Assembly: GCF_029541745.1 (NCBI RefSeq)
Contig: NZ_CP089746.1
Location: 5,155,559 to 5,219,558 of the forward strand
Reading direction: 5' to 3'
Origin: Streptomyces sp. LX-29
GTDB lineage: Bacteria > Actinomycetota > Actinomycetes > Streptomycetales > Streptomycetaceae
DNA length: 64,000 bases
Below are positions 1 to 64,000 of the stretch, one piece after another (the first letter of the stretch is position 1; every line of letters begins with the position of its first letter). The translations under genes were made by a program, and so were the position numbers. The notes under the pieces are model-generated. The model was not told where the DNA came from, made no database searches, and saw nothing but the letters and a program-made list of their open reading frames with translations.

Positions 1-147
1 ACCGGGCCGGAAGCGGCTGATTATTGCTATCCGAAGCTGGCAGGTTGTCATGGCGATTGCTATGGCTGGCTGCCGAGTTCCGCTTCTAATTTGTGCACTC
101 CTTGAGCGATGAATGCCATTCCTGGCAGCTGACTGGGGAGTGCTGAA

Positions 148-1788
148 ATGCCGTTCCGTAAACACCCGACGCACCTGGGAGTGTTGTTCGACTGGCATGC
201 GGAGGGGGACCGGCAGACGGTCGCCCACCTCGACCGACCCTTCGACATCGCTCCCGAGGCCGGGACCCGGCTCAGCGGGCGGCAACTGGCGGCGATCGTC
301 CGTGACTTCGCCGCCCGACTGTACGCGGCCGGGGTGCGCAGCGGGGACCGGGTGGCCATCGTCAAGGACAACCACCTGGACATGACGCTGGCCGCGGCCG
401 CCGCCGCCCGCATCGGGGCGCTGCCCGCCACCATCGCGGCGCTCAACAAGCCGGAGGCGCACCGCGCGATGATCGCCCGGCTGGAGCCGTCGGTCCTGGT
501 CGTCTCGCCGGGCCCGCTGGCCCGGGCGGCCGCCGCCGGGGTGAGCCTGGCGGGCCCCGGGACCCGGGTCATCGTGCTCGGCGGACCGGACGGGCCGGGG
601 GAAGGGTTACCGGAGGAGGCGCCGGAGGGCGCGCTCACCCTGGCCGAGCTGGCGGGGGCGCCGCCCGCCCCGGTCCACATCCGCCGCCGGGACGAGCCGA
701 TGCTGGTCATGCACAGCTCGGGGACGACCGGGGTGCCCAAGCTGGTGGTGCACTCCGCGGAGACCATGCTGGGCGGCATCGCCCGCACCGAACGGGTCCG
801 CTTCCCGATCCTGGCCAGCAAGCACCGGGACGTGGCGGCGACCTCGGTCTCCTTCGCGCACGGCCGGATCGTGTCCTGGCTGATGGGACAGTTCGTGCTG
901 GCGCCCAGGAAGATCGTGATCATCTCCAGGCATGAGCCGGAGGTCGCCGAGCGGATGATCGCCGAGCACCGCCCGACCTCGCTGGAGGCGTGCCCCAACG
1001 TCTTCCAGCGCTGGGAGGAGCTGGCGCTCGCCAAGCCGGAGCTCTTCCGCCAGGTGCGGCTGTACGTGGGCACCTTCGACGCCATCCACCCGCGCACCGT
1101 GCGCACCTTCCTGGGCGCCTCGGAGCGGCGCTTCCCGGTGTGGCTCCAGGGCTGGGGGCAGAGCGAGGTGGGGCCGATGTGCTTCACCGTGTTCACCCGC
1201 GGCCGGCTGCGGAAGCGGTCCGAGGACTCCTCCGTCACCAGCGACATCGGCTGGGCGACGCCCGGGCTGACCCGGGTGAAGGTCGTCGACGTCGACACCG
1301 GCCGCCCGGTGTCCAAGGGCCGGCCGGGGCTGCTGATGGCCTCCTCCAAGGCCCGCTGTCTGGACTACCTCGGGGAGTCCGACCGGCACGCGGAGAAGGT
1401 CCGCAGCCGGTGGTGGAACACCGGGGACGTCGGGGAGCGCGGCCGCCTCGGGCGGCTGAAGCTGGTCGACCGCGAGGTCGACATCATCCCCGGCACCAGC
1501 GGCATCGAGCTGGAGTCGATCCTGCTGGACCGGCTGCCGAGGGCGTCCGACGTCACCGTGCTGGGTGTGCCGGGCGAACTCCCCGTCCCCGTCCTGTGCA
1601 TGAACGACAACCGACTGGACCCCGAGGAGTGGCGGGCCGCCACCCGTGGCCTGCCCGAGCTCGCCGCCCCGCGGCTGGTCCCCTTCGAGGACGTGCCGCG
1701 CACCGCCACCTGGAAGGTGCGCCGGCTCGACCTGCGCGAGCAGGTCCTCGGCAGCAAGGAGTCCATCGGCACGGGGCGTTGGACGTGA
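148..1788 (+). CDS. AMP-dependent acyl-CoA synthetase / ligase
   Basis: A 546-residue member of the ANL adenylating family, which activates a carboxylic acid as the acyl-adenylate and usually passes it to CoA or a carrier protein. The phosphate-binding loop HSSGTTGVPK lies near residues 189-198, the GWGQSE acid/adenine motif near residue 340, the NTGDVGE motif near 427, and the catalytic A10 lysine is in TATWKVRR (about residue 523), so the enzyme looks intact. The start is fixed by GGGGAG seven bases upstream. A TTA codon (607-609, codon 154) makes expression likely bldA-dependent. The next gene, an FAD oxidoreductase, begins 50 bp downstream with its own strong ribosome site. The substrate cannot be read from the sequence. 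It could belong to a starter-unit or aryl-acid pathway, but 16 kb of unrelated genes separate it from the polyketide region. Confidence 0.85.
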   Translation: MPFRKHPTHLGVLFDWHAEGDRQTVAHLDRPFDIAPEAGTRLSGRQLAAIVRDFAARLYAAGVRSGDRVAIVKDNHLDMTLAAAAAARIGALPATIAALNKPEAHRAMIARLEPSVLVVSPGPLARAAAAGVSLAGPGTRVIVLGGPDGPGEGLPEEAPEGALTLAELAGAPPAPVHIRRRDEPMLVMHSSGTTGVPKLVVHSAETMLGGIARTERVRFPILASKHRDVAATSVSFAHGRIVSWLMGQFVLAPRKIVIISRHEPEVAERMIAEHRPTSLEACPNVFQRWEELALAKPELFRQVRLYVGTFDAIHPRTVRTFLGASERRFPVWLQGWGQSEVGPMCFTVFTRGRLRKRSEDSSVTSDIGWATPGLTRVKVVDVDTGRPVSKGRPGLLMASSKARCLDYLGESDRHAEKVRSRWWNTGDVGERGRLGRLKLVDREVDIIPGTSGIELESILLDRLPRASDVTVLGVPGELPVPVLCMNDNRLDPEEWRAATRGLPELAAPRLVPFEDVPRTATWKVRRLDLREQVLGSKESIGTGRWT

Positions 1789-1837
1789 CCTTCGCCGCAT
1801 CGTGTACGCGGATCGTCCCGCCCAGAGGAGGAGCGCA

Positions 1838-3199
1838 GTGACCGATATCGACATCGCGGTGGTCGGCGCCGGGATCGCCGGGCTGACCACGGCCTACCGG
1901 CTGGCGAAGGAGGGCCACCGGGTCGAGGTGTTCGAGTCCGGCGACGAGCCGGGCGGCCGGATGCGCGCCGCCCGCGTCGACGGCTACACCATCGACCGCG
2001 GCGCCGAGACCCTCTCCCCGTACGGGTACCCGGCCACCTGGGAGTTCATCGAGGAACTGGGCCTGGCCCGGCAGGGCCGGCTGCACCGGATCGAGCACCC
2101 GGTGGGGCTGTGGAGCCAGGGCCGGGCCCACCCCTGGGTCGGCCACCCCCGGTCGCTGCTGACCGGCGCCGGCCTCTCCTGGCGCGGGCGGCTCCAACTG
2201 CTGCGGATGCTGGTCGCCGGCAACGGCCGGGGCCGGGTCGACCCCGACCGGCCCGAGCGGTCCGTGCACGGCGACATGACCCTGGCCGAGTTCGGCCGTC
2301 GCCACGGGGACGAGCTCGTCGAGCGCTGCCTGGGCCCCGTCGCCACGGCCGCCTTCGGCTGGCTCCCCGAGCGCAGCACGGCCGCCCCGATGCTCGCCAT
2401 CATGCAGGGCACGCGGGGCATCTACCGCTGGCAGACCTACCGCGACGGCCAGGACACGATGGCGCGGACGCTCGCCGAGCGGCTGAAGGTGCACCTGTCG
2501 AAGCCGGTGGTACGGGTCGAGCGGGACGGCCGCGGGGGCGGCCGCGGGGACGGCCGCGGAGTGCGGCTGTCCTTCGCGGACGGCACCGAACTGACCGCCC
2601 GGGCCGCCGTGCTGACCCTGCCCGCCCCGGAGATCGCGGCGATCCACCCCGGCGCCCCCGAGGAGGAGCGCCGATTCCTGGACGCGGCCACCTTCACCAC
2701 CATGATCCGGGTGGGCGTGATGCTGGACCGCCCCCTGGAGCCCCGCCGCACCGCCCGGCAGCCGCACCTCTACGCCTTCGTCATGGCCCCCTGGGAGGAC
2801 TCCCTCCTCTCCGGCGGCACCTGCGAGCACAACAAGTGCCCGCACCGCGTCCCGCCGGGCCGCGGCCTGGTCACCCTGCTGGTCTCCCCGCGCCGGGCGG
2901 CGGAGGTCTACGACCTCCCCGACGACCAGGTGCTGGAGCGGGTCCTCGACGAGAGCGAGCGTTTCATCGACGGCATGCGCGCCGCCTACGTCGGCCACCA
3001 GGTGACCCGCTGGCGCCACGGCCTCCCCGAGGCGACCCCCGAGGCCCTCCGCCTCCGCGCCCCCTTCACCCGCCGCCCGGCCAGCCCCATCGAGTACGCG
3101 GGCGACTGGCTCTACCTCCGCCCGAGCAGCGAGGCCGCGATCGCCTCGTCCCGGCTGGCGGTGGACCGGGTGCACGCGTGGCTGCGCGACGGCGGCTGA
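1838..3199 (+). CDS. FAD-dependent amine oxidase / protoporphyrinogen-oxidase-like protein
   Basis: A 453-residue flavoprotein. The N-terminus carries the FAD Rossmann motif VVGAGIAGL followed by the acidic strand end VEVFES and the EPGGRM motif typical of the amine oxidase/phytoene desaturase/protoporphyrinogen oxidase superfamily. The C-terminus ends in a second FAD-contacting segment (YAGDWLYLRPSSEAAIASSRLAVDRV). The GTG start at 1838 is chosen because AGAGGAGG lies six bases upstream; longer open frames overlap the preceding gene. It likely acts in the cytosol as an oxidase or desaturase. The pairing with the upstream acyl-CoA synthetase suggests one small pathway. It is shorter than, and lacks clear resemblance to, the arginine 2-monooxygenases that feed guanidinobutyryl starters, so I do not assign that role. 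Confidence 0.8.
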   Translation: MTDIDIAVVGAGIAGLTTAYRLAKEGHRVEVFESGDEPGGRMRAARVDGYTIDRGAETLSPYGYPATWEFIEELGLARQGRLHRIEHPVGLWSQGRAHPWVGHPRSLLTGAGLSWRGRLQLLRMLVAGNGRGRVDPDRPERSVHGDMTLAEFGRRHGDELVERCLGPVATAAFGWLPERSTAAPMLAIMQGTRGIYRWQTYRDGQDTMARTLAERLKVHLSKPVVRVERDGRGGGRGDGRGVRLSFADGTELTARAAVLTLPAPEIAAIHPGAPEEERRFLDAATFTTMIRVGVMLDRPLEPRRTARQPHLYAFVMAPWEDSLLSGGTCEHNKCPHRVPPGRGLVTLLVSPRRAAEVYDLPDDQVLERVLDESERFIDGMRAAYVGHQVTRWRHGLPEATPEALRLRAPFTRRPASPIEYAGDWLYLRPSSEAAIASSRLAVDRVHAWLRDGG

Positions 3200-3208
3200 C
3201 GGCGGCCG

Positions 3209-3832
3209 CTACGGCGCCCCCAACACCACCCCGCGCCCCGCGAAGAACCGCTCCAGGTCCGCCCAGCCGACGGCCGCGTACTCCTGGGAGTGCCCCGGCA
3301 GCCCGGACGGGTTGTTGAGGCGTACGCCGTCGTCGTCGGCGTCGACCACGAGCACCAGGTGGCCGCCCCGGGCGGGGGGTTGCGGCTCCAGGACGCGGAG
3401 GGAGAAGTGCACGGAGATCATGACCAGCCCGCCGGCGTCCACGGTCCGCCGGATCTCTCCGGCGGTGAGCTCGGGCACCGACCGTGCCCGCATCCCCCAC
3501 CGCGCGCCGACGTACTCGGCGAACGGCTGGTAGATCAGCCCCTTCACCTCGTCGCCGTCGCGTACGTACGCCCCCGCGGCCTCCAGCTCGCGCACCAGCG
3601 GCACCGAGGGCGGTACCGGCAGCCCCCAGTGGTCCAGCGCCATCCGCAGACACGCGACACCGCACATGCGGTGCGCCCAGAAGGCGTACTCCTCCGGGCT
3701 GTCGGCGCCCGACTTCTGCCACAGCGGGTCGTCCAGCGCCGACCTGGCCCCGGTCACGAACTCGGGTACCAGGTCGGCGGATTCCCACTGGGAGTAGTAG
3801 GGAACGGTCGGGCGCGGGGCGGCATGGGTCAT
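3209..3832 (-). CDS. C39-like (papain-fold) cysteine peptidase family protein
   Basis: A 207-residue protein with the layout of C39-like peptidases: PYYSQWES near the N-terminus, the presumed nucleophile in MCGVACLRMALDHWG, and the His-containing strand GGHLVLVVDADDDG followed by LNNPSG. No signal peptide is visible, so it probably acts in the cytosol, or is a non-proteolytic member. The start MTHAAPRP at 3832 is the first that avoids the next gene; the open frame itself runs farther upstream. No convincing ribosome site precedes it, so translation may depend on the neighbouring minus-strand NmrA-type gene ending 31 bp upstream. The substrate is unknown. Confidence 0.7.
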   Translation of the reverse strand: MTHAAPRPTVPYYSQWESADLVPEFVTGARSALDDPLWQKSGADSPEEYAFWAHRMCGVACLRMALDHWGLPVPPSVPLVRELEAAGAYVRDGDEVKGLIYQPFAEYVGARWGMRARSVPELTAGEIRRTVDAGGLVMISVHFSLRVLEPQPPARGGHLVLVVDADDDGVRLNNPSGLPGHSQEYAAVGWADLERFFAGRGVVLGAP

Positions 3833-3863
3833 GGAGGCCAGTGTGCTGCACACGCGGGGGCGG

Positions 3864-4505
3864 TCAGGTGGCGGCCCGCTCGACGCCGATGTGCGTGCGG
3901 TGGTGCCGCGGGGTGTCGATCTCGTCGATGAGGGCGATGGCGAAGTCGGCGTAGGAGACGCGGCTGGCGGCGTCGGCGGGGGCCGTGACATAGCCGCCGG
4001 TCCGCTCCCCCTCGTGGTCGAAGTCGCCGGCGGGGCTGACCACCAGCCAGTCGAGCCCGCCACCCGCCGCCGCCAGCGCGGTCCGGCCCGCCTCGTGCGC
4101 GAGGTAGAACGGGCGGTACTCCTGCGGATATCCGGGGGTGTCCATCAGCGGCGTGCCGGAGGCCGTCTCCAGGATCGACGCCAGGCCGACGAAGACCAGC
4201 CGCCGCACGCCCGCCTCGCCCAGGCCCCGGTCCAACGCCCGTGCGGTGGTGGTGAAGAAGTCGCCGGGCTGGGCGGCGGGGTCGTAGACCGCGGCGACGG
4301 CGGCGTCATGGCCCGCGGCCAGCCGCGCGACGGCCTCCGGATCGGTGACGTCCCCGGCCACCAGCCGGACCCCGTCCGCCGCCGGCTCGGCGTGCCGCCC
4401 CGGCTCCCGTACGACGGCGGTCACCTCGTGCCCGCGTCGGAGCGCCTCCCCGACGGCCGCCCGGCCGGCCCGGCCACCCGCACCGAAAACAACGATCCTG
4501 CCCAT
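3864..4505 (-). CDS. NAD(P)H-binding NmrA/SDR-like reductase
   Basis: A 213-residue atypical short-chain reductase. It begins MGRIVVFGAGGRAGRA, a GxGGxxGxx dinucleotide motif, followed by the TAVVRE strand end that suits NADP. Residues VRRLVFVGLAS and the C-terminal segment DYADFA-like SRVSYADFAIALIDEI are typical of the NmrA/YwnB/quinone-reductase group. AGGAG seven bases before the ATG fixes the start. The gene is divergent from an HxlR-type regulator (4599), the arrangement seen for qorA/qorR-type redox-stress pairs. Likely a cytosolic oxidoreductase for quinones or aldehydes; no specific substrate is supported. Confidence 0.78.
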   Translation of the reverse strand: MGRIVVFGAGGRAGRAAVGEALRRGHEVTAVVREPGRHAEPAADGVRLVAGDVTDPEAVARLAAGHDAAVAAVYDPAAQPGDFFTTTARALDRGLGEAGVRRLVFVGLASILETASGTPLMDTPGYPQEYRPFYLAHEAGRTALAAAGGGLDWLVVSPAGDFDHEGERTGGYVTAPADAASRVSYADFAIALIDEIDTPRHHRTHIGVERAAT

Positions 4506-4598
4506 GAGTTCACTCCTAGCGTTGCGGACCTCGTCCACGTCCTGACCTGCCCCGCACGCTAGTGAGGACCATGGTTACCTCCGGGGTACCGCACTACT
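4506..4598. promoter_or_regulatory. Divergent promoter/operator between NmrA-type reductase and HxlR regulator
   Basis: This 93-bp gap must hold both promoters. It contains an inverted pair CTAGCGT (4516-4522) and ACGCTAG (4556-4562), and a close repeat GGTTACC / GGGTACC just before the HxlR start. These are plausible HxlR-family operator halves, but no binding is demonstrated. Confidence 0.4.
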
Positions 4599-4985
4599 GT
4601 GCCCCTTGTGACCAAGCCACTGGACCCCGAGATGTTCGACGAGCTGTGCCCCTCCGACCTGTCGCCCATCCGGGTGGGCGACAAGTGGGCCGCGATGATC
4701 ATCCGCTGTCTCGAAGAGGGCCCGCGCCGCTTCTCCGAGCTGCGCGTCCCGCTGCACCGCGTCACCGCCAAGGTGCTCACCCAGTCCCTCCGCTCGCTGG
4801 AGCGGGACGGCTTCGTCACCCGCACCGTCCGCACCGAGCCCGCCCGCCACGTCGAGTACGCCCTCACCCCGCTCGGCCGCAGCCTCCTCGGCCCCCTCGA
4901 CGCGGCCTGCGCGTGGGCGGCGGAGCACTGGGACGAACTCATCGACGCCCGCGAGGCGGGGTCCGCCGTGCGGCGGGCGGGCTGA
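4599..4985 (+). CDS. HxlR-family winged-helix transcriptional regulator
   Basis: A 128-residue MarR-like HxlR regulator. The family signature CPSDLSPIRVGDKWAAMII sits near residues 17-35, with the redox-active cysteine position preserved (DELCPS). The winged helix follows: RFSELR, VTAKVLTQSLRSLERDGFVTR and the wing ARHVEYALTPLG. The GTG at 4599 gives MPLVTKPLD; a second GTG at 4608 is an equally possible start and no strong ribosome site separates them. It is divergent from the NmrA-type reductase, its most likely target, and the N-terminal cysteine suggests sensing of quinones, aldehydes or disulfide stress. Confidence 0.85.
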   Translation: MPLVTKPLDPEMFDELCPSDLSPIRVGDKWAAMIIRCLEEGPRRFSELRVPLHRVTAKVLTQSLRSLERDGFVTRTVRTEPARHVEYALTPLGRSLLGPLDAACAWAAEHWDELIDAREAGSAVRRAG

Positions 4986-5017
4986 CGGGCTCAGGGGGCG
5001 GGGTCACCCTTCCGGCC

Positions 5018-5719
5018 TCAGGAGCTGATGAGCCTGCTGTCGAAGCCGGCGCGCAGGAGGCGTTCGTACGCGTCATGGACATCTCCCGGTACGTCCTGCA
5101 CGACGGCGAAGCCGAGTGCCGGGTACTCGATGACCCGTTGCAGGTCCCCCACGAGCATGTCGACGACGAGTTTTTCGTCGCCGATGGACTTGATGTAGTC
5201 GTCGAACTCCAGCGGCTCGGAGGCACAGATGACCTCGACCTCCGGCCAGAGCTTGCGGCACGTGGCGTACGAGCGGCGCTCCATGTACGGCTTGGAGATC
5301 AGAAGCAGCGACTCGACCTCCACGCCGGCCTCGCGCAGTACCTCTCGGGACAGCGTGATGTTCTGGCCGGTGTTGCCGGCCTTGGTTTCCAGCAGGATTG
5401 CTTCGCCGGGCACGCCCAGGTCGAGGGCGTGCTCGCGGTAGTGGACCGCCTCGCCGCGCGGGAAGCGGGCCGCCGTGGTCGGGCTGTTTCCGCCGCTGAA
5501 GACGACGACGGGGAATAGGCCGGCGCCGTAGAGGTCGGCAGTGGTCGTGGCGACATCGAGATCGTGGCTGCCCAGGCCGATGGCCGCCGAGCAGGGGCGC
5601 ACTTCGTGGCCCATCTGGTGATAGCGCCAGATCAGCACGGCGTCGTTCCACTGCTCGTCGGTGATGGTGCGCTCTGCGCGGTCCGGCACGGGGACTCCCT
5701 CGATCATCGCTGCCTTCAC
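5018..5719 (-). CDS. YdcF/ElyC-like DUF218 family protein
   Basis: A 233-residue protein of the DUF218 fold. Recognisable segments are AAIGLGSHDLDVATTTADLY, VVFSGGNSP, ILLETKAGNTGQNITLSRE and LLLISKPYMERRSYATCRKLWP, matching the usual glycine-rich, SGG, ENT and KPYHMRR-type signatures. No membrane segment is present, so it is a soluble member like YdcF rather than the membrane-anchored ElyC group. The GTG start at 5719 forms a GTGA overlap with the stop of the upstream gene; an ATG at 5707 with GAAGG before it is the main alternative. YdcF binds S-adenosylmethionine, but the cellular role is unknown. Confidence 0.75.
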   Translation of the reverse strand: MKAAMIEGVPVPDRAERTITDEQWNDAVLIWRYHQMGHEVRPCSAAIGLGSHDLDVATTTADLYGAGLFPVVVFSGGNSPTTAARFPRGEAVHYREHALDLGVPGEAILLETKAGNTGQNITLSREVLREAGVEVESLLLISKPYMERRSYATCRKLWPEVEVICASEPLEFDDYIKSIGDEKLVVDMLVGDLQRVIEYPALGFAVVQDVPGDVHDAYERLLRAGFDSRLISS

Positions 5720-6108
5720 CTCGACACGAGGGCCCGCGGGTCGTCGTACGACCGCCGGATTCCCTCGATGCTGCGGAGCTGGTGGCTCAGGCCGTGGTGG
5801 GAGGCCATGCGCGCCACGTCGTCGAGGACGGTCAACCCATCATCGCGGGTGGCCGGGTCGGACAGAAGGATGTGCGTACGGCGCCGCAGGTCGTGCAGCA
5901 GTATGTACCCGGGGCGTCGACCCGCCCTGGGTACGCCCCCAACGGCTCGTTCCATCTCCCACTCGGCGCGCTCGGCGGCCGCCGCCAGGTCCCACCGGGA
6001 GGGCCTCCGGTCGGCGGGCGGGAGGACGAGGTCTGCACGGCTGGCGTTGGACGGCCCGCCGAAGGCCAGACCGAGACTGACCCACCGCCCGCCCCATCGC
6101 CCGGTCAC
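5716..6108 (-). CDS. Hypothetical protein, 130 residues
   Basis: I do not recognise a family. The start at GTG 6108 is chosen because GAGGGG lies seven bases upstream and because the GTG overlaps the TGA of the upstream small open frame as GTGA. An open frame extends to 6195 but that extension is Arg/Ala/Gly-rich and looks non-coding. The C-terminal half is protein-like: SRWDLAAAAERAEWEMERAVGG, then GYILLHDLRRRTHILLSDPATRDDGLTVLDDVARMASHHG. The stop overlaps the GTG of the YdcF-like gene, so this forms part of a tightly packed minus-strand operon reading 6779 to 5018. Confidence 0.5.
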   Translation of the reverse strand: MTGRWGGRWVSLGLAFGGPSNASRADLVLPPADRRPSRWDLAAAAERAEWEMERAVGGVPRAGRRPGYILLHDLRRRTHILLSDPATRDDGLTVLDDVARMASHHGLSHQLRSIEGIRRSYDDPRALVSR

Positions 6109-6221
6109 CGGCAGACCCCTCGCGCCGCGCGGCGCGCCTGGAGCAGCGTCCGCCCGACCGGGCACCCGGTGGCCGACCGCGCGCAGGCAGCGCACTCGGT
6201 GAGATGCGTGATCGCCGCCCG
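6105..6221 (-). other. Start-less CxxC open frame continuing the upstream gene
   Basis: Directly after the TGA of the 6222-6779 gene, in the same frame, the sequence stays open for 38 codons and encodes THLTECAACARSATGCPVG followed by a basic helix. The CxxC plus CP-G pattern is the kind found in small Streptomyces zinc-binding proteins. The frame ends in TGA overlapping the GTG of the next gene. It has no ATG, GTG or TTG of its own. It may be a gene with a rare start, a former C-terminus cut off by a nonsense change, or a read-through product. Confidence 0.35.
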
Positions 6222-6779
6222 TCAGGTCCGCCGTTCCTCCCGGCTCCGCTGCGTGGCGGGGAGGTCGGCGAGCGGATCGGACTGCGGCGGGAAGTACGGG
6301 GCGCAGTCCGGACAGGCGTAGTGCGTGCGGCCGCCGTTGCCGCCGTGCACGAGGGCGACGGTGACCGGCCGCCCGGTCATCCGCTGGCAGCGCAGGCAGA
6401 CCTTCACCGAGGCGTGCGCGGTCCGCAGCGCGGAGTGCAGCCGCCCCGCGTCGGTGAGCCGCCCCTCCCGCGCCGGGACGACCCTCCAGTGCGGCCCCGG
6501 CCCATACGTCCGCTCCACCGGCGGCACCGCCACATACGCCCCAAGGCTCAGCACCCGCTGAATCGTCCAGTCACCGGCGACCCCGGGCGCCACCAGCCAG
6601 TACCAGACGGCCCCGTAGGTGTCCTCGATGACCGGCCCGCTGTTCCCACCGAGGAGCGCCAGCGCGCGCTGGCCGATGAGACTCGGCACCTTGACGGCAT
6701 CCCACCACCGCCCGGCGGGCTGCGCCTCGATGTCGGGGCCGTGGGGTGGGTTCCATGGGTGGGGGGTGTTGACATGCAT
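6222..6779 (-). CDS. Hypothetical protein with zinc-ribbon-like cysteines, 185 residues
   Basis: No family is recognised with confidence. The protein starts MHVNTPHP (ATG 6779, GGGGA upstream) and has a long hydrophobic/aromatic middle, IEDTYGAVWYWLVAPGVAGDW, then two cysteine pairs, VCLRCQRM and YACPDCAPYF, spaced 22 residues apart, which would form a zinc ribbon. It is the first gene of a minus-strand group and is divergent from the XRE-TPR regulator at 6945. Such small proteins often accompany XRE-TPR regulators in Streptomyces genomes. The reading frame continues beyond its stop (see the 6105-6221 entry). Confidence 0.55.
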   Translation of the reverse strand: MHVNTPHPWNPPHGPDIEAQPAGRWWDAVKVPSLIGQRALALLGGNSGPVIEDTYGAVWYWLVAPGVAGDWTIQRVLSLGAYVAVPPVERTYGPGPHWRVVPAREGRLTDAGRLHSALRTAHASVKVCLRCQRMTGRPVTVALVHGGNGGRTHYACPDCAPYFPPQSDPLADLPATQRSREERRT

Positions 6780-6944
6780 GCGATCCCCGGTGTGGTCGGT
6801 GGTACGGGTCGATGACAACTTCGAGGCTCGTCGCACGAGGATGCTCAAGGAATGACCATCGGGGGTTACCGAGGCGGTAATACACTCGTTGCCGCTGCGA
6901 CGACACACCCGCACATGCCAGGATCTTTCCCGGAAGTTGACCCC

Positions 6945-8411
6945 ATGGACGCTTCTGCCACCGGCCCGCTGAGCCTCGAAGTGCTTGACCGAGAAGATTT
7001 GCGCCGAGCCCTCAAGGAGCACGACTTCGCCGCAGCCTTCCTCTTGATCAAGAAGTGGGGTGGGCTGACGCAGAACCGAATTGCGATGGCCTGTCATCTG
7101 ACCCCCGGCAAGGTCAGCAACATCATCAGCGGGCAACAGCAGGTCACGTCTTTCGATGTCCTTTGCCGCATCGCAGACGGACTGCGCATCCCGGGCCACA
7201 TGCTGGGTCTGGCGCCCCGCCCTTGGGAGAGCGAGCAGCAAGAACATCATCAGAGCGTGGAGTTACGAGGCCGTCCGTGCGAGGACGAGATCCCATGGCA
7301 GCCTGAGATTGCCGTGGAACTGGCTACTCAGCTGACGAGGAGCGATCTCGTGATGGACCGACGTGGAGCGAGTCGCGCGCTGGCGGGGGCGGCCCTCACC
7401 GGGGCTGCCTTGCTCGACCCGCTCGAGGGCTGGCTGCGGCCGCCCGGGGACAGAGATGCCCCACGTGTCCGCGGACGTCTCGGAGTTCAGGAGATCGAAG
7501 AACTGGAGATCGCGGCGCGCGCCTTTCGTCGCTGGGATCACCGCTACGGTGGAGGTCTGCGATACAAGGCCGTTCTCGGCCAGCTCAACGAGGTGGCGGA
7601 AGCGCTTGACGAACATCAAGCACCTGCCATTGAACAGCGCCTCTATCAAGTGATGGCCCACCTGGCTGGGGTGGCGGCCACCATGGCGTGGGACTCCAAG
7701 TTTCAGCGTCGGGCCCAGGACTACTACCGCCTCGCCCTGCGTGCGTCGCACGCGGGGAAGGACCCCGTTTTCGGAGCGAACGTGTTGGCGGGGATGGCTC
7801 GCCAGATGCTCTACCGCGATCGACCTCAGGACGCATTGGAACTGGTGCGCTTGGCTCAAGAAGGATCGCGGAACGCGGCGGGACCCCGGGTGCATGCCAT
7901 GCTGCACACACGTGAGGCCTGGGCATTCGCTGCGATGGGGCGTGTGTCCGCCTTTCAGCGTGCTACCGCGCAGGCGGCTGAAGCGTTGGCGGAAGCCGAG
8001 CCGGTCGCCGAGCCGTACTGGATCGCGTACTTCGATGAGGCCGAGCTTGCCGGAGTCACTGGTGGTCGACTCCTGGACTTGGCGCGCAAGGACCCGCGTC
8101 AGCATGCCGAGACGGCGACGGCACAGATTCGTAGGGCGATTGCCGTGCGTGACCGGGATGCAGGGCGTAGCCATGCTCTCGACCGGATCGGGCTCGCGGA
8201 GTGTCGGTTCCTCGCGGGAGACGTGGCAGGGGCGGTCGACGAGACGCACAAGGCAGTCGAGGCTGCTGGCCGTACACGTTCGGGGAGGGTACGAGCTCAG
8301 CTCGGCGAGCTTTATCCGTACACGGTGGGCCACAACGTATCAAGGGGTGTACGGGAAGCGCGGGATAAGATCCGCGGCCTGTTGTTGAGCTGTGAGGAGA
8401 GGCCATGCTGA
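6945..8411 (+). CDS. XRE-family regulator with C-terminal TPR-like domain
   Basis: A 488-residue regulator. Residues 20-85 form an XRE helix-turn-helix (LTQNRIAMACHLTPGKVSNIISG), and residues 160-480 are helical repeats resembling TPR sensor domains. A conserved MDRRGASRALAGAALTGAALL linker lies between them, as in many large Streptomyces XRE regulators. The start MDASATGP has GGAAG eight bases upstream. TTA at codon 107 (7263-7265) marks it as bldA-dependent. Codon use is less GC-biased than in neighbouring genes, suggesting acquisition. The gene overlaps the SLOG-like gene by seven bases (stop 8411, next ATG 8405), so the pair is translationally coupled. TPR regulators of this kind usually bind a small ligand or peptide; the ligand is unknown. 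Confidence 0.8.
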   Translation: MDASATGPLSLEVLDREDLRRALKEHDFAAAFLLIKKWGGLTQNRIAMACHLTPGKVSNIISGQQQVTSFDVLCRIADGLRIPGHMLGLAPRPWESEQQEHHQSVELRGRPCEDEIPWQPEIAVELATQLTRSDLVMDRRGASRALAGAALTGAALLDPLEGWLRPPGDRDAPRVRGRLGVQEIEELEIAARAFRRWDHRYGGGLRYKAVLGQLNEVAEALDEHQAPAIEQRLYQVMAHLAGVAATMAWDSKFQRRAQDYYRLALRASHAGKDPVFGANVLAGMARQMLYRDRPQDALELVRLAQEGSRNAAGPRVHAMLHTREAWAFAAMGRVSAFQRATAQAAEALAEAEPVAEPYWIAYFDEAELAGVTGGRLLDLARKDPRQHAETATAQIRRAIAVRDRDAGRSHALDRIGLAECRFLAGDVAGAVDETHKAVEAAGRTRSGRVRAQLGELYPYTVGHNVSRGVREARDKIRGLLLSCEERPC

Positions 8412-8890
8412 CCATCGCCGTGACCGGCCACATGGACCTGACAGAAGAGAGCGTCCCCCTCGTGCGTGGGGCGCTCGATGAGCTGCTGCGGCCCCGTGCC
8501 GGCGGACTTGTCGGCATCTCGTGCATCGCGAAGGGGGCGGACTCCCTGTTCGCTGAGGCGGTGCTCGCGGTCGGCGGTCGGTTGGTGGTGGTGATTCCGT
8601 CGCGGGACTACCGGCAGGCCAAGGTCAAGCCCGAGCACGCGGCCACGTTCGACCGGCTCGTCGCGGCCGCCGGCGATGTGCTCGTCATGCCCCATGAGAC
8701 GGCGAACCGGCAGGCGTACGAGGCGGCGAACGCCGAGCTGCTCCAGCGGGCCGACCGGCTTGTCGCCGTCTGGAACGGGCAGCCGCCCACGGGGAAGGGC
8801 GGCGGCACGGCCGACGTGGTGCTGGTGGCTCGCGAGGCCGGGATTCCCGTGGATGTGGTCTGGCCGGAAGGCGCTTCGCGACGCGGGTGA
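8405..8890 (+). CDS. SLOG-like Rossmannoid nucleotide-binding protein (copy 1)
   Basis: A 161-residue protein beginning MLTIAVTGHMDLTEES. The TGH motif, GISCIAKGADSLFAEAVLAVGG, the VVVIPSRDYR strand, and the late ADRLVAVWNGQ and GGTADVV segments fit the SMF/DprA-LOG (SLOG) superfamily, which binds nucleotides or nucleotide-derived signals. It is not DprA itself, which is much longer. Translation is coupled to the XRE-TPR regulator upstream. A paralogue with the same motifs is at 9586-10062. Likely cytosolic and possibly the ligand-processing or sensing partner of the regulator; enzymatic activity cannot be judged. Confidence 0.65.
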   Translation: MLTIAVTGHMDLTEESVPLVRGALDELLRPRAGGLVGISCIAKGADSLFAEAVLAVGGRLVVVIPSRDYRQAKVKPEHAATFDRLVAAAGDVLVMPHETANRQAYEAANAELLQRADRLVAVWNGQPPTGKGGGTADVVLVAREAGIPVDVVWPEGASRRG

Positions 8891-9003
8891 GGTCCCGACC
8901 ATGCGCCTTGGGCCTCAATGGACATCGGGGGCTGCCGGAGTCAACCCCACTTGGCGGTGGCTCTGGCCCCGATCAGCGAGCCTGAACGGTAAGGTCCGGA
9001 GCC

Positions 9004-9549
9004 ATGCATCCGGTCACTCGTGACAGTGCACGTCTCACTCTGCGAGAGCTCTCGCTCGACGATGTGGACGACGTCCTCGCCATCTACGGCAGCGCCAAGG
9101 CCACCGAGTATCTGAGTTTCACCCCGCGCTCCCGCGAAGAGGTGGCCGGCATCGTCTCCCGCTCCATCGCCTCCGCGACAGCGAGCCCGCGAGAGGAGTA
9201 CGCGCTGGCCGTGACGCAGCGGGACTCGGCCGACCTGATCGGCTTCGCCCGCCTGGCTCTTGATCCGCACCAGCAGCGCGCGGCCACCATCGGCGCCGCG
9301 CTGCGCCCCGAGGCGTGGGGCGTCGGCTACGGCAGGGAGACCCTGCATCTGCTCTTCGGTCTTGCCTTCGCCGACCTGGATCTCCATCGTGCCTGGGCGG
9401 CCCGATCACCGCTGAACGCGGCCGCCGAGAGGATGATGCTGGCGGCGGGGATGGTCGAGGAGGGGCGCATCCGCGGCCATGTCCATGTGCGGGACGCGTG
9501 GCGAGACTCGATCGTCTACGGGATCCTGCGCGACGAGTGGCAAGGCTGA
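9004..9549 (+). CDS. GNAT-family N-acetyltransferase (RimJ/RimL type)
   Basis: A 181-residue acetyltransferase. The opening RLTLRELSLDDVDDVLAIYG and the FARLALDPHQQRAATIGAALRPEAWGVGYGRETLHLLFGLAF region, containing the acetyl-CoA loop GVGYGRE, are typical of the RimJ/RimL group. The C-terminal NAAAERMMLAAGMVEEGRIRGHVHV is the usual last motif. Members acetylate protein N-termini, amino sugars or antibiotics with acetyl-CoA. It sits between the two SLOG-like genes but has its own start (ATG 9004 after a GGAG-containing leader), and no functional link is shown. Confidence 0.85.
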   Translation: MHPVTRDSARLTLRELSLDDVDDVLAIYGSAKATEYLSFTPRSREEVAGIVSRSIASATASPREEYALAVTQRDSADLIGFARLALDPHQQRAATIGAALRPEAWGVGYGRETLHLLFGLAFADLDLHRAWAARSPLNAAAERMMLAAGMVEEGRIRGHVHVRDAWRDSIVYGILRDEWQG

Positions 9550-9585
9550 AGACGGCGCGAGCAGTCCGCACAGGGAGGTACCACC

Positions 9586-10062
9586 ATGCGCCTGGGCGTC
9601 ACCGGACACCGCGGGTTGCCGGAAGAGACCGGGAAGCTCGTCCGTGCCGCTCTCGCAGCGGAGATCGAACGACACGCGCCCGATGGCCTCGTGGGCGTCT
9701 CCTGCATCGCGGACGGACCCGACGCGTGGTTCGCCCAGGCCGTTCTCGACCACGGCGGTCGGATCGAGGTCGTCATCCCCGCTGCCGAGTACCGCGAAGG
9801 GCTGCCTGAGGACCACCACGCCGTCTACGACGCGCTGATCCAGCGGGCATCCGAGACCCACTCCACGGGGATGACGGAGTCCGACGAGCGGGCCCACATG
9901 GCCGGTAGCGAGATTCTCGTGGATGTCGTGGACGAGCTTGTCGCTGTCTGGGACGGGCAGCCAGCCCGGGGCTACGGCGGCACGGCGGACGTCGTGGCGT
10001 ACGCCGAACGGACAGGCGTCGCTGTCCGGGTGATCTGGCCGGAGGGGGCGACCCGGGATTAA
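9586..10062 (+). CDS. SLOG-like Rossmannoid nucleotide-binding protein (copy 2)
   Basis: A 158-residue paralogue of the 8405-8890 protein. It begins MRLGVTGHRGLPEETG and shares GVSCIADGPDAWFAQAVLDHGG, the VVIPAAEYR strand, VDELVAVWDGQPA and GGTADVVAYAERTGVAVRVIWPEGA. AGGGAGG eight bases before the ATG gives a secure start. A TPR-type protein without an obvious DNA-binding domain follows at 10236, so both copies stand beside a TPR sensor protein. Function is unknown; nucleotide or nucleoside binding is the best guess. Confidence 0.65.
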   Translation: MRLGVTGHRGLPEETGKLVRAALAAEIERHAPDGLVGVSCIADGPDAWFAQAVLDHGGRIEVVIPAAEYREGLPEDHHAVYDALIQRASETHSTGMTESDERAHMAGSEILVDVVDELVAVWDGQPARGYGGTADVVAYAERTGVAVRVIWPEGATRD

Positions 10063-10235
10063 CGCCCAGCGGGGCATGCGACCCCAAAGTCGCCGTCTGG
10101 AGCGGGCCGCCGAACGGTTTGGCGCCTGTTGTCGATCACAATGGCCCCGTGAACGGGATAGGTGCCGCCGACATCCGTCGTAACCGCTCGGGTCGGCGCC
10201 GGCCACGTCCGGCGGGCGGGGCGGGCGAGGGTGGG

Positions 10236-11198
10236 ATGGGGTACGCGGAGGCGGGCGTCCTTCCCGGTCCGCCGCCCGACGGCGCTCACGATGACGGCTA
10301 CGCCCAGCACGTCCGCGAGTTGTCGCAGCGCCTCGTGGTGCTCGACAACGAGCTGAACGACCTGCCGGTCGCGGACATGGCCGTGCACGCCTTCGCTGAG
10401 GTCCGTCGACGGCTCGCCGCAGGCGATCACGCGCGGAGGCGGGGGCGGGACATCCAGGCGGCGGCCGCCGAGTTGGCGGAGGTGGCGGGGTGGGCGCTGT
10501 TCGAGGCGGAGCGGCCGGGGGAGGCGCGGCGGTTGAACCAGGAGGCGCTCCGACTCGCGGAGGCGTCCGGCGACCGTGCGATCGGGCTCCTGACGTTGCA
10601 GAACATGGGCATGCAGGCAGGGTGGCTGGGGGCGCCACGGGAGGAGCTCGCCATCGCGCGGGGCGTCCTGGAGCGGGGGAGGACGTCCCCGCGGGTCGAG
10701 GCGATCTTCCGGGTGCGGGAGGCGAAGGGGCTCGCCGGCTCGGGGCGGGTGGCCGAGGCGGAGCGGGCGTTCCAGCGCGCCCGCTCGCTTCTTCAGGAGA
10801 GTGGGCGGCTCAGCGACCCCTTCTGGGTGTGGTGGGTGACCGCGGACGAGGTCGACGGCCATCACGGCTTCGCCCACCAGGAGTCGGGTGACCCGGCGAA
10901 GGCGGTCCCGTATCTGCGTCGGGCCATGCGCCAGGAGGCGGGGGCGCCGGTCGGCTACCGGAACATCTACGCCGCCCGGCTGCTCTCGTGCCTCCTGGGG
11001 CTCCGGGCGTGGCGGGACGCCGAGGAACTGGCCGAGCAGGTCATTCCCGTGGCGGACGCGACCCCCTCGCGGCGGACGCGCACGCTCTTGGCGGGCGCGG
11101 CCCGGCGCGGGCGGTCGCTGCGCCGGGCCCCGGGCGGTCTGCGCGACGCCCTGCACGAGATCTGCCTGATGTTGGAAGAGGGCCGGAGCGAGCTCTGA
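10236..11198 (+). CDS. TPR-like helical repeat protein, regulator-sensor type
   Basis: A 320-residue helical-repeat protein resembling the C-terminal sensor half of Streptomyces XRE-TPR regulators: VRELSQRLVVLDNELNDLPVADMAV, then several 34-residue-like repeats (for example WALFEAERPGEARRLNQEALRLAEASGD, AVPYLRRAMRQEAG). No helix-turn-helix is visible at the N-terminus, so it is either a stand-alone sensor or an eroded regulator. The start at ATG 10236 (GAGGG upstream) is preferred. A GTG at 10149 would add 29 low-complexity residues. It follows SLOG-like copy 2 with a 173-bp gap. Confidence 0.6.
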   Translation: MGYAEAGVLPGPPPDGAHDDGYAQHVRELSQRLVVLDNELNDLPVADMAVHAFAEVRRRLAAGDHARRRGRDIQAAAAELAEVAGWALFEAERPGEARRLNQEALRLAEASGDRAIGLLTLQNMGMQAGWLGAPREELAIARGVLERGRTSPRVEAIFRVREAKGLAGSGRVAEAERAFQRARSLLQESGRLSDPFWVWWVTADEVDGHHGFAHQESGDPAKAVPYLRRAMRQEAGAPVGYRNIYAARLLSCLLGLRAWRDAEELAEQVIPVADATPSRRTRTLLAGAARRGRSLRRAPGGLRDALHEICLMLEEGRSEL

Positions 11199-11219
11199 TC
11201 GGCCCGCGGGGCGATGCCC

Positions 11220-12629
11220 TCAGGGCGTCTTCCGGGCCGGTGAGGCCACCTCCTGAGAGGCGCGGGCGACGACGAGGAGGAACAGTCCGCAGGCCGTCAC
11301 GAGCAGCCATCCGGGGCGGGAGGCGCGGGCGATGCCGGCGGGGTCGACGTCCGTGACCAGGCCGCCCGCGATGGCGATACCGATCGCTGAGCCGACCTGG
11401 CGGGCGGCGGAGGTGATGGCCCCGGCGACGCCGGCCCGGGACTTCGGCAGGCCGCTGACCGCGGTGTTGGTGATCGGTGCGTTGGCGAAGCCGAACCCGA
11501 TGCCGATGAGCAGGTACGCCAGCAGGAGCAGCAGGACGCCGGTGTGCTGTCCGAGGTTCACCAGGCACAGGCCGCCGGCGGTGGTGAACCCGCCCGCGAG
11601 GAGCAGCGGGCGTCGTGGTCCGAGGCGCCCCACGAGGTTGCCGGACCACGGCGCGCACAGGGTGGCCCCGAGCGCCATGGGCAGGGTCGCCATGCCGGCC
11701 TCCAGCGCCGTCCATCCGCGGGCGTGCTGGAGGTAGAGGGTGTTGAGCAGCAGGCTCACGTTCAGCGCGATGAACACCGCCACGGCGCCCAGCACCGCCG
11801 TGGCGAAGCGCGGTCGTCGGAAGAGCCCGAGGTCCATCAGGGGCTCGTTCTGGCGCAGCTCGACCCGGACGAACCCGGCCGCCGTGGCGACCACCAGCGC
11901 GTAGCCGACCAGGGCCGGCGGCGAGGTCCAACCGATGCGGGGTCCCTCGATGAGGACGCCGATCGAGAGGCCCAGGGTCAGGATGAGCAGGGCCTGGCCG
12001 GGCAGGTCGAGCCGTCGGTCGCGCTGGCCGTGGGACTTGGGTACGAAGACCGCGACCAGGACGAGGGCGGCGACGATGACCGGGGCGTTGATCCAGAACA
12101 CCGATCGCCAGCCGAAGGCCGCTATGAGTGCCCCGCCGGTGACCGGGCCGGCCGCCATGCTGAGCCCGAAGACCGCCGCCCACACGCCGATGGCCCGGGC
12201 TCGCTCCCGGGCGTCGGGCATCGCGTTCACCACGATGGCCAGGGCGACGGGGCTCAGCATCGAGGCCCCGACCCCCTGGAGGGCCCGTGCCGCGACGAGG
12301 AAGCCGAGCGAGGGGGCGACCGCGCAGGCCAGGGAGGCGAGGCCGAAGACGACCAGCCCGCACTGGAAGACGCGACGTCGTCCGAAGCGGTCCGCGAGCG
12401 CGCCGGAGGCGATGAGGAGACCGGCCAGGACCACGGTGTAGGCGTCCACGACCCATTCCAGGTCGCGGGTGCCCACGCCCAGGCCACGCCCGATCTCGGG
12501 CAGGCCCACATTGACGATGGTGGTGTCCAGGCCGACCAGGAACATGCTCAGCGCGCAGACGGCCAGCACCGTCCACCGTCGGCGGGCACTCAGTGTGGCG
12601 GGCTGGGCTGGCGGGGATGTCGTGGTCAC
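11220..12629 (-). CDS. MFS multidrug exporter, DHA2 (14-TM) family
   Basis: A 469-residue major facilitator with about 14 hydrophobic segments. It shows the DHA2 hallmarks LDTTIVNVGLPEIGRGLG in helix 1, the motif A loop GALADRFGRRRVF, ALQGVGASMLSPVALAIV and YLQHARGWTALEAGMATLPMALG. It exports drugs or cell products by proton antiport across the cytoplasmic membrane. The GTG start at 12629 (MTTTSPPAQ) has GAAGG about eight bases upstream. It is divergent from an XRE-cupin regulator, and their shared promoter holds a perfect palindrome, so local repression is likely. It shows no link to the PKS. Confidence 0.88.
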   Translation of the reverse strand: MTTTSPPAQPATLSARRRWTVLAVCALSMFLVGLDTTIVNVGLPEIGRGLGVGTRDLEWVVDAYTVVLAGLLIASGALADRFGRRRVFQCGLVVFGLASLACAVAPSLGFLVAARALQGVGASMLSPVALAIVVNAMPDARERARAIGVWAAVFGLSMAAGPVTGGALIAAFGWRSVFWINAPVIVAALVLVAVFVPKSHGQRDRRLDLPGQALLILTLGLSIGVLIEGPRIGWTSPPALVGYALVVATAAGFVRVELRQNEPLMDLGLFRRPRFATAVLGAVAVFIALNVSLLLNTLYLQHARGWTALEAGMATLPMALGATLCAPWSGNLVGRLGPRRPLLLAGGFTTAGGLCLVNLGQHTGVLLLLLAYLLIGIGFGFANAPITNTAVSGLPKSRAGVAGAITSAARQVGSAIGIAIAGGLVTDVDPAGIARASRPGWLLVTACGLFLLVVARASQEVASPARKTP

Positions 12630-12698
12630 GGGTGCGCCTTCGGTCCGGGATCGTCTGCCGGCCCATGCTCGGATCAGCCGGCGGCGCAGACCCAGCAC

Positions 12699-12717
12699 TT
12701 TTGCGGAAACCGCAAAA
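12699..12717. promoter_or_regulatory. Perfect 8-3-8 palindrome, likely operator of the XRE-cupin regulator
   Basis: TTTTGCGG-AAA-CCGCAAAA is a perfect inverted repeat ending seven bases before the regulator ATG and lying inside the 95-bp divergent promoter with the MFS gene. Its position would block the regulator's own transcription start, so autorepression and control of the exporter are likely. Confidence 0.6.
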
Positions 12718-12724
12718 TGGACCC

Positions 12725-13312
12725 ATGGACGCCAAGGACACGGAACTCGCGGAGACCCTCGACAGCATCGGGCCACGGCTGCGAGCGCTGCGACACGACC
12801 GCGGACTCACCCTCGAGGCGCTCGCGGAGGACACCGGGATCTCCGTCAGCACGCTGTCGCGCCTGGAGTCGGGCAAGCGACGGCCGACGCTCGAACTGCT
12901 CATCCCGCTCGCGCGAGCGCACCGTGTCGCCCTGGACCAGCTGGTCGCGGCGCCCGCCACCGGCGACCCGCGCGTGCACCTGAAGCCCCACCGCAGGGAG
13001 CGCGGAAGCGTCCTCGTGCCCCTGACGCAGTACCCGGGCCGGGTCCAGGTCTTCAAGCAGGTGCTGGCGTACCGTGAGCCGAAGCTCGTGACCCACGCCG
13101 GCTACGAATGGCTCTATGTGCTCGCCGGCGAACTCCGCCTCATCCTCGGCGACCGCGAGTTCGTCCTCCGGCCGGGCGAGGTGGCCGAGTTCGACACCGG
13201 CGAGCCGCACTGGTTCGGCCCCGCCGGCCCCCACGCCGTGGAGATCCTGCATCTGTTCGGCCCCCACGGGGACCAGGCCGTCGTCCGCACCGGCCCGTCG
13301 GCGACGTCCTGA
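12725..13312 (+). CDS. XRE-family regulator with cupin domain
   Basis: A 195-residue regulator. Residues 15-70 form the XRE helix-turn-helix (LTLEALAEDTGISVSTLSRLESGKRRPTLELL). Residues 110-190 form a cupin barrel (THAGYEWLYVLAGELRLILGDREFVLRPGEVAEFDTGEPHWFG). This architecture binds a small effector in the barrel. The ATG at 12725 has almost no leader after the palindrome, so the mRNA may be leaderless or nearly so. It is divergent from the DHA2 exporter it probably controls. Confidence 0.85.
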   Translation: MDAKDTELAETLDSIGPRLRALRHDRGLTLEALAEDTGISVSTLSRLESGKRRPTLELLIPLARAHRVALDQLVAAPATGDPRVHLKPHRRERGSVLVPLTQYPGRVQVFKQVLAYREPKLVTHAGYEWLYVLAGELRLILGDREFVLRPGEVAEFDTGEPHWFGPAGPHAVEILHLFGPHGDQAVVRTGPSATS

Positions 13313-13314
13313 CC

Positions 13315-13356
13315 CACCACGACGAGTGCACCACGGCGAGTGCACCACGACGAGTC
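13315..13356. repeat. Three tandem 14-bp repeats
   Basis: Two full units, CACCACGACGAGTG (13315-13328) and CACCACGGCGAGTG (13329-13342), and a third differing at its last base follow directly after the stop of the XRE-cupin gene. They lead into a terminator hairpin. Confidence 0.7.
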
Positions 13357-13386
13357 GCCCCGCCGAGGGTTCGACGGGGCGACTCG
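13351..13386. terminator. Hairpin terminator between convergent genes
   Basis: CGAGTCGCCCCG (13351-13362) pairs perfectly with CGGGGCGACTCG (13375-13386) around a 12-base interior that can pair further. It lies between the convergent XRE-cupin and MMPL genes and could serve both directions. Confidence 0.65.
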
Positions 13387-13418
13387 TGCGGCGTGCGGCC
13401 GGCGGCCGCGAGGGCGGA

Positions 13419-15716
13419 CTACCGGCGGCTCGCCACCCGCTCCCGCTCCGCTTCCGTGCCCGCCGGCGCCGCGCCCGCCACCGGGTGGCCCTCCTCGCTG
13501 AGGCCGTAGCGGTCGTGCAGGCGGCGCAGCGGGGCCGGGGCCCACCAGCTGCGGTTGCCGAGGAGGCGCATGGCGGCGGGGAGCAGGATGCCGCGGATGA
13601 GGGTGGCGTCCAGCAGGATGGCGAGCGGGACGCCGAGGCCGAGCGCCTTCATGTAGCTGATGCCCGAGGTGAGCATCACGACGAAGACCAGCGAGAGGAT
13701 GATCGCGGCGTAGGTGACGACCTTGCCGACCCGTTCCAGGCCGGTGGCGACGGCGAGTTGGTTGTCCCCGGTGCGGTCGTACTCCTCCTTGACCCGGGAG
13801 AGGATGAAGACCGCGTAGTCCATGGAGAGGCCGAAGCCCAGCGCCGAGATGAGGATCGGGGTGGTCCAGGTGATCGCCCCGGTGTTGATGAAGTCGCCGA
13901 CGAGCCACTGGAGATGGCCGTCCTGGAAGACGAAGACCAGGGAGCCGAAGGTGGCGCTGAGGCTGAGGGCGCTGAGGGCCATGGCCATCAGGGGCAGCAG
14001 CAGGCTGCCGGTGAGCAGGAAGAGCAGCACATAGGTGCCGACGGCCAGGATGCCCAGGGCGTAGGGGAGCCGCTCCTTGAGCAGGTCGAAGGTGTCGACG
14101 GAGATGGCGGGCTGGCCGCCGACGGTGATGGCGAAGGGGGCGTCGGCGTCCCGGACCCGGTCCACGATGGCCTCGCCGCGCTCCGAGAGTCCGTCGACGG
14201 CCGGGACCACGGACAGATACGTGGCGTCCTCGCCGGCGTAGCGGCGGTTGAGCTCGCCGGGCGGGACGACGCGCTCACCCTTGGCGTAGGAGCCGGTGAG
14301 GGCGTCCACGCGGGCCACGTCGGGCAGCCGGGAGAGGGTGGCCGCGTAGTCGGCGATCTCCTTCTCGCGCCCCGCGGGGTCGCCGGTGTTCCGTGCGACG
14401 ACCTGGAGGGCCTGCGCCTCGCGGTTGTTGAAGTTCTCCTGGACGACCTTGGCGACCTGCGCGGACTGGGCGCTCTTGGGGAGGATCTGCTCGTCCGGGA
14501 GGCGCATCTTCAGGTCGACGACGGGGGAGGCGAGGAGCGCCATCAGGACCAGGACGCCCGCGGCCAGCGGGGCGGGGCGGCGCATGACGACGACCGCCAG
14601 GCGGTGCCAGAAGCCCTGCCCCTCGGCCGGTTCCGCGGCGGCACCGGCCGATGCCGCCGACCCGGCCGCCTCGGCCCGCGGCTTGCGGCGGATCAGCCGC
14701 AGCCTGTCGATCCGCGGGCCGGCCCAGGCCAGCAGCGCGGGGACGATGACCAGGGTGGCGAGGGCGGCGGCCAGGGTGGTGACGGTGCCGCCGACCGCGA
14801 TGGACTGGAACATCCCGAAGGGGATGACCATGAGGGAGAGGAAGGCCACCGCCAGGGTGACCGCGGAGAAGGTGACCGTCCGGCCGACCGTCCGCATGGT
14901 GGCGCGGATGGCGTCCGGGATCTCGGTGCCGTCCCTCTTCAGCTCCTCGCGGTAGCGGGTGATGAACAGCAGGCTGTAGTCGATCGCCAGGCCCAGGCCC
15001 AGGAAGGTGGTGATGTTGACCAGCAGGTTGTTGGCGTCGAAGACGAAGGTCAGCGCGAACATCAGACCGAAGACCAGCAGCATCGTGGCGAGGGCCACCG
15101 CCAGCGGCAGCGCGGCGGCGACCAGCGAGCCGAAGATGACCACGAGGACGATCAGCACCAGCGGGAAGACCAGGGACTCCGCCTTGGAGGCGTCCTTGGC
15201 GGCCTGCTCGGTGTTCTCGAAGTTCATCAACGCCAGCCCGCCGAGCTTCACATCGAGCCCGTGGACGGTGCCGGTGTACTTCTCCTTCAGGCCCTCGATC
15301 CGGTCGTTGACCTGGTCGAAGTCGCCGAGCACGGTGCCGGTGACCAGGGCCTGCTCGCCGGACTCGCCGCGCAGCGAGGCCGCCTTGCCCGCCGACCAGT
15401 ACGAGGCCACGTTGCCCAGGTCCGGGTTGTCCGCCAGCTCCTTCGTCAGCTTGAGCCCGGCGGCGGTGACGGCCGGGTCGTCGACTCCCCGCGAGTCCTC
15501 GACGACGAGGGAGAGGTTGGGTCGGCCCTGGCCGAACTCCTTCTCCAGGACGGACTGGGTGGTGGCCGACTCGGTGTCGTCGTTCTCGTAACCGCCCATC
15601 GTCAGACGGTCGGTGAGGCCCATGGAGCCGCCGCCCACGCAGAGGACGATGATCAGCACGGCCAGCAGAATCTTCTTCGGCCTGGGGAGAATCAGGCTCG
15701 CTAACCTGTCGAGCAT
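13419..15716 (-). CDS. MMPL-family (RND superfamily) transporter
   Basis: A 765-residue RND/MmpL exporter. It has the classic doubled plan: one N-terminal membrane helix (KKILLAVLIIVLCVGGG), a large extracytoplasmic loop, a block of five helices including FLGLGLAIDYSLLFITRYREEL, a second loop, and a repeat block with the matching LGFGLSMDYAVFILSRVKEEY. The paired GLAIDY/GLSMDY motifs carry the proton-relay aspartates. The ATG at 15716 follows AGGAGA by about nine bases. Codon 5 is TTA (15702-15704), so expression is probably bldA-gated from the outset. The upstream region holds an inverted repeat that looks like a repressor operator. Likely exports a lipid or polyketide; the substrate is unproven. 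Confidence 0.88.
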   Translation of the reverse strand: MLDRLASLILPRPKKILLAVLIIVLCVGGGSMGLTDRLTMGGYENDDTESATTQSVLEKEFGQGRPNLSLVVEDSRGVDDPAVTAAGLKLTKELADNPDLGNVASYWSAGKAASLRGESGEQALVTGTVLGDFDQVNDRIEGLKEKYTGTVHGLDVKLGGLALMNFENTEQAAKDASKAESLVFPLVLIVLVVIFGSLVAAALPLAVALATMLLVFGLMFALTFVFDANNLLVNITTFLGLGLAIDYSLLFITRYREELKRDGTEIPDAIRATMRTVGRTVTFSAVTLAVAFLSLMVIPFGMFQSIAVGGTVTTLAAALATLVIVPALLAWAGPRIDRLRLIRRKPRAEAAGSAASAGAAAEPAEGQGFWHRLAVVVMRRPAPLAAGVLVLMALLASPVVDLKMRLPDEQILPKSAQSAQVAKVVQENFNNREAQALQVVARNTGDPAGREKEIADYAATLSRLPDVARVDALTGSYAKGERVVPPGELNRRYAGEDATYLSVVPAVDGLSERGEAIVDRVRDADAPFAITVGGQPAISVDTFDLLKERLPYALGILAVGTYVLLFLLTGSLLLPLMAMALSALSLSATFGSLVFVFQDGHLQWLVGDFINTGAITWTTPILISALGFGLSMDYAVFILSRVKEEYDRTGDNQLAVATGLERVGKVVTYAAIILSLVFVVMLTSGISYMKALGLGVPLAILLDATLIRGILLPAAMRLLGNRSWWAPAPLRRLHDRYGLSEEGHPVAGAAPAGTEAERERVASRR

Positions 15717-16074
15717 GTCGGAGCTCTCCTGGGATCCTGGGATGCGGGACGGACTGTTCTGAAGTTCCGGTACGCCTTGTTCTGAAGCTATGAAACAGCA
15801 TGTACCAGAGATTGGTTTCGGTGCAAGCTGTTCTATAGGCGTGGCGCGCGTCCGCCGCGCGAGCCGGCGCCCTCTCGCGCAGATTCGGCCCCTCAGCGCT
15901 CCGTGGAAGTGCCGTGACGGGCCGTCGTCCGCCCGCGGGCCCGTTGTGGCCCGCGGGCCCGTTGTGGCTGGTCGCGCCCACGCGGCGGAGCCGCACATGT
16001 CACGGCCCGCACCCCTTCAGGGCGCTGCCGAACGGCGGCCGACGTCACCGGAGCCGCTGAGGGGCCCGGGGTCC
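15717..16074. promoter_or_regulatory. MMPL promoter region and non-coding spacer
   Basis: This 358-bp stretch has no supported gene. Its MMPL-proximal part has a direct repeat TGTTCTGAAG at 15755-15764 and 15778-15787 and a longer inverted repeat at 15788-15838. Its distal part has a duplicated GC-rich unit (GTGGCCCGCGGGCCCGTT-like, about 15930-15967) and then the tail of the BenE transcript. Confidence 0.55.
15788..15838. promoter_or_regulatory. Long inverted repeat, candidate repressor operator for MMPL gene
   Basis: CTATGAAACAGCATGTACC (15788-15806) and GGTGCAAGCTGTTCTATAG (15820-15838) are inverted copies matching at 15 of 19 positions around a 13-base centre. A very similar half-site is found at 34187-34205 before the hemerythrin-like gene. 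Confidence 0.5.
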
Positions 16075-17313
16075 CTAACCCCGCTCCGACCCCCGCCGTG
16101 ACAGCGCCAGATGCGTCGCCACCCCGGCCACCAGCCCCCAGCAGGCCGAGCCGACGCCCCAGAGCTCCACCCCGGAAGCCGTCATCAGAAAGGTGACCAG
16201 GGCGCCGTCCCGATGGGCCTCCTCCCCGGTCGCGGCCGCCAGCGCCCCACCCAGCGCGCCCAGCAGGGCGATGCCCGCGATGGCCGCCACCAAATCCGCC
16301 GGCAGCGCCGTGAACACCGCGATGAACGTGGTGCCGAACACCCCGACCAGCAGGTAGCAGACGCCGGCGACCACCCCCGCCGCATACCGCTTGTCCGGGT
16401 CCGGGTGCGCCTCCCGCCCGGTGCAGATCGCCGCCGTGATCGCGGCCAGGTTGATGGCGTGGGCGCCCACCGGGGCCAGGGCGGCGGAGGCCAGCCCGGT
16501 GGTGGTGACGGTGCGACCGGAGCGGGCCGCGTCCATCCGATAGCCCGCCGCGCTCAACACCGCGATGCCCGGGGCGTTCTGCGAGGCCATCGTCACCAGG
16601 AACAGCGGCAGCCCGAGCCCCACCACGGCGTCCCAGGAGAACGCGGGCGCGGTGAACACCGGACGGGCCACGTCCGGATGGACCCCGCCGAAGGAGACGT
16701 CCCCGGTCAGCAGGGTCCAGCCGACGCCGGCCAGCAGCGCCCACGCCGTCGCCCAGCGCGGCGCGAACCGGCGCCCCACCACATAGGCGGCCAGCATCAG
16801 GGCCACCAGCGCGGGCGCGTCCTCGGTGGCCGTGAAGAGGTCGATGCCGAACTTCACCAGGATGCCGGCGAGCATCGCCGCCGCCACCGACTGCGGCAGC
16901 AGCCGCATCACCGTGCCGAACAGGCCGGTCGCCCCGACCAGCACGGTCAGCGCGGCGGCCACCAGATAGGCGCCGACGGCCTGGTCGTACGGATGGTCCG
17001 TCAGCGCCGTCACCAGCAGCGCCGCGCCCGGCGTCGACCACGCGGTGACGACCGGGACGCGGTAGGCCAGGCTCAGCAGCACGCAGGTCAGCCCGCTGCC
17101 GATGGATATCGCCCAGACCCAGGACTCCAGCCGGGCGTCGCTCAGTCGGGCCGCCTCCGCCGCCGTGAAGACCACGGCCATCGGGCCCGCGTACGAGACG
17201 ATGACCACGATCAACCCCGCGACGGCGGTCGAGACCGACCAGGCGGAGGGGGACGAGGTCGGGGGCGGGGCGGTGGAAGCGGAAGAGGCCGTCAGGTTTT
17301 CAGAATCACTCAT
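16075..17313 (-). CDS. BenE-family benzoate/aromatic-acid membrane transporter
   Basis: A 412-residue polytopic protein with about 11-12 hydrophobic segments. It fits the BenE group: SYAGPMAVVFTAAEAA in the first helices, TAWSTPGAALL, and the late NAPGIAVLSAAGYR and GAHAINLAAITAAICTGREAHPDPDKRY segments. Members carry benzoate-like acids by proton symport. The ATG (17313-17311) shares a base with the TGA of the upstream UbiA gene (TGATG), so the two are translationally coupled. The coupling suggests the transported compound is a substrate or product of the prenyltransferase pathway. Confidence 0.82.
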   Translation of the reverse strand: MSDSENLTASSASTAPPPTSSPSAWSVSTAVAGLIVVIVSYAGPMAVVFTAAEAARLSDARLESWVWAISIGSGLTCVLLSLAYRVPVVTAWSTPGAALLVTALTDHPYDQAVGAYLVAAALTVLVGATGLFGTVMRLLPQSVAAAMLAGILVKFGIDLFTATEDAPALVALMLAAYVVGRRFAPRWATAWALLAGVGWTLLTGDVSFGGVHPDVARPVFTAPAFSWDAVVGLGLPLFLVTMASQNAPGIAVLSAAGYRMDAARSGRTVTTTGLASAALAPVGAHAINLAAITAAICTGREAHPDPDKRYAAGVVAGVCYLLVGVFGTTFIAVFTALPADLVAAIAGIALLGALGGALAAATGEEAHRDGALVTFLMTASGVELWGVGSACWGLVAGVATHLALSRRGSERG

Positions 17314-18263
17314 CACACGTGCAACAAAAGCGCATTGCCGAGCAGGAGCAACGGAATTCCCCAGCGGTGCAGCCTGATGCCGAGCATCCGCGCCACCAGC
17401 ACCTGTCCCCGCGCCAGCCCCGCCCGTGCCTGGACCACCCGGCCCGCCCACAGCGGCAGCGCCAGCGCCACGAACCACGCCGGTACGGCGCCCACGGCGA
17501 CGGCCACCCCCACCGCCAGCGGCTCCAGCAGATGGAAGCCGATGACGACGCGGCGGTAGCCGGCGGGGGAGGAGAGCGTGGCGAGGTTGCGCCGCCCCGC
17601 GAGCCGGTCGCCCTCCACGTCGTTGATGTTGGAGTAGACCGACACCAGCAGGCTCCACAGCCCGACCAGCACCGTCTCCAGCACGATCAGGCCGGTGACC
17701 TCGCCGGTCAGTAGCGCGTACGGGAGCAGCACGGCGAGGCCCGGGGTCACCAGGATCAGCTCCTGACCGCCCCGGTAGCTGATCTTCAACCCGTAGGAGT
17801 ACTGGGCGTTGCTGAGCAGCACCAGCAGCATCGCCACCGCCGTCCACGGCGCGCTGTGCGGCGCCACGGCGAGCGTCGCCGTCCACAGCACCGCACCCCA
17901 CAGCGCCGCGCCCCAGCCGAAGAGTTCCGCCTGGCGCACCGTCAGCGCCCCGCTGAGCAGCGGCTTCCGCGACAGGTCGCGCAGCGCGCCGGACTCGGGG
18001 GAGTAGTTGCGCGCGTCGCTGCCGTCCCGGATGCCGGTGACGTCGTCCAGCGCGACGGTGGCGGCCACCACGCCCACATAGCCGAGGGTGTAGAGCGCCA
18101 GCACCGCCCAGCTCCGGCCCTCCCACAGCAGCGGCTCGGGCAGCGCCACCCAGACGACGAAGAGGCTCAGGTAGTAGTCGTAGAAGGAGAGCTTGCCGAG
18201 CTTGACGTAGGCCCTCAGTCGCCCTCGGAGGTCGGGCGGGGAAGCCGTGCTCACTGCGGACAT
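17313..18263 (-). CDS. UbiA-family membrane prenyltransferase
   Basis: A 316-residue integral membrane protein with 8-9 hydrophobic helices. Two Asp-rich motifs characteristic of the family are present: VALDDVTGIRDGSD near residue 70-85 and NINDVEGDRLAGRRNL near residue 200-215. They bind the Mg-diphosphate of the prenyl donor. YVKLGKLSFYDYYLSL near the N-terminus is also typical. The ATG at 18263 has GGAAGG about ten bases upstream. It is co-translated with the BenE transporter. The acceptor (aromatic acid, quinone precursor, or lipid) is not evident. MEP-pathway genes dxs and ispG 8-10 kb away could supply its prenyl donor. Confidence 0.85.
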   Translation of the reverse strand: MSAVSTASPPDLRGRLRAYVKLGKLSFYDYYLSLFVVWVALPEPLLWEGRSWAVLALYTLGYVGVVAATVALDDVTGIRDGSDARNYSPESGALRDLSRKPLLSGALTVRQAELFGWGAALWGAVLWTATLAVAPHSAPWTAVAMLLVLLSNAQYSYGLKISYRGGQELILVTPGLAVLLPYALLTGEVTGLIVLETVLVGLWSLLVSVYSNINDVEGDRLAGRRNLATLSSPAGYRRVVIGFHLLEPLAVGVAVAVGAVPAWFVALALPLWAGRVVQARAGLARGQVLVARMLGIRLHRWGIPLLLLGNALLLHV

Positions 18264-18371
18264 CGGCGGGTGCCTTCCGGTCGCGGATGGGGGACGGACA
18301 GCGGCCGGCCGCCTTCCCCCGGAGGGGAACGGGCGGCCCTTGGGGCGGGGAGCGAGGTGGCCTTTCCGGCG

Positions 18372-18512
18372 GCTGCGGGTGCGGGTGCGGGTGCGGCTGT
18401 GGGTGCGGGTGCGGGTGCGGGTGCGAGTGCGGCGGTGCGGCTGCGAGCGCCGGTGCGGGTGCGGGGGCGGGTGCGGGTGCGGCGGTGCGAGTGCGGGTGC
18501 GGGAGCGGGGCG
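18372..18512. repeat. GTGCGG hexanucleotide-type repeat tract
   Basis: Many imperfect copies of GTGCGG (variants GAGCGG, GTGCGA, CTGCGG) fill this stretch of the 307-bp gap between the methyltransferase stop and the UbiA start. The tract is open in several frames on both strands but codes only for low-complexity peptides, so I regard it as non-coding. Nothing else is seen in the gap. Confidence 0.75.
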
Positions 18513-18570
18513 GCTGCGGGGCACGGGCCCGGGAGCCGTGCTCGCCCCCGGGCCCCGCCCCGCGTACGGG

Positions 18571-19401
18571 CTAGCGCGCCCTGCGCCCGAGCGTGGAGAT
18601 GAGGACCTGCGACAGCCAGCGGTGCCCCGGGTCGGCCATCTCCCGCAGCGCCTCGTCGACACGGGCCTCCGAGACCAGGCCCTCGGCGACGATCCGCTGC
18701 CGCAGGGACTCCAGCCACAGCATGTAGTGCCGGGCCTGGCGGGAGCCGCCGTGCACCATGACCGCGCGGCCCTCGGCGGAGACCTCCTCAAGGCCCAGCT
18801 CCAGCGCCGCGTCCAGGTCGAAGTGGCCGCCGCGCGGCTCGTGCCCGGAGCGGCGCATCAGCCCGTACCCGGCGGCCTTGACGTCCTGGAGGAAGTCCTC
18901 GCCGGCGGAGCTGCGGAACAGCGACAGCGAGTCGGTGTCCTCCAGGAAGAGCCAGCCGCCCGGCTTCAGCGCGCGCACCAGCTTCGCCACGGCGGCGGGG
19001 CGGTCGGCCAGGTGCTGCACGACCATGCGGGAGTGCACGAGGTCGAAGGCGCCCGCGGGGAGCTCCTGGGTGCGCAGGTCCAGCCGCACGGCCTCGACGT
19101 TGGCGGCGGTCAGCCAGTCCAGCCGGGACGGCTCCAGATCCACCGCCACCACCCGGCCGTCCGGGCCGACCCGCTCGGCGAGCCAGGCCGCGATCGAACC
19201 CGTACCGGCGCCGACCTCCAGCACCGACCAGCCGGCGGCCACCCCGAGCCGCTCCAGCCGCTCGATCGTTCCCGGATCCCAGATCGCCTCGTTGGTCCGC
19301 AGCCGCTCCGACTCCTGGTCCCAGGACTGGTCGAACACGTACTCCGCACCCCGGGCGACGTCCGGGTCCGCGGCGATCTCCGCGCCCTCGGTGACGCTCA
19401 T
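18571..19401 (-). CDS. Class I SAM-dependent methyltransferase
   Basis: A 276-residue methyltransferase. The SAM-binding motif I is WSVLEVGAGTGSIAAWLAERVG, with the acidic VVAVDLEPSRL at the end of strand 2, then DLVHSRMVVQHLAD and LVRALKPGGWLFLEDTD as motifs II and III. It resembles UbiE/Methyltransf_25-type small-molecule methyltransferases. GAGGGGG six bases before the ATG fixes the start. It reads in the same direction as the UbiA gene but is separated from it by the repeat tract, and it is divergent from the eight-gene operon at 19590. Substrate unknown. Confidence 0.85.
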   Translation of the reverse strand: MSVTEGAEIAADPDVARGAEYVFDQSWDQESERLRTNEAIWDPGTIERLERLGVAAGWSVLEVGAGTGSIAAWLAERVGPDGRVVAVDLEPSRLDWLTAANVEAVRLDLRTQELPAGAFDLVHSRMVVQHLADRPAAVAKLVRALKPGGWLFLEDTDSLSLFRSSAGEDFLQDVKAAGYGLMRRSGHEPRGGHFDLDAALELGLEEVSAEGRAVMVHGGSRQARHYMLWLESLRQRIVAEGLVSEARVDEALREMADPGHRWLSQVLISTLGRRAR

Positions 19402-19589
19402 GGGAAACCCCCTCGATTCGGCTTCGGGCCCTTCACGCTAGGAACCCGACCGCCGCCCCGGCCATGGCAATTGAGTGTCCGCGCCCCCCGGCGCGCAGGC
19501 AGGTATCTGCTAGCGCTCTGCTACGGACCGGCGGGCGGGTCGGGACATAGCGTGGGCGCTCCACTTCACGGATTCACGAGGAGTTCCCG
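19402..19589. promoter_or_regulatory. Divergent promoter region, methyltransferase / dxs-ispG operon
   Basis: This 188-bp intergenic region must carry the promoter for the eight-gene plus-strand operon and that of the methyltransferase. I see no strong palindrome. The operon leader ends in CACGAGGAG seven bases before the first ATG. Confidence 0.45.
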
Positions 19590-20606
19590 ATGCTGCACAC
19601 CTTGCTTGTCGGGCTCGGACGCTCGGGGCGAGAACTCCATCTGCCGGTGCTCCACAAGCTGCGGCAGACGACCGCCGCCGGGGACCCCTTCGCGCCGGAA
19701 CCGCCCCTCGGCTACGACATCCGCCCCCTGGGCGAGCCCGTACCGGGGCTGGTGACCGTGGACTCGCCGGCCGCCGCCCGGGCCCGGCTCGACCCGGCAC
19801 GCACCGTGGTGCACCTGTGCACCCCGCCCGACCAGCGGGTGGAGGTGCTGCGCGAGCTCGCGGGGGTCGGCTTCCGCCGCTTCCTGGTCGAGAAGCCGAT
19901 CGGCACCGACGGCGCGGCGGTGGAGGCGATGCGCCGGCTGCGCGACGAGCGCGGGCTCGCGCTGGCCGTCGTCGCGCCCTGGCTGCACAGCACCCTCACC
20001 GAGCGGCTGGGGCGACTGGTGCGCTCCGGCAGCCTCGGCGGACTGCGCCGGATCACCGTGCACCAGCGCAAGCCCCGGCTGCGCCGGTCGCTGAGCACCC
20101 CCAGCCACCCGAGCGCCTTCGACGTCGAGCTGCCGCACTCCGTCGGCGTCGCGCTGCGGCTGGCCGGCGCCGGCCGGGTCGAGGCGGCCTCCTGGACCGA
20201 TGCCCGCGCCGGCACATCCGTCGTCCCCCGCATGGGAACGGCGCAGCTGACAGTCCGTCATGAGGGGGGAGTGATCAGCGAGATCGACACCGATCTGACC
20301 TCGCCGCTGCGCGAGCGCAGCATCACGCTGGAGTTCGACGCCGGCACGGCCGTCGGCCACTACCCGGTCAGCGGCGAGGACCCCTACGCCCACCTCCGCG
20401 TGCGCCCCATCGGGCTGCCGCAGACCCATGACGTCTTCCCCGACGAGGCCCTCGACGCCTGTCTGCTCCAGGTCTACCGGGACTTCGCCGCCGGCGCCGA
20501 CGTCACCGCGGACTTCGCGCTCCAGGCCGAGGTGGTGGCCGTGCTGGAGCGAGCCAAGGAACAGGCCGCCGCCGCGGCCCGGAAGGGATACCTCCATGTC
20601 GGCTGA
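19590..20606 (+). CDS. Gfo/Idh/MocA-family NAD(P)-dependent oxidoreductase (first)
   Basis: A 338-residue oxidoreductase. The dinucleotide motif LLVGLGRSGRELHLPVL opens the protein, and the family motif VEKPIG lies near residue 104, its lysine being the usual catalytic residue. Members oxidise or reduce sugars, inositols and related polyols. HPSAFDVELPHSVGVALRL is the probable substrate region; the typical DxxxH pair is represented by DVELPH. First gene of a tightly packed operon: the next gene starts inside it, 11 bases before its stop. Partners in the operon suggest it acts on a small sugar-like intermediate. Confidence 0.82.
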   Translation: MLHTLLVGLGRSGRELHLPVLHKLRQTTAAGDPFAPEPPLGYDIRPLGEPVPGLVTVDSPAAARARLDPARTVVHLCTPPDQRVEVLRELAGVGFRRFLVEKPIGTDGAAVEAMRRLRDERGLALAVVAPWLHSTLTERLGRLVRSGSLGGLRRITVHQRKPRLRRSLSTPSHPSAFDVELPHSVGVALRLAGAGRVEAASWTDARAGTSVVPRMGTAQLTVRHEGGVISEIDTDLTSPLRERSITLEFDAGTAVGHYPVSGEDPYAHLRVRPIGLPQTHDVFPDEALDACLLQVYRDFAAGADVTADFALQAEVVAVLERAKEQAAAAARKGYLHVG

Positions 20607-21537
20607 GCACCCGCGCCCCACCCCCGAAGGCCCCGGGCTCCCCGCCGGGATCCGGCTGTGCGGCATCGGCGACGAGGCCGGCGCCTCGCTGGACGAGCAG
20701 ATCACCGCGCTCACCACCCTCGGCTGGGACGCCATCGAGCTGCGCACCGTCGACGGCACCGCCGTCGCCGACCTCGACGAGGCCGCCTTCGAGCGGGTCG
20801 CCGAGCGGCTGACCGCCGCCCGGCTGGAGGTCGCCTGCGTGGACTCCCGCATCGCCAACTGGGCCCGCCCCGTCACCGCGCCCTTCGCCCAGGACCTGCA
20901 CGAGCTGGACGTCCTCGTCGAGCGCTGCGCCCGCCTGGGCACCGACCGGGTGCGCGTGATGTCCTACCCCAACGACGGCCTGCCCGAGGACCGCTGGCGC
21001 GCCGAGGCGCTGGCCCGGTTGGCCGCGCTGACCGCGCGCGCCGAGGCCGCCGGGCTGGTCCTCCTGCACGAGAACTGCGCCGGCTGGGCCGGCACCCGCG
21101 CCGACCGCATGCTCGACCTGCTGGCCCACGTCGACAGCCCCGCCCTGCGGCTGCTGTTCGACGTCGGCAACGGCGTCGCCTACGGGTACCGGGCGTACGA
21201 GCTGCTGCCGCGACTCACCCCGTACATCGCTCATGTGCACATCAAGGACGCCGTCGGCACCCCCGAGGACACCCGCTACACCCTGCCGGGCCACGGCGAC
21301 TGCCGCGTGCCCGAGGCGCTGCGCCATCTGCTGGACCACGGCTACACCGGGGTGTGGTCCATCGAGCCGCACATCAACGTGCGCCCGCACGACTTCCTCG
21401 CGCGGAGCGGCGACGACGTCCTGAGCGCCTTCGTCGACTACGGGCGGGAGCTTGAGAAGCTCATCGGCGGGCTCGGCGGGCTCAGCGGCTCGGCCGCGGC
21501 CGGCGGGACCGGCACAGCCTCCGAGGTGCGCTCATGA
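20596..21537 (+). CDS. Sugar phosphate isomerase/epimerase-like TIM barrel protein
   Basis: A 313-residue member of the AP-endonuclease-2/xylose-isomerase-like TIM-barrel family (IolE, hydroxypyruvate isomerase and relatives). Metal-ligand segments are recognisable: LLHENCAGWAG (Glu), LLFDVGNGVAYG (Asp), YIAHVHIKDAVG (His) and VWSIEPHIN (Glu). Such enzymes isomerise, epimerise or dehydrate sugars and inosoles with a divalent metal. The start ATG lies inside the preceding Gfo/Idh gene and its TGA overlaps the next ATG (ATGA), so it is translationally coupled on both sides. Confidence 0.82.
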   Translation: MSAEHPRPTPEGPGLPAGIRLCGIGDEAGASLDEQITALTTLGWDAIELRTVDGTAVADLDEAAFERVAERLTAARLEVACVDSRIANWARPVTAPFAQDLHELDVLVERCARLGTDRVRVMSYPNDGLPEDRWRAEALARLAALTARAEAAGLVLLHENCAGWAGTRADRMLDLLAHVDSPALRLLFDVGNGVAYGYRAYELLPRLTPYIAHVHIKDAVGTPEDTRYTLPGHGDCRVPEALRHLLDHGYTGVWSIEPHINVRPHDFLARSGDDVLSAFVDYGRELEKLIGGLGGLSGSAAAGGTGTASEVRS

Positions 21538-22862
21538 GCCCCGTCACGCTCCTCCCCGCCGAGCGGGATCTGCTGCTGCACCTCATCGGACTGCGCACCG
21601 CCGGCCCCCTGGAGACCGGCCCCGACGGACCGCCCCCGCGGCTGTGGGAGGCGCAGCGGGCGTACGCCGAGGCCGCCGCGCCGCTGGGCTTCCGCGTCGT
21701 CCACCACGCCGCCCCCGACCCGTCCGTACTGGATCGGGACGGGGTGCCGCGGACCGTGCGGGAGGCCGCGGAGCGTACCCCGGACTTCCTGGAGTGCCAG
21801 CCCAGCATGGTGCTGCGGCTGGGGCCCGAACTCCCGCCCGAGCGCACGGTGATGTTCAACGCGCACCTGGACACGGTCGCCGGATGGGAGCCGCCGGTCT
21901 GCCGCGACGGGCGGTTCCACGGCCGGGGCGCGATCGACGCCAAGGGGCCGGCCGTGGCCCTGCTGGCCGGGTTGCGGGAGGCGGTCGCGGCCGTACCCGA
22001 ACTGGGCGTCACCACGGGGGTGCTCATCCAACTGGTCGCGGGTGAGGAGGGCGGCGCCATGGGCGTCTTCGGCACCCGCCCGCTGGTGGCGGCCGGGTAC
22101 ACCGGGCGGCTCAACGTCTTCTGCGAGCCGACCGGGAACCGGCTGGTGCCCCGCGCCACCGCCGCCGCCACCGCCCGGATCACCGTCGCCGGCACCGACT
22201 CCATCGACGACCACCCCGGCGGCGGCCACAACGCCACCGTGCTGCTCGGCTTCCTGGCCCAGCACCTCGCCGAGCGCCTGGCCACCCGTGCCGACGACGG
22301 CCGGGTCTGCGTCGCCGGGCTGCACACCGGCCACCTGCACAACAAGGTCTACGGCACGGGGCACCTGCTGCTGAACCTCGCCTACGGGACCACCGCCGCC
22401 GGGACCGCGCTCCAGCGGGCGCTGGAGGACGAGCTGCGCGGCGGTCTCACCGCCTTCGCGGGGCGCTTCGGCGCCCTCCCCGACTTCGCCCTGACCGCCG
22501 CCGAGGCCGCCGAGATCACCACCCTCGACTGGCTCAAACGCGGACTGCCGGCGCTCGACGACCACGACCCCTGGGCCGAACGGCTGCTGGAGCGGGCGGG
22601 CATCCCGTACGCCCCGCCCGACGCCCCGGCCTGCACCTGCGACGCCATCTGGATGCACGGCGCGCCCGGCGCCTACACCGCCGTGCTCGGCCCCGGCGAC
22701 CTGGCGGCCAACCACGCCCACGCCGAGGGCGAGTACGCCGACACCGCCGACCTCGAAGCCTTCGCCACGCGGGTCACCTCGCTCCTGCGGCACTTCACCG
22801 ACCACTTCGCCCACCACACCGCCCGGCGCTCCGACGCCCGGGCAACGGACGGATCGTTATGA
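21534..22862 (+). CDS. M20-family metallohydrolase (ArgE/DapE-like)
   Basis: A 442-residue M20 hydrolase with metal and catalytic residues in order: FNAHLDTV (His, catalytic Asp), GRGAIDAKGP (bridging Asp), AGEEGGA (catalytic and metal Glu), FCEPTGN (metal Glu) and NHAHAEGEY (last His). The dimerisation-domain GHLHNKVYGTGHLLLNL is also present. It removes an acyl or amino-acid group from an amide. In this operon it may deacylate an intermediate. Starts by ATGA overlap with the preceding gene. Its last sense codon is TTA (22857-22859), immediately before TGA and overlapping the next ATG. Confidence 0.82.
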   Translation: MSPVTLLPAERDLLLHLIGLRTAGPLETGPDGPPPRLWEAQRAYAEAAAPLGFRVVHHAAPDPSVLDRDGVPRTVREAAERTPDFLECQPSMVLRLGPELPPERTVMFNAHLDTVAGWEPPVCRDGRFHGRGAIDAKGPAVALLAGLREAVAAVPELGVTTGVLIQLVAGEEGGAMGVFGTRPLVAAGYTGRLNVFCEPTGNRLVPRATAAATARITVAGTDSIDDHPGGGHNATVLLGFLAQHLAERLATRADDGRVCVAGLHTGHLHNKVYGTGHLLLNLAYGTTAAGTALQRALEDELRGGLTAFAGRFGALPDFALTAAEAAEITTLDWLKRGLPALDDHDPWAERLLERAGIPYAPPDAPACTCDAIWMHGAPGAYTAVLGPGDLAANHAHAEGEYADTADLEAFATRVTSLLRHFTDHFAHHTARRSDARATDGSL

Positions 22863-24007
22863 CAACCACCCTTCCCGACGCGGCCGCCCCGACGGCGGTC
22901 CGCGTCCCCTACGACAGCCTGCTCGGCTTCGCCACCGAGGTGTTCGCCGCCCGCGGCGTGCCCCGCCCGCGTGCCGGCGCCGCCGCCGAGGCCCTGGTCT
23001 ACGGCGACCTGGCCGGGATGCGCTCACACGGCCTGGCCAACCTCACCCGGCTCTACCTGCCGCTGTTCGACGACGGGCGGGCGGTGCCGGACGCCGAGCC
23101 CGAGGTGCTCGCCGACCGCGGCGCCGCGGTCCTCTGGGACGCCCACAAGGGGCTCGGCCTGTGGGTCGCCGGCGAGGCCATGGAGCTGGCCGCCCGGCGC
23201 GCCGCCGAGTACGGCGTCGGTCTGGTCTCGGTCCGCGACGCCACCCACTTCGGCTGCGCCGGCCACCACACCGAGCGCACCGCGCGACGACACGACGTCG
23301 TCGCCGTGCTCGCCTCCAACTGCGGACGGCAGCGGATCGCCCGCCCGCCGGGCGGCCGGGTCGCGATGCTCGGCACCAACCCGATGAGCGTCGCCGCCCC
23401 GGCCGGCCCCGACCTGCCGCCGTACGTGCTGGACATGTCCACCACCGCGGTGCCCACCGGCAAGATCCGAGAGGCCGCGCGCGCCGGCCGTGAGATACCC
23501 GAGGGCTGGCTGCAGGACGCCGAGGACCGGCCGGTCACCGACCCGGGCGCGCTCGACCGCGGCGAGGGCTTCCCGCTGTGGCTCGGCGGCCGCCCGGAGA
23601 CCGGCGCCTACAAGGGCTACGGGCTCGCGCTGCTGGTCGAGGTGCTCGCCGCGCTGGTGCCCGGCGCCGGACTCGGCCCCGCCACCGAGGCGTACGCCGG
23701 CACCGGCGGCCCCTCCGGACGCGACGACGACATCGGCTTCCTGGCGCTGGCGGTCGCCCCCGGCGCGCTGCGCCCGGTGGCCGACTTCCTCGGCGAGTCG
23801 GCCGGCCTCTTCCAGGCCCTGGTCGACTGCCCGCCGGTGCGCCCCGGCACCCCCGTCAGCTACCCCGGCGCGCGCGAGGCCACCCTGGCCGTCGATGCCC
23901 GGCGGGCCGGGGTCCCCCTCACCCCCGAGCTGTACGCGGAGATCCGCGCGGTCGCGGCCGAGCTGGGGCTCCCGACCCCGGCCATCCTGGAAGGGGAGAA
24001 CGCGTGA
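22859..24007 (+). CDS. Ldh2-type malate/L-lactate/ureidoglycolate dehydrogenase family protein
   Basis: A 382-residue NAD(P)-dependent dehydrogenase of the Ldh2/AllD/DpkA fold, distinct from Rossmann dehydrogenases. Signatures: DLAGMRSHGLANLTRLYLPL near residue 50, VSVRDATHFGCAGHHTERTA, LGTNPMSVAAP, VLDMSTTAVPTGKI, and ETGAYKGYGLALLVEVLAALV. These enzymes reduce 2-oxo acids or cyclic imino acids. It starts by overlap with the M20 gene (TTATGA). Its substrate in this pathway may be a 2-oxo acid or imine; this is inference. Confidence 0.82.
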   Translation: MTTTLPDAAAPTAVRVPYDSLLGFATEVFAARGVPRPRAGAAAEALVYGDLAGMRSHGLANLTRLYLPLFDDGRAVPDAEPEVLADRGAAVLWDAHKGLGLWVAGEAMELAARRAAEYGVGLVSVRDATHFGCAGHHTERTARRHDVVAVLASNCGRQRIARPPGGRVAMLGTNPMSVAAPAGPDLPPYVLDMSTTAVPTGKIREAARAGREIPEGWLQDAEDRPVTDPGALDRGEGFPLWLGGRPETGAYKGYGLALLVEVLAALVPGAGLGPATEAYAGTGGPSGRDDDIGFLALAVAPGALRPVADFLGESAGLFQALVDCPPVRPGTPVSYPGAREATLAVDARRAGVPLTPELYAEIRAVAAELGLPTPAILEGENA

Positions 24008-25101
24008 CCGACCGGAGCAAGGAGACACCTCGCCCCTCCGAGGGCCACCGCGTGGAGGACTCCGGCGTGGACCGCCGGCCCGACGGCGGCCCGGCCGCCC
24101 ACCCGCCCGGGAGGGCGCTGCGGGTCGGGATCGTCGGGCTCGGCGTCATCTCCCGCTTCTACGTGGCCGCCTTCGACGCCCTGCCCGATGTCGAGCTGGC
24201 CGCCGTCTGCGACCTGCGCCCCGAGGCGCTCGCCCCCTTCGCGGGCCGGGTCGCCGGCTACCCGGACCACCGCGCCATGATCGCCGCGGGTGGGCTGGAC
24301 TCGGTGGTGGTCAACGTGCCCAACGACGCGCACGCCGCCGTCTGCGCGGATCTGCTGGCCGCCGGTCTCGCGGTCTGCGTGGAGAAGCCCCTGGCCACGC
24401 GGGTCGAGGACGGGCGGATGCTGGCCCGTACCGCCGCCGACCACGGGGCGGTGCTCTTCACCTCCTTCCACCGCCGCTACAACGACAACGCGCTGGCGCT
24501 GCTGGACCGGGTCGGCGAGCAGGGCAGCCCCCTGGTCTCCCTCACCGTCCGCTATCTGGAGCGGATCGAGGAGCACGCGGGCGCCGACCTCTGGTACCTG
24601 GACCCGGAGCGCTGCGGCGGCGGCTGCGTCGCCGACAACGGGCCCAACGCCTTCGACACCGTCCGCCAGTTCCTCGGCCCGGTCCGGGTCGTCGACGCCA
24701 CCGTCGTCCGGGACGAGCACGGCACCGACCGCCGGTCGGCGGTGCTGCTGCGCGCCGACACCGGCGCCACCGCCCGGGTCGAACTGGACTGGTCCTACCC
24801 CGGCGAACGCAAGGACATCGAGGCGCGGTTCGCCGACGGCACCGTGCTCACCGCCGACATGCTCGGCGGCCACGACGGCTTCAAGCAGTCGTTATGGCAC
24901 GAGTACGTCGGCGTGCTGCGGGACTTCGCCACCGCCGTACGGGCCGGCGAGGACCGCTCGGCCGACGGGCTGGCCGCCCTGGAGCTGGTCGCCGAGGTCT
25001 ACCGGCGCGAGGACCGCACGGCCCCGGACGCCGGCACCGCCCCGCCCGCCGGTGCCGCCCCCTCGGCCGAGACCGCCCGCACCGCCGGAGCCGCCTCGTG
25101 A
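24004..25101 (+). CDS. Gfo/Idh/MocA-family oxidoreductase (second)
   Basis: A 365-residue oxidoreductase. After a 38-residue disordered N-terminus it has RVGIVGLGVISRFYVAAF (dinucleotide motif), CVEKPLATRVEDG (catalytic-lysine motif EKP) and FHRRYNDNALALLDRV, then GGGCVADNGPNAFDTVRQFLG in the substrate region. The C-terminus is Ala/Pro-rich. It starts with GTG in a GTGA overlap with the preceding stop. A TTA codon lies at 24892-24894 (codon 297). It is clearly diverged from the first Gfo/Idh of the operon, so the two probably act on different substrates or steps. Confidence 0.82.
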   Translation: MTDRSKETPRPSEGHRVEDSGVDRRPDGGPAAHPPGRALRVGIVGLGVISRFYVAAFDALPDVELAAVCDLRPEALAPFAGRVAGYPDHRAMIAAGGLDSVVVNVPNDAHAAVCADLLAAGLAVCVEKPLATRVEDGRMLARTAADHGAVLFTSFHRRYNDNALALLDRVGEQGSPLVSLTVRYLERIEEHAGADLWYLDPERCGGGCVADNGPNAFDTVRQFLGPVRVVDATVVRDEHGTDRRSAVLLRADTGATARVELDWSYPGERKDIEARFADGTVLTADMLGGHDGFKQSLWHEYVGVLRDFATAVRAGEDRSADGLAALELVAEVYRREDRTAPDAGTAPPAGAAPSAETARTAGAAS

Positions 25102-25496
25102 ACCCCCATGAGGACGGGCTGAAGCGCCCGGTCACCGGCAGTCTGGTGAAGATCCTGATCCACAGCCGGGACGATCGCGGCATGGTGCTGGAGGAGTACG
25201 CCAGCCGCTGTGTGCGCCGCGAGGAGATCCACGAACTGGTCACCACCGACCAGCACGACCCGGCCCCGGGCGCCGTCGTGGACCGCGTCGGCTTCCTGGG
25301 CTTCGTGGAGATCGCCACCGGAGGCGTCATCGACCGCGGCGACGAGGTGTGGGCCGACGGCCATCTGATCGGCACCGTGCTCGGCTTCGACGCCTGCCAC
25401 TTCCCCAACCACTACAACGTCCTGATCGCGGTCGACAAGACGGCCACCGGCCCGGACCTCGGACTCACCCCGGAGATGGAGGTGCGCTTTGGCTGA
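25098..25496 (+). CDS. Small uncharacterised protein (possibly DUF6917-like)
   Basis: A 132-residue soluble protein that I cannot assign to a characterised family; I think it may be the DUF6917 group, but this is from memory. It has a beta-rich pattern: [73 protein letters not shown], ending EMEVRFG. Conserved-looking His, Asp and Cys residues ([12 protein letters not shown]) could bind metal or substrate. The GTG start overlaps the preceding TGA and its end overlaps the DXS start by eight bases, so it is translated in step with both neighbours and is presumably a pathway component. Confidence 0.6.
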
Positions 25497-27396
25497 GCCG
25501 CCCACCCCGCTGCTGGACACCGTCACCGGCCCGGAGCGCCTGCGGGCGCTGGACCCGTCCCGGCTGCCCGAGCTCGCCCGCGAGATCCGCGAGTTCCTCA
25601 TCGCCGCCGTCTCGCGGACCGGCGGCCACCTCGGCCCCAACCTCGGCGTGGTCGAGCTGACCATCGCCCTGCACCGGGTCTTCGACTCCCCGCGCGACCG
25701 CCTGCTGTGGGACACCGGCCACCAGACCTACGTCCACAAACTGCTCACCGGTCGCAAGGACTTCTCCCGGCTGCGCAGCCGCGGCGGGCTCTCCGGCTAC
25801 CCCAGCCAGGACGAGTCCGAGCACGACGTCATCGAGAACTCACACGCCTCGACCGCGCTGAGCTACGCCGACGGCCTCGCCAAGGCGCACCGGCTGCGCG
25901 GCCTGACCGGCCGCCACGTGGTCGCGGTCATCGGCGACGGCGCGCTCACCGGCGGCATGGCCTGGGAGGCGCTCAACAACATCGCCGCCGCCAAGGACCT
26001 GCCGCTGATCATCGTCGTCAACGACAACGGCCGTTCCTACGCCCCCACCCGGGGCGGGCTCGCCGACCACCTCACCACGCTGCGCACCACCCAGGGCTAC
26101 GAGCGCTTCCTGCGCTGGGGCAAGGACCGGCTGCGCGACAGACCCCTCGGCGGCCCGCTCTACGACGCGCTGCACGGGGCGAAGAAGGGGCTGAAGGACC
26201 TCGTCGCCCCGCAGGGACTCTTCGAGGACCTGGGGCTGAAGTACGTCGGGCCGGTGGACGGCCACGACACGGCGGCGGTGGAGGCGGCGCTGGCCCGCGC
26301 CAAGGCGTTCGGCGGGCCCGTCATCGTGCACTGCATCACCCGCAAGGGCCACGGCCACCCGCCCGCCGAGGCGCACGAGCTGGACCGCTTCCACGCCATC
26401 GGCGCGGTCGCCACGCCCGGCGCCCGGCCGGCCGGACCCTCCTGGACCTCGGTGTTCGCGAAGGAGATGGTCGAGGTCGGGGCGGAGCGGGAGGACGTCG
26501 TCGCCATCACCGCCGCCATGCTGCAACCGGTGGGCCTGGACGCCTTCGCGACCGCCTACCCGGAGCGGGTCTTCGACGTGGGGATCGCCGAGCAGCACGC
26601 GGTGACCTCGGCGGCCGGCCTCGCCCTCGGCGGACTGCACCCGGTGGTGGCCGTCTACGCCACCTTCCTCAACCGCGCCTTCGACCAGGTGCTGATGGAT
26701 GTGGCGCTGCACCGCTGCGGGGTGACCTTCGTCCTGGACCGGGCGGGCGCCACCGGCAACGACGGCCCCAGCCACAACGGCATGTGGGACCTGTCCATCC
26801 TCCAGGCCGTCCCCGGCCTACGGATCGCCGCGCCGCGCGACGGCACCCGGCTGCGGGCCCAACTGCGCCAGGCGGTGGCGGTGACCGACGGCCCGACCGT
26901 GGTCCGCTTCCCCAAGGGGGCGGTCGCGGCCGACACCGAGCCGGTCGCCACTGTCGGCGGCGTGGACGTCCTGGCCCGACCGCGCGGCACCCACCGCGTC
27001 GACGTGCTGCTGGTCTCCGTCGGAGCCATGGCCGCCACCGCGCTCGCCGCCGCCCGGGAGCTCGCCGACCGCGGGATCACGGCCACCGTGGTGGACCCGT
27101 GCTGGGTCAAGCCGGTCGCCCCGGCCCTGGTGCGGCTCGCCGCGGACCACGCGCTGGTGGCCACCGTCGAGGACAACGGCCGGGTGGGCGGGGTGGGCGG
27201 CGCCATCGCCCAGGCGGTGCGGGACGGCGGGGTCGCCACCCCCGTCCACACCTTCGGCCTGACCCAGAAGTTCTTCGACCACGGCAGCCGCGCCGAGCTG
27301 CTGACCGAGGCCGGACTCCAACCCGCGACCCTCGCCGACGACATCGCCGAGGCGCTGGCGGCGGCCGGCGCCGCCCGACTGAAGGGGGCCTCATGA
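25489..27396 (+). CDS. dxs: 1-deoxy-D-xylulose-5-phosphate synthase
   Basis: A 635-residue DXS, the normal family length. It condenses pyruvate and D-glyceraldehyde 3-phosphate to DXP using thiamine diphosphate, the first step of the MEP isoprenoid pathway. Diagnostic residues are present: [24 protein letters not shown], the ThDP motif [15 protein letters not shown] ending in VVNDNGRS, the catalytic Glu in [22 protein letters not shown] and VLDRAG, and the C-terminal FFDHGSR. It therefore looks active and is not a transketolase. The start is TTG at 25489, overlapping the small gene upstream; ispG follows by ATGA overlap. Presence inside a secondary-metabolite-type operon suggests an extra copy to boost isoprenoid supply, or to make DXP for a dedicated route. 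Confidence 0.93.
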
Positions 27397-28547
27397 CCGC
27401 CGTCTCACTCGGCATCCCGGCCGTCCCGACCACCCTCGCCCCGCGCCGGGCCAGCCGACGGATCCAGGTGGGGTCGGTGGCGGTGGGCGGGGGTGCGCCG
27501 GTGTCGGTGCAGTCCATGACGACGACGGTGACGGCGGACATCGGTGCGACGTTGCAGCAGATCGCGGAGTTGACGGCCTCGGGTTGTCAGATCGTGCGGG
27601 TGGCGTGTCCGTCGCAGGATGACGCGGAGGCGTTGTCGGTGATCGCGAGGAAGTCGCAGATCCCGGTGATCGCGGATATCCACTTCCAGCCGAAGTACGT
27701 GTTCGCGGCGATCGACGCCGGTTGTGCGGCGGTGCGGGTCAATCCGGGCAATATCCGGCAGTTCGACGACAAGGTGAAGGAGATCGCGAAGGCGGCGTCC
27801 GACGCCGGTGTCCCGATCCGTATCGGTGTCAACGCCGGCTCTCTCGACAAGCGGCTGCTGGCCAAGTACGGCAAGGCCACCCCGGAGGCGCTGGTGGAGT
27901 CGGCGCTGTGGGAGTGCTCGCTGTTCGAGGAGCACGGCTTCAGGGACATCAAGATCTCCGTCAAGCACAACGACCCGGTGGTCATGGTCAACGCCTACCG
28001 GCAGCTCGCCGCCCAGTGCGACTACCCGCTCCACCTGGGCGTCACCGAGGCGGGCCCCGCCTTCCAGGGCACCATCAAGTCCGCGGTGGCCTTCGGTGCC
28101 CTGCTCTCGGAGGGCATCGGCGACACCATCCGCGTCTCCCTCTCCGCCCCGCCGGCGGAGGAGGTCAAGGTCGGCATCCAGATCCTGGAGTCGCTCAACC
28201 TGCGCCAGCGCCGTCTGGAGATCGTCTCTTGCCCGTCCTGTGGTCGTGCCCAGGTGGACGTCTACAAGCTGGCCGATCAGGTGACGGCGGGTCTGGAGGG
28301 CATGGAGGTGCCGCTGCGGGTGGCGGTGATGGGCTGTGTGGTGAACGGTCCCGGTGAGGCTCGGGAGGCCGACCTCGGGGTGGCCTCGGGCAACGGTAAG
28401 GGGCAGATCTTCGTGAAGGGCGAGGTGATCAAGACGGTGCCCGAGTCGAAGATCGTCGAGACCCTCATCGAAGAGGCCATGAAGCTCGCCGAGCGGATGG
28501 AGCAGGACGGCACCCCCTCGGGCAAGCCCGAGGTCGACGTCGCCTGA
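27393..28547 (+). CDS. ispG: 4-hydroxy-3-methylbut-2-en-1-yl diphosphate synthase
   Basis: A 384-residue IspG (GcpE), an iron-sulfur enzyme that reductively opens MEcPP to HMBPP, the penultimate MEP step. Signatures: [10 protein letters not shown] at the start of the barrel, [39 protein letters not shown] and [12 protein letters not shown]. The [4Fe-4S] ligands are in VSCPSCGR and [15 protein letters not shown] overlap couples it to dxs. Segments around 27470-27720 and 28220-28440 use many G/T-ending codons while the middle and dxs favour C, a mosaic pattern suggesting recombination with, or derivation from, a housekeeping ispG. The operon ends just after it at a strong terminator. Confidence 0.93.
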
Positions 28548-28592
28548 GCGGAGCCCCTTCGACGGATTCCCCCACCACGACGGATTCAGGAA

Positions 28593-28632
28593 GCCCCCGA
28601 TACGACATCAGGTGTCGTATCGGGGGCCTTTT
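28593..28632 (+). terminator. Intrinsic terminator of the dxs-ispG operon
   Basis: A perfect 15-bp stem (GCCCCCGATACGACA at 28593-28607 with its complement at 28613-28627), a five-base loop and a following CTTTT run. It separates the eight-gene operon from the aminotransferase genes. Confidence 0.9.
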
Positions 28633-28730
28633 CCATACCCGGGCCCATGACAAGCCCTGCTAATGGCGCGAAGGACCGGCAATTTATTGTCCGTAGCGGC
28701 ACAAGCGCGCACGTCCGTAGCGTCATTCCC

Positions 28731-29918
28731 ATGCCGACCACGTCAATTCCGCGCCAGGCGCCACCGGTTCCGTTCTTCACCCAGGCGGAAAGCTTCACCG
28801 AGCTGTGGCCGCTCATCGCTCGGCACACCGATGACGTCTTCGACCGCGGCAAGTTCTCCCATGGCCGTAAGGTCGCCGAACTGGAAAGCGCCATCGCCGG
28901 ATACACCGGCGCCCGGCACGCCGTGGCGGTCAACAGCGGCACCGACGCCCTGGTCCTCCTGTTGCGCGCGGCGGGCGTCGAGCCGGGCGACGAGGTCATC
29001 GTCCCCGCCTTCAGCTTCTTCGCCTCCGCCTCCGCCGTCAGCCTGGCCGGGGCCACCCCGGTCTTCGCCGACATCACCGCGGACGGCGACTACGGCATGG
29101 ACGCAGGCTCCGCCGAGGCGGCGATCACCGATCGCACCCGCGCCCTGCTGCCCGTGCACCTCTTCAGCCAGCTCGCCGACATGGCGGCGCTCTCCCAGCT
29201 GGCCCACCGCCACGAGCTGACCCTGCTGGAGGACAGCGCCGAGGCCATCGGGATGCGCTGGAACGGCACCCACGCCGGCCTGCTGGGCGCCGGCGGCGTG
29301 CTGTCCTTCTTCCCCACCAAGACCCTCGGCGCGCTGGGCGACGCCGGGATGATCCTCACCGATGACGAGCAGGTGGCCGAGCGGGCCGGGGTGCTGCGCC
29401 ACCACGGCCGGATGGGCCGGACCATCGACCACATCGCGGGGATCTCCAACCTCTCCGGGGTCTCCGGCACCAACAGCAAGATGGACGACGTCCAGGCGGC
29501 GGTGCTGCTGGCCAAGCTGACCCGACTGGACCAGGACATCGCCCGCCGCGCCGAGCTCGCCGCCGCCTACACCGAACGGCTGGCCGGCGCCGACGGGGTG
29601 CTGGCCGTGCCCCGCCGGGTGCCGCGGCCGGTCGCCAGCGACCCGGTCCACTACGTCTACCTCGTCGAGGTCGAGCGGCGGGACGAGCTGGTGGCCCATC
29701 TGACCGCCCGCTCGATCGGCACCGAGACCTACTACCCCCGGCCGCTGCACCTCCAGCCCTGCTACGCCGGGCACCCGGACCACCGCGCGGGCCGCTTCCC
29801 CGTCGCCGAGGCCGCCTGCGAGCGGACCGTCGCGCTGCCGCTCTACCCGGACCTCACCGAGGAGCAGCTCGACACGGTGTGCACCGCGATCTTCGACTTC
29901 TACGCCGGGAGGCGGTGA
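28731..29918 (+). CDS. DegT/DnrJ/EryC1 family PLP-dependent aminotransferase (first)
   Basis: A 395-residue sugar-aminotransferase-type protein. Motifs: AVNSGTDALVLLLRA, GDEVIVPAFSFFASASAV, LLEDSAEAIG with the PLP-binding Asp, and SFFPTKTLGALGDAG with the Schiff-base lysine. The C-terminal GTETYYPRPLHLQPCY is the family's substrate loop. It uses glutamate or glutamine to aminate a keto-sugar or cyclitol. ATG 28731 (MPTTSIPRQ) is chosen; the open frame continues to 28647 but that part is not family-like, and neither start has a good ribosome site, so a short leader is possible. It is followed two bases later by a second DegT gene. Confidence 0.87.
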   Translation: MPTTSIPRQAPPVPFFTQAESFTELWPLIARHTDDVFDRGKFSHGRKVAELESAIAGYTGARHAVAVNSGTDALVLLLRAAGVEPGDEVIVPAFSFFASASAVSLAGATPVFADITADGDYGMDAGSAEAAITDRTRALLPVHLFSQLADMAALSQLAHRHELTLLEDSAEAIGMRWNGTHAGLLGAGGVLSFFPTKTLGALGDAGMILTDDEQVAERAGVLRHHGRMGRTIDHIAGISNLSGVSGTNSKMDDVQAAVLLAKLTRLDQDIARRAELAAAYTERLAGADGVLAVPRRVPRPVASDPVHYVYLVEVERRDELVAHLTARSIGTETYYPRPLHLQPCYAGHPDHRAGRFPVAEAACERTVALPLYPDLTEEQLDTVCTAIFDFYAGRR

Positions 29919-29920
29919 CG

Positions 29921-31039
29921 ATGTCCCTCATCCCCTTCTTCCCCCCCGACCTCTTCGAGCAGGACCGCGAGGCGTTCAAGCGGCTGCTGCACGAGGTGGG
30001 GACCGATGCCGAGCAGAAGTTCATCCTGGGCCGGCGCACCGCGGAGCTGGAGGCGGAGCTCGCCCGCTCCACCGGGGCCGAGCACGTCATCGCCTGCTCC
30101 AGCGGCACCGGCGGGCTCAACCTCGCCGTCCAGGCGCTGGGCGTCGGGCCCGGCGACGAGGTCATCGTGCCCGCCTTCTGCTGCCAGCCGGTGGCCAGTT
30201 CGGTGGCCAACCTGGGAGCGACCCCCGTCTTCGCCGACGTCGACCCGCACACCATGGTGATCGACCCGGACGCCGTGGAGCGGCTGATCACCGAGCGGAC
30301 CCGGGCCGTCATGCCGGCCCATGTCTTCTCGGTCATGGCGGACATGCCGCGCCTCAAGAAGATCGCGCAGCGGCAGGGCATCCCCGTCATCGAGGACGCG
30401 GCGGTGGCCGAGGGCGCGGTCCTGGACGGTGTCCCCTCGGGACGCTGGGGGGACCTGGGAGTCTTCTCGTTCTTCCAGGTCAAGGCGTTCGGCACAGCCG
30501 GCGAGGGCGGGGTGGTGCTCACCGACGACCCGGAGCTGGCGCGCACCGTGCGGATGCTGCGCAACCACGGCCAGGACGGCGTCCACCGCTTCCTGCACCA
30601 CCGCGTGGGCCAGAACAGCCGCTTCGACGAGATCCTCGCCGCCTTCCAACTGCACCGGCACGGCGGCTTCGCCGACCGGCTGGAACGGCGCGCCCGCATC
30701 GCCGACTACTACACCGAGCGCTTCGCGCCGCTGGCCGAGCGCGGTCTGCTCGCCCCGCCCGCCGGGCGCAACGGCCGCTGCTACTACGTCTACTCGCTGC
30801 TGGTCCGGCGTCGCGGCGATCTGCGCGCCTGGCTGACCGAGAAGAACATCGGCAGCCACGTCTACTACCCCGTACCGCTGCCCCGCCAGCCCGCCTTCGA
30901 GCGGTACGCGCCGGACGGCGTCGAGTGGCCCGGCGCCCAGCACGCCAGCGACCACAACCTGGCCATCCCCATCTGGCCACACCTCACCGATGCGCAGGTC
31001 ACCTATATCGCCGACGCGATCTGCGAATTCTTCGACTGA
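29921..31039 (+). CDS. DegT/DnrJ/EryC1 family PLP-dependent aminotransferase (second)
   Basis: A 372-residue DegT protein. ACSSGTGGLNLAVQALGVGPGDEVIVPAF, VIEDAAVAEG and SFFQVKAFGTAGEGGV carry the cofactor residues, including the Schiff-base Lys. SHVYYPVPLPRQPAF is the C-terminal loop. It has diverged well away from the preceding paralogue, so the two enzymes probably aminate different keto substrates. GGGAGG eight bases before ATG 29921 sets the start. It lies between the first DegT gene and the nucleotide-sugar dehydrogenase and is presumably co-transcribed with both. Confidence 0.87.
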   Translation: MSLIPFFPPDLFEQDREAFKRLLHEVGTDAEQKFILGRRTAELEAELARSTGAEHVIACSSGTGGLNLAVQALGVGPGDEVIVPAFCCQPVASSVANLGATPVFADVDPHTMVIDPDAVERLITERTRAVMPAHVFSVMADMPRLKKIAQRQGIPVIEDAAVAEGAVLDGVPSGRWGDLGVFSFFQVKAFGTAGEGGVVLTDDPELARTVRMLRNHGQDGVHRFLHHRVGQNSRFDEILAAFQLHRHGGFADRLERRARIADYYTERFAPLAERGLLAPPAGRNGRCYYVYSLLVRRRGDLRAWLTEKNIGSHVYYPVPLPRQPAFERYAPDGVEWPGAQHASDHNLAIPIWPHLTDAQVTYIADAICEFFD

Positions 31040-31055
31040 GCACGGAGGAGCTTCG

Positions 31056-32318
31056 ATGACCACGAAACTGGTCGTGATAGGTCAGGGGTACGTGGGGCTG
31101 CCGCTGGCGGTCGCGGCGGCCGAAGGCGGCTTCCACGTCGTCGGATACGACATCGACGAGCGGCGCGTGGACAAGCTCGCGGCCGGGGACAGCTACGTCG
31201 GGGACGTGGCGGCGGAGCGGCTGCGCGCGATCCTCGACCGGGGCACCTACCGGCCCAGCATCGACCCCGACGACCTGGACGGCTTCGACATCGCCGTCAT
31301 CACCGTGCCCACCCCGCTGCACGAGGGCGTCCCCGACCTGAGCTACATCGAGTCCGCGGGTGAGGCCCTCGCCTCACGGCTGCGCCCCGGGGCCACCGTG
31401 ATCCTGGAGTCCACCAGCTACCCGGGCACCACCGAGGAGGTGCTGGCCCCGCTGCTGCACAAGGGCTCCGACCTCGCGCCGGGCGTCGACTTCCACCTCG
31501 GCTACAGCCCCGAGCGCATCGACCCCGGTAACGCGCGATGGACCTTCGAGACCACCCCCAAGGTGGTCTCCGGGGTCGACGCCGCCTCGCTGGAGCGGGT
31601 CCGGGCGTTCTACGCGACGATCGTCGAGGAGGTGGTGGTCGCCCCCTCGCCGCGCGTGGCGGAGCTGGCCAAGGTGCTGGAGAACACCTTTCGGCACGTC
31701 AACATCGCCCTGGTCAACGAGCTGGCCACGCACGCCGAACACATCGGGGTCGACGTCTGGGACGCCCTGGAGATCGCCTCCACCAAGCCGTTCGGCTTCA
31801 TGCGCTTCACCCCGGGGCCGGGGGTGGGCGGACACTGTCTGCCGGTGGACCCGCTGTATCTGTCCTGGAAGGTGGAGCGGACCCACGGCAAGCGGTTCCG
31901 CCTGGTGGAGCTGGCCGACGAGCTCAACAACCAGATGCCCGAGTACGTGGTGCGGCGGCTCACCCGGGGCCTGGACCGGCGGCGGCAGACCGTCACCGGC
32001 TCCCGGATCCTCATGCTGGGGCTGGCCTACAAGGCCAACACCGGGGACGTGCGCGAGTCCCCGGCGCTGCCCATCGCCCGGATGCTGATCGAGGCGGGCG
32101 CCGCGGTGCGGGTGGCCGATCCGCATGTGACCGAGGGGCCGGACATCCCCGGCCTCACCCGGGTGGAGCCGACGCCGGAGGAGCTGGCGGCGGCCCACGC
32201 GGTGCTCATCACCACCGACCACGACGCCTTCGACTACGCCGCGGTGGCCGCCCACGCCCGCTATGTCTTCGACTGCCGCCACCGCATCCCGCCGGCCGAG
32301 CACATCGAGTCGCTCTGA
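31056..32318 (+). CDS. UDP-N-acetylhexosamine-type nucleotide-sugar 6-dehydrogenase (WecC/WbpA-like)
   Basis: A 420-residue UDP-sugar dehydrogenase. KLVVIGQGYVGLPLAVAAA is the NAD-binding motif, VTVPTPLHEGVPDLSYIESA is typical of the UDP-HexNAc dehydrogenases, LENTFRHVNIALVNELA holds the catalytic Lys-equivalent region, and GPGVGGHCLPVDPLYLSWK holds the catalytic Cys. It oxidises C6 of a UDP-hexose in two NAD steps to the uronate. GGAGGAG five bases before the ATG marks the start. With DegT aminotransferases next to it and Gfo/Idh enzymes nearby, the set resembles the WbpA-WbpB-WbpE route to amino-uronates. No glycosyltransferase is visible in the window. Confidence 0.88.
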   Translation: MTTKLVVIGQGYVGLPLAVAAAEGGFHVVGYDIDERRVDKLAAGDSYVGDVAAERLRAILDRGTYRPSIDPDDLDGFDIAVITVPTPLHEGVPDLSYIESAGEALASRLRPGATVILESTSYPGTTEEVLAPLLHKGSDLAPGVDFHLGYSPERIDPGNARWTFETTPKVVSGVDAASLERVRAFYATIVEEVVVAPSPRVAELAKVLENTFRHVNIALVNELATHAEHIGVDVWDALEIASTKPFGFMRFTPGPGVGGHCLPVDPLYLSWKVERTHGKRFRLVELADELNNQMPEYVVRRLTRGLDRRRQTVTGSRILMLGLAYKANTGDVRESPALPIARMLIEAGAAVRVADPHVTEGPDIPGLTRVEPTPEELAAAHAVLITTDHDAFDYAAVAAHARYVFDCRHRIPPAEHIESL

Positions 32319-32343
32319 ACCGGGCCGCCGCCCCGGGCGCCGC

Positions 32344-33219
32344 TCAGGGGCGGCCCCGGGGGGCGACGGCGCCCGGACCGTCGTGGCACAGCACCTCGCC
32401 GTCGCCGCCACAACCGGGCAGGTGCACCACGGAGTCGGTGCCGACCGGCTTGTCGATCAGCGGGTCGCAGACCAGCACCGCCTGGTGCAGCTCCTGGATG
32501 CGCGGCGACGGCTCCAGGCCCAGCTCGTCGCGCATCACCTGACGCAGCCGCTGCACCACCTCCAGCGCCTGGGTGCGGCGGCCGGAGCGGTAGAGCGCGA
32601 TCACCAACTGGGCGTGGAGGTACTCCTGGGTGGGGTGCTGGGCGCTGAGCGCGCTCAACTCGCCCAGCAGCTCATGGTGGCGCCCCAGTCGCAGGTCGGC
32701 GTCGATGCGCTGCTCCTGCACGCTGATCCGGTCCTCGGCCAGCCCGACCAGATGCGCCCGGAGCACCGGCCCGGCCTGGACGTCGGACAGGGCCGACCCG
32801 TGCCACATCCGCAGCGCCTCGCCCAGCAGCCGGGAGGCGCCCGCGTCGTCCCGGCGCAGCCGGGCCCGACCCTGGCGGACCAGCGCGGTGAACCGATGGG
32901 CGTCCAGCTCGTCGCCGCGGACGACGAGCAGGTATCCGCCGTCGCGGGTCTCCAGGACCCGCCGGGCCGCCTGGAGCGAGCCGATCCGCGGAATCCGCCC
33001 CAGCGCGCGGCGCAGTTGCAGGATGTACGACTGGATGGTGGAGAGCGCGGTGTTCGGCGGGGCGTCCTCCCAGAGTTCGTCGATGCAGGCGCTGGTGGAG
33101 ACGACCTGATTGGCGTTGAGGAGGAGCAGGGCGAGCAGCTGCCGCTGTTTGGGCGCCGTCGGTGTATAAGAGTGTCCCCCTTCGCTGACGCGAAGGGGGC
33201 CTAATACGGAAAATTCCAT
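32344..33219 (-). CDS. SARP-family transcriptional activator
   Basis: A 291-residue small SARP. The N-terminal OmpR-type winged helix runs MEFSVLGPLRV to GYLLVV (residues 1-95), with APKQRQLLALLLLNANQVVSTSACIDELW typical. The bacterial transcriptional activation domain follows (residues 100-250; YLHAQLVIALYRSGRRTQALEVVQRLRQVMRDELGLEPSPRIQELHQAVL). Such proteins bind direct repeats spaced 11 bp and recruit RNA polymerase to antibiotic promoters. ATG 33219 is preferred over GTG 33234, which sits on top of its ribosome-like GGAAG. A perfect 10-bp hairpin lies within codons 7-15. The direct-repeat array before the PKS gene is a candidate target. Confidence 0.88.
   Translation of the reverse strand: MEFSVLGPLRVSEGGHSYTPTAPKQRQLLALLLLNANQVVSTSACIDELWEDAPPNTALSTIQSYILQLRRALGRIPRIGSLQAARRVLETRDGGYLLVVRGDELDAHRFTALVRQGRARLRRDDAGASRLLGEALRMWHGSALSDVQAGPVLRAHLVGLAEDRISVQEQRIDADLRLGRHHELLGELSALSAQHPTQEYLHAQLVIALYRSGRRTQALEVVQRLRQVMRDELGLEPSPRIQELHQAVLVCDPLIDKPVGTDSVVHLPGCGGDGEVLCHDGPGAVAPRGRP
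33176..33199 (-). other. Perfect hairpin inside the 5' coding part of the SARP gene
   Basis: CCCCCTTCGC (33176-33185) and GCGAAGGGGG (33190-33199) form a 10-bp perfect stem with a four-base loop, 20-43 bases after the SARP start codon. In the mRNA it could slow early translation; no function is proven. Confidence 0.5.
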
Positions 33220-33411
33220 GGCGTTCTCGTACACCTTCCAGGCGAGCGTCCCATCAGGCCCAGCAGTCGGCGGCTCTCGTTCGGCAGCTTAAGGTGAAAC
33301 GGCTGTAGAGGTGGCGGATATCCTAGGCCACGTAAGTGACCGATTCAACAGCATCTTTCCGAACCGGGAATTCCGCTTCTGGTTGCAGCTGTGAAGAGAA
33401 AGCGATGAATT

Positions 33412-34062
33412 TCATTCCGTGTCCGGAAGCTGCCAACGATTTTTTCGTTCGTAGCGCGGACGCCAGAGTGTGCGGAATTTCAGCCGGGTGACGGGGGAGA
33501 GCAGCCCCAGCACCTCGCGCCGGGTGTGCCGGGGGGCGCCGTCCAGCAGCCAGGGGAGGAAGGTCGCGGCGCCCTCGGGGCCCAGCAGGCGTCGCTGCAC
33601 CTGCTCGAAGACCCGCCACTCCCACTCGTCGGCCATGGCCAGGGCCAGCGGGAGCGCCGCCTCCTCCTCGTGGTCGAGGTGGGCCAGCAGGGCGGTGCAG
33701 AAGTCCGCGGCGAGCTCGGGTAACCGGGTCGGCCGCTCCCCGGTGAGCGCGTCGTCGATCCTCGCCATCAGGGGCTGCAGGCCGGCGTGCTCGGCCTCCA
33801 TGGCGGCCAGGGTCGTCAGGTTCCGGTGACCGGCGCCCGGCTTGTACCGCAGGGCCGGCCAGAGGGCGACGTCCTCGGCCGTCTGGTGGATCGACAGATA
33901 GCGCCGGAAGAGCTTCCAGTCCGGCCCGAGCGCCGAGGGGTCGGCGACGCCGGCGGACGACACCAGGAGCGCCGCCTCGCGCCGGAAGGCGTCGTGCAGC
34001 GCGTAAAGCAACGACGCGCGCCTCCTGTGGCTTTGCGCCCGGGGTGCCGCTTTGGTGCTCAA
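33412..34062 (-). CDS. Hemerythrin HHE-domain protein
   Basis: A 216-residue all-helical protein with the HHE pattern of iron-binding hemerythrin-like domains: FRRYLSIHQTAEDVALWPAL, MEAEHAGLQPLM, and LLAHLDHEEEAALPLA. The repeated His and Glu residues would hold a di-iron centre that binds oxygen or senses redox state. The TTG at 34062 is chosen because AGGAG lies seven bases upstream; a GTG at 34095 is the alternative. It has a TTA codon (33721-33723, codon 114), so it is likely bldA-dependent like cluster genes. It lies between SARP and amidase genes in the same direction; a link to the pathway is possible but unproven. Confidence 0.75.
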   Translation of the reverse strand: MSTKAAPRAQSHRRRASLLYALHDAFRREAALLVSSAGVADPSALGPDWKLFRRYLSIHQTAEDVALWPALRYKPGAGHRNLTTLAAMEAEHAGLQPLMARIDDALTGERPTRLPELAADFCTALLAHLDHEEEAALPLALAMADEWEWRVFEQVQRRLLGPEGAATFLPWLLDGAPRHTRREVLGLLSPVTRLKFRTLWRPRYERKNRWQLPDTE

Positions 34063-34186
34063 AGGCTGACTCCTCACGAAGGCGTGCCGCGGCACGGGAT
34101 GGGGGAGGGGGAATGAACCCGGCGTGAATCGTCGGTGCGGATGAATTCTGAAATCCGGGGTCCAGTATCGCCCCGAACGGCACTAC

Positions 34187-34221
34187 GGTGCAAGATGTTC
34201 CATAGATGGTACGGATGTTCC
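34187..34221. promoter_or_regulatory. Repeated GGTGCAAGATGTTCC-type motif before hemerythrin gene
   Basis: GGTGCAAGATGTTCCATAG (34187-34205) is followed by a shorter copy GGTACGGATGTTCC (34208-34221), about 20 bp apart. The first matches the inverted-repeat halves upstream of the MMPL gene (15820-15838), suggesting a shared regulator. Confidence 0.45.
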
Positions 34222-34262
34222 CGACCCGGCTCCGTGGCCGCGGTGGGCGCTCGGGCCCGGCG

Positions 34263-35048
34263 TCAGGAGGAGTACAACTCCGGCCGCCGGTCCTGGAGAT
34301 AGGTGGTCGCGGCGCGGGCACGCCGCAGGACCGCGGGATCGACGTCTGCGACCAGCAGCCCCTCGCCCTGCTCGGGGAGCGCCTGCGAGCTGCCGTCGGG
34401 GGCGGCCACCGTGGTGTGGCCGGCGAACCCGATGCCGCCGTGGGTGCCGGTCCAGTTGGCGTACGCGATGTACAGCTGGCTCTCGAAGGCGCGGGCGGGC
34501 ACCAGGGTGCGGGCGACGAAGTCCCAGGGGCGCATCAGCCCGGTGGGCACCAGCAGGAGATCGGTGCCGGCCACCCCGTGCGCCCGTACGGCCTCCGGAA
34601 ACTCGACGTCGTAGCAGATCAGCAGGCCCAACGTCAGGCCGTTGTAGGAGGTCTGCACCACCCCCTGCTCGCCGGGGGTGAACATGGCGCGCTCGCCGCG
34701 TCCGTACAGGTGTGTTTTGCGGTAGACCGCGAGGGTGTCACCCTGGGGGGAGACCAGCCGGGCGGAGTTGTAGAGCTCCCCGCCGTCGGTCTCCGGCCAG
34801 CCGTGCACCAGCGCGAGATTGAACTCGCGGGCGATGGCGTCCACCTCGGCGCACTGCGGGCCGTCGACCGGACCGCACGCCTCCTTGAGATTGCTCATCA
34901 GCAGCGGATAGCCGCCGATGGAGATCTCGGGGGTGACGAGCAGCTCGGCGCCCGCCTCGGCCGCGCGGCGCGCCGCCTGGCGCAGCTGGTCGAGGGAGTG
35001 GGTCAGGCCGGTGGTGCCGCAGGCCGCCTGCTGGCAAGCGATCCTCAC
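34263..35048 (-). CDS. Carbon-nitrogen hydrolase, DavA-like omega-amidase
   Basis: A 261-residue nitrilase-superfamily amidase with the full Glu-Lys-Cys triad: TPEISIGGYP (Glu), VYRKTHLYG (Lys) and LLICYDVEFPE (Cys). Throughout its length it resembles 5-aminopentanamidase (DavA): RMFSPG-like RAMFTPGEQG, LILVPT-like LLLVPTGLMRPWDF, and YANWTGTHGGIGFAGHTTV. In polyol polyketide clusters such as those for azalomycin or mediomycin, an amidohydrolase of this kind releases 4-guanidinobutyrate from its amide as starter. GGAGG seven bases before GTG 35048 sets the start. Divergent from the type II thioesterase. A starter-unit role is inference. Confidence 0.82.
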   Translation of the reverse strand: MRIACQQAACGTTGLTHSLDQLRQAARRAAEAGAELLVTPEISIGGYPLLMSNLKEACGPVDGPQCAEVDAIAREFNLALVHGWPETDGGELYNSARLVSPQGDTLAVYRKTHLYGRGERAMFTPGEQGVVQTSYNGLTLGLLICYDVEFPEAVRAHGVAGTDLLLVPTGLMRPWDFVARTLVPARAFESQLYIAYANWTGTHGGIGFAGHTTVAAPDGSSQALPEQGEGLLVADVDPAVLRRARAATTYLQDRRPELYSS

Positions 35049-35180
35049 TGGGGGTCCTCCCGGAAGCCTGGCCGTTCGCACATGAGTTCCTCACGATACC
35101 CGCACACGGAGAGTGCGAAGGATCGGTCGCACGTCACGCGGTGTATTCGGGGTCGGATATCAGGGGGGGTGGCTTAAACC

Positions 35181-35195
35181 TAGGGGTACCCCCTA
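35181..35195. promoter_or_regulatory. TAGGGG-TAC-CCCCTA inverted repeat upstream of thioesterase gene
   Basis: A perfect 6-3-6 inverted repeat in the 260-bp divergent region between the amidase and thioesterase genes. It shares CTAGGGGT with the array before the PKS gene and partly resembles the PAS-LuxR (PimM-type) operator, matching at about 12 of 16 positions by eye. No further gene is seen in this gap. Confidence 0.45.
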
Positions 35196-35308
35196 CTTCA
35201 ACTACCGTGATAAACATGAAACATGCCGGGACGGTACCGTTCCGGATAAATCCCGGCGAGAAACCGGGTGCCTCCCACACAAAACTTAAGGGAAAGATTC
35301 TTCGGCAC

Positions 35309-36076
35309 ATGGGTGAACAGCGAGAGAATAGCGCTTGGGTACGCCGGTTCCACCCCGTCCCGGAGAGCGGTGTCCGGCTGGTCTGTATGCCGCACGCCGG
35401 GGGCTCCGCCCCCTTCTATTTCCCCATGTCCCAGGCGCTTTCCCCGGCCGTCGACGTGCTGTGTCTCCAGTACCCCGGGCGCCAGGACCGCCGACTGGAC
35501 CCGGCCATCGAGAACATCCCGGACTACGCCGACGCGATCGTCGCGGAGCTCAAGCCCTGGCTCGATGTGCCGACGGCGTTTTTCGGCCACAGCATGGGTG
35601 CCGTCCTCGCCTACGAGGTGGCGCTCCGGCTGGAGCGTGACGGTCACTCCGGCCCGATCGCCCTCTTCGCCTCCGGTCGTCGCGCTCCCTCCCGCTACCG
35701 CGAGGAGAACGTGCACCGCCGGGACGACGACGGCATCGTCAAGGAGATGCAGCTCCTGAGCGGCACCGACTCCCGCATCCTCGGCAACGAGGAGATCCTG
35801 CGGATGGTGCTGCCGGCGATCCGCAGCGACTACACGGCCATCGAGACCTACCGCTCCGAGGAAGGGGCCGCGGTGCGCGCCCCGATCACGGTCCTCACGG
35901 GCGACAACGACCCCAGGACCAGCATGGAGGAGGCCGAGGCGTGGCGCGCCCACACCACCGGCGACTTCGACATCCATGTCTTCCCCGGCGGTCACTTCTT
36001 CCTGGCCAACCACTCGGAGAAGATCATTGAGATCGTCTCCAAAAAGATCAACGCGGTCGGCTCCCAGCAGTACTGA
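35309..36076 (+). CDS. Type II thioesterase
   Basis: A 255-residue alpha/beta hydrolase of the editing thioesterase family (TEII). MPHAGGSAPFYFPMSQAL opens the fold, FFGHSMGAVLAYEVALRLE holds the nucleophilic Ser, and LTGDNDPRTSMEEAEAW and FPGGHFFLANHSEKII hold Asp and His. It removes stalled or wrong acyl groups from carrier proteins and so serves the PKS. The start MGEQRENSAWVRRFHPV at 35309 fits family length. An ATG at 35216 is open but would add 31 atypical residues. The LAL regulator follows at 36165 in the same direction. Confidence 0.9.
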   Translation: MGEQRENSAWVRRFHPVPESGVRLVCMPHAGGSAPFYFPMSQALSPAVDVLCLQYPGRQDRRLDPAIENIPDYADAIVAELKPWLDVPTAFFGHSMGAVLAYEVALRLERDGHSGPIALFASGRRAPSRYREENVHRRDDDGIVKEMQLLSGTDSRILGNEEILRMVLPAIRSDYTAIETYRSEEGAAVRAPITVLTGDNDPRTSMEEAEAWRAHTTGDFDIHVFPGGHFFLANHSEKIIEIVSKKINAVGSQQY

Positions 36077-36164
36077 CCGGACCGCGCATCCGCGTCAACG
36101 CACAATTCCCACGGCCCGGCGTGACTACCGGGCCGTGGGCCGAGTTCCGGGGGACGGACTCACC

Positions 36165-38990
36165 ATGCCTGCCAAGCTCTTCGAACGCGAGAACCACCTT
36201 GCCGCGCTGACCGACATGTTGTGCGGCGCCAAACAGGGCAGGGGACGGCTGGCACTCATCAGCGGGGCGGTGGCCAGCGGAAAGACCGACCTGCTCGACA
36301 GGTTCGCGGCCCAGACGCTCTCCCGCGGGGTGCTGCTGCTGGAGACCACCGGGTCCCGCGCGGAGCGGGAACTGCCCTTCGGCCTGCTCAAGAAGGTCTT
36401 TGACAACGCTGCCATGCCGTCGGAGGCGCGCGCCGAGGCGATCGCGCTGCTGGACGACGTGGACACCGACGAGGAGAGCGGCGCCGCCTCCCGGCTGCGG
36501 ACGATGTCCCGCGTCTCCTCGGTGCTGCTGCGTCTGGCCGACGAACGCCCGCTCGTCATCACGGTCGACGACGTGCACTGGGGCGACGGCCACTCCCTCC
36601 AGTTCCTGCTGCACCTGGCCCGCCGGGTGCGCCAGGCCAAGGTGCTGGTGGTCCTCACCGAGTCCACCCGACTACGCCAGGAACAGCTGAGCTTCCACGC
36701 CGAGCTGCTGCGCCAGCCCAACTGCGGCCGGCTGCGGCTGCACATGCTCACCGAGCCCGGCATCACCCGCGTGCTCACCGGCTACGTCTCTCAGGCCGTC
36801 GCCGCCCGACTGGCCCCCGAGTGCCACCGACTCACCGGCGGCAACCCGCTGCTGCTGCGCGCCCTGCTGGAGGACTGGCGGGCCGGCGGCGAGCACGGCG
36901 AGTCGCTGCAACGGCCGGTCCCCGGCGAGGCGTACGCCCAGGCCGTGCTCGGCTGCCTGCACCGCGGCGCCCCCGATGTGCTGACCATCGCCCACGGCAT
37001 CGCGGTCCTCGGCGACGCCGACTGCCCGGTGCTGCTCAGCGAGCTGCTCGGGCTGACCGCCGGCGCCGTCGAACAGGGCGTCCAGGACCTGCACCAGAGC
37101 GCGCTGCTGGAGGGCGGCGCCTTCCGCGCCCCCGCCGCGCGCACCGCCGTCCTCGACGCCGTCCCCACCGCCACCCGCGCCGCGCTGCACCGGCGCGCCG
37201 CCCACCTGCTGCACAGCGACGGCGCCGCGGCGCTCGAAGTCGCCCGGCACCTGGTCGCCGGCGGACAGGACGTCGAGCGCTGGGCCGTCCCGGTGCTGCG
37301 CGAGGCAGCCGAGTACGCGCTGGTCGAAGAGGACCTGGAGTTCGCGCTGCGCTGCCTGGAACTGGCCCACGCCGCCAGCCAGGACGGGCGGGAGCGGGCC
37401 ACCCTGAAGGCCCGGCTGGTCAGCGTGGCCTGGCGGATGGGGCCGGCGGTCGCCGAAGCGCACCTCCCCGACCTGGCCGACGCGTTGCGGGGCGGCCTGC
37501 TCGCCCCCCGCGACCTGGCGCTGTCCGTCTCCTACCTGGCCTGGTCCGGCCGGCTGGAGCAGGCGGCCGACGCCATCGCCGGATCGACCGCGACCGCGCG
37601 CCCCGCCCCCGGGGGGTCGACCATCACCGGCGTCGAGGACGCGCGCGGCGCGGCCCTCGCCGCCACCGCGCAGTGGCTGACCGTGATCAGCCCGCCGCTG
37701 CGGTCCCGCGTCCCCACCCTCGGCACCACCGCGCCGGCGGCCTCCACCGGCCCGCGCGACCTGGCGGGCGAGGCCTACGCGCAGTCCGCCGCCACCCTGT
37801 CCACCGCGCTCGGCGGCCAGACGGCCCGCGCCGTGGTCGAGGCGGAGCGCGTTCTCCAGCGCTACCACCTGTCCGACAACTCCCTCCAGCCGCTGGCCTT
37901 CGCGCTGCTGGCCCTGGTCTACGCGGACCGGCTCGACCTCGCCCAGTCCTGGTGCGAGCGGCTGCTCGGCGAGTGCGCCAGCCGCCGGGTGCCCACCTGG
38001 CAGGCGCTGCTCTCCGCCGTACGGGCCGAGATCGCCCTGCGTCAGGGCGACCTGCCGGTCGCCGCCCACCAGGCGCGGACCGCGATCTCCCGGATCTCCC
38101 CGGCCGGCTGGGGCGTGGCCATCGGCCTGCCGCTGGCCACCCTCATCCAGGCCGAGACCGGCATGGGCCGCTACGACGAGGCCATGGCGCTCCTGGAACA
38201 GCCGGTCCCCGACGGGCTGTTCCAGACCCTCACCGGACTGCACTACCTCCGGGCCCGCGGCCGCTGCCACCTGGCCACCGGCCGCTACCACGCCGCCCTC
38301 GGCGACTTCAACACCTGCGGCGAGCTGATGGCCGCCTGGCGGGTGGACTCCCCCCAGCTGGTGCCGTGGCGGCTGGACGCCGCCGAGGCATGGCTGGCCC
38401 TGGAGGAGACCGAGCGGGCCCACACCCTGGCCGAGGAGCAGCTGCGACGCAGCCCCGGCCAGCCGCGGCTGCGCGGCGCACTGCTGCTGATCCTGGCCCG
38501 CGGTGAGGACCTCAAGCGGCGGCTTCCCCGGCTCAAGGAGGCCGTCGAGATCCTGGAGAGCGGCGATGACCGACTCCAGCTCGCGGGCGCGCTCGGCGAA
38601 CTCGGCCGCGGGTACCGCGCGCTGGGCGACTTCAACCGGGCGCGGGTGCTGGTCCGCAAGGCGTGGCACGTCGCCAAGGCATGCGGCGCGGAGCCGCTGT
38701 GCCGACAGCTCATCCCCAGCCACGGGGACGGGGCCGACCTGGTCGCCCCGGTCGGCCAGCCGGGCGACGACGCGGCCCAGCGCGAGGTCGAGGCGCTCAC
38801 CGAGGCCGAGGCGCGGGTCGCCCTGCTGGCGGCGCACGGAAACACGAACCGGGAGATCGCGTCCAAGCTGTTCGTCACCGTGAGCACGGTGGAGCAGCAC
38901 CTCACGCGGATCTATCGCAAGCTGAAGGTGAAGCGGCGGCGTGATCTGCCGGCGAAGCTCGCCGACAGCAGCCTCACCGGTATCGCCTGA
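36165..38990 (+). CDS. LuxR-family large ATP-binding regulator (LAL)
   Basis: A 941-residue LAL/MalT-type activator. The N-terminal AAA ATPase has Walker A GAVASGKT (residues 34-41) and Walker B LVITVDDVHWGD (residues 130-141). A long helical TPR-like region follows, and the C-terminal LuxR helix-turn-helix reads LTEAEARVALLAAHGNTNREIASKLFVTVSTVEQHLTRIYRKLKV. LALs are pathway-specific activators in many macrolide and polyene clusters. ATG 36165 lies after a weak GGGGGAC leader. With the SARP it makes two cluster-type activators within 6 kb; its target promoter is not visible by inspection. Confidence 0.9.
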   Translation: MPAKLFERENHLAALTDMLCGAKQGRGRLALISGAVASGKTDLLDRFAAQTLSRGVLLLETTGSRAERELPFGLLKKVFDNAAMPSEARAEAIALLDDVDTDEESGAASRLRTMSRVSSVLLRLADERPLVITVDDVHWGDGHSLQFLLHLARRVRQAKVLVVLTESTRLRQEQLSFHAELLRQPNCGRLRLHMLTEPGITRVLTGYVSQAVAARLAPECHRLTGGNPLLLRALLEDWRAGGEHGESLQRPVPGEAYAQAVLGCLHRGAPDVLTIAHGIAVLGDADCPVLLSELLGLTAGAVEQGVQDLHQSALLEGGAFRAPAARTAVLDAVPTATRAALHRRAAHLLHSDGAAALEVARHLVAGGQDVERWAVPVLREAAEYALVEEDLEFALRCLELAHAASQDGRERATLKARLVSVAWRMGPAVAEAHLPDLADALRGGLLAPRDLALSVSYLAWSGRLEQAADAIAGSTATARPAPGGSTITGVEDARGAALAATAQWLTVISPPLRSRVPTLGTTAPAASTGPRDLAGEAYAQSAATLSTALGGQTARAVVEAERVLQRYHLSDNSLQPLAFALLALVYADRLDLAQSWCERLLGECASRRVPTWQALLSAVRAEIALRQGDLPVAAHQARTAISRISPAGWGVAIGLPLATLIQAETGMGRYDEAMALLEQPVPDGLFQTLTGLHYLRARGRCHLATGRYHAALGDFNTCGELMAAWRVDSPQLVPWRLDAAEAWLALEETERAHTLAEEQLRRSPGQPRLRGALLLILARGEDLKRRLPRLKEAVEILESGDDRLQLAGALGELGRGYRALGDFNRARVLVRKAWHVAKACGAEPLCRQLIPSHGDGADLVAPVGQPGDDAAQREVEALTEAEARVALLAAHGNTNREIASKLFVTVSTVEQHLTRIYRKLKVKRRRDLPAKLADSSLTGIA

Positions 38991-39076
38991 CGGCGGGTCC
39001 TGTACGGGTCGGGGTGCCCCCGTGGCGCCCCTGCGGGCTGCGGCCCGCGGGCTGCGGGGCGCGGTTGCTGGCGTGC

Positions 39077-39272
39077 GGTTGCGGGCGGTTCGGCACCGCT
39101 GGGCCGCGTCGTCTGGGTCGCTCGCCGTCGCGGCGGGAACAAGGGGCCCTTGTCGGGCCCCTTGTGGATCCCCTCGCGGTGTCGTTGAGGCCGTTCCGAA
39201 CGGGTTGCGGGCGGTTCGGCACCGCCGGGTCGCGTTGTCTGGGTTGCTCGCCGTCGCGGCGGGAACAAGGGG
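39077..39272. repeat. 70-bp direct repeat in the LAL / response-regulator gap
   Basis: Units 39077-39146 and 39203-39272 match at 66 of 70 positions. Each ends in GGGAACAAGGGG that forms the left arm of a hairpin. The 399-bp gap 38991-39389 has no supported gene. Confidence 0.8.
39139..39165. terminator. Hairpin terminator after LAL gene
   Basis: ACAAGGGGCCC (39139-39149) pairs perfectly with GGGCCCCTTGT (39155-39165) around a five-base loop, between convergent genes. Confidence 0.75.
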
Positions 39273-39292
39273 GCTTGCCTTGGGCCCCTTGT
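39265..39292. terminator. Second, imperfect hairpin terminator
   Basis: ACAAGGGGGC (39265-39274) pairs imperfectly with GGGCCCCTTGT (39282-39292). It sits at the end of the second repeat unit and mirrors the first hairpin. Confidence 0.55.
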
Positions 39293-39389
39293 GACACCCT
39301 GTTTTACGGGGTCTGGGGCAGAGCCCCGGTTTCGGGAAGGGGCGGGTCAGGGGAGAAGACCGCCACCGGGCCACAGCCCACCGACACGC

Positions 39390-40022
39390 CTACAGCAGCC
39401 CGCGTTCCAGGGCTGTCATGACGGCTGCCGTGCGGTCGGAGACCCCCAGCTTCTTGAAGGAGCGGAGGAGGTGGGTCTTGACGGTGGCTTCGCTGATGAA
39501 GAGGCGGGTGCCGATCTCGGCGTTGGTGAGGCCCTGGCTGACCAGGCCGAGGACCTCGCGTTCGCGGCCGGAGAGCGGGACCGGCTCGACGACGGCGCGG
39601 GGGCGGAACAGCTTGCCGGCGAGGGACGGGGTGAGGACGGTCTCGCCGCGGGCCGCGCTGTGCACGGCGTCGATGAGCTCCTGCCGGGAGCTGCCCTTGA
39701 GCAGGTAGCCGGCGGCCCCGGCCTCGACCGCGCGGAGGATGTCGGCGTCGTCCTCGTAGGTGGTGACGATGACGACCTTGGTGCCGGGGCAGTCGCGCAG
39801 GATGTGACCGGTCGCGGCGACGCCGTCCATGCCGCCCATGCGCAGGTCCAGCAGGACGATGTCGGGGCGCAGCGCGGTGGCCTGGACGACCGCCTCCTCA
39901 CCGGAGCCGGCCTGGCCGACCACGCTGATGCCCTCGGCGGACTCCAGCATGGCGCTGAGGCCCTCGCGTACCACCGGATGGTCGTCGGCCAACATCACCC
40001 GGACTGTTGTCGTCTCAGCCAC
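39390..40022 (-). CDS. NarL/LuxR-family response regulator
   Basis: A 210-residue response regulator. The receiver domain has the acidic pair in VMLADDHPVVREGL, the phosphoacceptor Asp in DIVLLDLRMGGMDG and the Lys in YLLKGSSRQEL. The C-terminal LuxR helix-turn-helix is LSGREREVLGLVSQGLTNAEIGTRLFISEATVKTHLLRSFKKLGV. The GTG start overlaps the histidine-kinase stop by eight bases, so both partners are translated together. It is convergent with the LAL gene. Nothing ties it to the PKS specifically. Confidence 0.93.
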   Translation of the reverse strand: MAETTTVRVMLADDHPVVREGLSAMLESAEGISVVGQAGSGEEAVVQATALRPDIVLLDLRMGGMDGVAATGHILRDCPGTKVVIVTTYEDDADILRAVEAGAAGYLLKGSSRQELIDAVHSAARGETVLTPSLAGKLFRPRAVVEPVPLSGREREVLGLVSQGLTNAEIGTRLFISEATVKTHLLRSFKKLGVSDRTAAVMTALERGLL

Positions 40023-41268
40023 TGAATGCCTCCTGGGCGACCGCGCCCAGCGGGGCGGTCACCTCGATCGTGGTGCCGTGTCCGGGGCGGCTGTCGACGG
40101 TGGCCGACCCGTGGATCTCCGCCGCCCTGGCCCGCATGCCACGCAGCCCGTACCCGTTCTGGTCGTCGTCGGGGGAGAAGCCCTGGCCGTCGTCGCGGAT
40201 GACGACGCGGACGGTGTCCTCCTCGTAGGCGACCAGGACGTCCACCGTGCGGGCCCGGGCGGCGTGCTTGCGGACGTTGGCGATGGCCTCCTGCACCGAG
40301 CGGAGCAGGACGACGTTGACGTTCATCGGCAGCGGCTTCTCGTCGCCCTCGACGGTGCAGCGCACGTCCAGGCCGGTCTCGGCGACCAGGCCGTCGGCCT
40401 GCCGGCGCACGGCCTGGACGAGGGAGCTGCCGCGCAGCGCGGGCGGGGTGAGGGTGGTGACGAAGTCCCGTGCCTCGGCGAGCGACTCCTTGGCCACCCG
40501 GCCCGCCAGCGACAGATGGGTGCGGGCCAGGTCGGGGGAGTGGTCCAGCTCCGACTCCGCCGTCTGCACCAGTCCGATGATGCTGGTCAGACCCTGGGCG
40601 ATGGTGTCGTGGATCTCGCGTGCCAGCCGCTCGCGCTCGGCGGAGATGCCGGCCTCGTGGGAGAGCCGGGCCACCCGCTCGCGGCTGCGCCGCAGGTCCT
40701 CGATGAGCCGGCCGCGCTCCTTGCTCTGTCGGACCACCCGTTTGACCCACAGTCCCAGCAGCGTCGACAGGGCGATGCTCAGCAGCGCGATGGGCAGCAC
40801 CTGGAGCACGCCGAGGCCCATGTCCTCGCCGCGCAACCACACCACGGTCACCGGCCAGAGGTGGGCCGCGATGAGCATGACCACGGCCTGCCGCATGGAC
40901 AGGCTCATGATCAGCATCGGGACGACGGCGAACATGGCGAAGGAGCCGGCGAGGCTGAACGAGGTGGCGACCGCGAACAGCAGCAGCAGGACGCCGGCGA
41001 AGACCAGGTTCCGCGGCCCGACCGCGTCACCGATCATCAGCGGCCGGCCCAGCGCCGCGTACCACGGCACGATCAGGGTCAGCGCGCCGATGGCGACGGC
41101 ATGGGTGCCGGAGGTGAGGAGCAGGGTGGCGGTGACGAGATAGGAGACCGCGAAGAAGCCGTCCCACAGGCCGAACCAGCGGCTTCCGGACTCGGGTCCG
41201 TAGTACGCGCCGGCCTGGGGCACGTCGTGCTGAGCCTGCGACACGCCTCGTCGGAAGTGAGTGCGCAC
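40015..41268 (-). CDS. HisKA_3-type sensor histidine kinase
   Basis: A 417-residue kinase. Five to six membrane helices occupy residues 30-190. The dimerisation/phosphoacceptor segment ERERLAREIHDTIAQGLTSIIGLVQTAESEL contains the phosphorylated His, and the ATPase domain has NVRKHAARAR (N box) and VIRDDGQGFSPDDDQNGYGLRGMRARAAEI (G boxes). No extracytoplasmic sensor domain is evident, so it probably senses within the membrane. GTG 41268 is preferred, with AGGA about ten bases upstream; GTG 41304 is possible but falls inside a palindrome. Paired with the overlapping response regulator. Confidence 0.9.
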   Translation of the reverse strand: MRTHFRRGVSQAQHDVPQAGAYYGPESGSRWFGLWDGFFAVSYLVTATLLLTSGTHAVAIGALTLIVPWYAALGRPLMIGDAVGPRNLVFAGVLLLLFAVATSFSLAGSFAMFAVVPMLIMSLSMRQAVVMLIAAHLWPVTVVWLRGEDMGLGVLQVLPIALLSIALSTLLGLWVKRVVRQSKERGRLIEDLRRSRERVARLSHEAGISAERERLAREIHDTIAQGLTSIIGLVQTAESELDHSPDLARTHLSLAGRVAKESLAEARDFVTTLTPPALRGSSLVQAVRRQADGLVAETGLDVRCTVEGDEKPLPMNVNVVLLRSVQEAIANVRKHAARARTVDVLVAYEEDTVRVVIRDDGQGFSPDDDQNGYGLRGMRARAAEIHGSATVDSRPGHGTTIEVTAPLGAVAQEAFSG

Positions 41269-41297
41269 GTCACTAGTCCTACCACGCGTGTCCACCG

Positions 41298-41317
41298 TGT
41301 CCACCGTCCGGTGGACA
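41298..41317. promoter_or_regulatory. Perfect palindrome upstream of the histidine-kinase operon
   Basis: TGTCCACCG-TC-CGGTGGACA is a perfect 9-2-9 palindrome. An extra GTGTCCACC half-site lies directly before it (41288-41296). The region separates the kinase operon from the divergent membrane-protein gene at 41439, so it may be the response regulator's binding site. Confidence 0.55.
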
Positions 41318-41438
41318 GCCGGAACCCACCGTTCAGTCGTCTCGGCGACAGGGCGCGCGGACCTAGCGTGGAGGTATCAGGACGCCGGTGAAGCGGCGCG
41401 CCACAGCCAAGAGCCCATCAGGGCGGGAGACATCGCAC

Positions 41439-41996
41439 ATGAGCCAGTTCGTCACCGCACTCATCGCCAGCGGCACGATTCTGACCATCATCCTGGCCAC
41501 GGACATCGGCCGTAAGAAGATCACCGCCACGCGCATGGTGCGCTCGGTGGTGGCCGTGGCCGTCATCATCGCCATCTTCGTGCACTCGTTCCCCACCCAG
41601 GGCAACGACGTCTCGCTCCAGCTCGTAGGGGTCGGTGTGGGGGTGATCTCCGGTCTCATCGCCGGTACCCTGTTGCCCGCCTACCGTCATGAGTCCGGTG
41701 AGATCTACACCATCGGCGGGATCGGCTACGCGCTGGTGTGGGTCGTGCTCTCCAGCGGGCGCGTCCTCTTCGCCTATGGTGCCGAGCACTGGTTCACCGA
41801 GGATCTCATCCGCTTCTCCATCGACTACAAGATCAGCGGACAGGACACCTATGCCAACGCGTTCGTCTTCATGTCCCTGGCCATGGTCCTGACCCGCACC
41901 GCTGTCCTGCTGACCAAGATGCGCAAGCTGCGCGCCGCCGAGGCGGCGCAGGCCGCGGCGCTCGAGTCGCAGCGCGGCAGCGGTGCCTCGGTCTGA
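41439..41996 (+). CDS. Four- to five-helix membrane protein, DUF1453/CcdC-like
   Basis: A 185-residue membrane protein with hydrophobic segments near residues 5-22, 35-50, 60-78, 95-110 and 140-160. The plan resembles the DUF1453/CcdC-like family, but I am not certain. No catalytic motif is evident. ATG 41439 follows GGGAGA by nine bases. It is divergent from the two-component operon, a placement seen when such a membrane protein is the regulator's target. Confidence 0.55.
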   Translation: MSQFVTALIASGTILTIILATDIGRKKITATRMVRSVVAVAVIIAIFVHSFPTQGNDVSLQLVGVGVGVISGLIAGTLLPAYRHESGEIYTIGGIGYALVWVVLSSGRVLFAYGAEHWFTEDLIRFSIDYKISGQDTYANAFVFMSLAMVLTRTAVLLTKMRKLRAAEAAQAAALESQRGSGASV

Positions 41997-42062
41997 TCCA
42001 GGTGAATGACATCCCATCAGCCCGGCAACCTGCCCTGACGTGAGAACTTGGGTGAAGCAGCA

Positions 42063-42563
42063 GTGGAAACCATGGAAGATGTGAGGCTTCGACCGCCCCG
42101 GCACCGGGTGGGGAGCCGCGCGATCGGCTGGTGGACGGTGCAGTCGGCGCTGTTCGCCGTGCCGCTGCCGCTCACCTTCGGCATCCTGTGGGCCTCCATC
42201 CCGCCCACCCGCGAGTTCTTCATGTGGGCGACGCTGATCTCGCTGCTGCCCGGCCTCCTCTACACGGCCGTCATGCCGGCCTGGCGCTACCGGGTGCACC
42301 GCTGGGAGGTCACCGACGAGGCGGTCTACGCGGCCTCCGGCTGGCTGTGGCAGCAGTGGCGGGTGGTCCCGCTGTCCCGGGTGCAGACCGTGGACACCCT
42401 GCGCGGCCCCATCCAGCAGATGTTCGGGCTCTCCGGGGTCACCGTGACCACCGCCTCCGCCTCCGGCGCCGTGAAGATCAAGGGCATCGACCACCAGGTC
42501 GCCGAGGAGCTGGTGGCGCATCTGACCCGGTTCACCCAGGCCACCCCGGAGGACGCCACATGA
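42063..42563 (+). CDS. Bacterial PH-domain membrane protein (YdbS-like)
   Basis: A 166-residue protein with two N-terminal membrane helices (WWTVQSALFAVPLPLTFGILW and MWATLISLLPGLLYTAVM) and a C-terminal bacterial PH domain, YRVHRWEVTDEAVYAASGWLWQQWRVVPLSRVQTVDTLRGPIQQMFGLSGVTVTTA. GTG 42063 with GGTGAAG upstream is preferred over TTG 42048 and ATG 42072. It ends in an ATGA overlap with the larger PH-domain gene, the standard YdbS-YdbT pairing. In Bacillus this pair confers resistance to a bacteriocin of Bacillus amyloliquefaciens. Confidence 0.78.
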   Translation: METMEDVRLRPPRHRVGSRAIGWWTVQSALFAVPLPLTFGILWASIPPTREFFMWATLISLLPGLLYTAVMPAWRYRVHRWEVTDEAVYAASGWLWQQWRVVPLSRVQTVDTLRGPIQQMFGLSGVTVTTASASGAVKIKGIDHQVAEELVAHLTRFTQATPEDAT

Positions 42564-44116
42564 GCGGCGAGACCACCGTACGGCGGGCGGCACACGCCGC
42601 GCCGAGCGACTGGGGGCGGCTCAACTCCCGGCTGCTCCTGGTCAACCTCGCCATCCTGGTGGCCCCGGTCGCGATGTTCCTGGCCACCTATCTGGTCGCC
42701 GGGAAGACCAACCTCCAGATCCTCATCACCCTCGGCTCGCTCTTCCTCACCTTCCTGGTCATCAGCGGCATCGGCCTGATGCGCCTGATGACCACCCGCT
42801 ACCGGGTCGGCGAGGACATGGTGGAGCTCCAGTCGGGGCTGCTCTTCCGCAGCCGGCGCTCGATCCCCCTCGACCGCATCCGCAGCGTCGACCTGACGGC
42901 CAATCCGCTGCACCGGCTCTTCGGCCTCACCACCCTCACCATCGGCACCGGCGAGCAGAGCTCCTCCGCCGGCCAGCGGCTCTCCCTGGACGGCATCAGC
43001 GCGGCGGACGCCGCCGAGCTGCGCCGGCAGCTGATCGAGCGACGGGACGCCGGGCGCGGCCTGGGCGCCGCGGCCGAGGACGACGGCCCGATCAGCGAAC
43101 TCGACTGGTCCTGGCTGCGCTACGGCCCGCTGAGCGTGTGGGGCGTCGGCGGTGTCTTCATCGCCGCCGCCAGCGTCTACCGCACCCTGCACGAGCTGAA
43201 GGTCGACCCGCTGGAGTGGGGGGTCGTCAAGGACCTGGAACACCGCTTCGGCTCGGTCCCCCTCTGGTACGGCGTCTTGGTCGCCCTGGCCGTCGTGGTG
43301 GTCCTCGGCATCGCCGGCTCCACCGGCGCGTTCATCGAGAGCTGGTCCGGCTACCGGCTGGAGCGCGAGGACGGCGGGATGTTCCGGGTCCGCCGCGGAC
43401 TCTTCGTCACCCGCTCGGTCAGCATCGAGCAGCGGCGGCTGCGCGGCGTGGAACTGGTCGAGCCGATCCCGCTGCGCTGGGCCAAGGCGGCCAGGCTCAA
43501 CGCCGTCGCCAGCGGCCTGGGCAACCTGGAGGACAACCGCAGGCGGCGCGCGCTGACCCCGCCGGTGCCCCGCGCCGAGGCCCGCAGGGTGGCCACCGAA
43601 GTCCTCGGCGAACACCCCGCGCTGACGGTGCGGGACGGCCTGCTGGGCCACCCGCGGGCCGCCCTGCGGCGCCGCGTCAACCAGGCGCTGATCTGGTCCG
43701 TGCTGATCGCCGCGGTGCCCTTCGGCCTCGGCGTCTGGCTCGGCCCGGCCTGGGTGACCGTCGGCTGCGTCACCGGCGCCGTCCTGGTGCCGGTGCTGGT
43801 GGCCTTCGCGGTCGACGCCTACCGGACCCTGGGCCACGGCATCCGCGGCCGCTACCTGGTCACCAGCGCGGGGACGTTCGCCCACCGCACGGTGGCCCTC
43901 GAGCGGGAGGGGATCATCGGCTGGAAGATCACCCGGACGCCGTTCCAGCGCCGTGCCGGACTCCTCACCCTCGGCGCCACCACCGCCGCCGGTGAGGGCG
44001 TCTACAAGGTCCGTGACGTCTCCACGGGCCAGGGAATCGCCCTCGCGGAGGACGCGGTACCGCAGCTCCTCCTCCCGTTCCTGGAACGGGCACCCCGGTC
44101 CGCCCGCCGCGGCTGA
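42560..44116 (+). CDS. Bacterial PH-domain membrane protein (YdbT-like)
   Basis: A 518-residue membrane protein with three bacterial PH-like modules alternating with paired membrane helices. The first has YRVGEDMVELQSGLLFRSRRSIPLDRIRSVDLTANPLHRLFGLTTLTI, the second has YRLEREDGGMFRVRRGLFVTRSVSIEQRRLRGVELVEPIPLR, and the third has GRYLVTSAGTFAHRTVALEREGIIGWKITRTPFQRRAGLLTLGATTAAG. This is the YdbT architecture. ATGA overlap couples it to the YdbS-like gene. It ends at a strong terminator, isolating this block from the PKS transcript. Confidence 0.8.
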   Translation: MSGETTVRRAAHAAPSDWGRLNSRLLLVNLAILVAPVAMFLATYLVAGKTNLQILITLGSLFLTFLVISGIGLMRLMTTRYRVGEDMVELQSGLLFRSRRSIPLDRIRSVDLTANPLHRLFGLTTLTIGTGEQSSSAGQRLSLDGISAADAAELRRQLIERRDAGRGLGAAAEDDGPISELDWSWLRYGPLSVWGVGGVFIAAASVYRTLHELKVDPLEWGVVKDLEHRFGSVPLWYGVLVALAVVVVLGIAGSTGAFIESWSGYRLEREDGGMFRVRRGLFVTRSVSIEQRRLRGVELVEPIPLRWAKAARLNAVASGLGNLEDNRRRRALTPPVPRAEARRVATEVLGEHPALTVRDGLLGHPRAALRRRVNQALIWSVLIAAVPFGLGVWLGPAWVTVGCVTGAVLVPVLVAFAVDAYRTLGHGIRGRYLVTSAGTFAHRTVALEREGIIGWKITRTPFQRRAGLLTLGATTAAGEGVYKVRDVSTGQGIALAEDAVPQLLLPFLERAPRSARRG

Positions 44117-44147
44117 CCGCATCGCAGACCAACTGGCGAATCCCCCG

Positions 44148-44188
44148 AGAGGTGGAGGGGCGGACCGAAAAGCCGCCCCTCCACCTCT
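44148..44188 (+). terminator. Strong hairpin terminator after the PH-domain operon
   Basis: AGAGGTGGAGGGGCGG (44148-44163) pairs with its perfect 16-bp complement (44173-44188) around a nine-base loop. It insulates the PKS gene from upstream transcription. Confidence 0.85.
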
Positions 44189-44282
44189 GAATTCCTTGCC
44201 TGTATCCGCATTCTCGTGCACTCTGGTGAATTACGCATTGCCCTCCGAGGCCGCCCGGTAGATAAGGGACCCAAGGAAAAGC

Positions 44283-44320
44283 TAGGGGTCCGTAGGGGGT
44301 TTGAAGGGGTTTCTGGGGGA
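44283..44320 (+). promoter_or_regulatory. Direct-repeat array, candidate SARP binding site before the PKS gene
   Basis: Four G-rich heptamer-like units, TAGGGGT, TAGGGGG, AAGGGGT and TGGGGGA, follow each other with G-runs starting at 44285, 44295, 44306 and 44315, a period of 9-11 bp. SARP activators bind tandem heptamers spaced about one helical turn, and a SARP gene lies in the same cluster. The array ends 63 bp before the PKS start. Confidence 0.5.
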
Positions 44321-44382
44321 CCCTCCCTGTGCAAGGCTGGCGCACGGTCTTGGTTTATGTCTGCAGGGTTATGGGGCGCGCG

Positions 44383-64000
<19,618 letters not shown>

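Follow-up and report, generated by a model that had tools for sequence, protein, structure and literature searches.

A predicted, exchangeable operon of an NsdA-family HTH-TPR regulator and a SLOG protein in Streptomyces

In a stretch of 64,000 nucleotides from Streptomyces sp. LX-29 (contig NZ_CP089746.1), here called the window, we found an HTH-TPR regulator gene followed by a small SLOG gene (SLOG-B), which are predicted to form an autoregulated, exchangeable two-gene operon; we give this reading slightly better than even weight. As judged from sequence comparison, the operon is conserved, a palindrome is nearly fixed ahead of the regulator, and the regulator is lost or replaced at some loci while the SLOG gene stays intact.

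Results

Genes of the locus

The features of the locus are compiled in Table 1. An earlier note, made from the letters of this DNA alone, had described two paralogous SLOG-like proteins that each adjoin a TPR protein, and direct gene reading agrees with it: SLOG-B and SLOG-D share 46–47% identity, and SLOG-D lies less than 90 bp from the second TPR gene. The seven-base overlap on which the note based translational coupling of the first pair is real, with the SLOG-B start at 8405 and the regulator's TGA stop at 8409–8411. The note was also right about a TTA codon in the regulator (at 7263) and its atypical codon use, since GC3 is 0.71 in the regulator versus 0.84–0.91 in the four downstream genes. 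The GNAT acetyltransferase gene had no homologue at E 1e-3 in 80 SLOG loci and therefore probably lies outside the unit. The only family match of the DIV protein is a sub-threshold GRF-like zinc ribbon. An Rfam search of positions 5000–17000 found nothing, and a sigma-70 scan of 6200–11300 gave no promoter and one terminator-like site, about the chance level.

Table 1. Features of the locus, with positions in the window
Feature	Position	Strand	Basis
DIV gene (our own label), product of about 185 aa, divergent from the regulator	6222..6779	-	multi-copy family bordering HTH regulators
Candidate operator TTACCG-AGG-CGGTAA, 79 bp ahead of the regulator start	6866..6880	+	motif scan
HTH-TPR regulator, NsdA family, 488 aa	6945..8411	+	direct reading and family models
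SLOG-B, 161-aa single-domain SLOG protein	8405..8890	+	direct reading, alignments, structure model
GNAT acetyltransferase, between the SLOG genes	9004..9549	+	direct reading and profile match
SLOG-D, second SLOG paralogue	9586..10062	+	direct reading and alignment
NsdA-family TPR protein without HTH	about 10149..11198	+	direct reading and family model

The regulator scored 277.5 bits against the NCBIfam model NsdA_fam_reg (NF053720, cut-off 75), which places it in the NsdA family, while its 246.3 bits against the equivalog of NsdA itself, NF050130, stay below that model's cut-off of 830; it scored 226 bits against the NsdB equivalog (cut-off 700). Proteins of this type are numerous, with 9 to at least 48 matches per genome in the 22 genomes that contain the SLOG family. 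An NsdA homologue governing differentiation and antibiotic production is described as binding DNA by ChIP-seq and EMSA (PMC12243394), and we saw no signal named for it.

Conserved linkage and a candidate palindrome

An NsdA-type match of any length lies directly upstream on the same strand in 49 of the 113 SLOG loci, a total in which three pairs are duplicates (L086/L068, L087/L060 and L085/L051). The gap at these 49 junctions is 0–30 bp in 36 cases, longer in eight and negative in five; three of the negative ones are -4, and the other two are one fused record entered twice. The seven-base overlap of the window's copy is peculiar to it among these junctions. Fifteen of the 49 upstream matches contain a TTA codon. 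In the reverse direction, all six full-length regulator orthologues with at least 65% identity in 61 genomes, the window's own regulator included, precede a SLOG gene or are fused to it. A truncated seventh orthologue is not ahead of a SLOG gene, and none of eight distant hits (about 41% identity) precedes one within about 1.5 kb. None of the contexts looked for was present in 30 of the 113 loci.

The second pair did not behave in this way, so that the adjacency proposed in the earlier note holds for the first pair and not for the second. The second TPR protein has a match to the NsdA-family model that starts only at position 131 of 432, and no HTH was seen. Its homologues (E 1e-50 or better, 61 genomes) are only three, located in two other genomes and away from SLOG genes. 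In a genome of the same species SLOG-D, which appears frameshifted there, and the second TPR gene are about 2.8 kb apart. We therefore rejected the genes starting at 9586 and 10149 as a module and, on these gene comparisons, treat the first pair alone as the unit. Members of the SLOG-D clade elsewhere also sit behind an NsdA-type regulator, but SLOG-D here does not.

Among the 30 loci whose regulator is intact, with two records counted twice, 26 have the palindrome TTACCG-N3-CGGTAA, with at most one mismatch, between -76 and -92 relative to the regulator match, and the other four lack it. L020, L057 and L065, once scored as broken for a single stop, are counted as intact in this test, given a profile match that spans the full length and contains no stop. 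The palindrome occurs in two of 14 loci with a broken or partial regulator match, and in none of the 51 loci without a trace of the regulator or the 18 with a fragment (0/69 together). Exact matches in the 1.54 Mb of loci number 26, and every one lies at a regulator of the intact kind or at the truncated one. The arms carry 1.89 bits per column versus 0.74 for the spacer. The palindrome could instead belong to a different factor that is carried along with the regulator.

In one genome (L060, the same as L087) the regulator and the SLOG protein are in a single reading frame, with the linker changed and the GTG at the SLOG start kept. The model of this fused protein has a pTM of 0.48 and its domain contact is not confident; its TPR part gave matches of weak E to general TPR proteins including RapF, NprR and PlcR. 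As it is a single genome without a confident contact, we gave the fused frame little weight as proof of interaction.

Loss and exchange of the regulator

Only a short regulator fragment is left ahead of the SLOG gene in 18 of the 113 loci. The SLOG gene is free of stops in 17 of these; in L046, whose last residues differ, a stop precedes the start codon. Median dN/dS of the SLOG gene is 0.223 with a regulator fragment versus 0.225 beside an intact regulator, and nearly equal where the regulator is absent (L005–L084 only, the broken class left out, pairs with dS of 0.05–1.5). That the SLOG gene has been taken over by another regulator would also fit this loss, and C1-type HTH-TPR regulators, detected with our own profile, are found near the SLOG gene in 20 of the 113 loci.

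Replacement was seen as well. At the same site in a genome of the same species, the pair is replaced by a different HTH-TPR regulator and a flavoprotein, in contrast to a 39.8-kb stretch that stays syntenic in the comparison, and comparable replacements were found at two other loci. DIV was rejected as a constant component of the pair, since it lies divergent in only 13 of the 39 SLOG loci where the regulator match is long. The slot of locus 2 contained neither DIV nor an HTH-TPR gene in the two other species having the flanking gene, among 101 genomes searched. A tentative reading, to which we give somewhat less than even weight, is that Streptomyces chromosomes have dispersed, DIV-marked exchange sites, where HTH regulators, in many cases together with their partner enzyme (SLOG, GNAT, pterin dehydratase, flavoprotein, and perhaps APH-like kinase and Nudix as well), are swapped among strains of a species between flanks of about 90–97% identity. 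The SLOG pair would be one such cassette, so that strains would differ in the small-molecule sensor and modifier they carry.

Fold and motifs of the SLOG proteins

The SLOG fold named in the earlier note was confirmed by structure prediction: the AlphaFold model of SLOG-B has a pLDDT of 94.9, and its best structural match is YpsA of B. subtilis (PDB 2nx2; Z 18.5, rmsd 2.5, 153 residues). Foldseek gave YpsA at E 5.9e-08, with YpsA, DprA and ShosA heading the list and LOG proteins following. The motifs named in the note are likewise kept, G8, H9, G44, D46 and T135 in all 41 chosen relatives and T7 and G134 in 40 of them. Since GxD/E is described as the signature of the predicted SLOG pocket (PMC6459960), G44 and D46, present in all 41 rows of alignment A2, represent it here. 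A third, distant paralogue in the same genome (L003, outside A2) is without GxD; the previous alignment A1 took in L003 and a misread second match of L046, both dropped in A2, which added L079 and L083. By its modelled Rossmann-like fold and this signature, SLOG-B is assigned to the SLOG superfamily, in a YpsA-like clade. The Pfam YpsA cut-off is not reached (no match for SLOG-B, 11.8 bits versus 27.7 for SLOG-D); six of the 41 relatives match that model at E 0.1 or better, the best at 1e-4. A PDB sequence search gave six weak matches, the best being DprA at E 0.12.

LOG phosphoribohydrolases have the motif PGGxGTxxE with the catalytic Glu. A LOG-type enzyme was rejected, as SLOG-B lacks PGG and the Glu position of GT-x-E is D, S or T (33, 7 and 1 of 41). 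A profile alignment against 27 LOG rows, selected by PGG.GT (three inspected rows read GTLEE), was meaningless, with 24 columns and a probability of 0.8%. SIR2, which is fused to SLOG in Thoeris ThsA, had no match in the single-domain SLOG-B. The SLOG family is distributed patchily, in 22 of 61 genomes.

Discussion

The predicted operon suggests the following mechanism. A dimer of the regulator would bind the palindrome and set the level of the regulator and the SLOG protein, and the divergent DIV gene is perhaps under the same control. The TPR domain probably detects a small molecule or partner tied to SLOG activity, upon which the operator would be released. The SLOG protein would be the working part, binding or processing a nucleotide-type metabolite; such a ligand is suggested by the modelled fold, and the YpsA-like clade points to NAD or ADP-ribose derivatives. 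It would be able to function without the present regulator, and the pair would travel and be exchanged as a cassette.

The earlier note saw sensor and regulator as one switch. On this reading, the SLOG protein would be the sensor or producer of a nucleotide signal and have direct control over the regulator, which forms the output. The conserved close linkage, the genome with both in one frame and the sensor role described for SLOG domains in Thoeris (PMC9503650) speak for it, and the linkage part of the claim stands. The switch itself, which we consider rather unlikely, is weakened by the 18 fragment loci, by SLOG constraint that is the same there and nearly the same where the regulator is absent, and by a fused frame found only once, with its changed linker, retained GTG and unconfident contact. 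The same unchanged constraint argues against any obligate two-part switch and also against a toxin-antitoxin pair, in which a SLOG toxin would be restrained by an HTH-TPR antitoxin. A two-gene operon with an HTH partner and a patchy distribution would suit such a pair, but a toxin should not be kept intact without its antitoxin, and the XRE-DUF397 pairs, earlier proposed to be of this kind, are described as behaving otherwise (PMC10364602); we regard it as highly improbable.

A component of anti-phage nucleotide-signalling defence is improbable too, less so than a toxin. The patchy distribution and the exchange of the locus accord with it, as do the neighbours of more distant SLOG-family members, which within 4 kb include SLATT genes at 7 of 33 survey loci, FxsB radical SAM with TrkA-RyR genes at 5 and caspase-like genes at 2. 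These SLATT, FxsB and caspase-like partners, however, belong to other branches of the tree; PADLOC gave no relevant match for four scanned proteins, the only hit being an HTH model on the regulator at E 0.0032, and six scanned window proteins had no SLATT, SIR2 or TIR match.

One NsdA-type regulator can be tested directly for its signal and output, as it comes with a conserved partner gene, a candidate operator and loci at which it has naturally been swapped or lost. If general, DIV-anchored exchange would be a route to rapid regulatory variation inside Streptomyces species.

Comparison with known systems

YpsA is the best structural match of SLOG-B and has the GxD/E signature in common with it, but SLOG-B is only 14–15% identical, falls below the Pfam YpsA cut-off and stands here in the context of an HTH-TPR regulator. 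The regulator resembles NsdA and NsdB of Streptomyces in exceeding the family cut-off of NF053720, and differs in lying far under both equivalog cut-offs and in that the SLOG-linked orthologues have a palindrome of their own. The XRE-DUF397 pairs (Scr1/Scr2, WhiJ-type), fourteen of which are described as studied in S. coelicolor (PMC10364602), likewise have a small partner gene downstream of an HTH regulator and occur in many copies per genome; here the partner is SLOG instead of DUF397, which matched none of the six scanned window proteins, and the regulator has TPRs instead of DUF5753. SLOG-SLATT systems and Thoeris share the SLOG domain, and distant family members lie near SLATT genes, whereas SLATT, SIR2 and TIR are without a match among the same six proteins. 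New here are the palindrome, the regulator-fragment loci with a constrained SLOG gene and the replacement at the same site.

Gene organization around the pair

The source genome is a single contig of 8.23 Mb, and of the named organisms that came closest to it when SLOG homologues were searched, most are Streptomyces. SLOG-B, one of two paralogous SLOG proteins here, forms an operon with the HTH-TPR regulator that precedes it, and the second paralogue, SLOG-D, lies beyond a GNAT gene. A third paralogue (37%) of the same genome, 1.8 Mb distant, is more diverged and without GxD; no HTH-TPR match was found within 4 kb of it.

Features of the region (window coordinates)
Feature	Position	Strand	Remark
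DIV gene (working label)	6222-6779	-	divergent from regulator
Candidate operator TTACCG-N3-CGGTAA	6866-6880		palindrome
HTH-TPR protein, NsdA-family regulator	6945-8411	+	NF053720 277.5 bits, cut-off 75
SLOG-B	8405-8890	+	
GNAT	9004-9549	+	
SLOG-D	9586-10062	+	
TPR protein	about 10149-11198	+	NF053720 matched in TPR part only

Fold and conserved residues of the SLOG proteins

No Pfam or NCBIfam model matched SLOG-B or SLOG-D above its cut-off. Among 41 chosen relatives, the sub-threshold matches included the SLOG families DprA (14/41), YpsA (6/41) and YAcAr (5/41), and also non-SLOG families, the commonest in 9/41. The AlphaFold model of SLOG-B has a mean pLDDT of 94.9 and a pTM of 0.91. Searched with Foldseek, it gave YpsA as top match (E 5.9e-08) together with DprA and ShosA, and LOG and Moco-carrier proteins ranked lower. 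The structure prediction and the comparison with YpsA (Z 18.5, 153 residues) agree, and the SLOG fold proposed in the earlier note is thus borne out in the form of a model. The motifs which that note had singled out are likewise conserved, with G8, H9, G44, D46 and T135 invariant in all 41 rows of the alignment. The GxD of the family agrees with the signature reported for YpsA (PMC6459960), and the catalytic Glu of LOG is missing. Homologues from Microbacterium phages (about 33%) are annotated as DprA-like in 11 of 14 rows and as ssDNA-binding in 3; those of the plasmid collection (20 of 34 listed) are annotated as hypothetical or not at all.

Conservation of the regulator-SLOG pair

The genome collection yielded 112 relatives, from which we kept 80 SLOG loci; a survey of 61 genomes, 22 of which carry the family, added 33 more, giving 113 loci in total. 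The adjacency noticed earlier recurs elsewhere for the first pair: in 49 of the 113 loci an NsdA-type match (a hit to the regulator profile, full length down to 27 residues) lies directly upstream on the same strand, 36 times with a gap of 0-30 bp. In the tree these links occur in both SLOG clades, and also in Nocardia, Nocardiopsis and Promicromonospora. Counted against the pair are C1-type HTH-TPR regulators near SLOG (20/113), SLATT, FxsB/RyR or caspase-like genes (14/113), and loci with neither these contexts nor an NsdA-type match (30/113).

A reverse search with the regulator as query (E 1e-60) matched 15 of 61 genus genomes. All six full-length orthologues, the window included, have a SLOG gene behind them or fused to them; the single truncated orthologue has none behind it, and none of the eight hits at about 41% identity has one within about 1.5 kb. 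Among the matches listed for the plasmid collection, at least three SLOG-hit records have a regulator match within about 100 bp. At locus L096 a 2'-5' RNA ligase-like gene (4504-5148, -) stands between an NsdA-type regulator and the SLOG gene, which is suggestive of cyclic-phosphate or ADP-ribose chemistry, and at L021 a Nudix gene (3728-4192) is flanked by two SLOG genes.

A palindrome upstream of the regulator

The candidate operator was found via words common to the upstream regions. Its exact form occurs once in the window, and three matches with at most two mismatches were counted, versus 0.39 expected. When one mismatch is allowed, 26 of the 30 loci whose regulator is intact have the palindrome, at -76 to -92 relative to the regulator match. 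It also occurs in 2 of the 14 loci where this match is broken or partial, in 0 of 51 without a regulator and in 0 of 18 with a fragment only. All 26 exact palindromes in the loci, which partly overlap and total 1.54 Mb, lie in front of regulators of this kind, the truncated L155 included. Information per column is 1.89 bits in the arms, 0.74 in the spacer, and 0.89 and 0.58 in the flanks (25 sequences, two duplicates omitted). The palindrome goes with the regulator, not with the SLOG gene.

SLOG genes that have lost the regulator

The regulator is reduced to a short fragment at 18 loci, two of them from one record. The best fragment extends to the C-terminal end of the regulator (query residue 480 or beyond) in 14 of the 18, and ends 8-34 bp upstream of the SLOG start in 15; at L046 it overlaps SLOG by 11 bp, and at the remaining two loci the distance is 123 and 141 bp. 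E-values are weak for two of the 18 matches (2e-4 and 7e-4). A matching search downstream of SLOG found fragments in 0 of 108 regions.

The median SLOG dN/dS, taken over non-independent pairs, amounts to 0.225 where the regulator is intact (24 sequences), 0.223 where a fragment remains (15) and 0.282 where there is no regulator (23). The earlier note had proposed that sensor and regulator act as one switch; a toxin-antitoxin pair would be another explanation. Both an obligate switch and a toxin-antitoxin system are at odds with a SLOG gene whose constraint is unchanged beside a mere regulator fragment, and we take these loci as the strongest evidence against either.

Replacement in a genome of the same species

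Compared with window 3209-15896, genome G082, classed as the same species by the tool used, keeps blocks at 89-95% identity and lacks segments 5010-5873 and 6756-8919. The latter comprises the regulator and SLOG-B, in place of which G082 carries another HTH-TPR gene and an overlapping flavoprotein gene (PF02441); further on, a 100-bp stretch (89%) resembles the old regulator/SLOG junction. Its SLOG-D has an apparent frameshift, and a DUF6879 / XRE-DUF5753 / DUF397 trio lies between SLOG-D and the TPR gene (L164:6829-8658). The control region, window 16053-55900, is syntenic at 95-98%; its gaps do not exceed 230 bp in the window, and those in G082 reach about 360 bp. The segment missing around 5010-5873 surrounds a DUF218 gene (5018-5719, -). 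The GC-rich stretch 15887-16000 has numerous similar short matches in both genomes and is presumably a dispersed Streptomyces repeat.

The gene left of the break is DIV, which has no Pfam match above cut-off and no NCBIfam match. It has 10 matches in the window genome and 12 in G082, some being partial second matches. We examined 22 of 33 matches (the window, L164 and 20 others); at each of them the stretch on the corresponding side contains an HTH regulator, HTH-TPR in 21 and XRE-DUF5753 in L174. Seven DIV loci are common to both genomes, and the adjacent regulator block differs in three: the window itself; 5.34 Mb, with NsdA-type + GNAT versus NsdA-type + pterin dehydratase (flanks 95.5% and 94.6%); and 5.02 Mb, with the regulator changed and a flavoprotein retained (flanks 96.7% and 91.5%). 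The other four are kept, one with an insertion; in a kept locus the regulator is accompanied by an APH-like kinase gene. One locus in the window genome and three in G082 lack a counterpart among those compared. Nudix partners at DIV loci were recognized by eye only. Because the control is one single stretch, the comparison suggests but does not prove that swaps are more frequent at DIV loci. Small enzyme genes also lie next to other NsdA-family genes of the window genome (L126, L133, L134, L139, L145): two GNAT genes and an APH gene identified by Pfam, and a Nudix and a HAD gene recognized by eye.

Possible mechanism and comparison with known systems

The regulator may bind the palindrome, the SLOG protein would work on a nucleotide-type ligand, and the TPR domain might sense something linked to that ligand. 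YpsA-like SLOG domains are connected with NAD/ADP-ribose signals and SLATT with ADP-ribose-regulated membrane effectors (PMC9503650). Since distant SLOG family members lie near SLATT or FxsB/TIR-like genes, the pair in the window may represent a branch with a regulatory role within a family of conflict systems. At L099-L104 and L107-L114, distant homologues lie near FxsB radical SAM/HExxH, FxsC-like TIR, TrkA-RyR channel or SLATT genes, possibly a peptide-linked conflict system. Judged by titles and abstract starts, none of the papers among the matches listed recognizably describes the pair; an earlier mention is possible in Burroughs 2015, reportedly the founding SLOG paper. The closest studied analogue that we found is the XRE-DUF397 pairs (PMC10364602).
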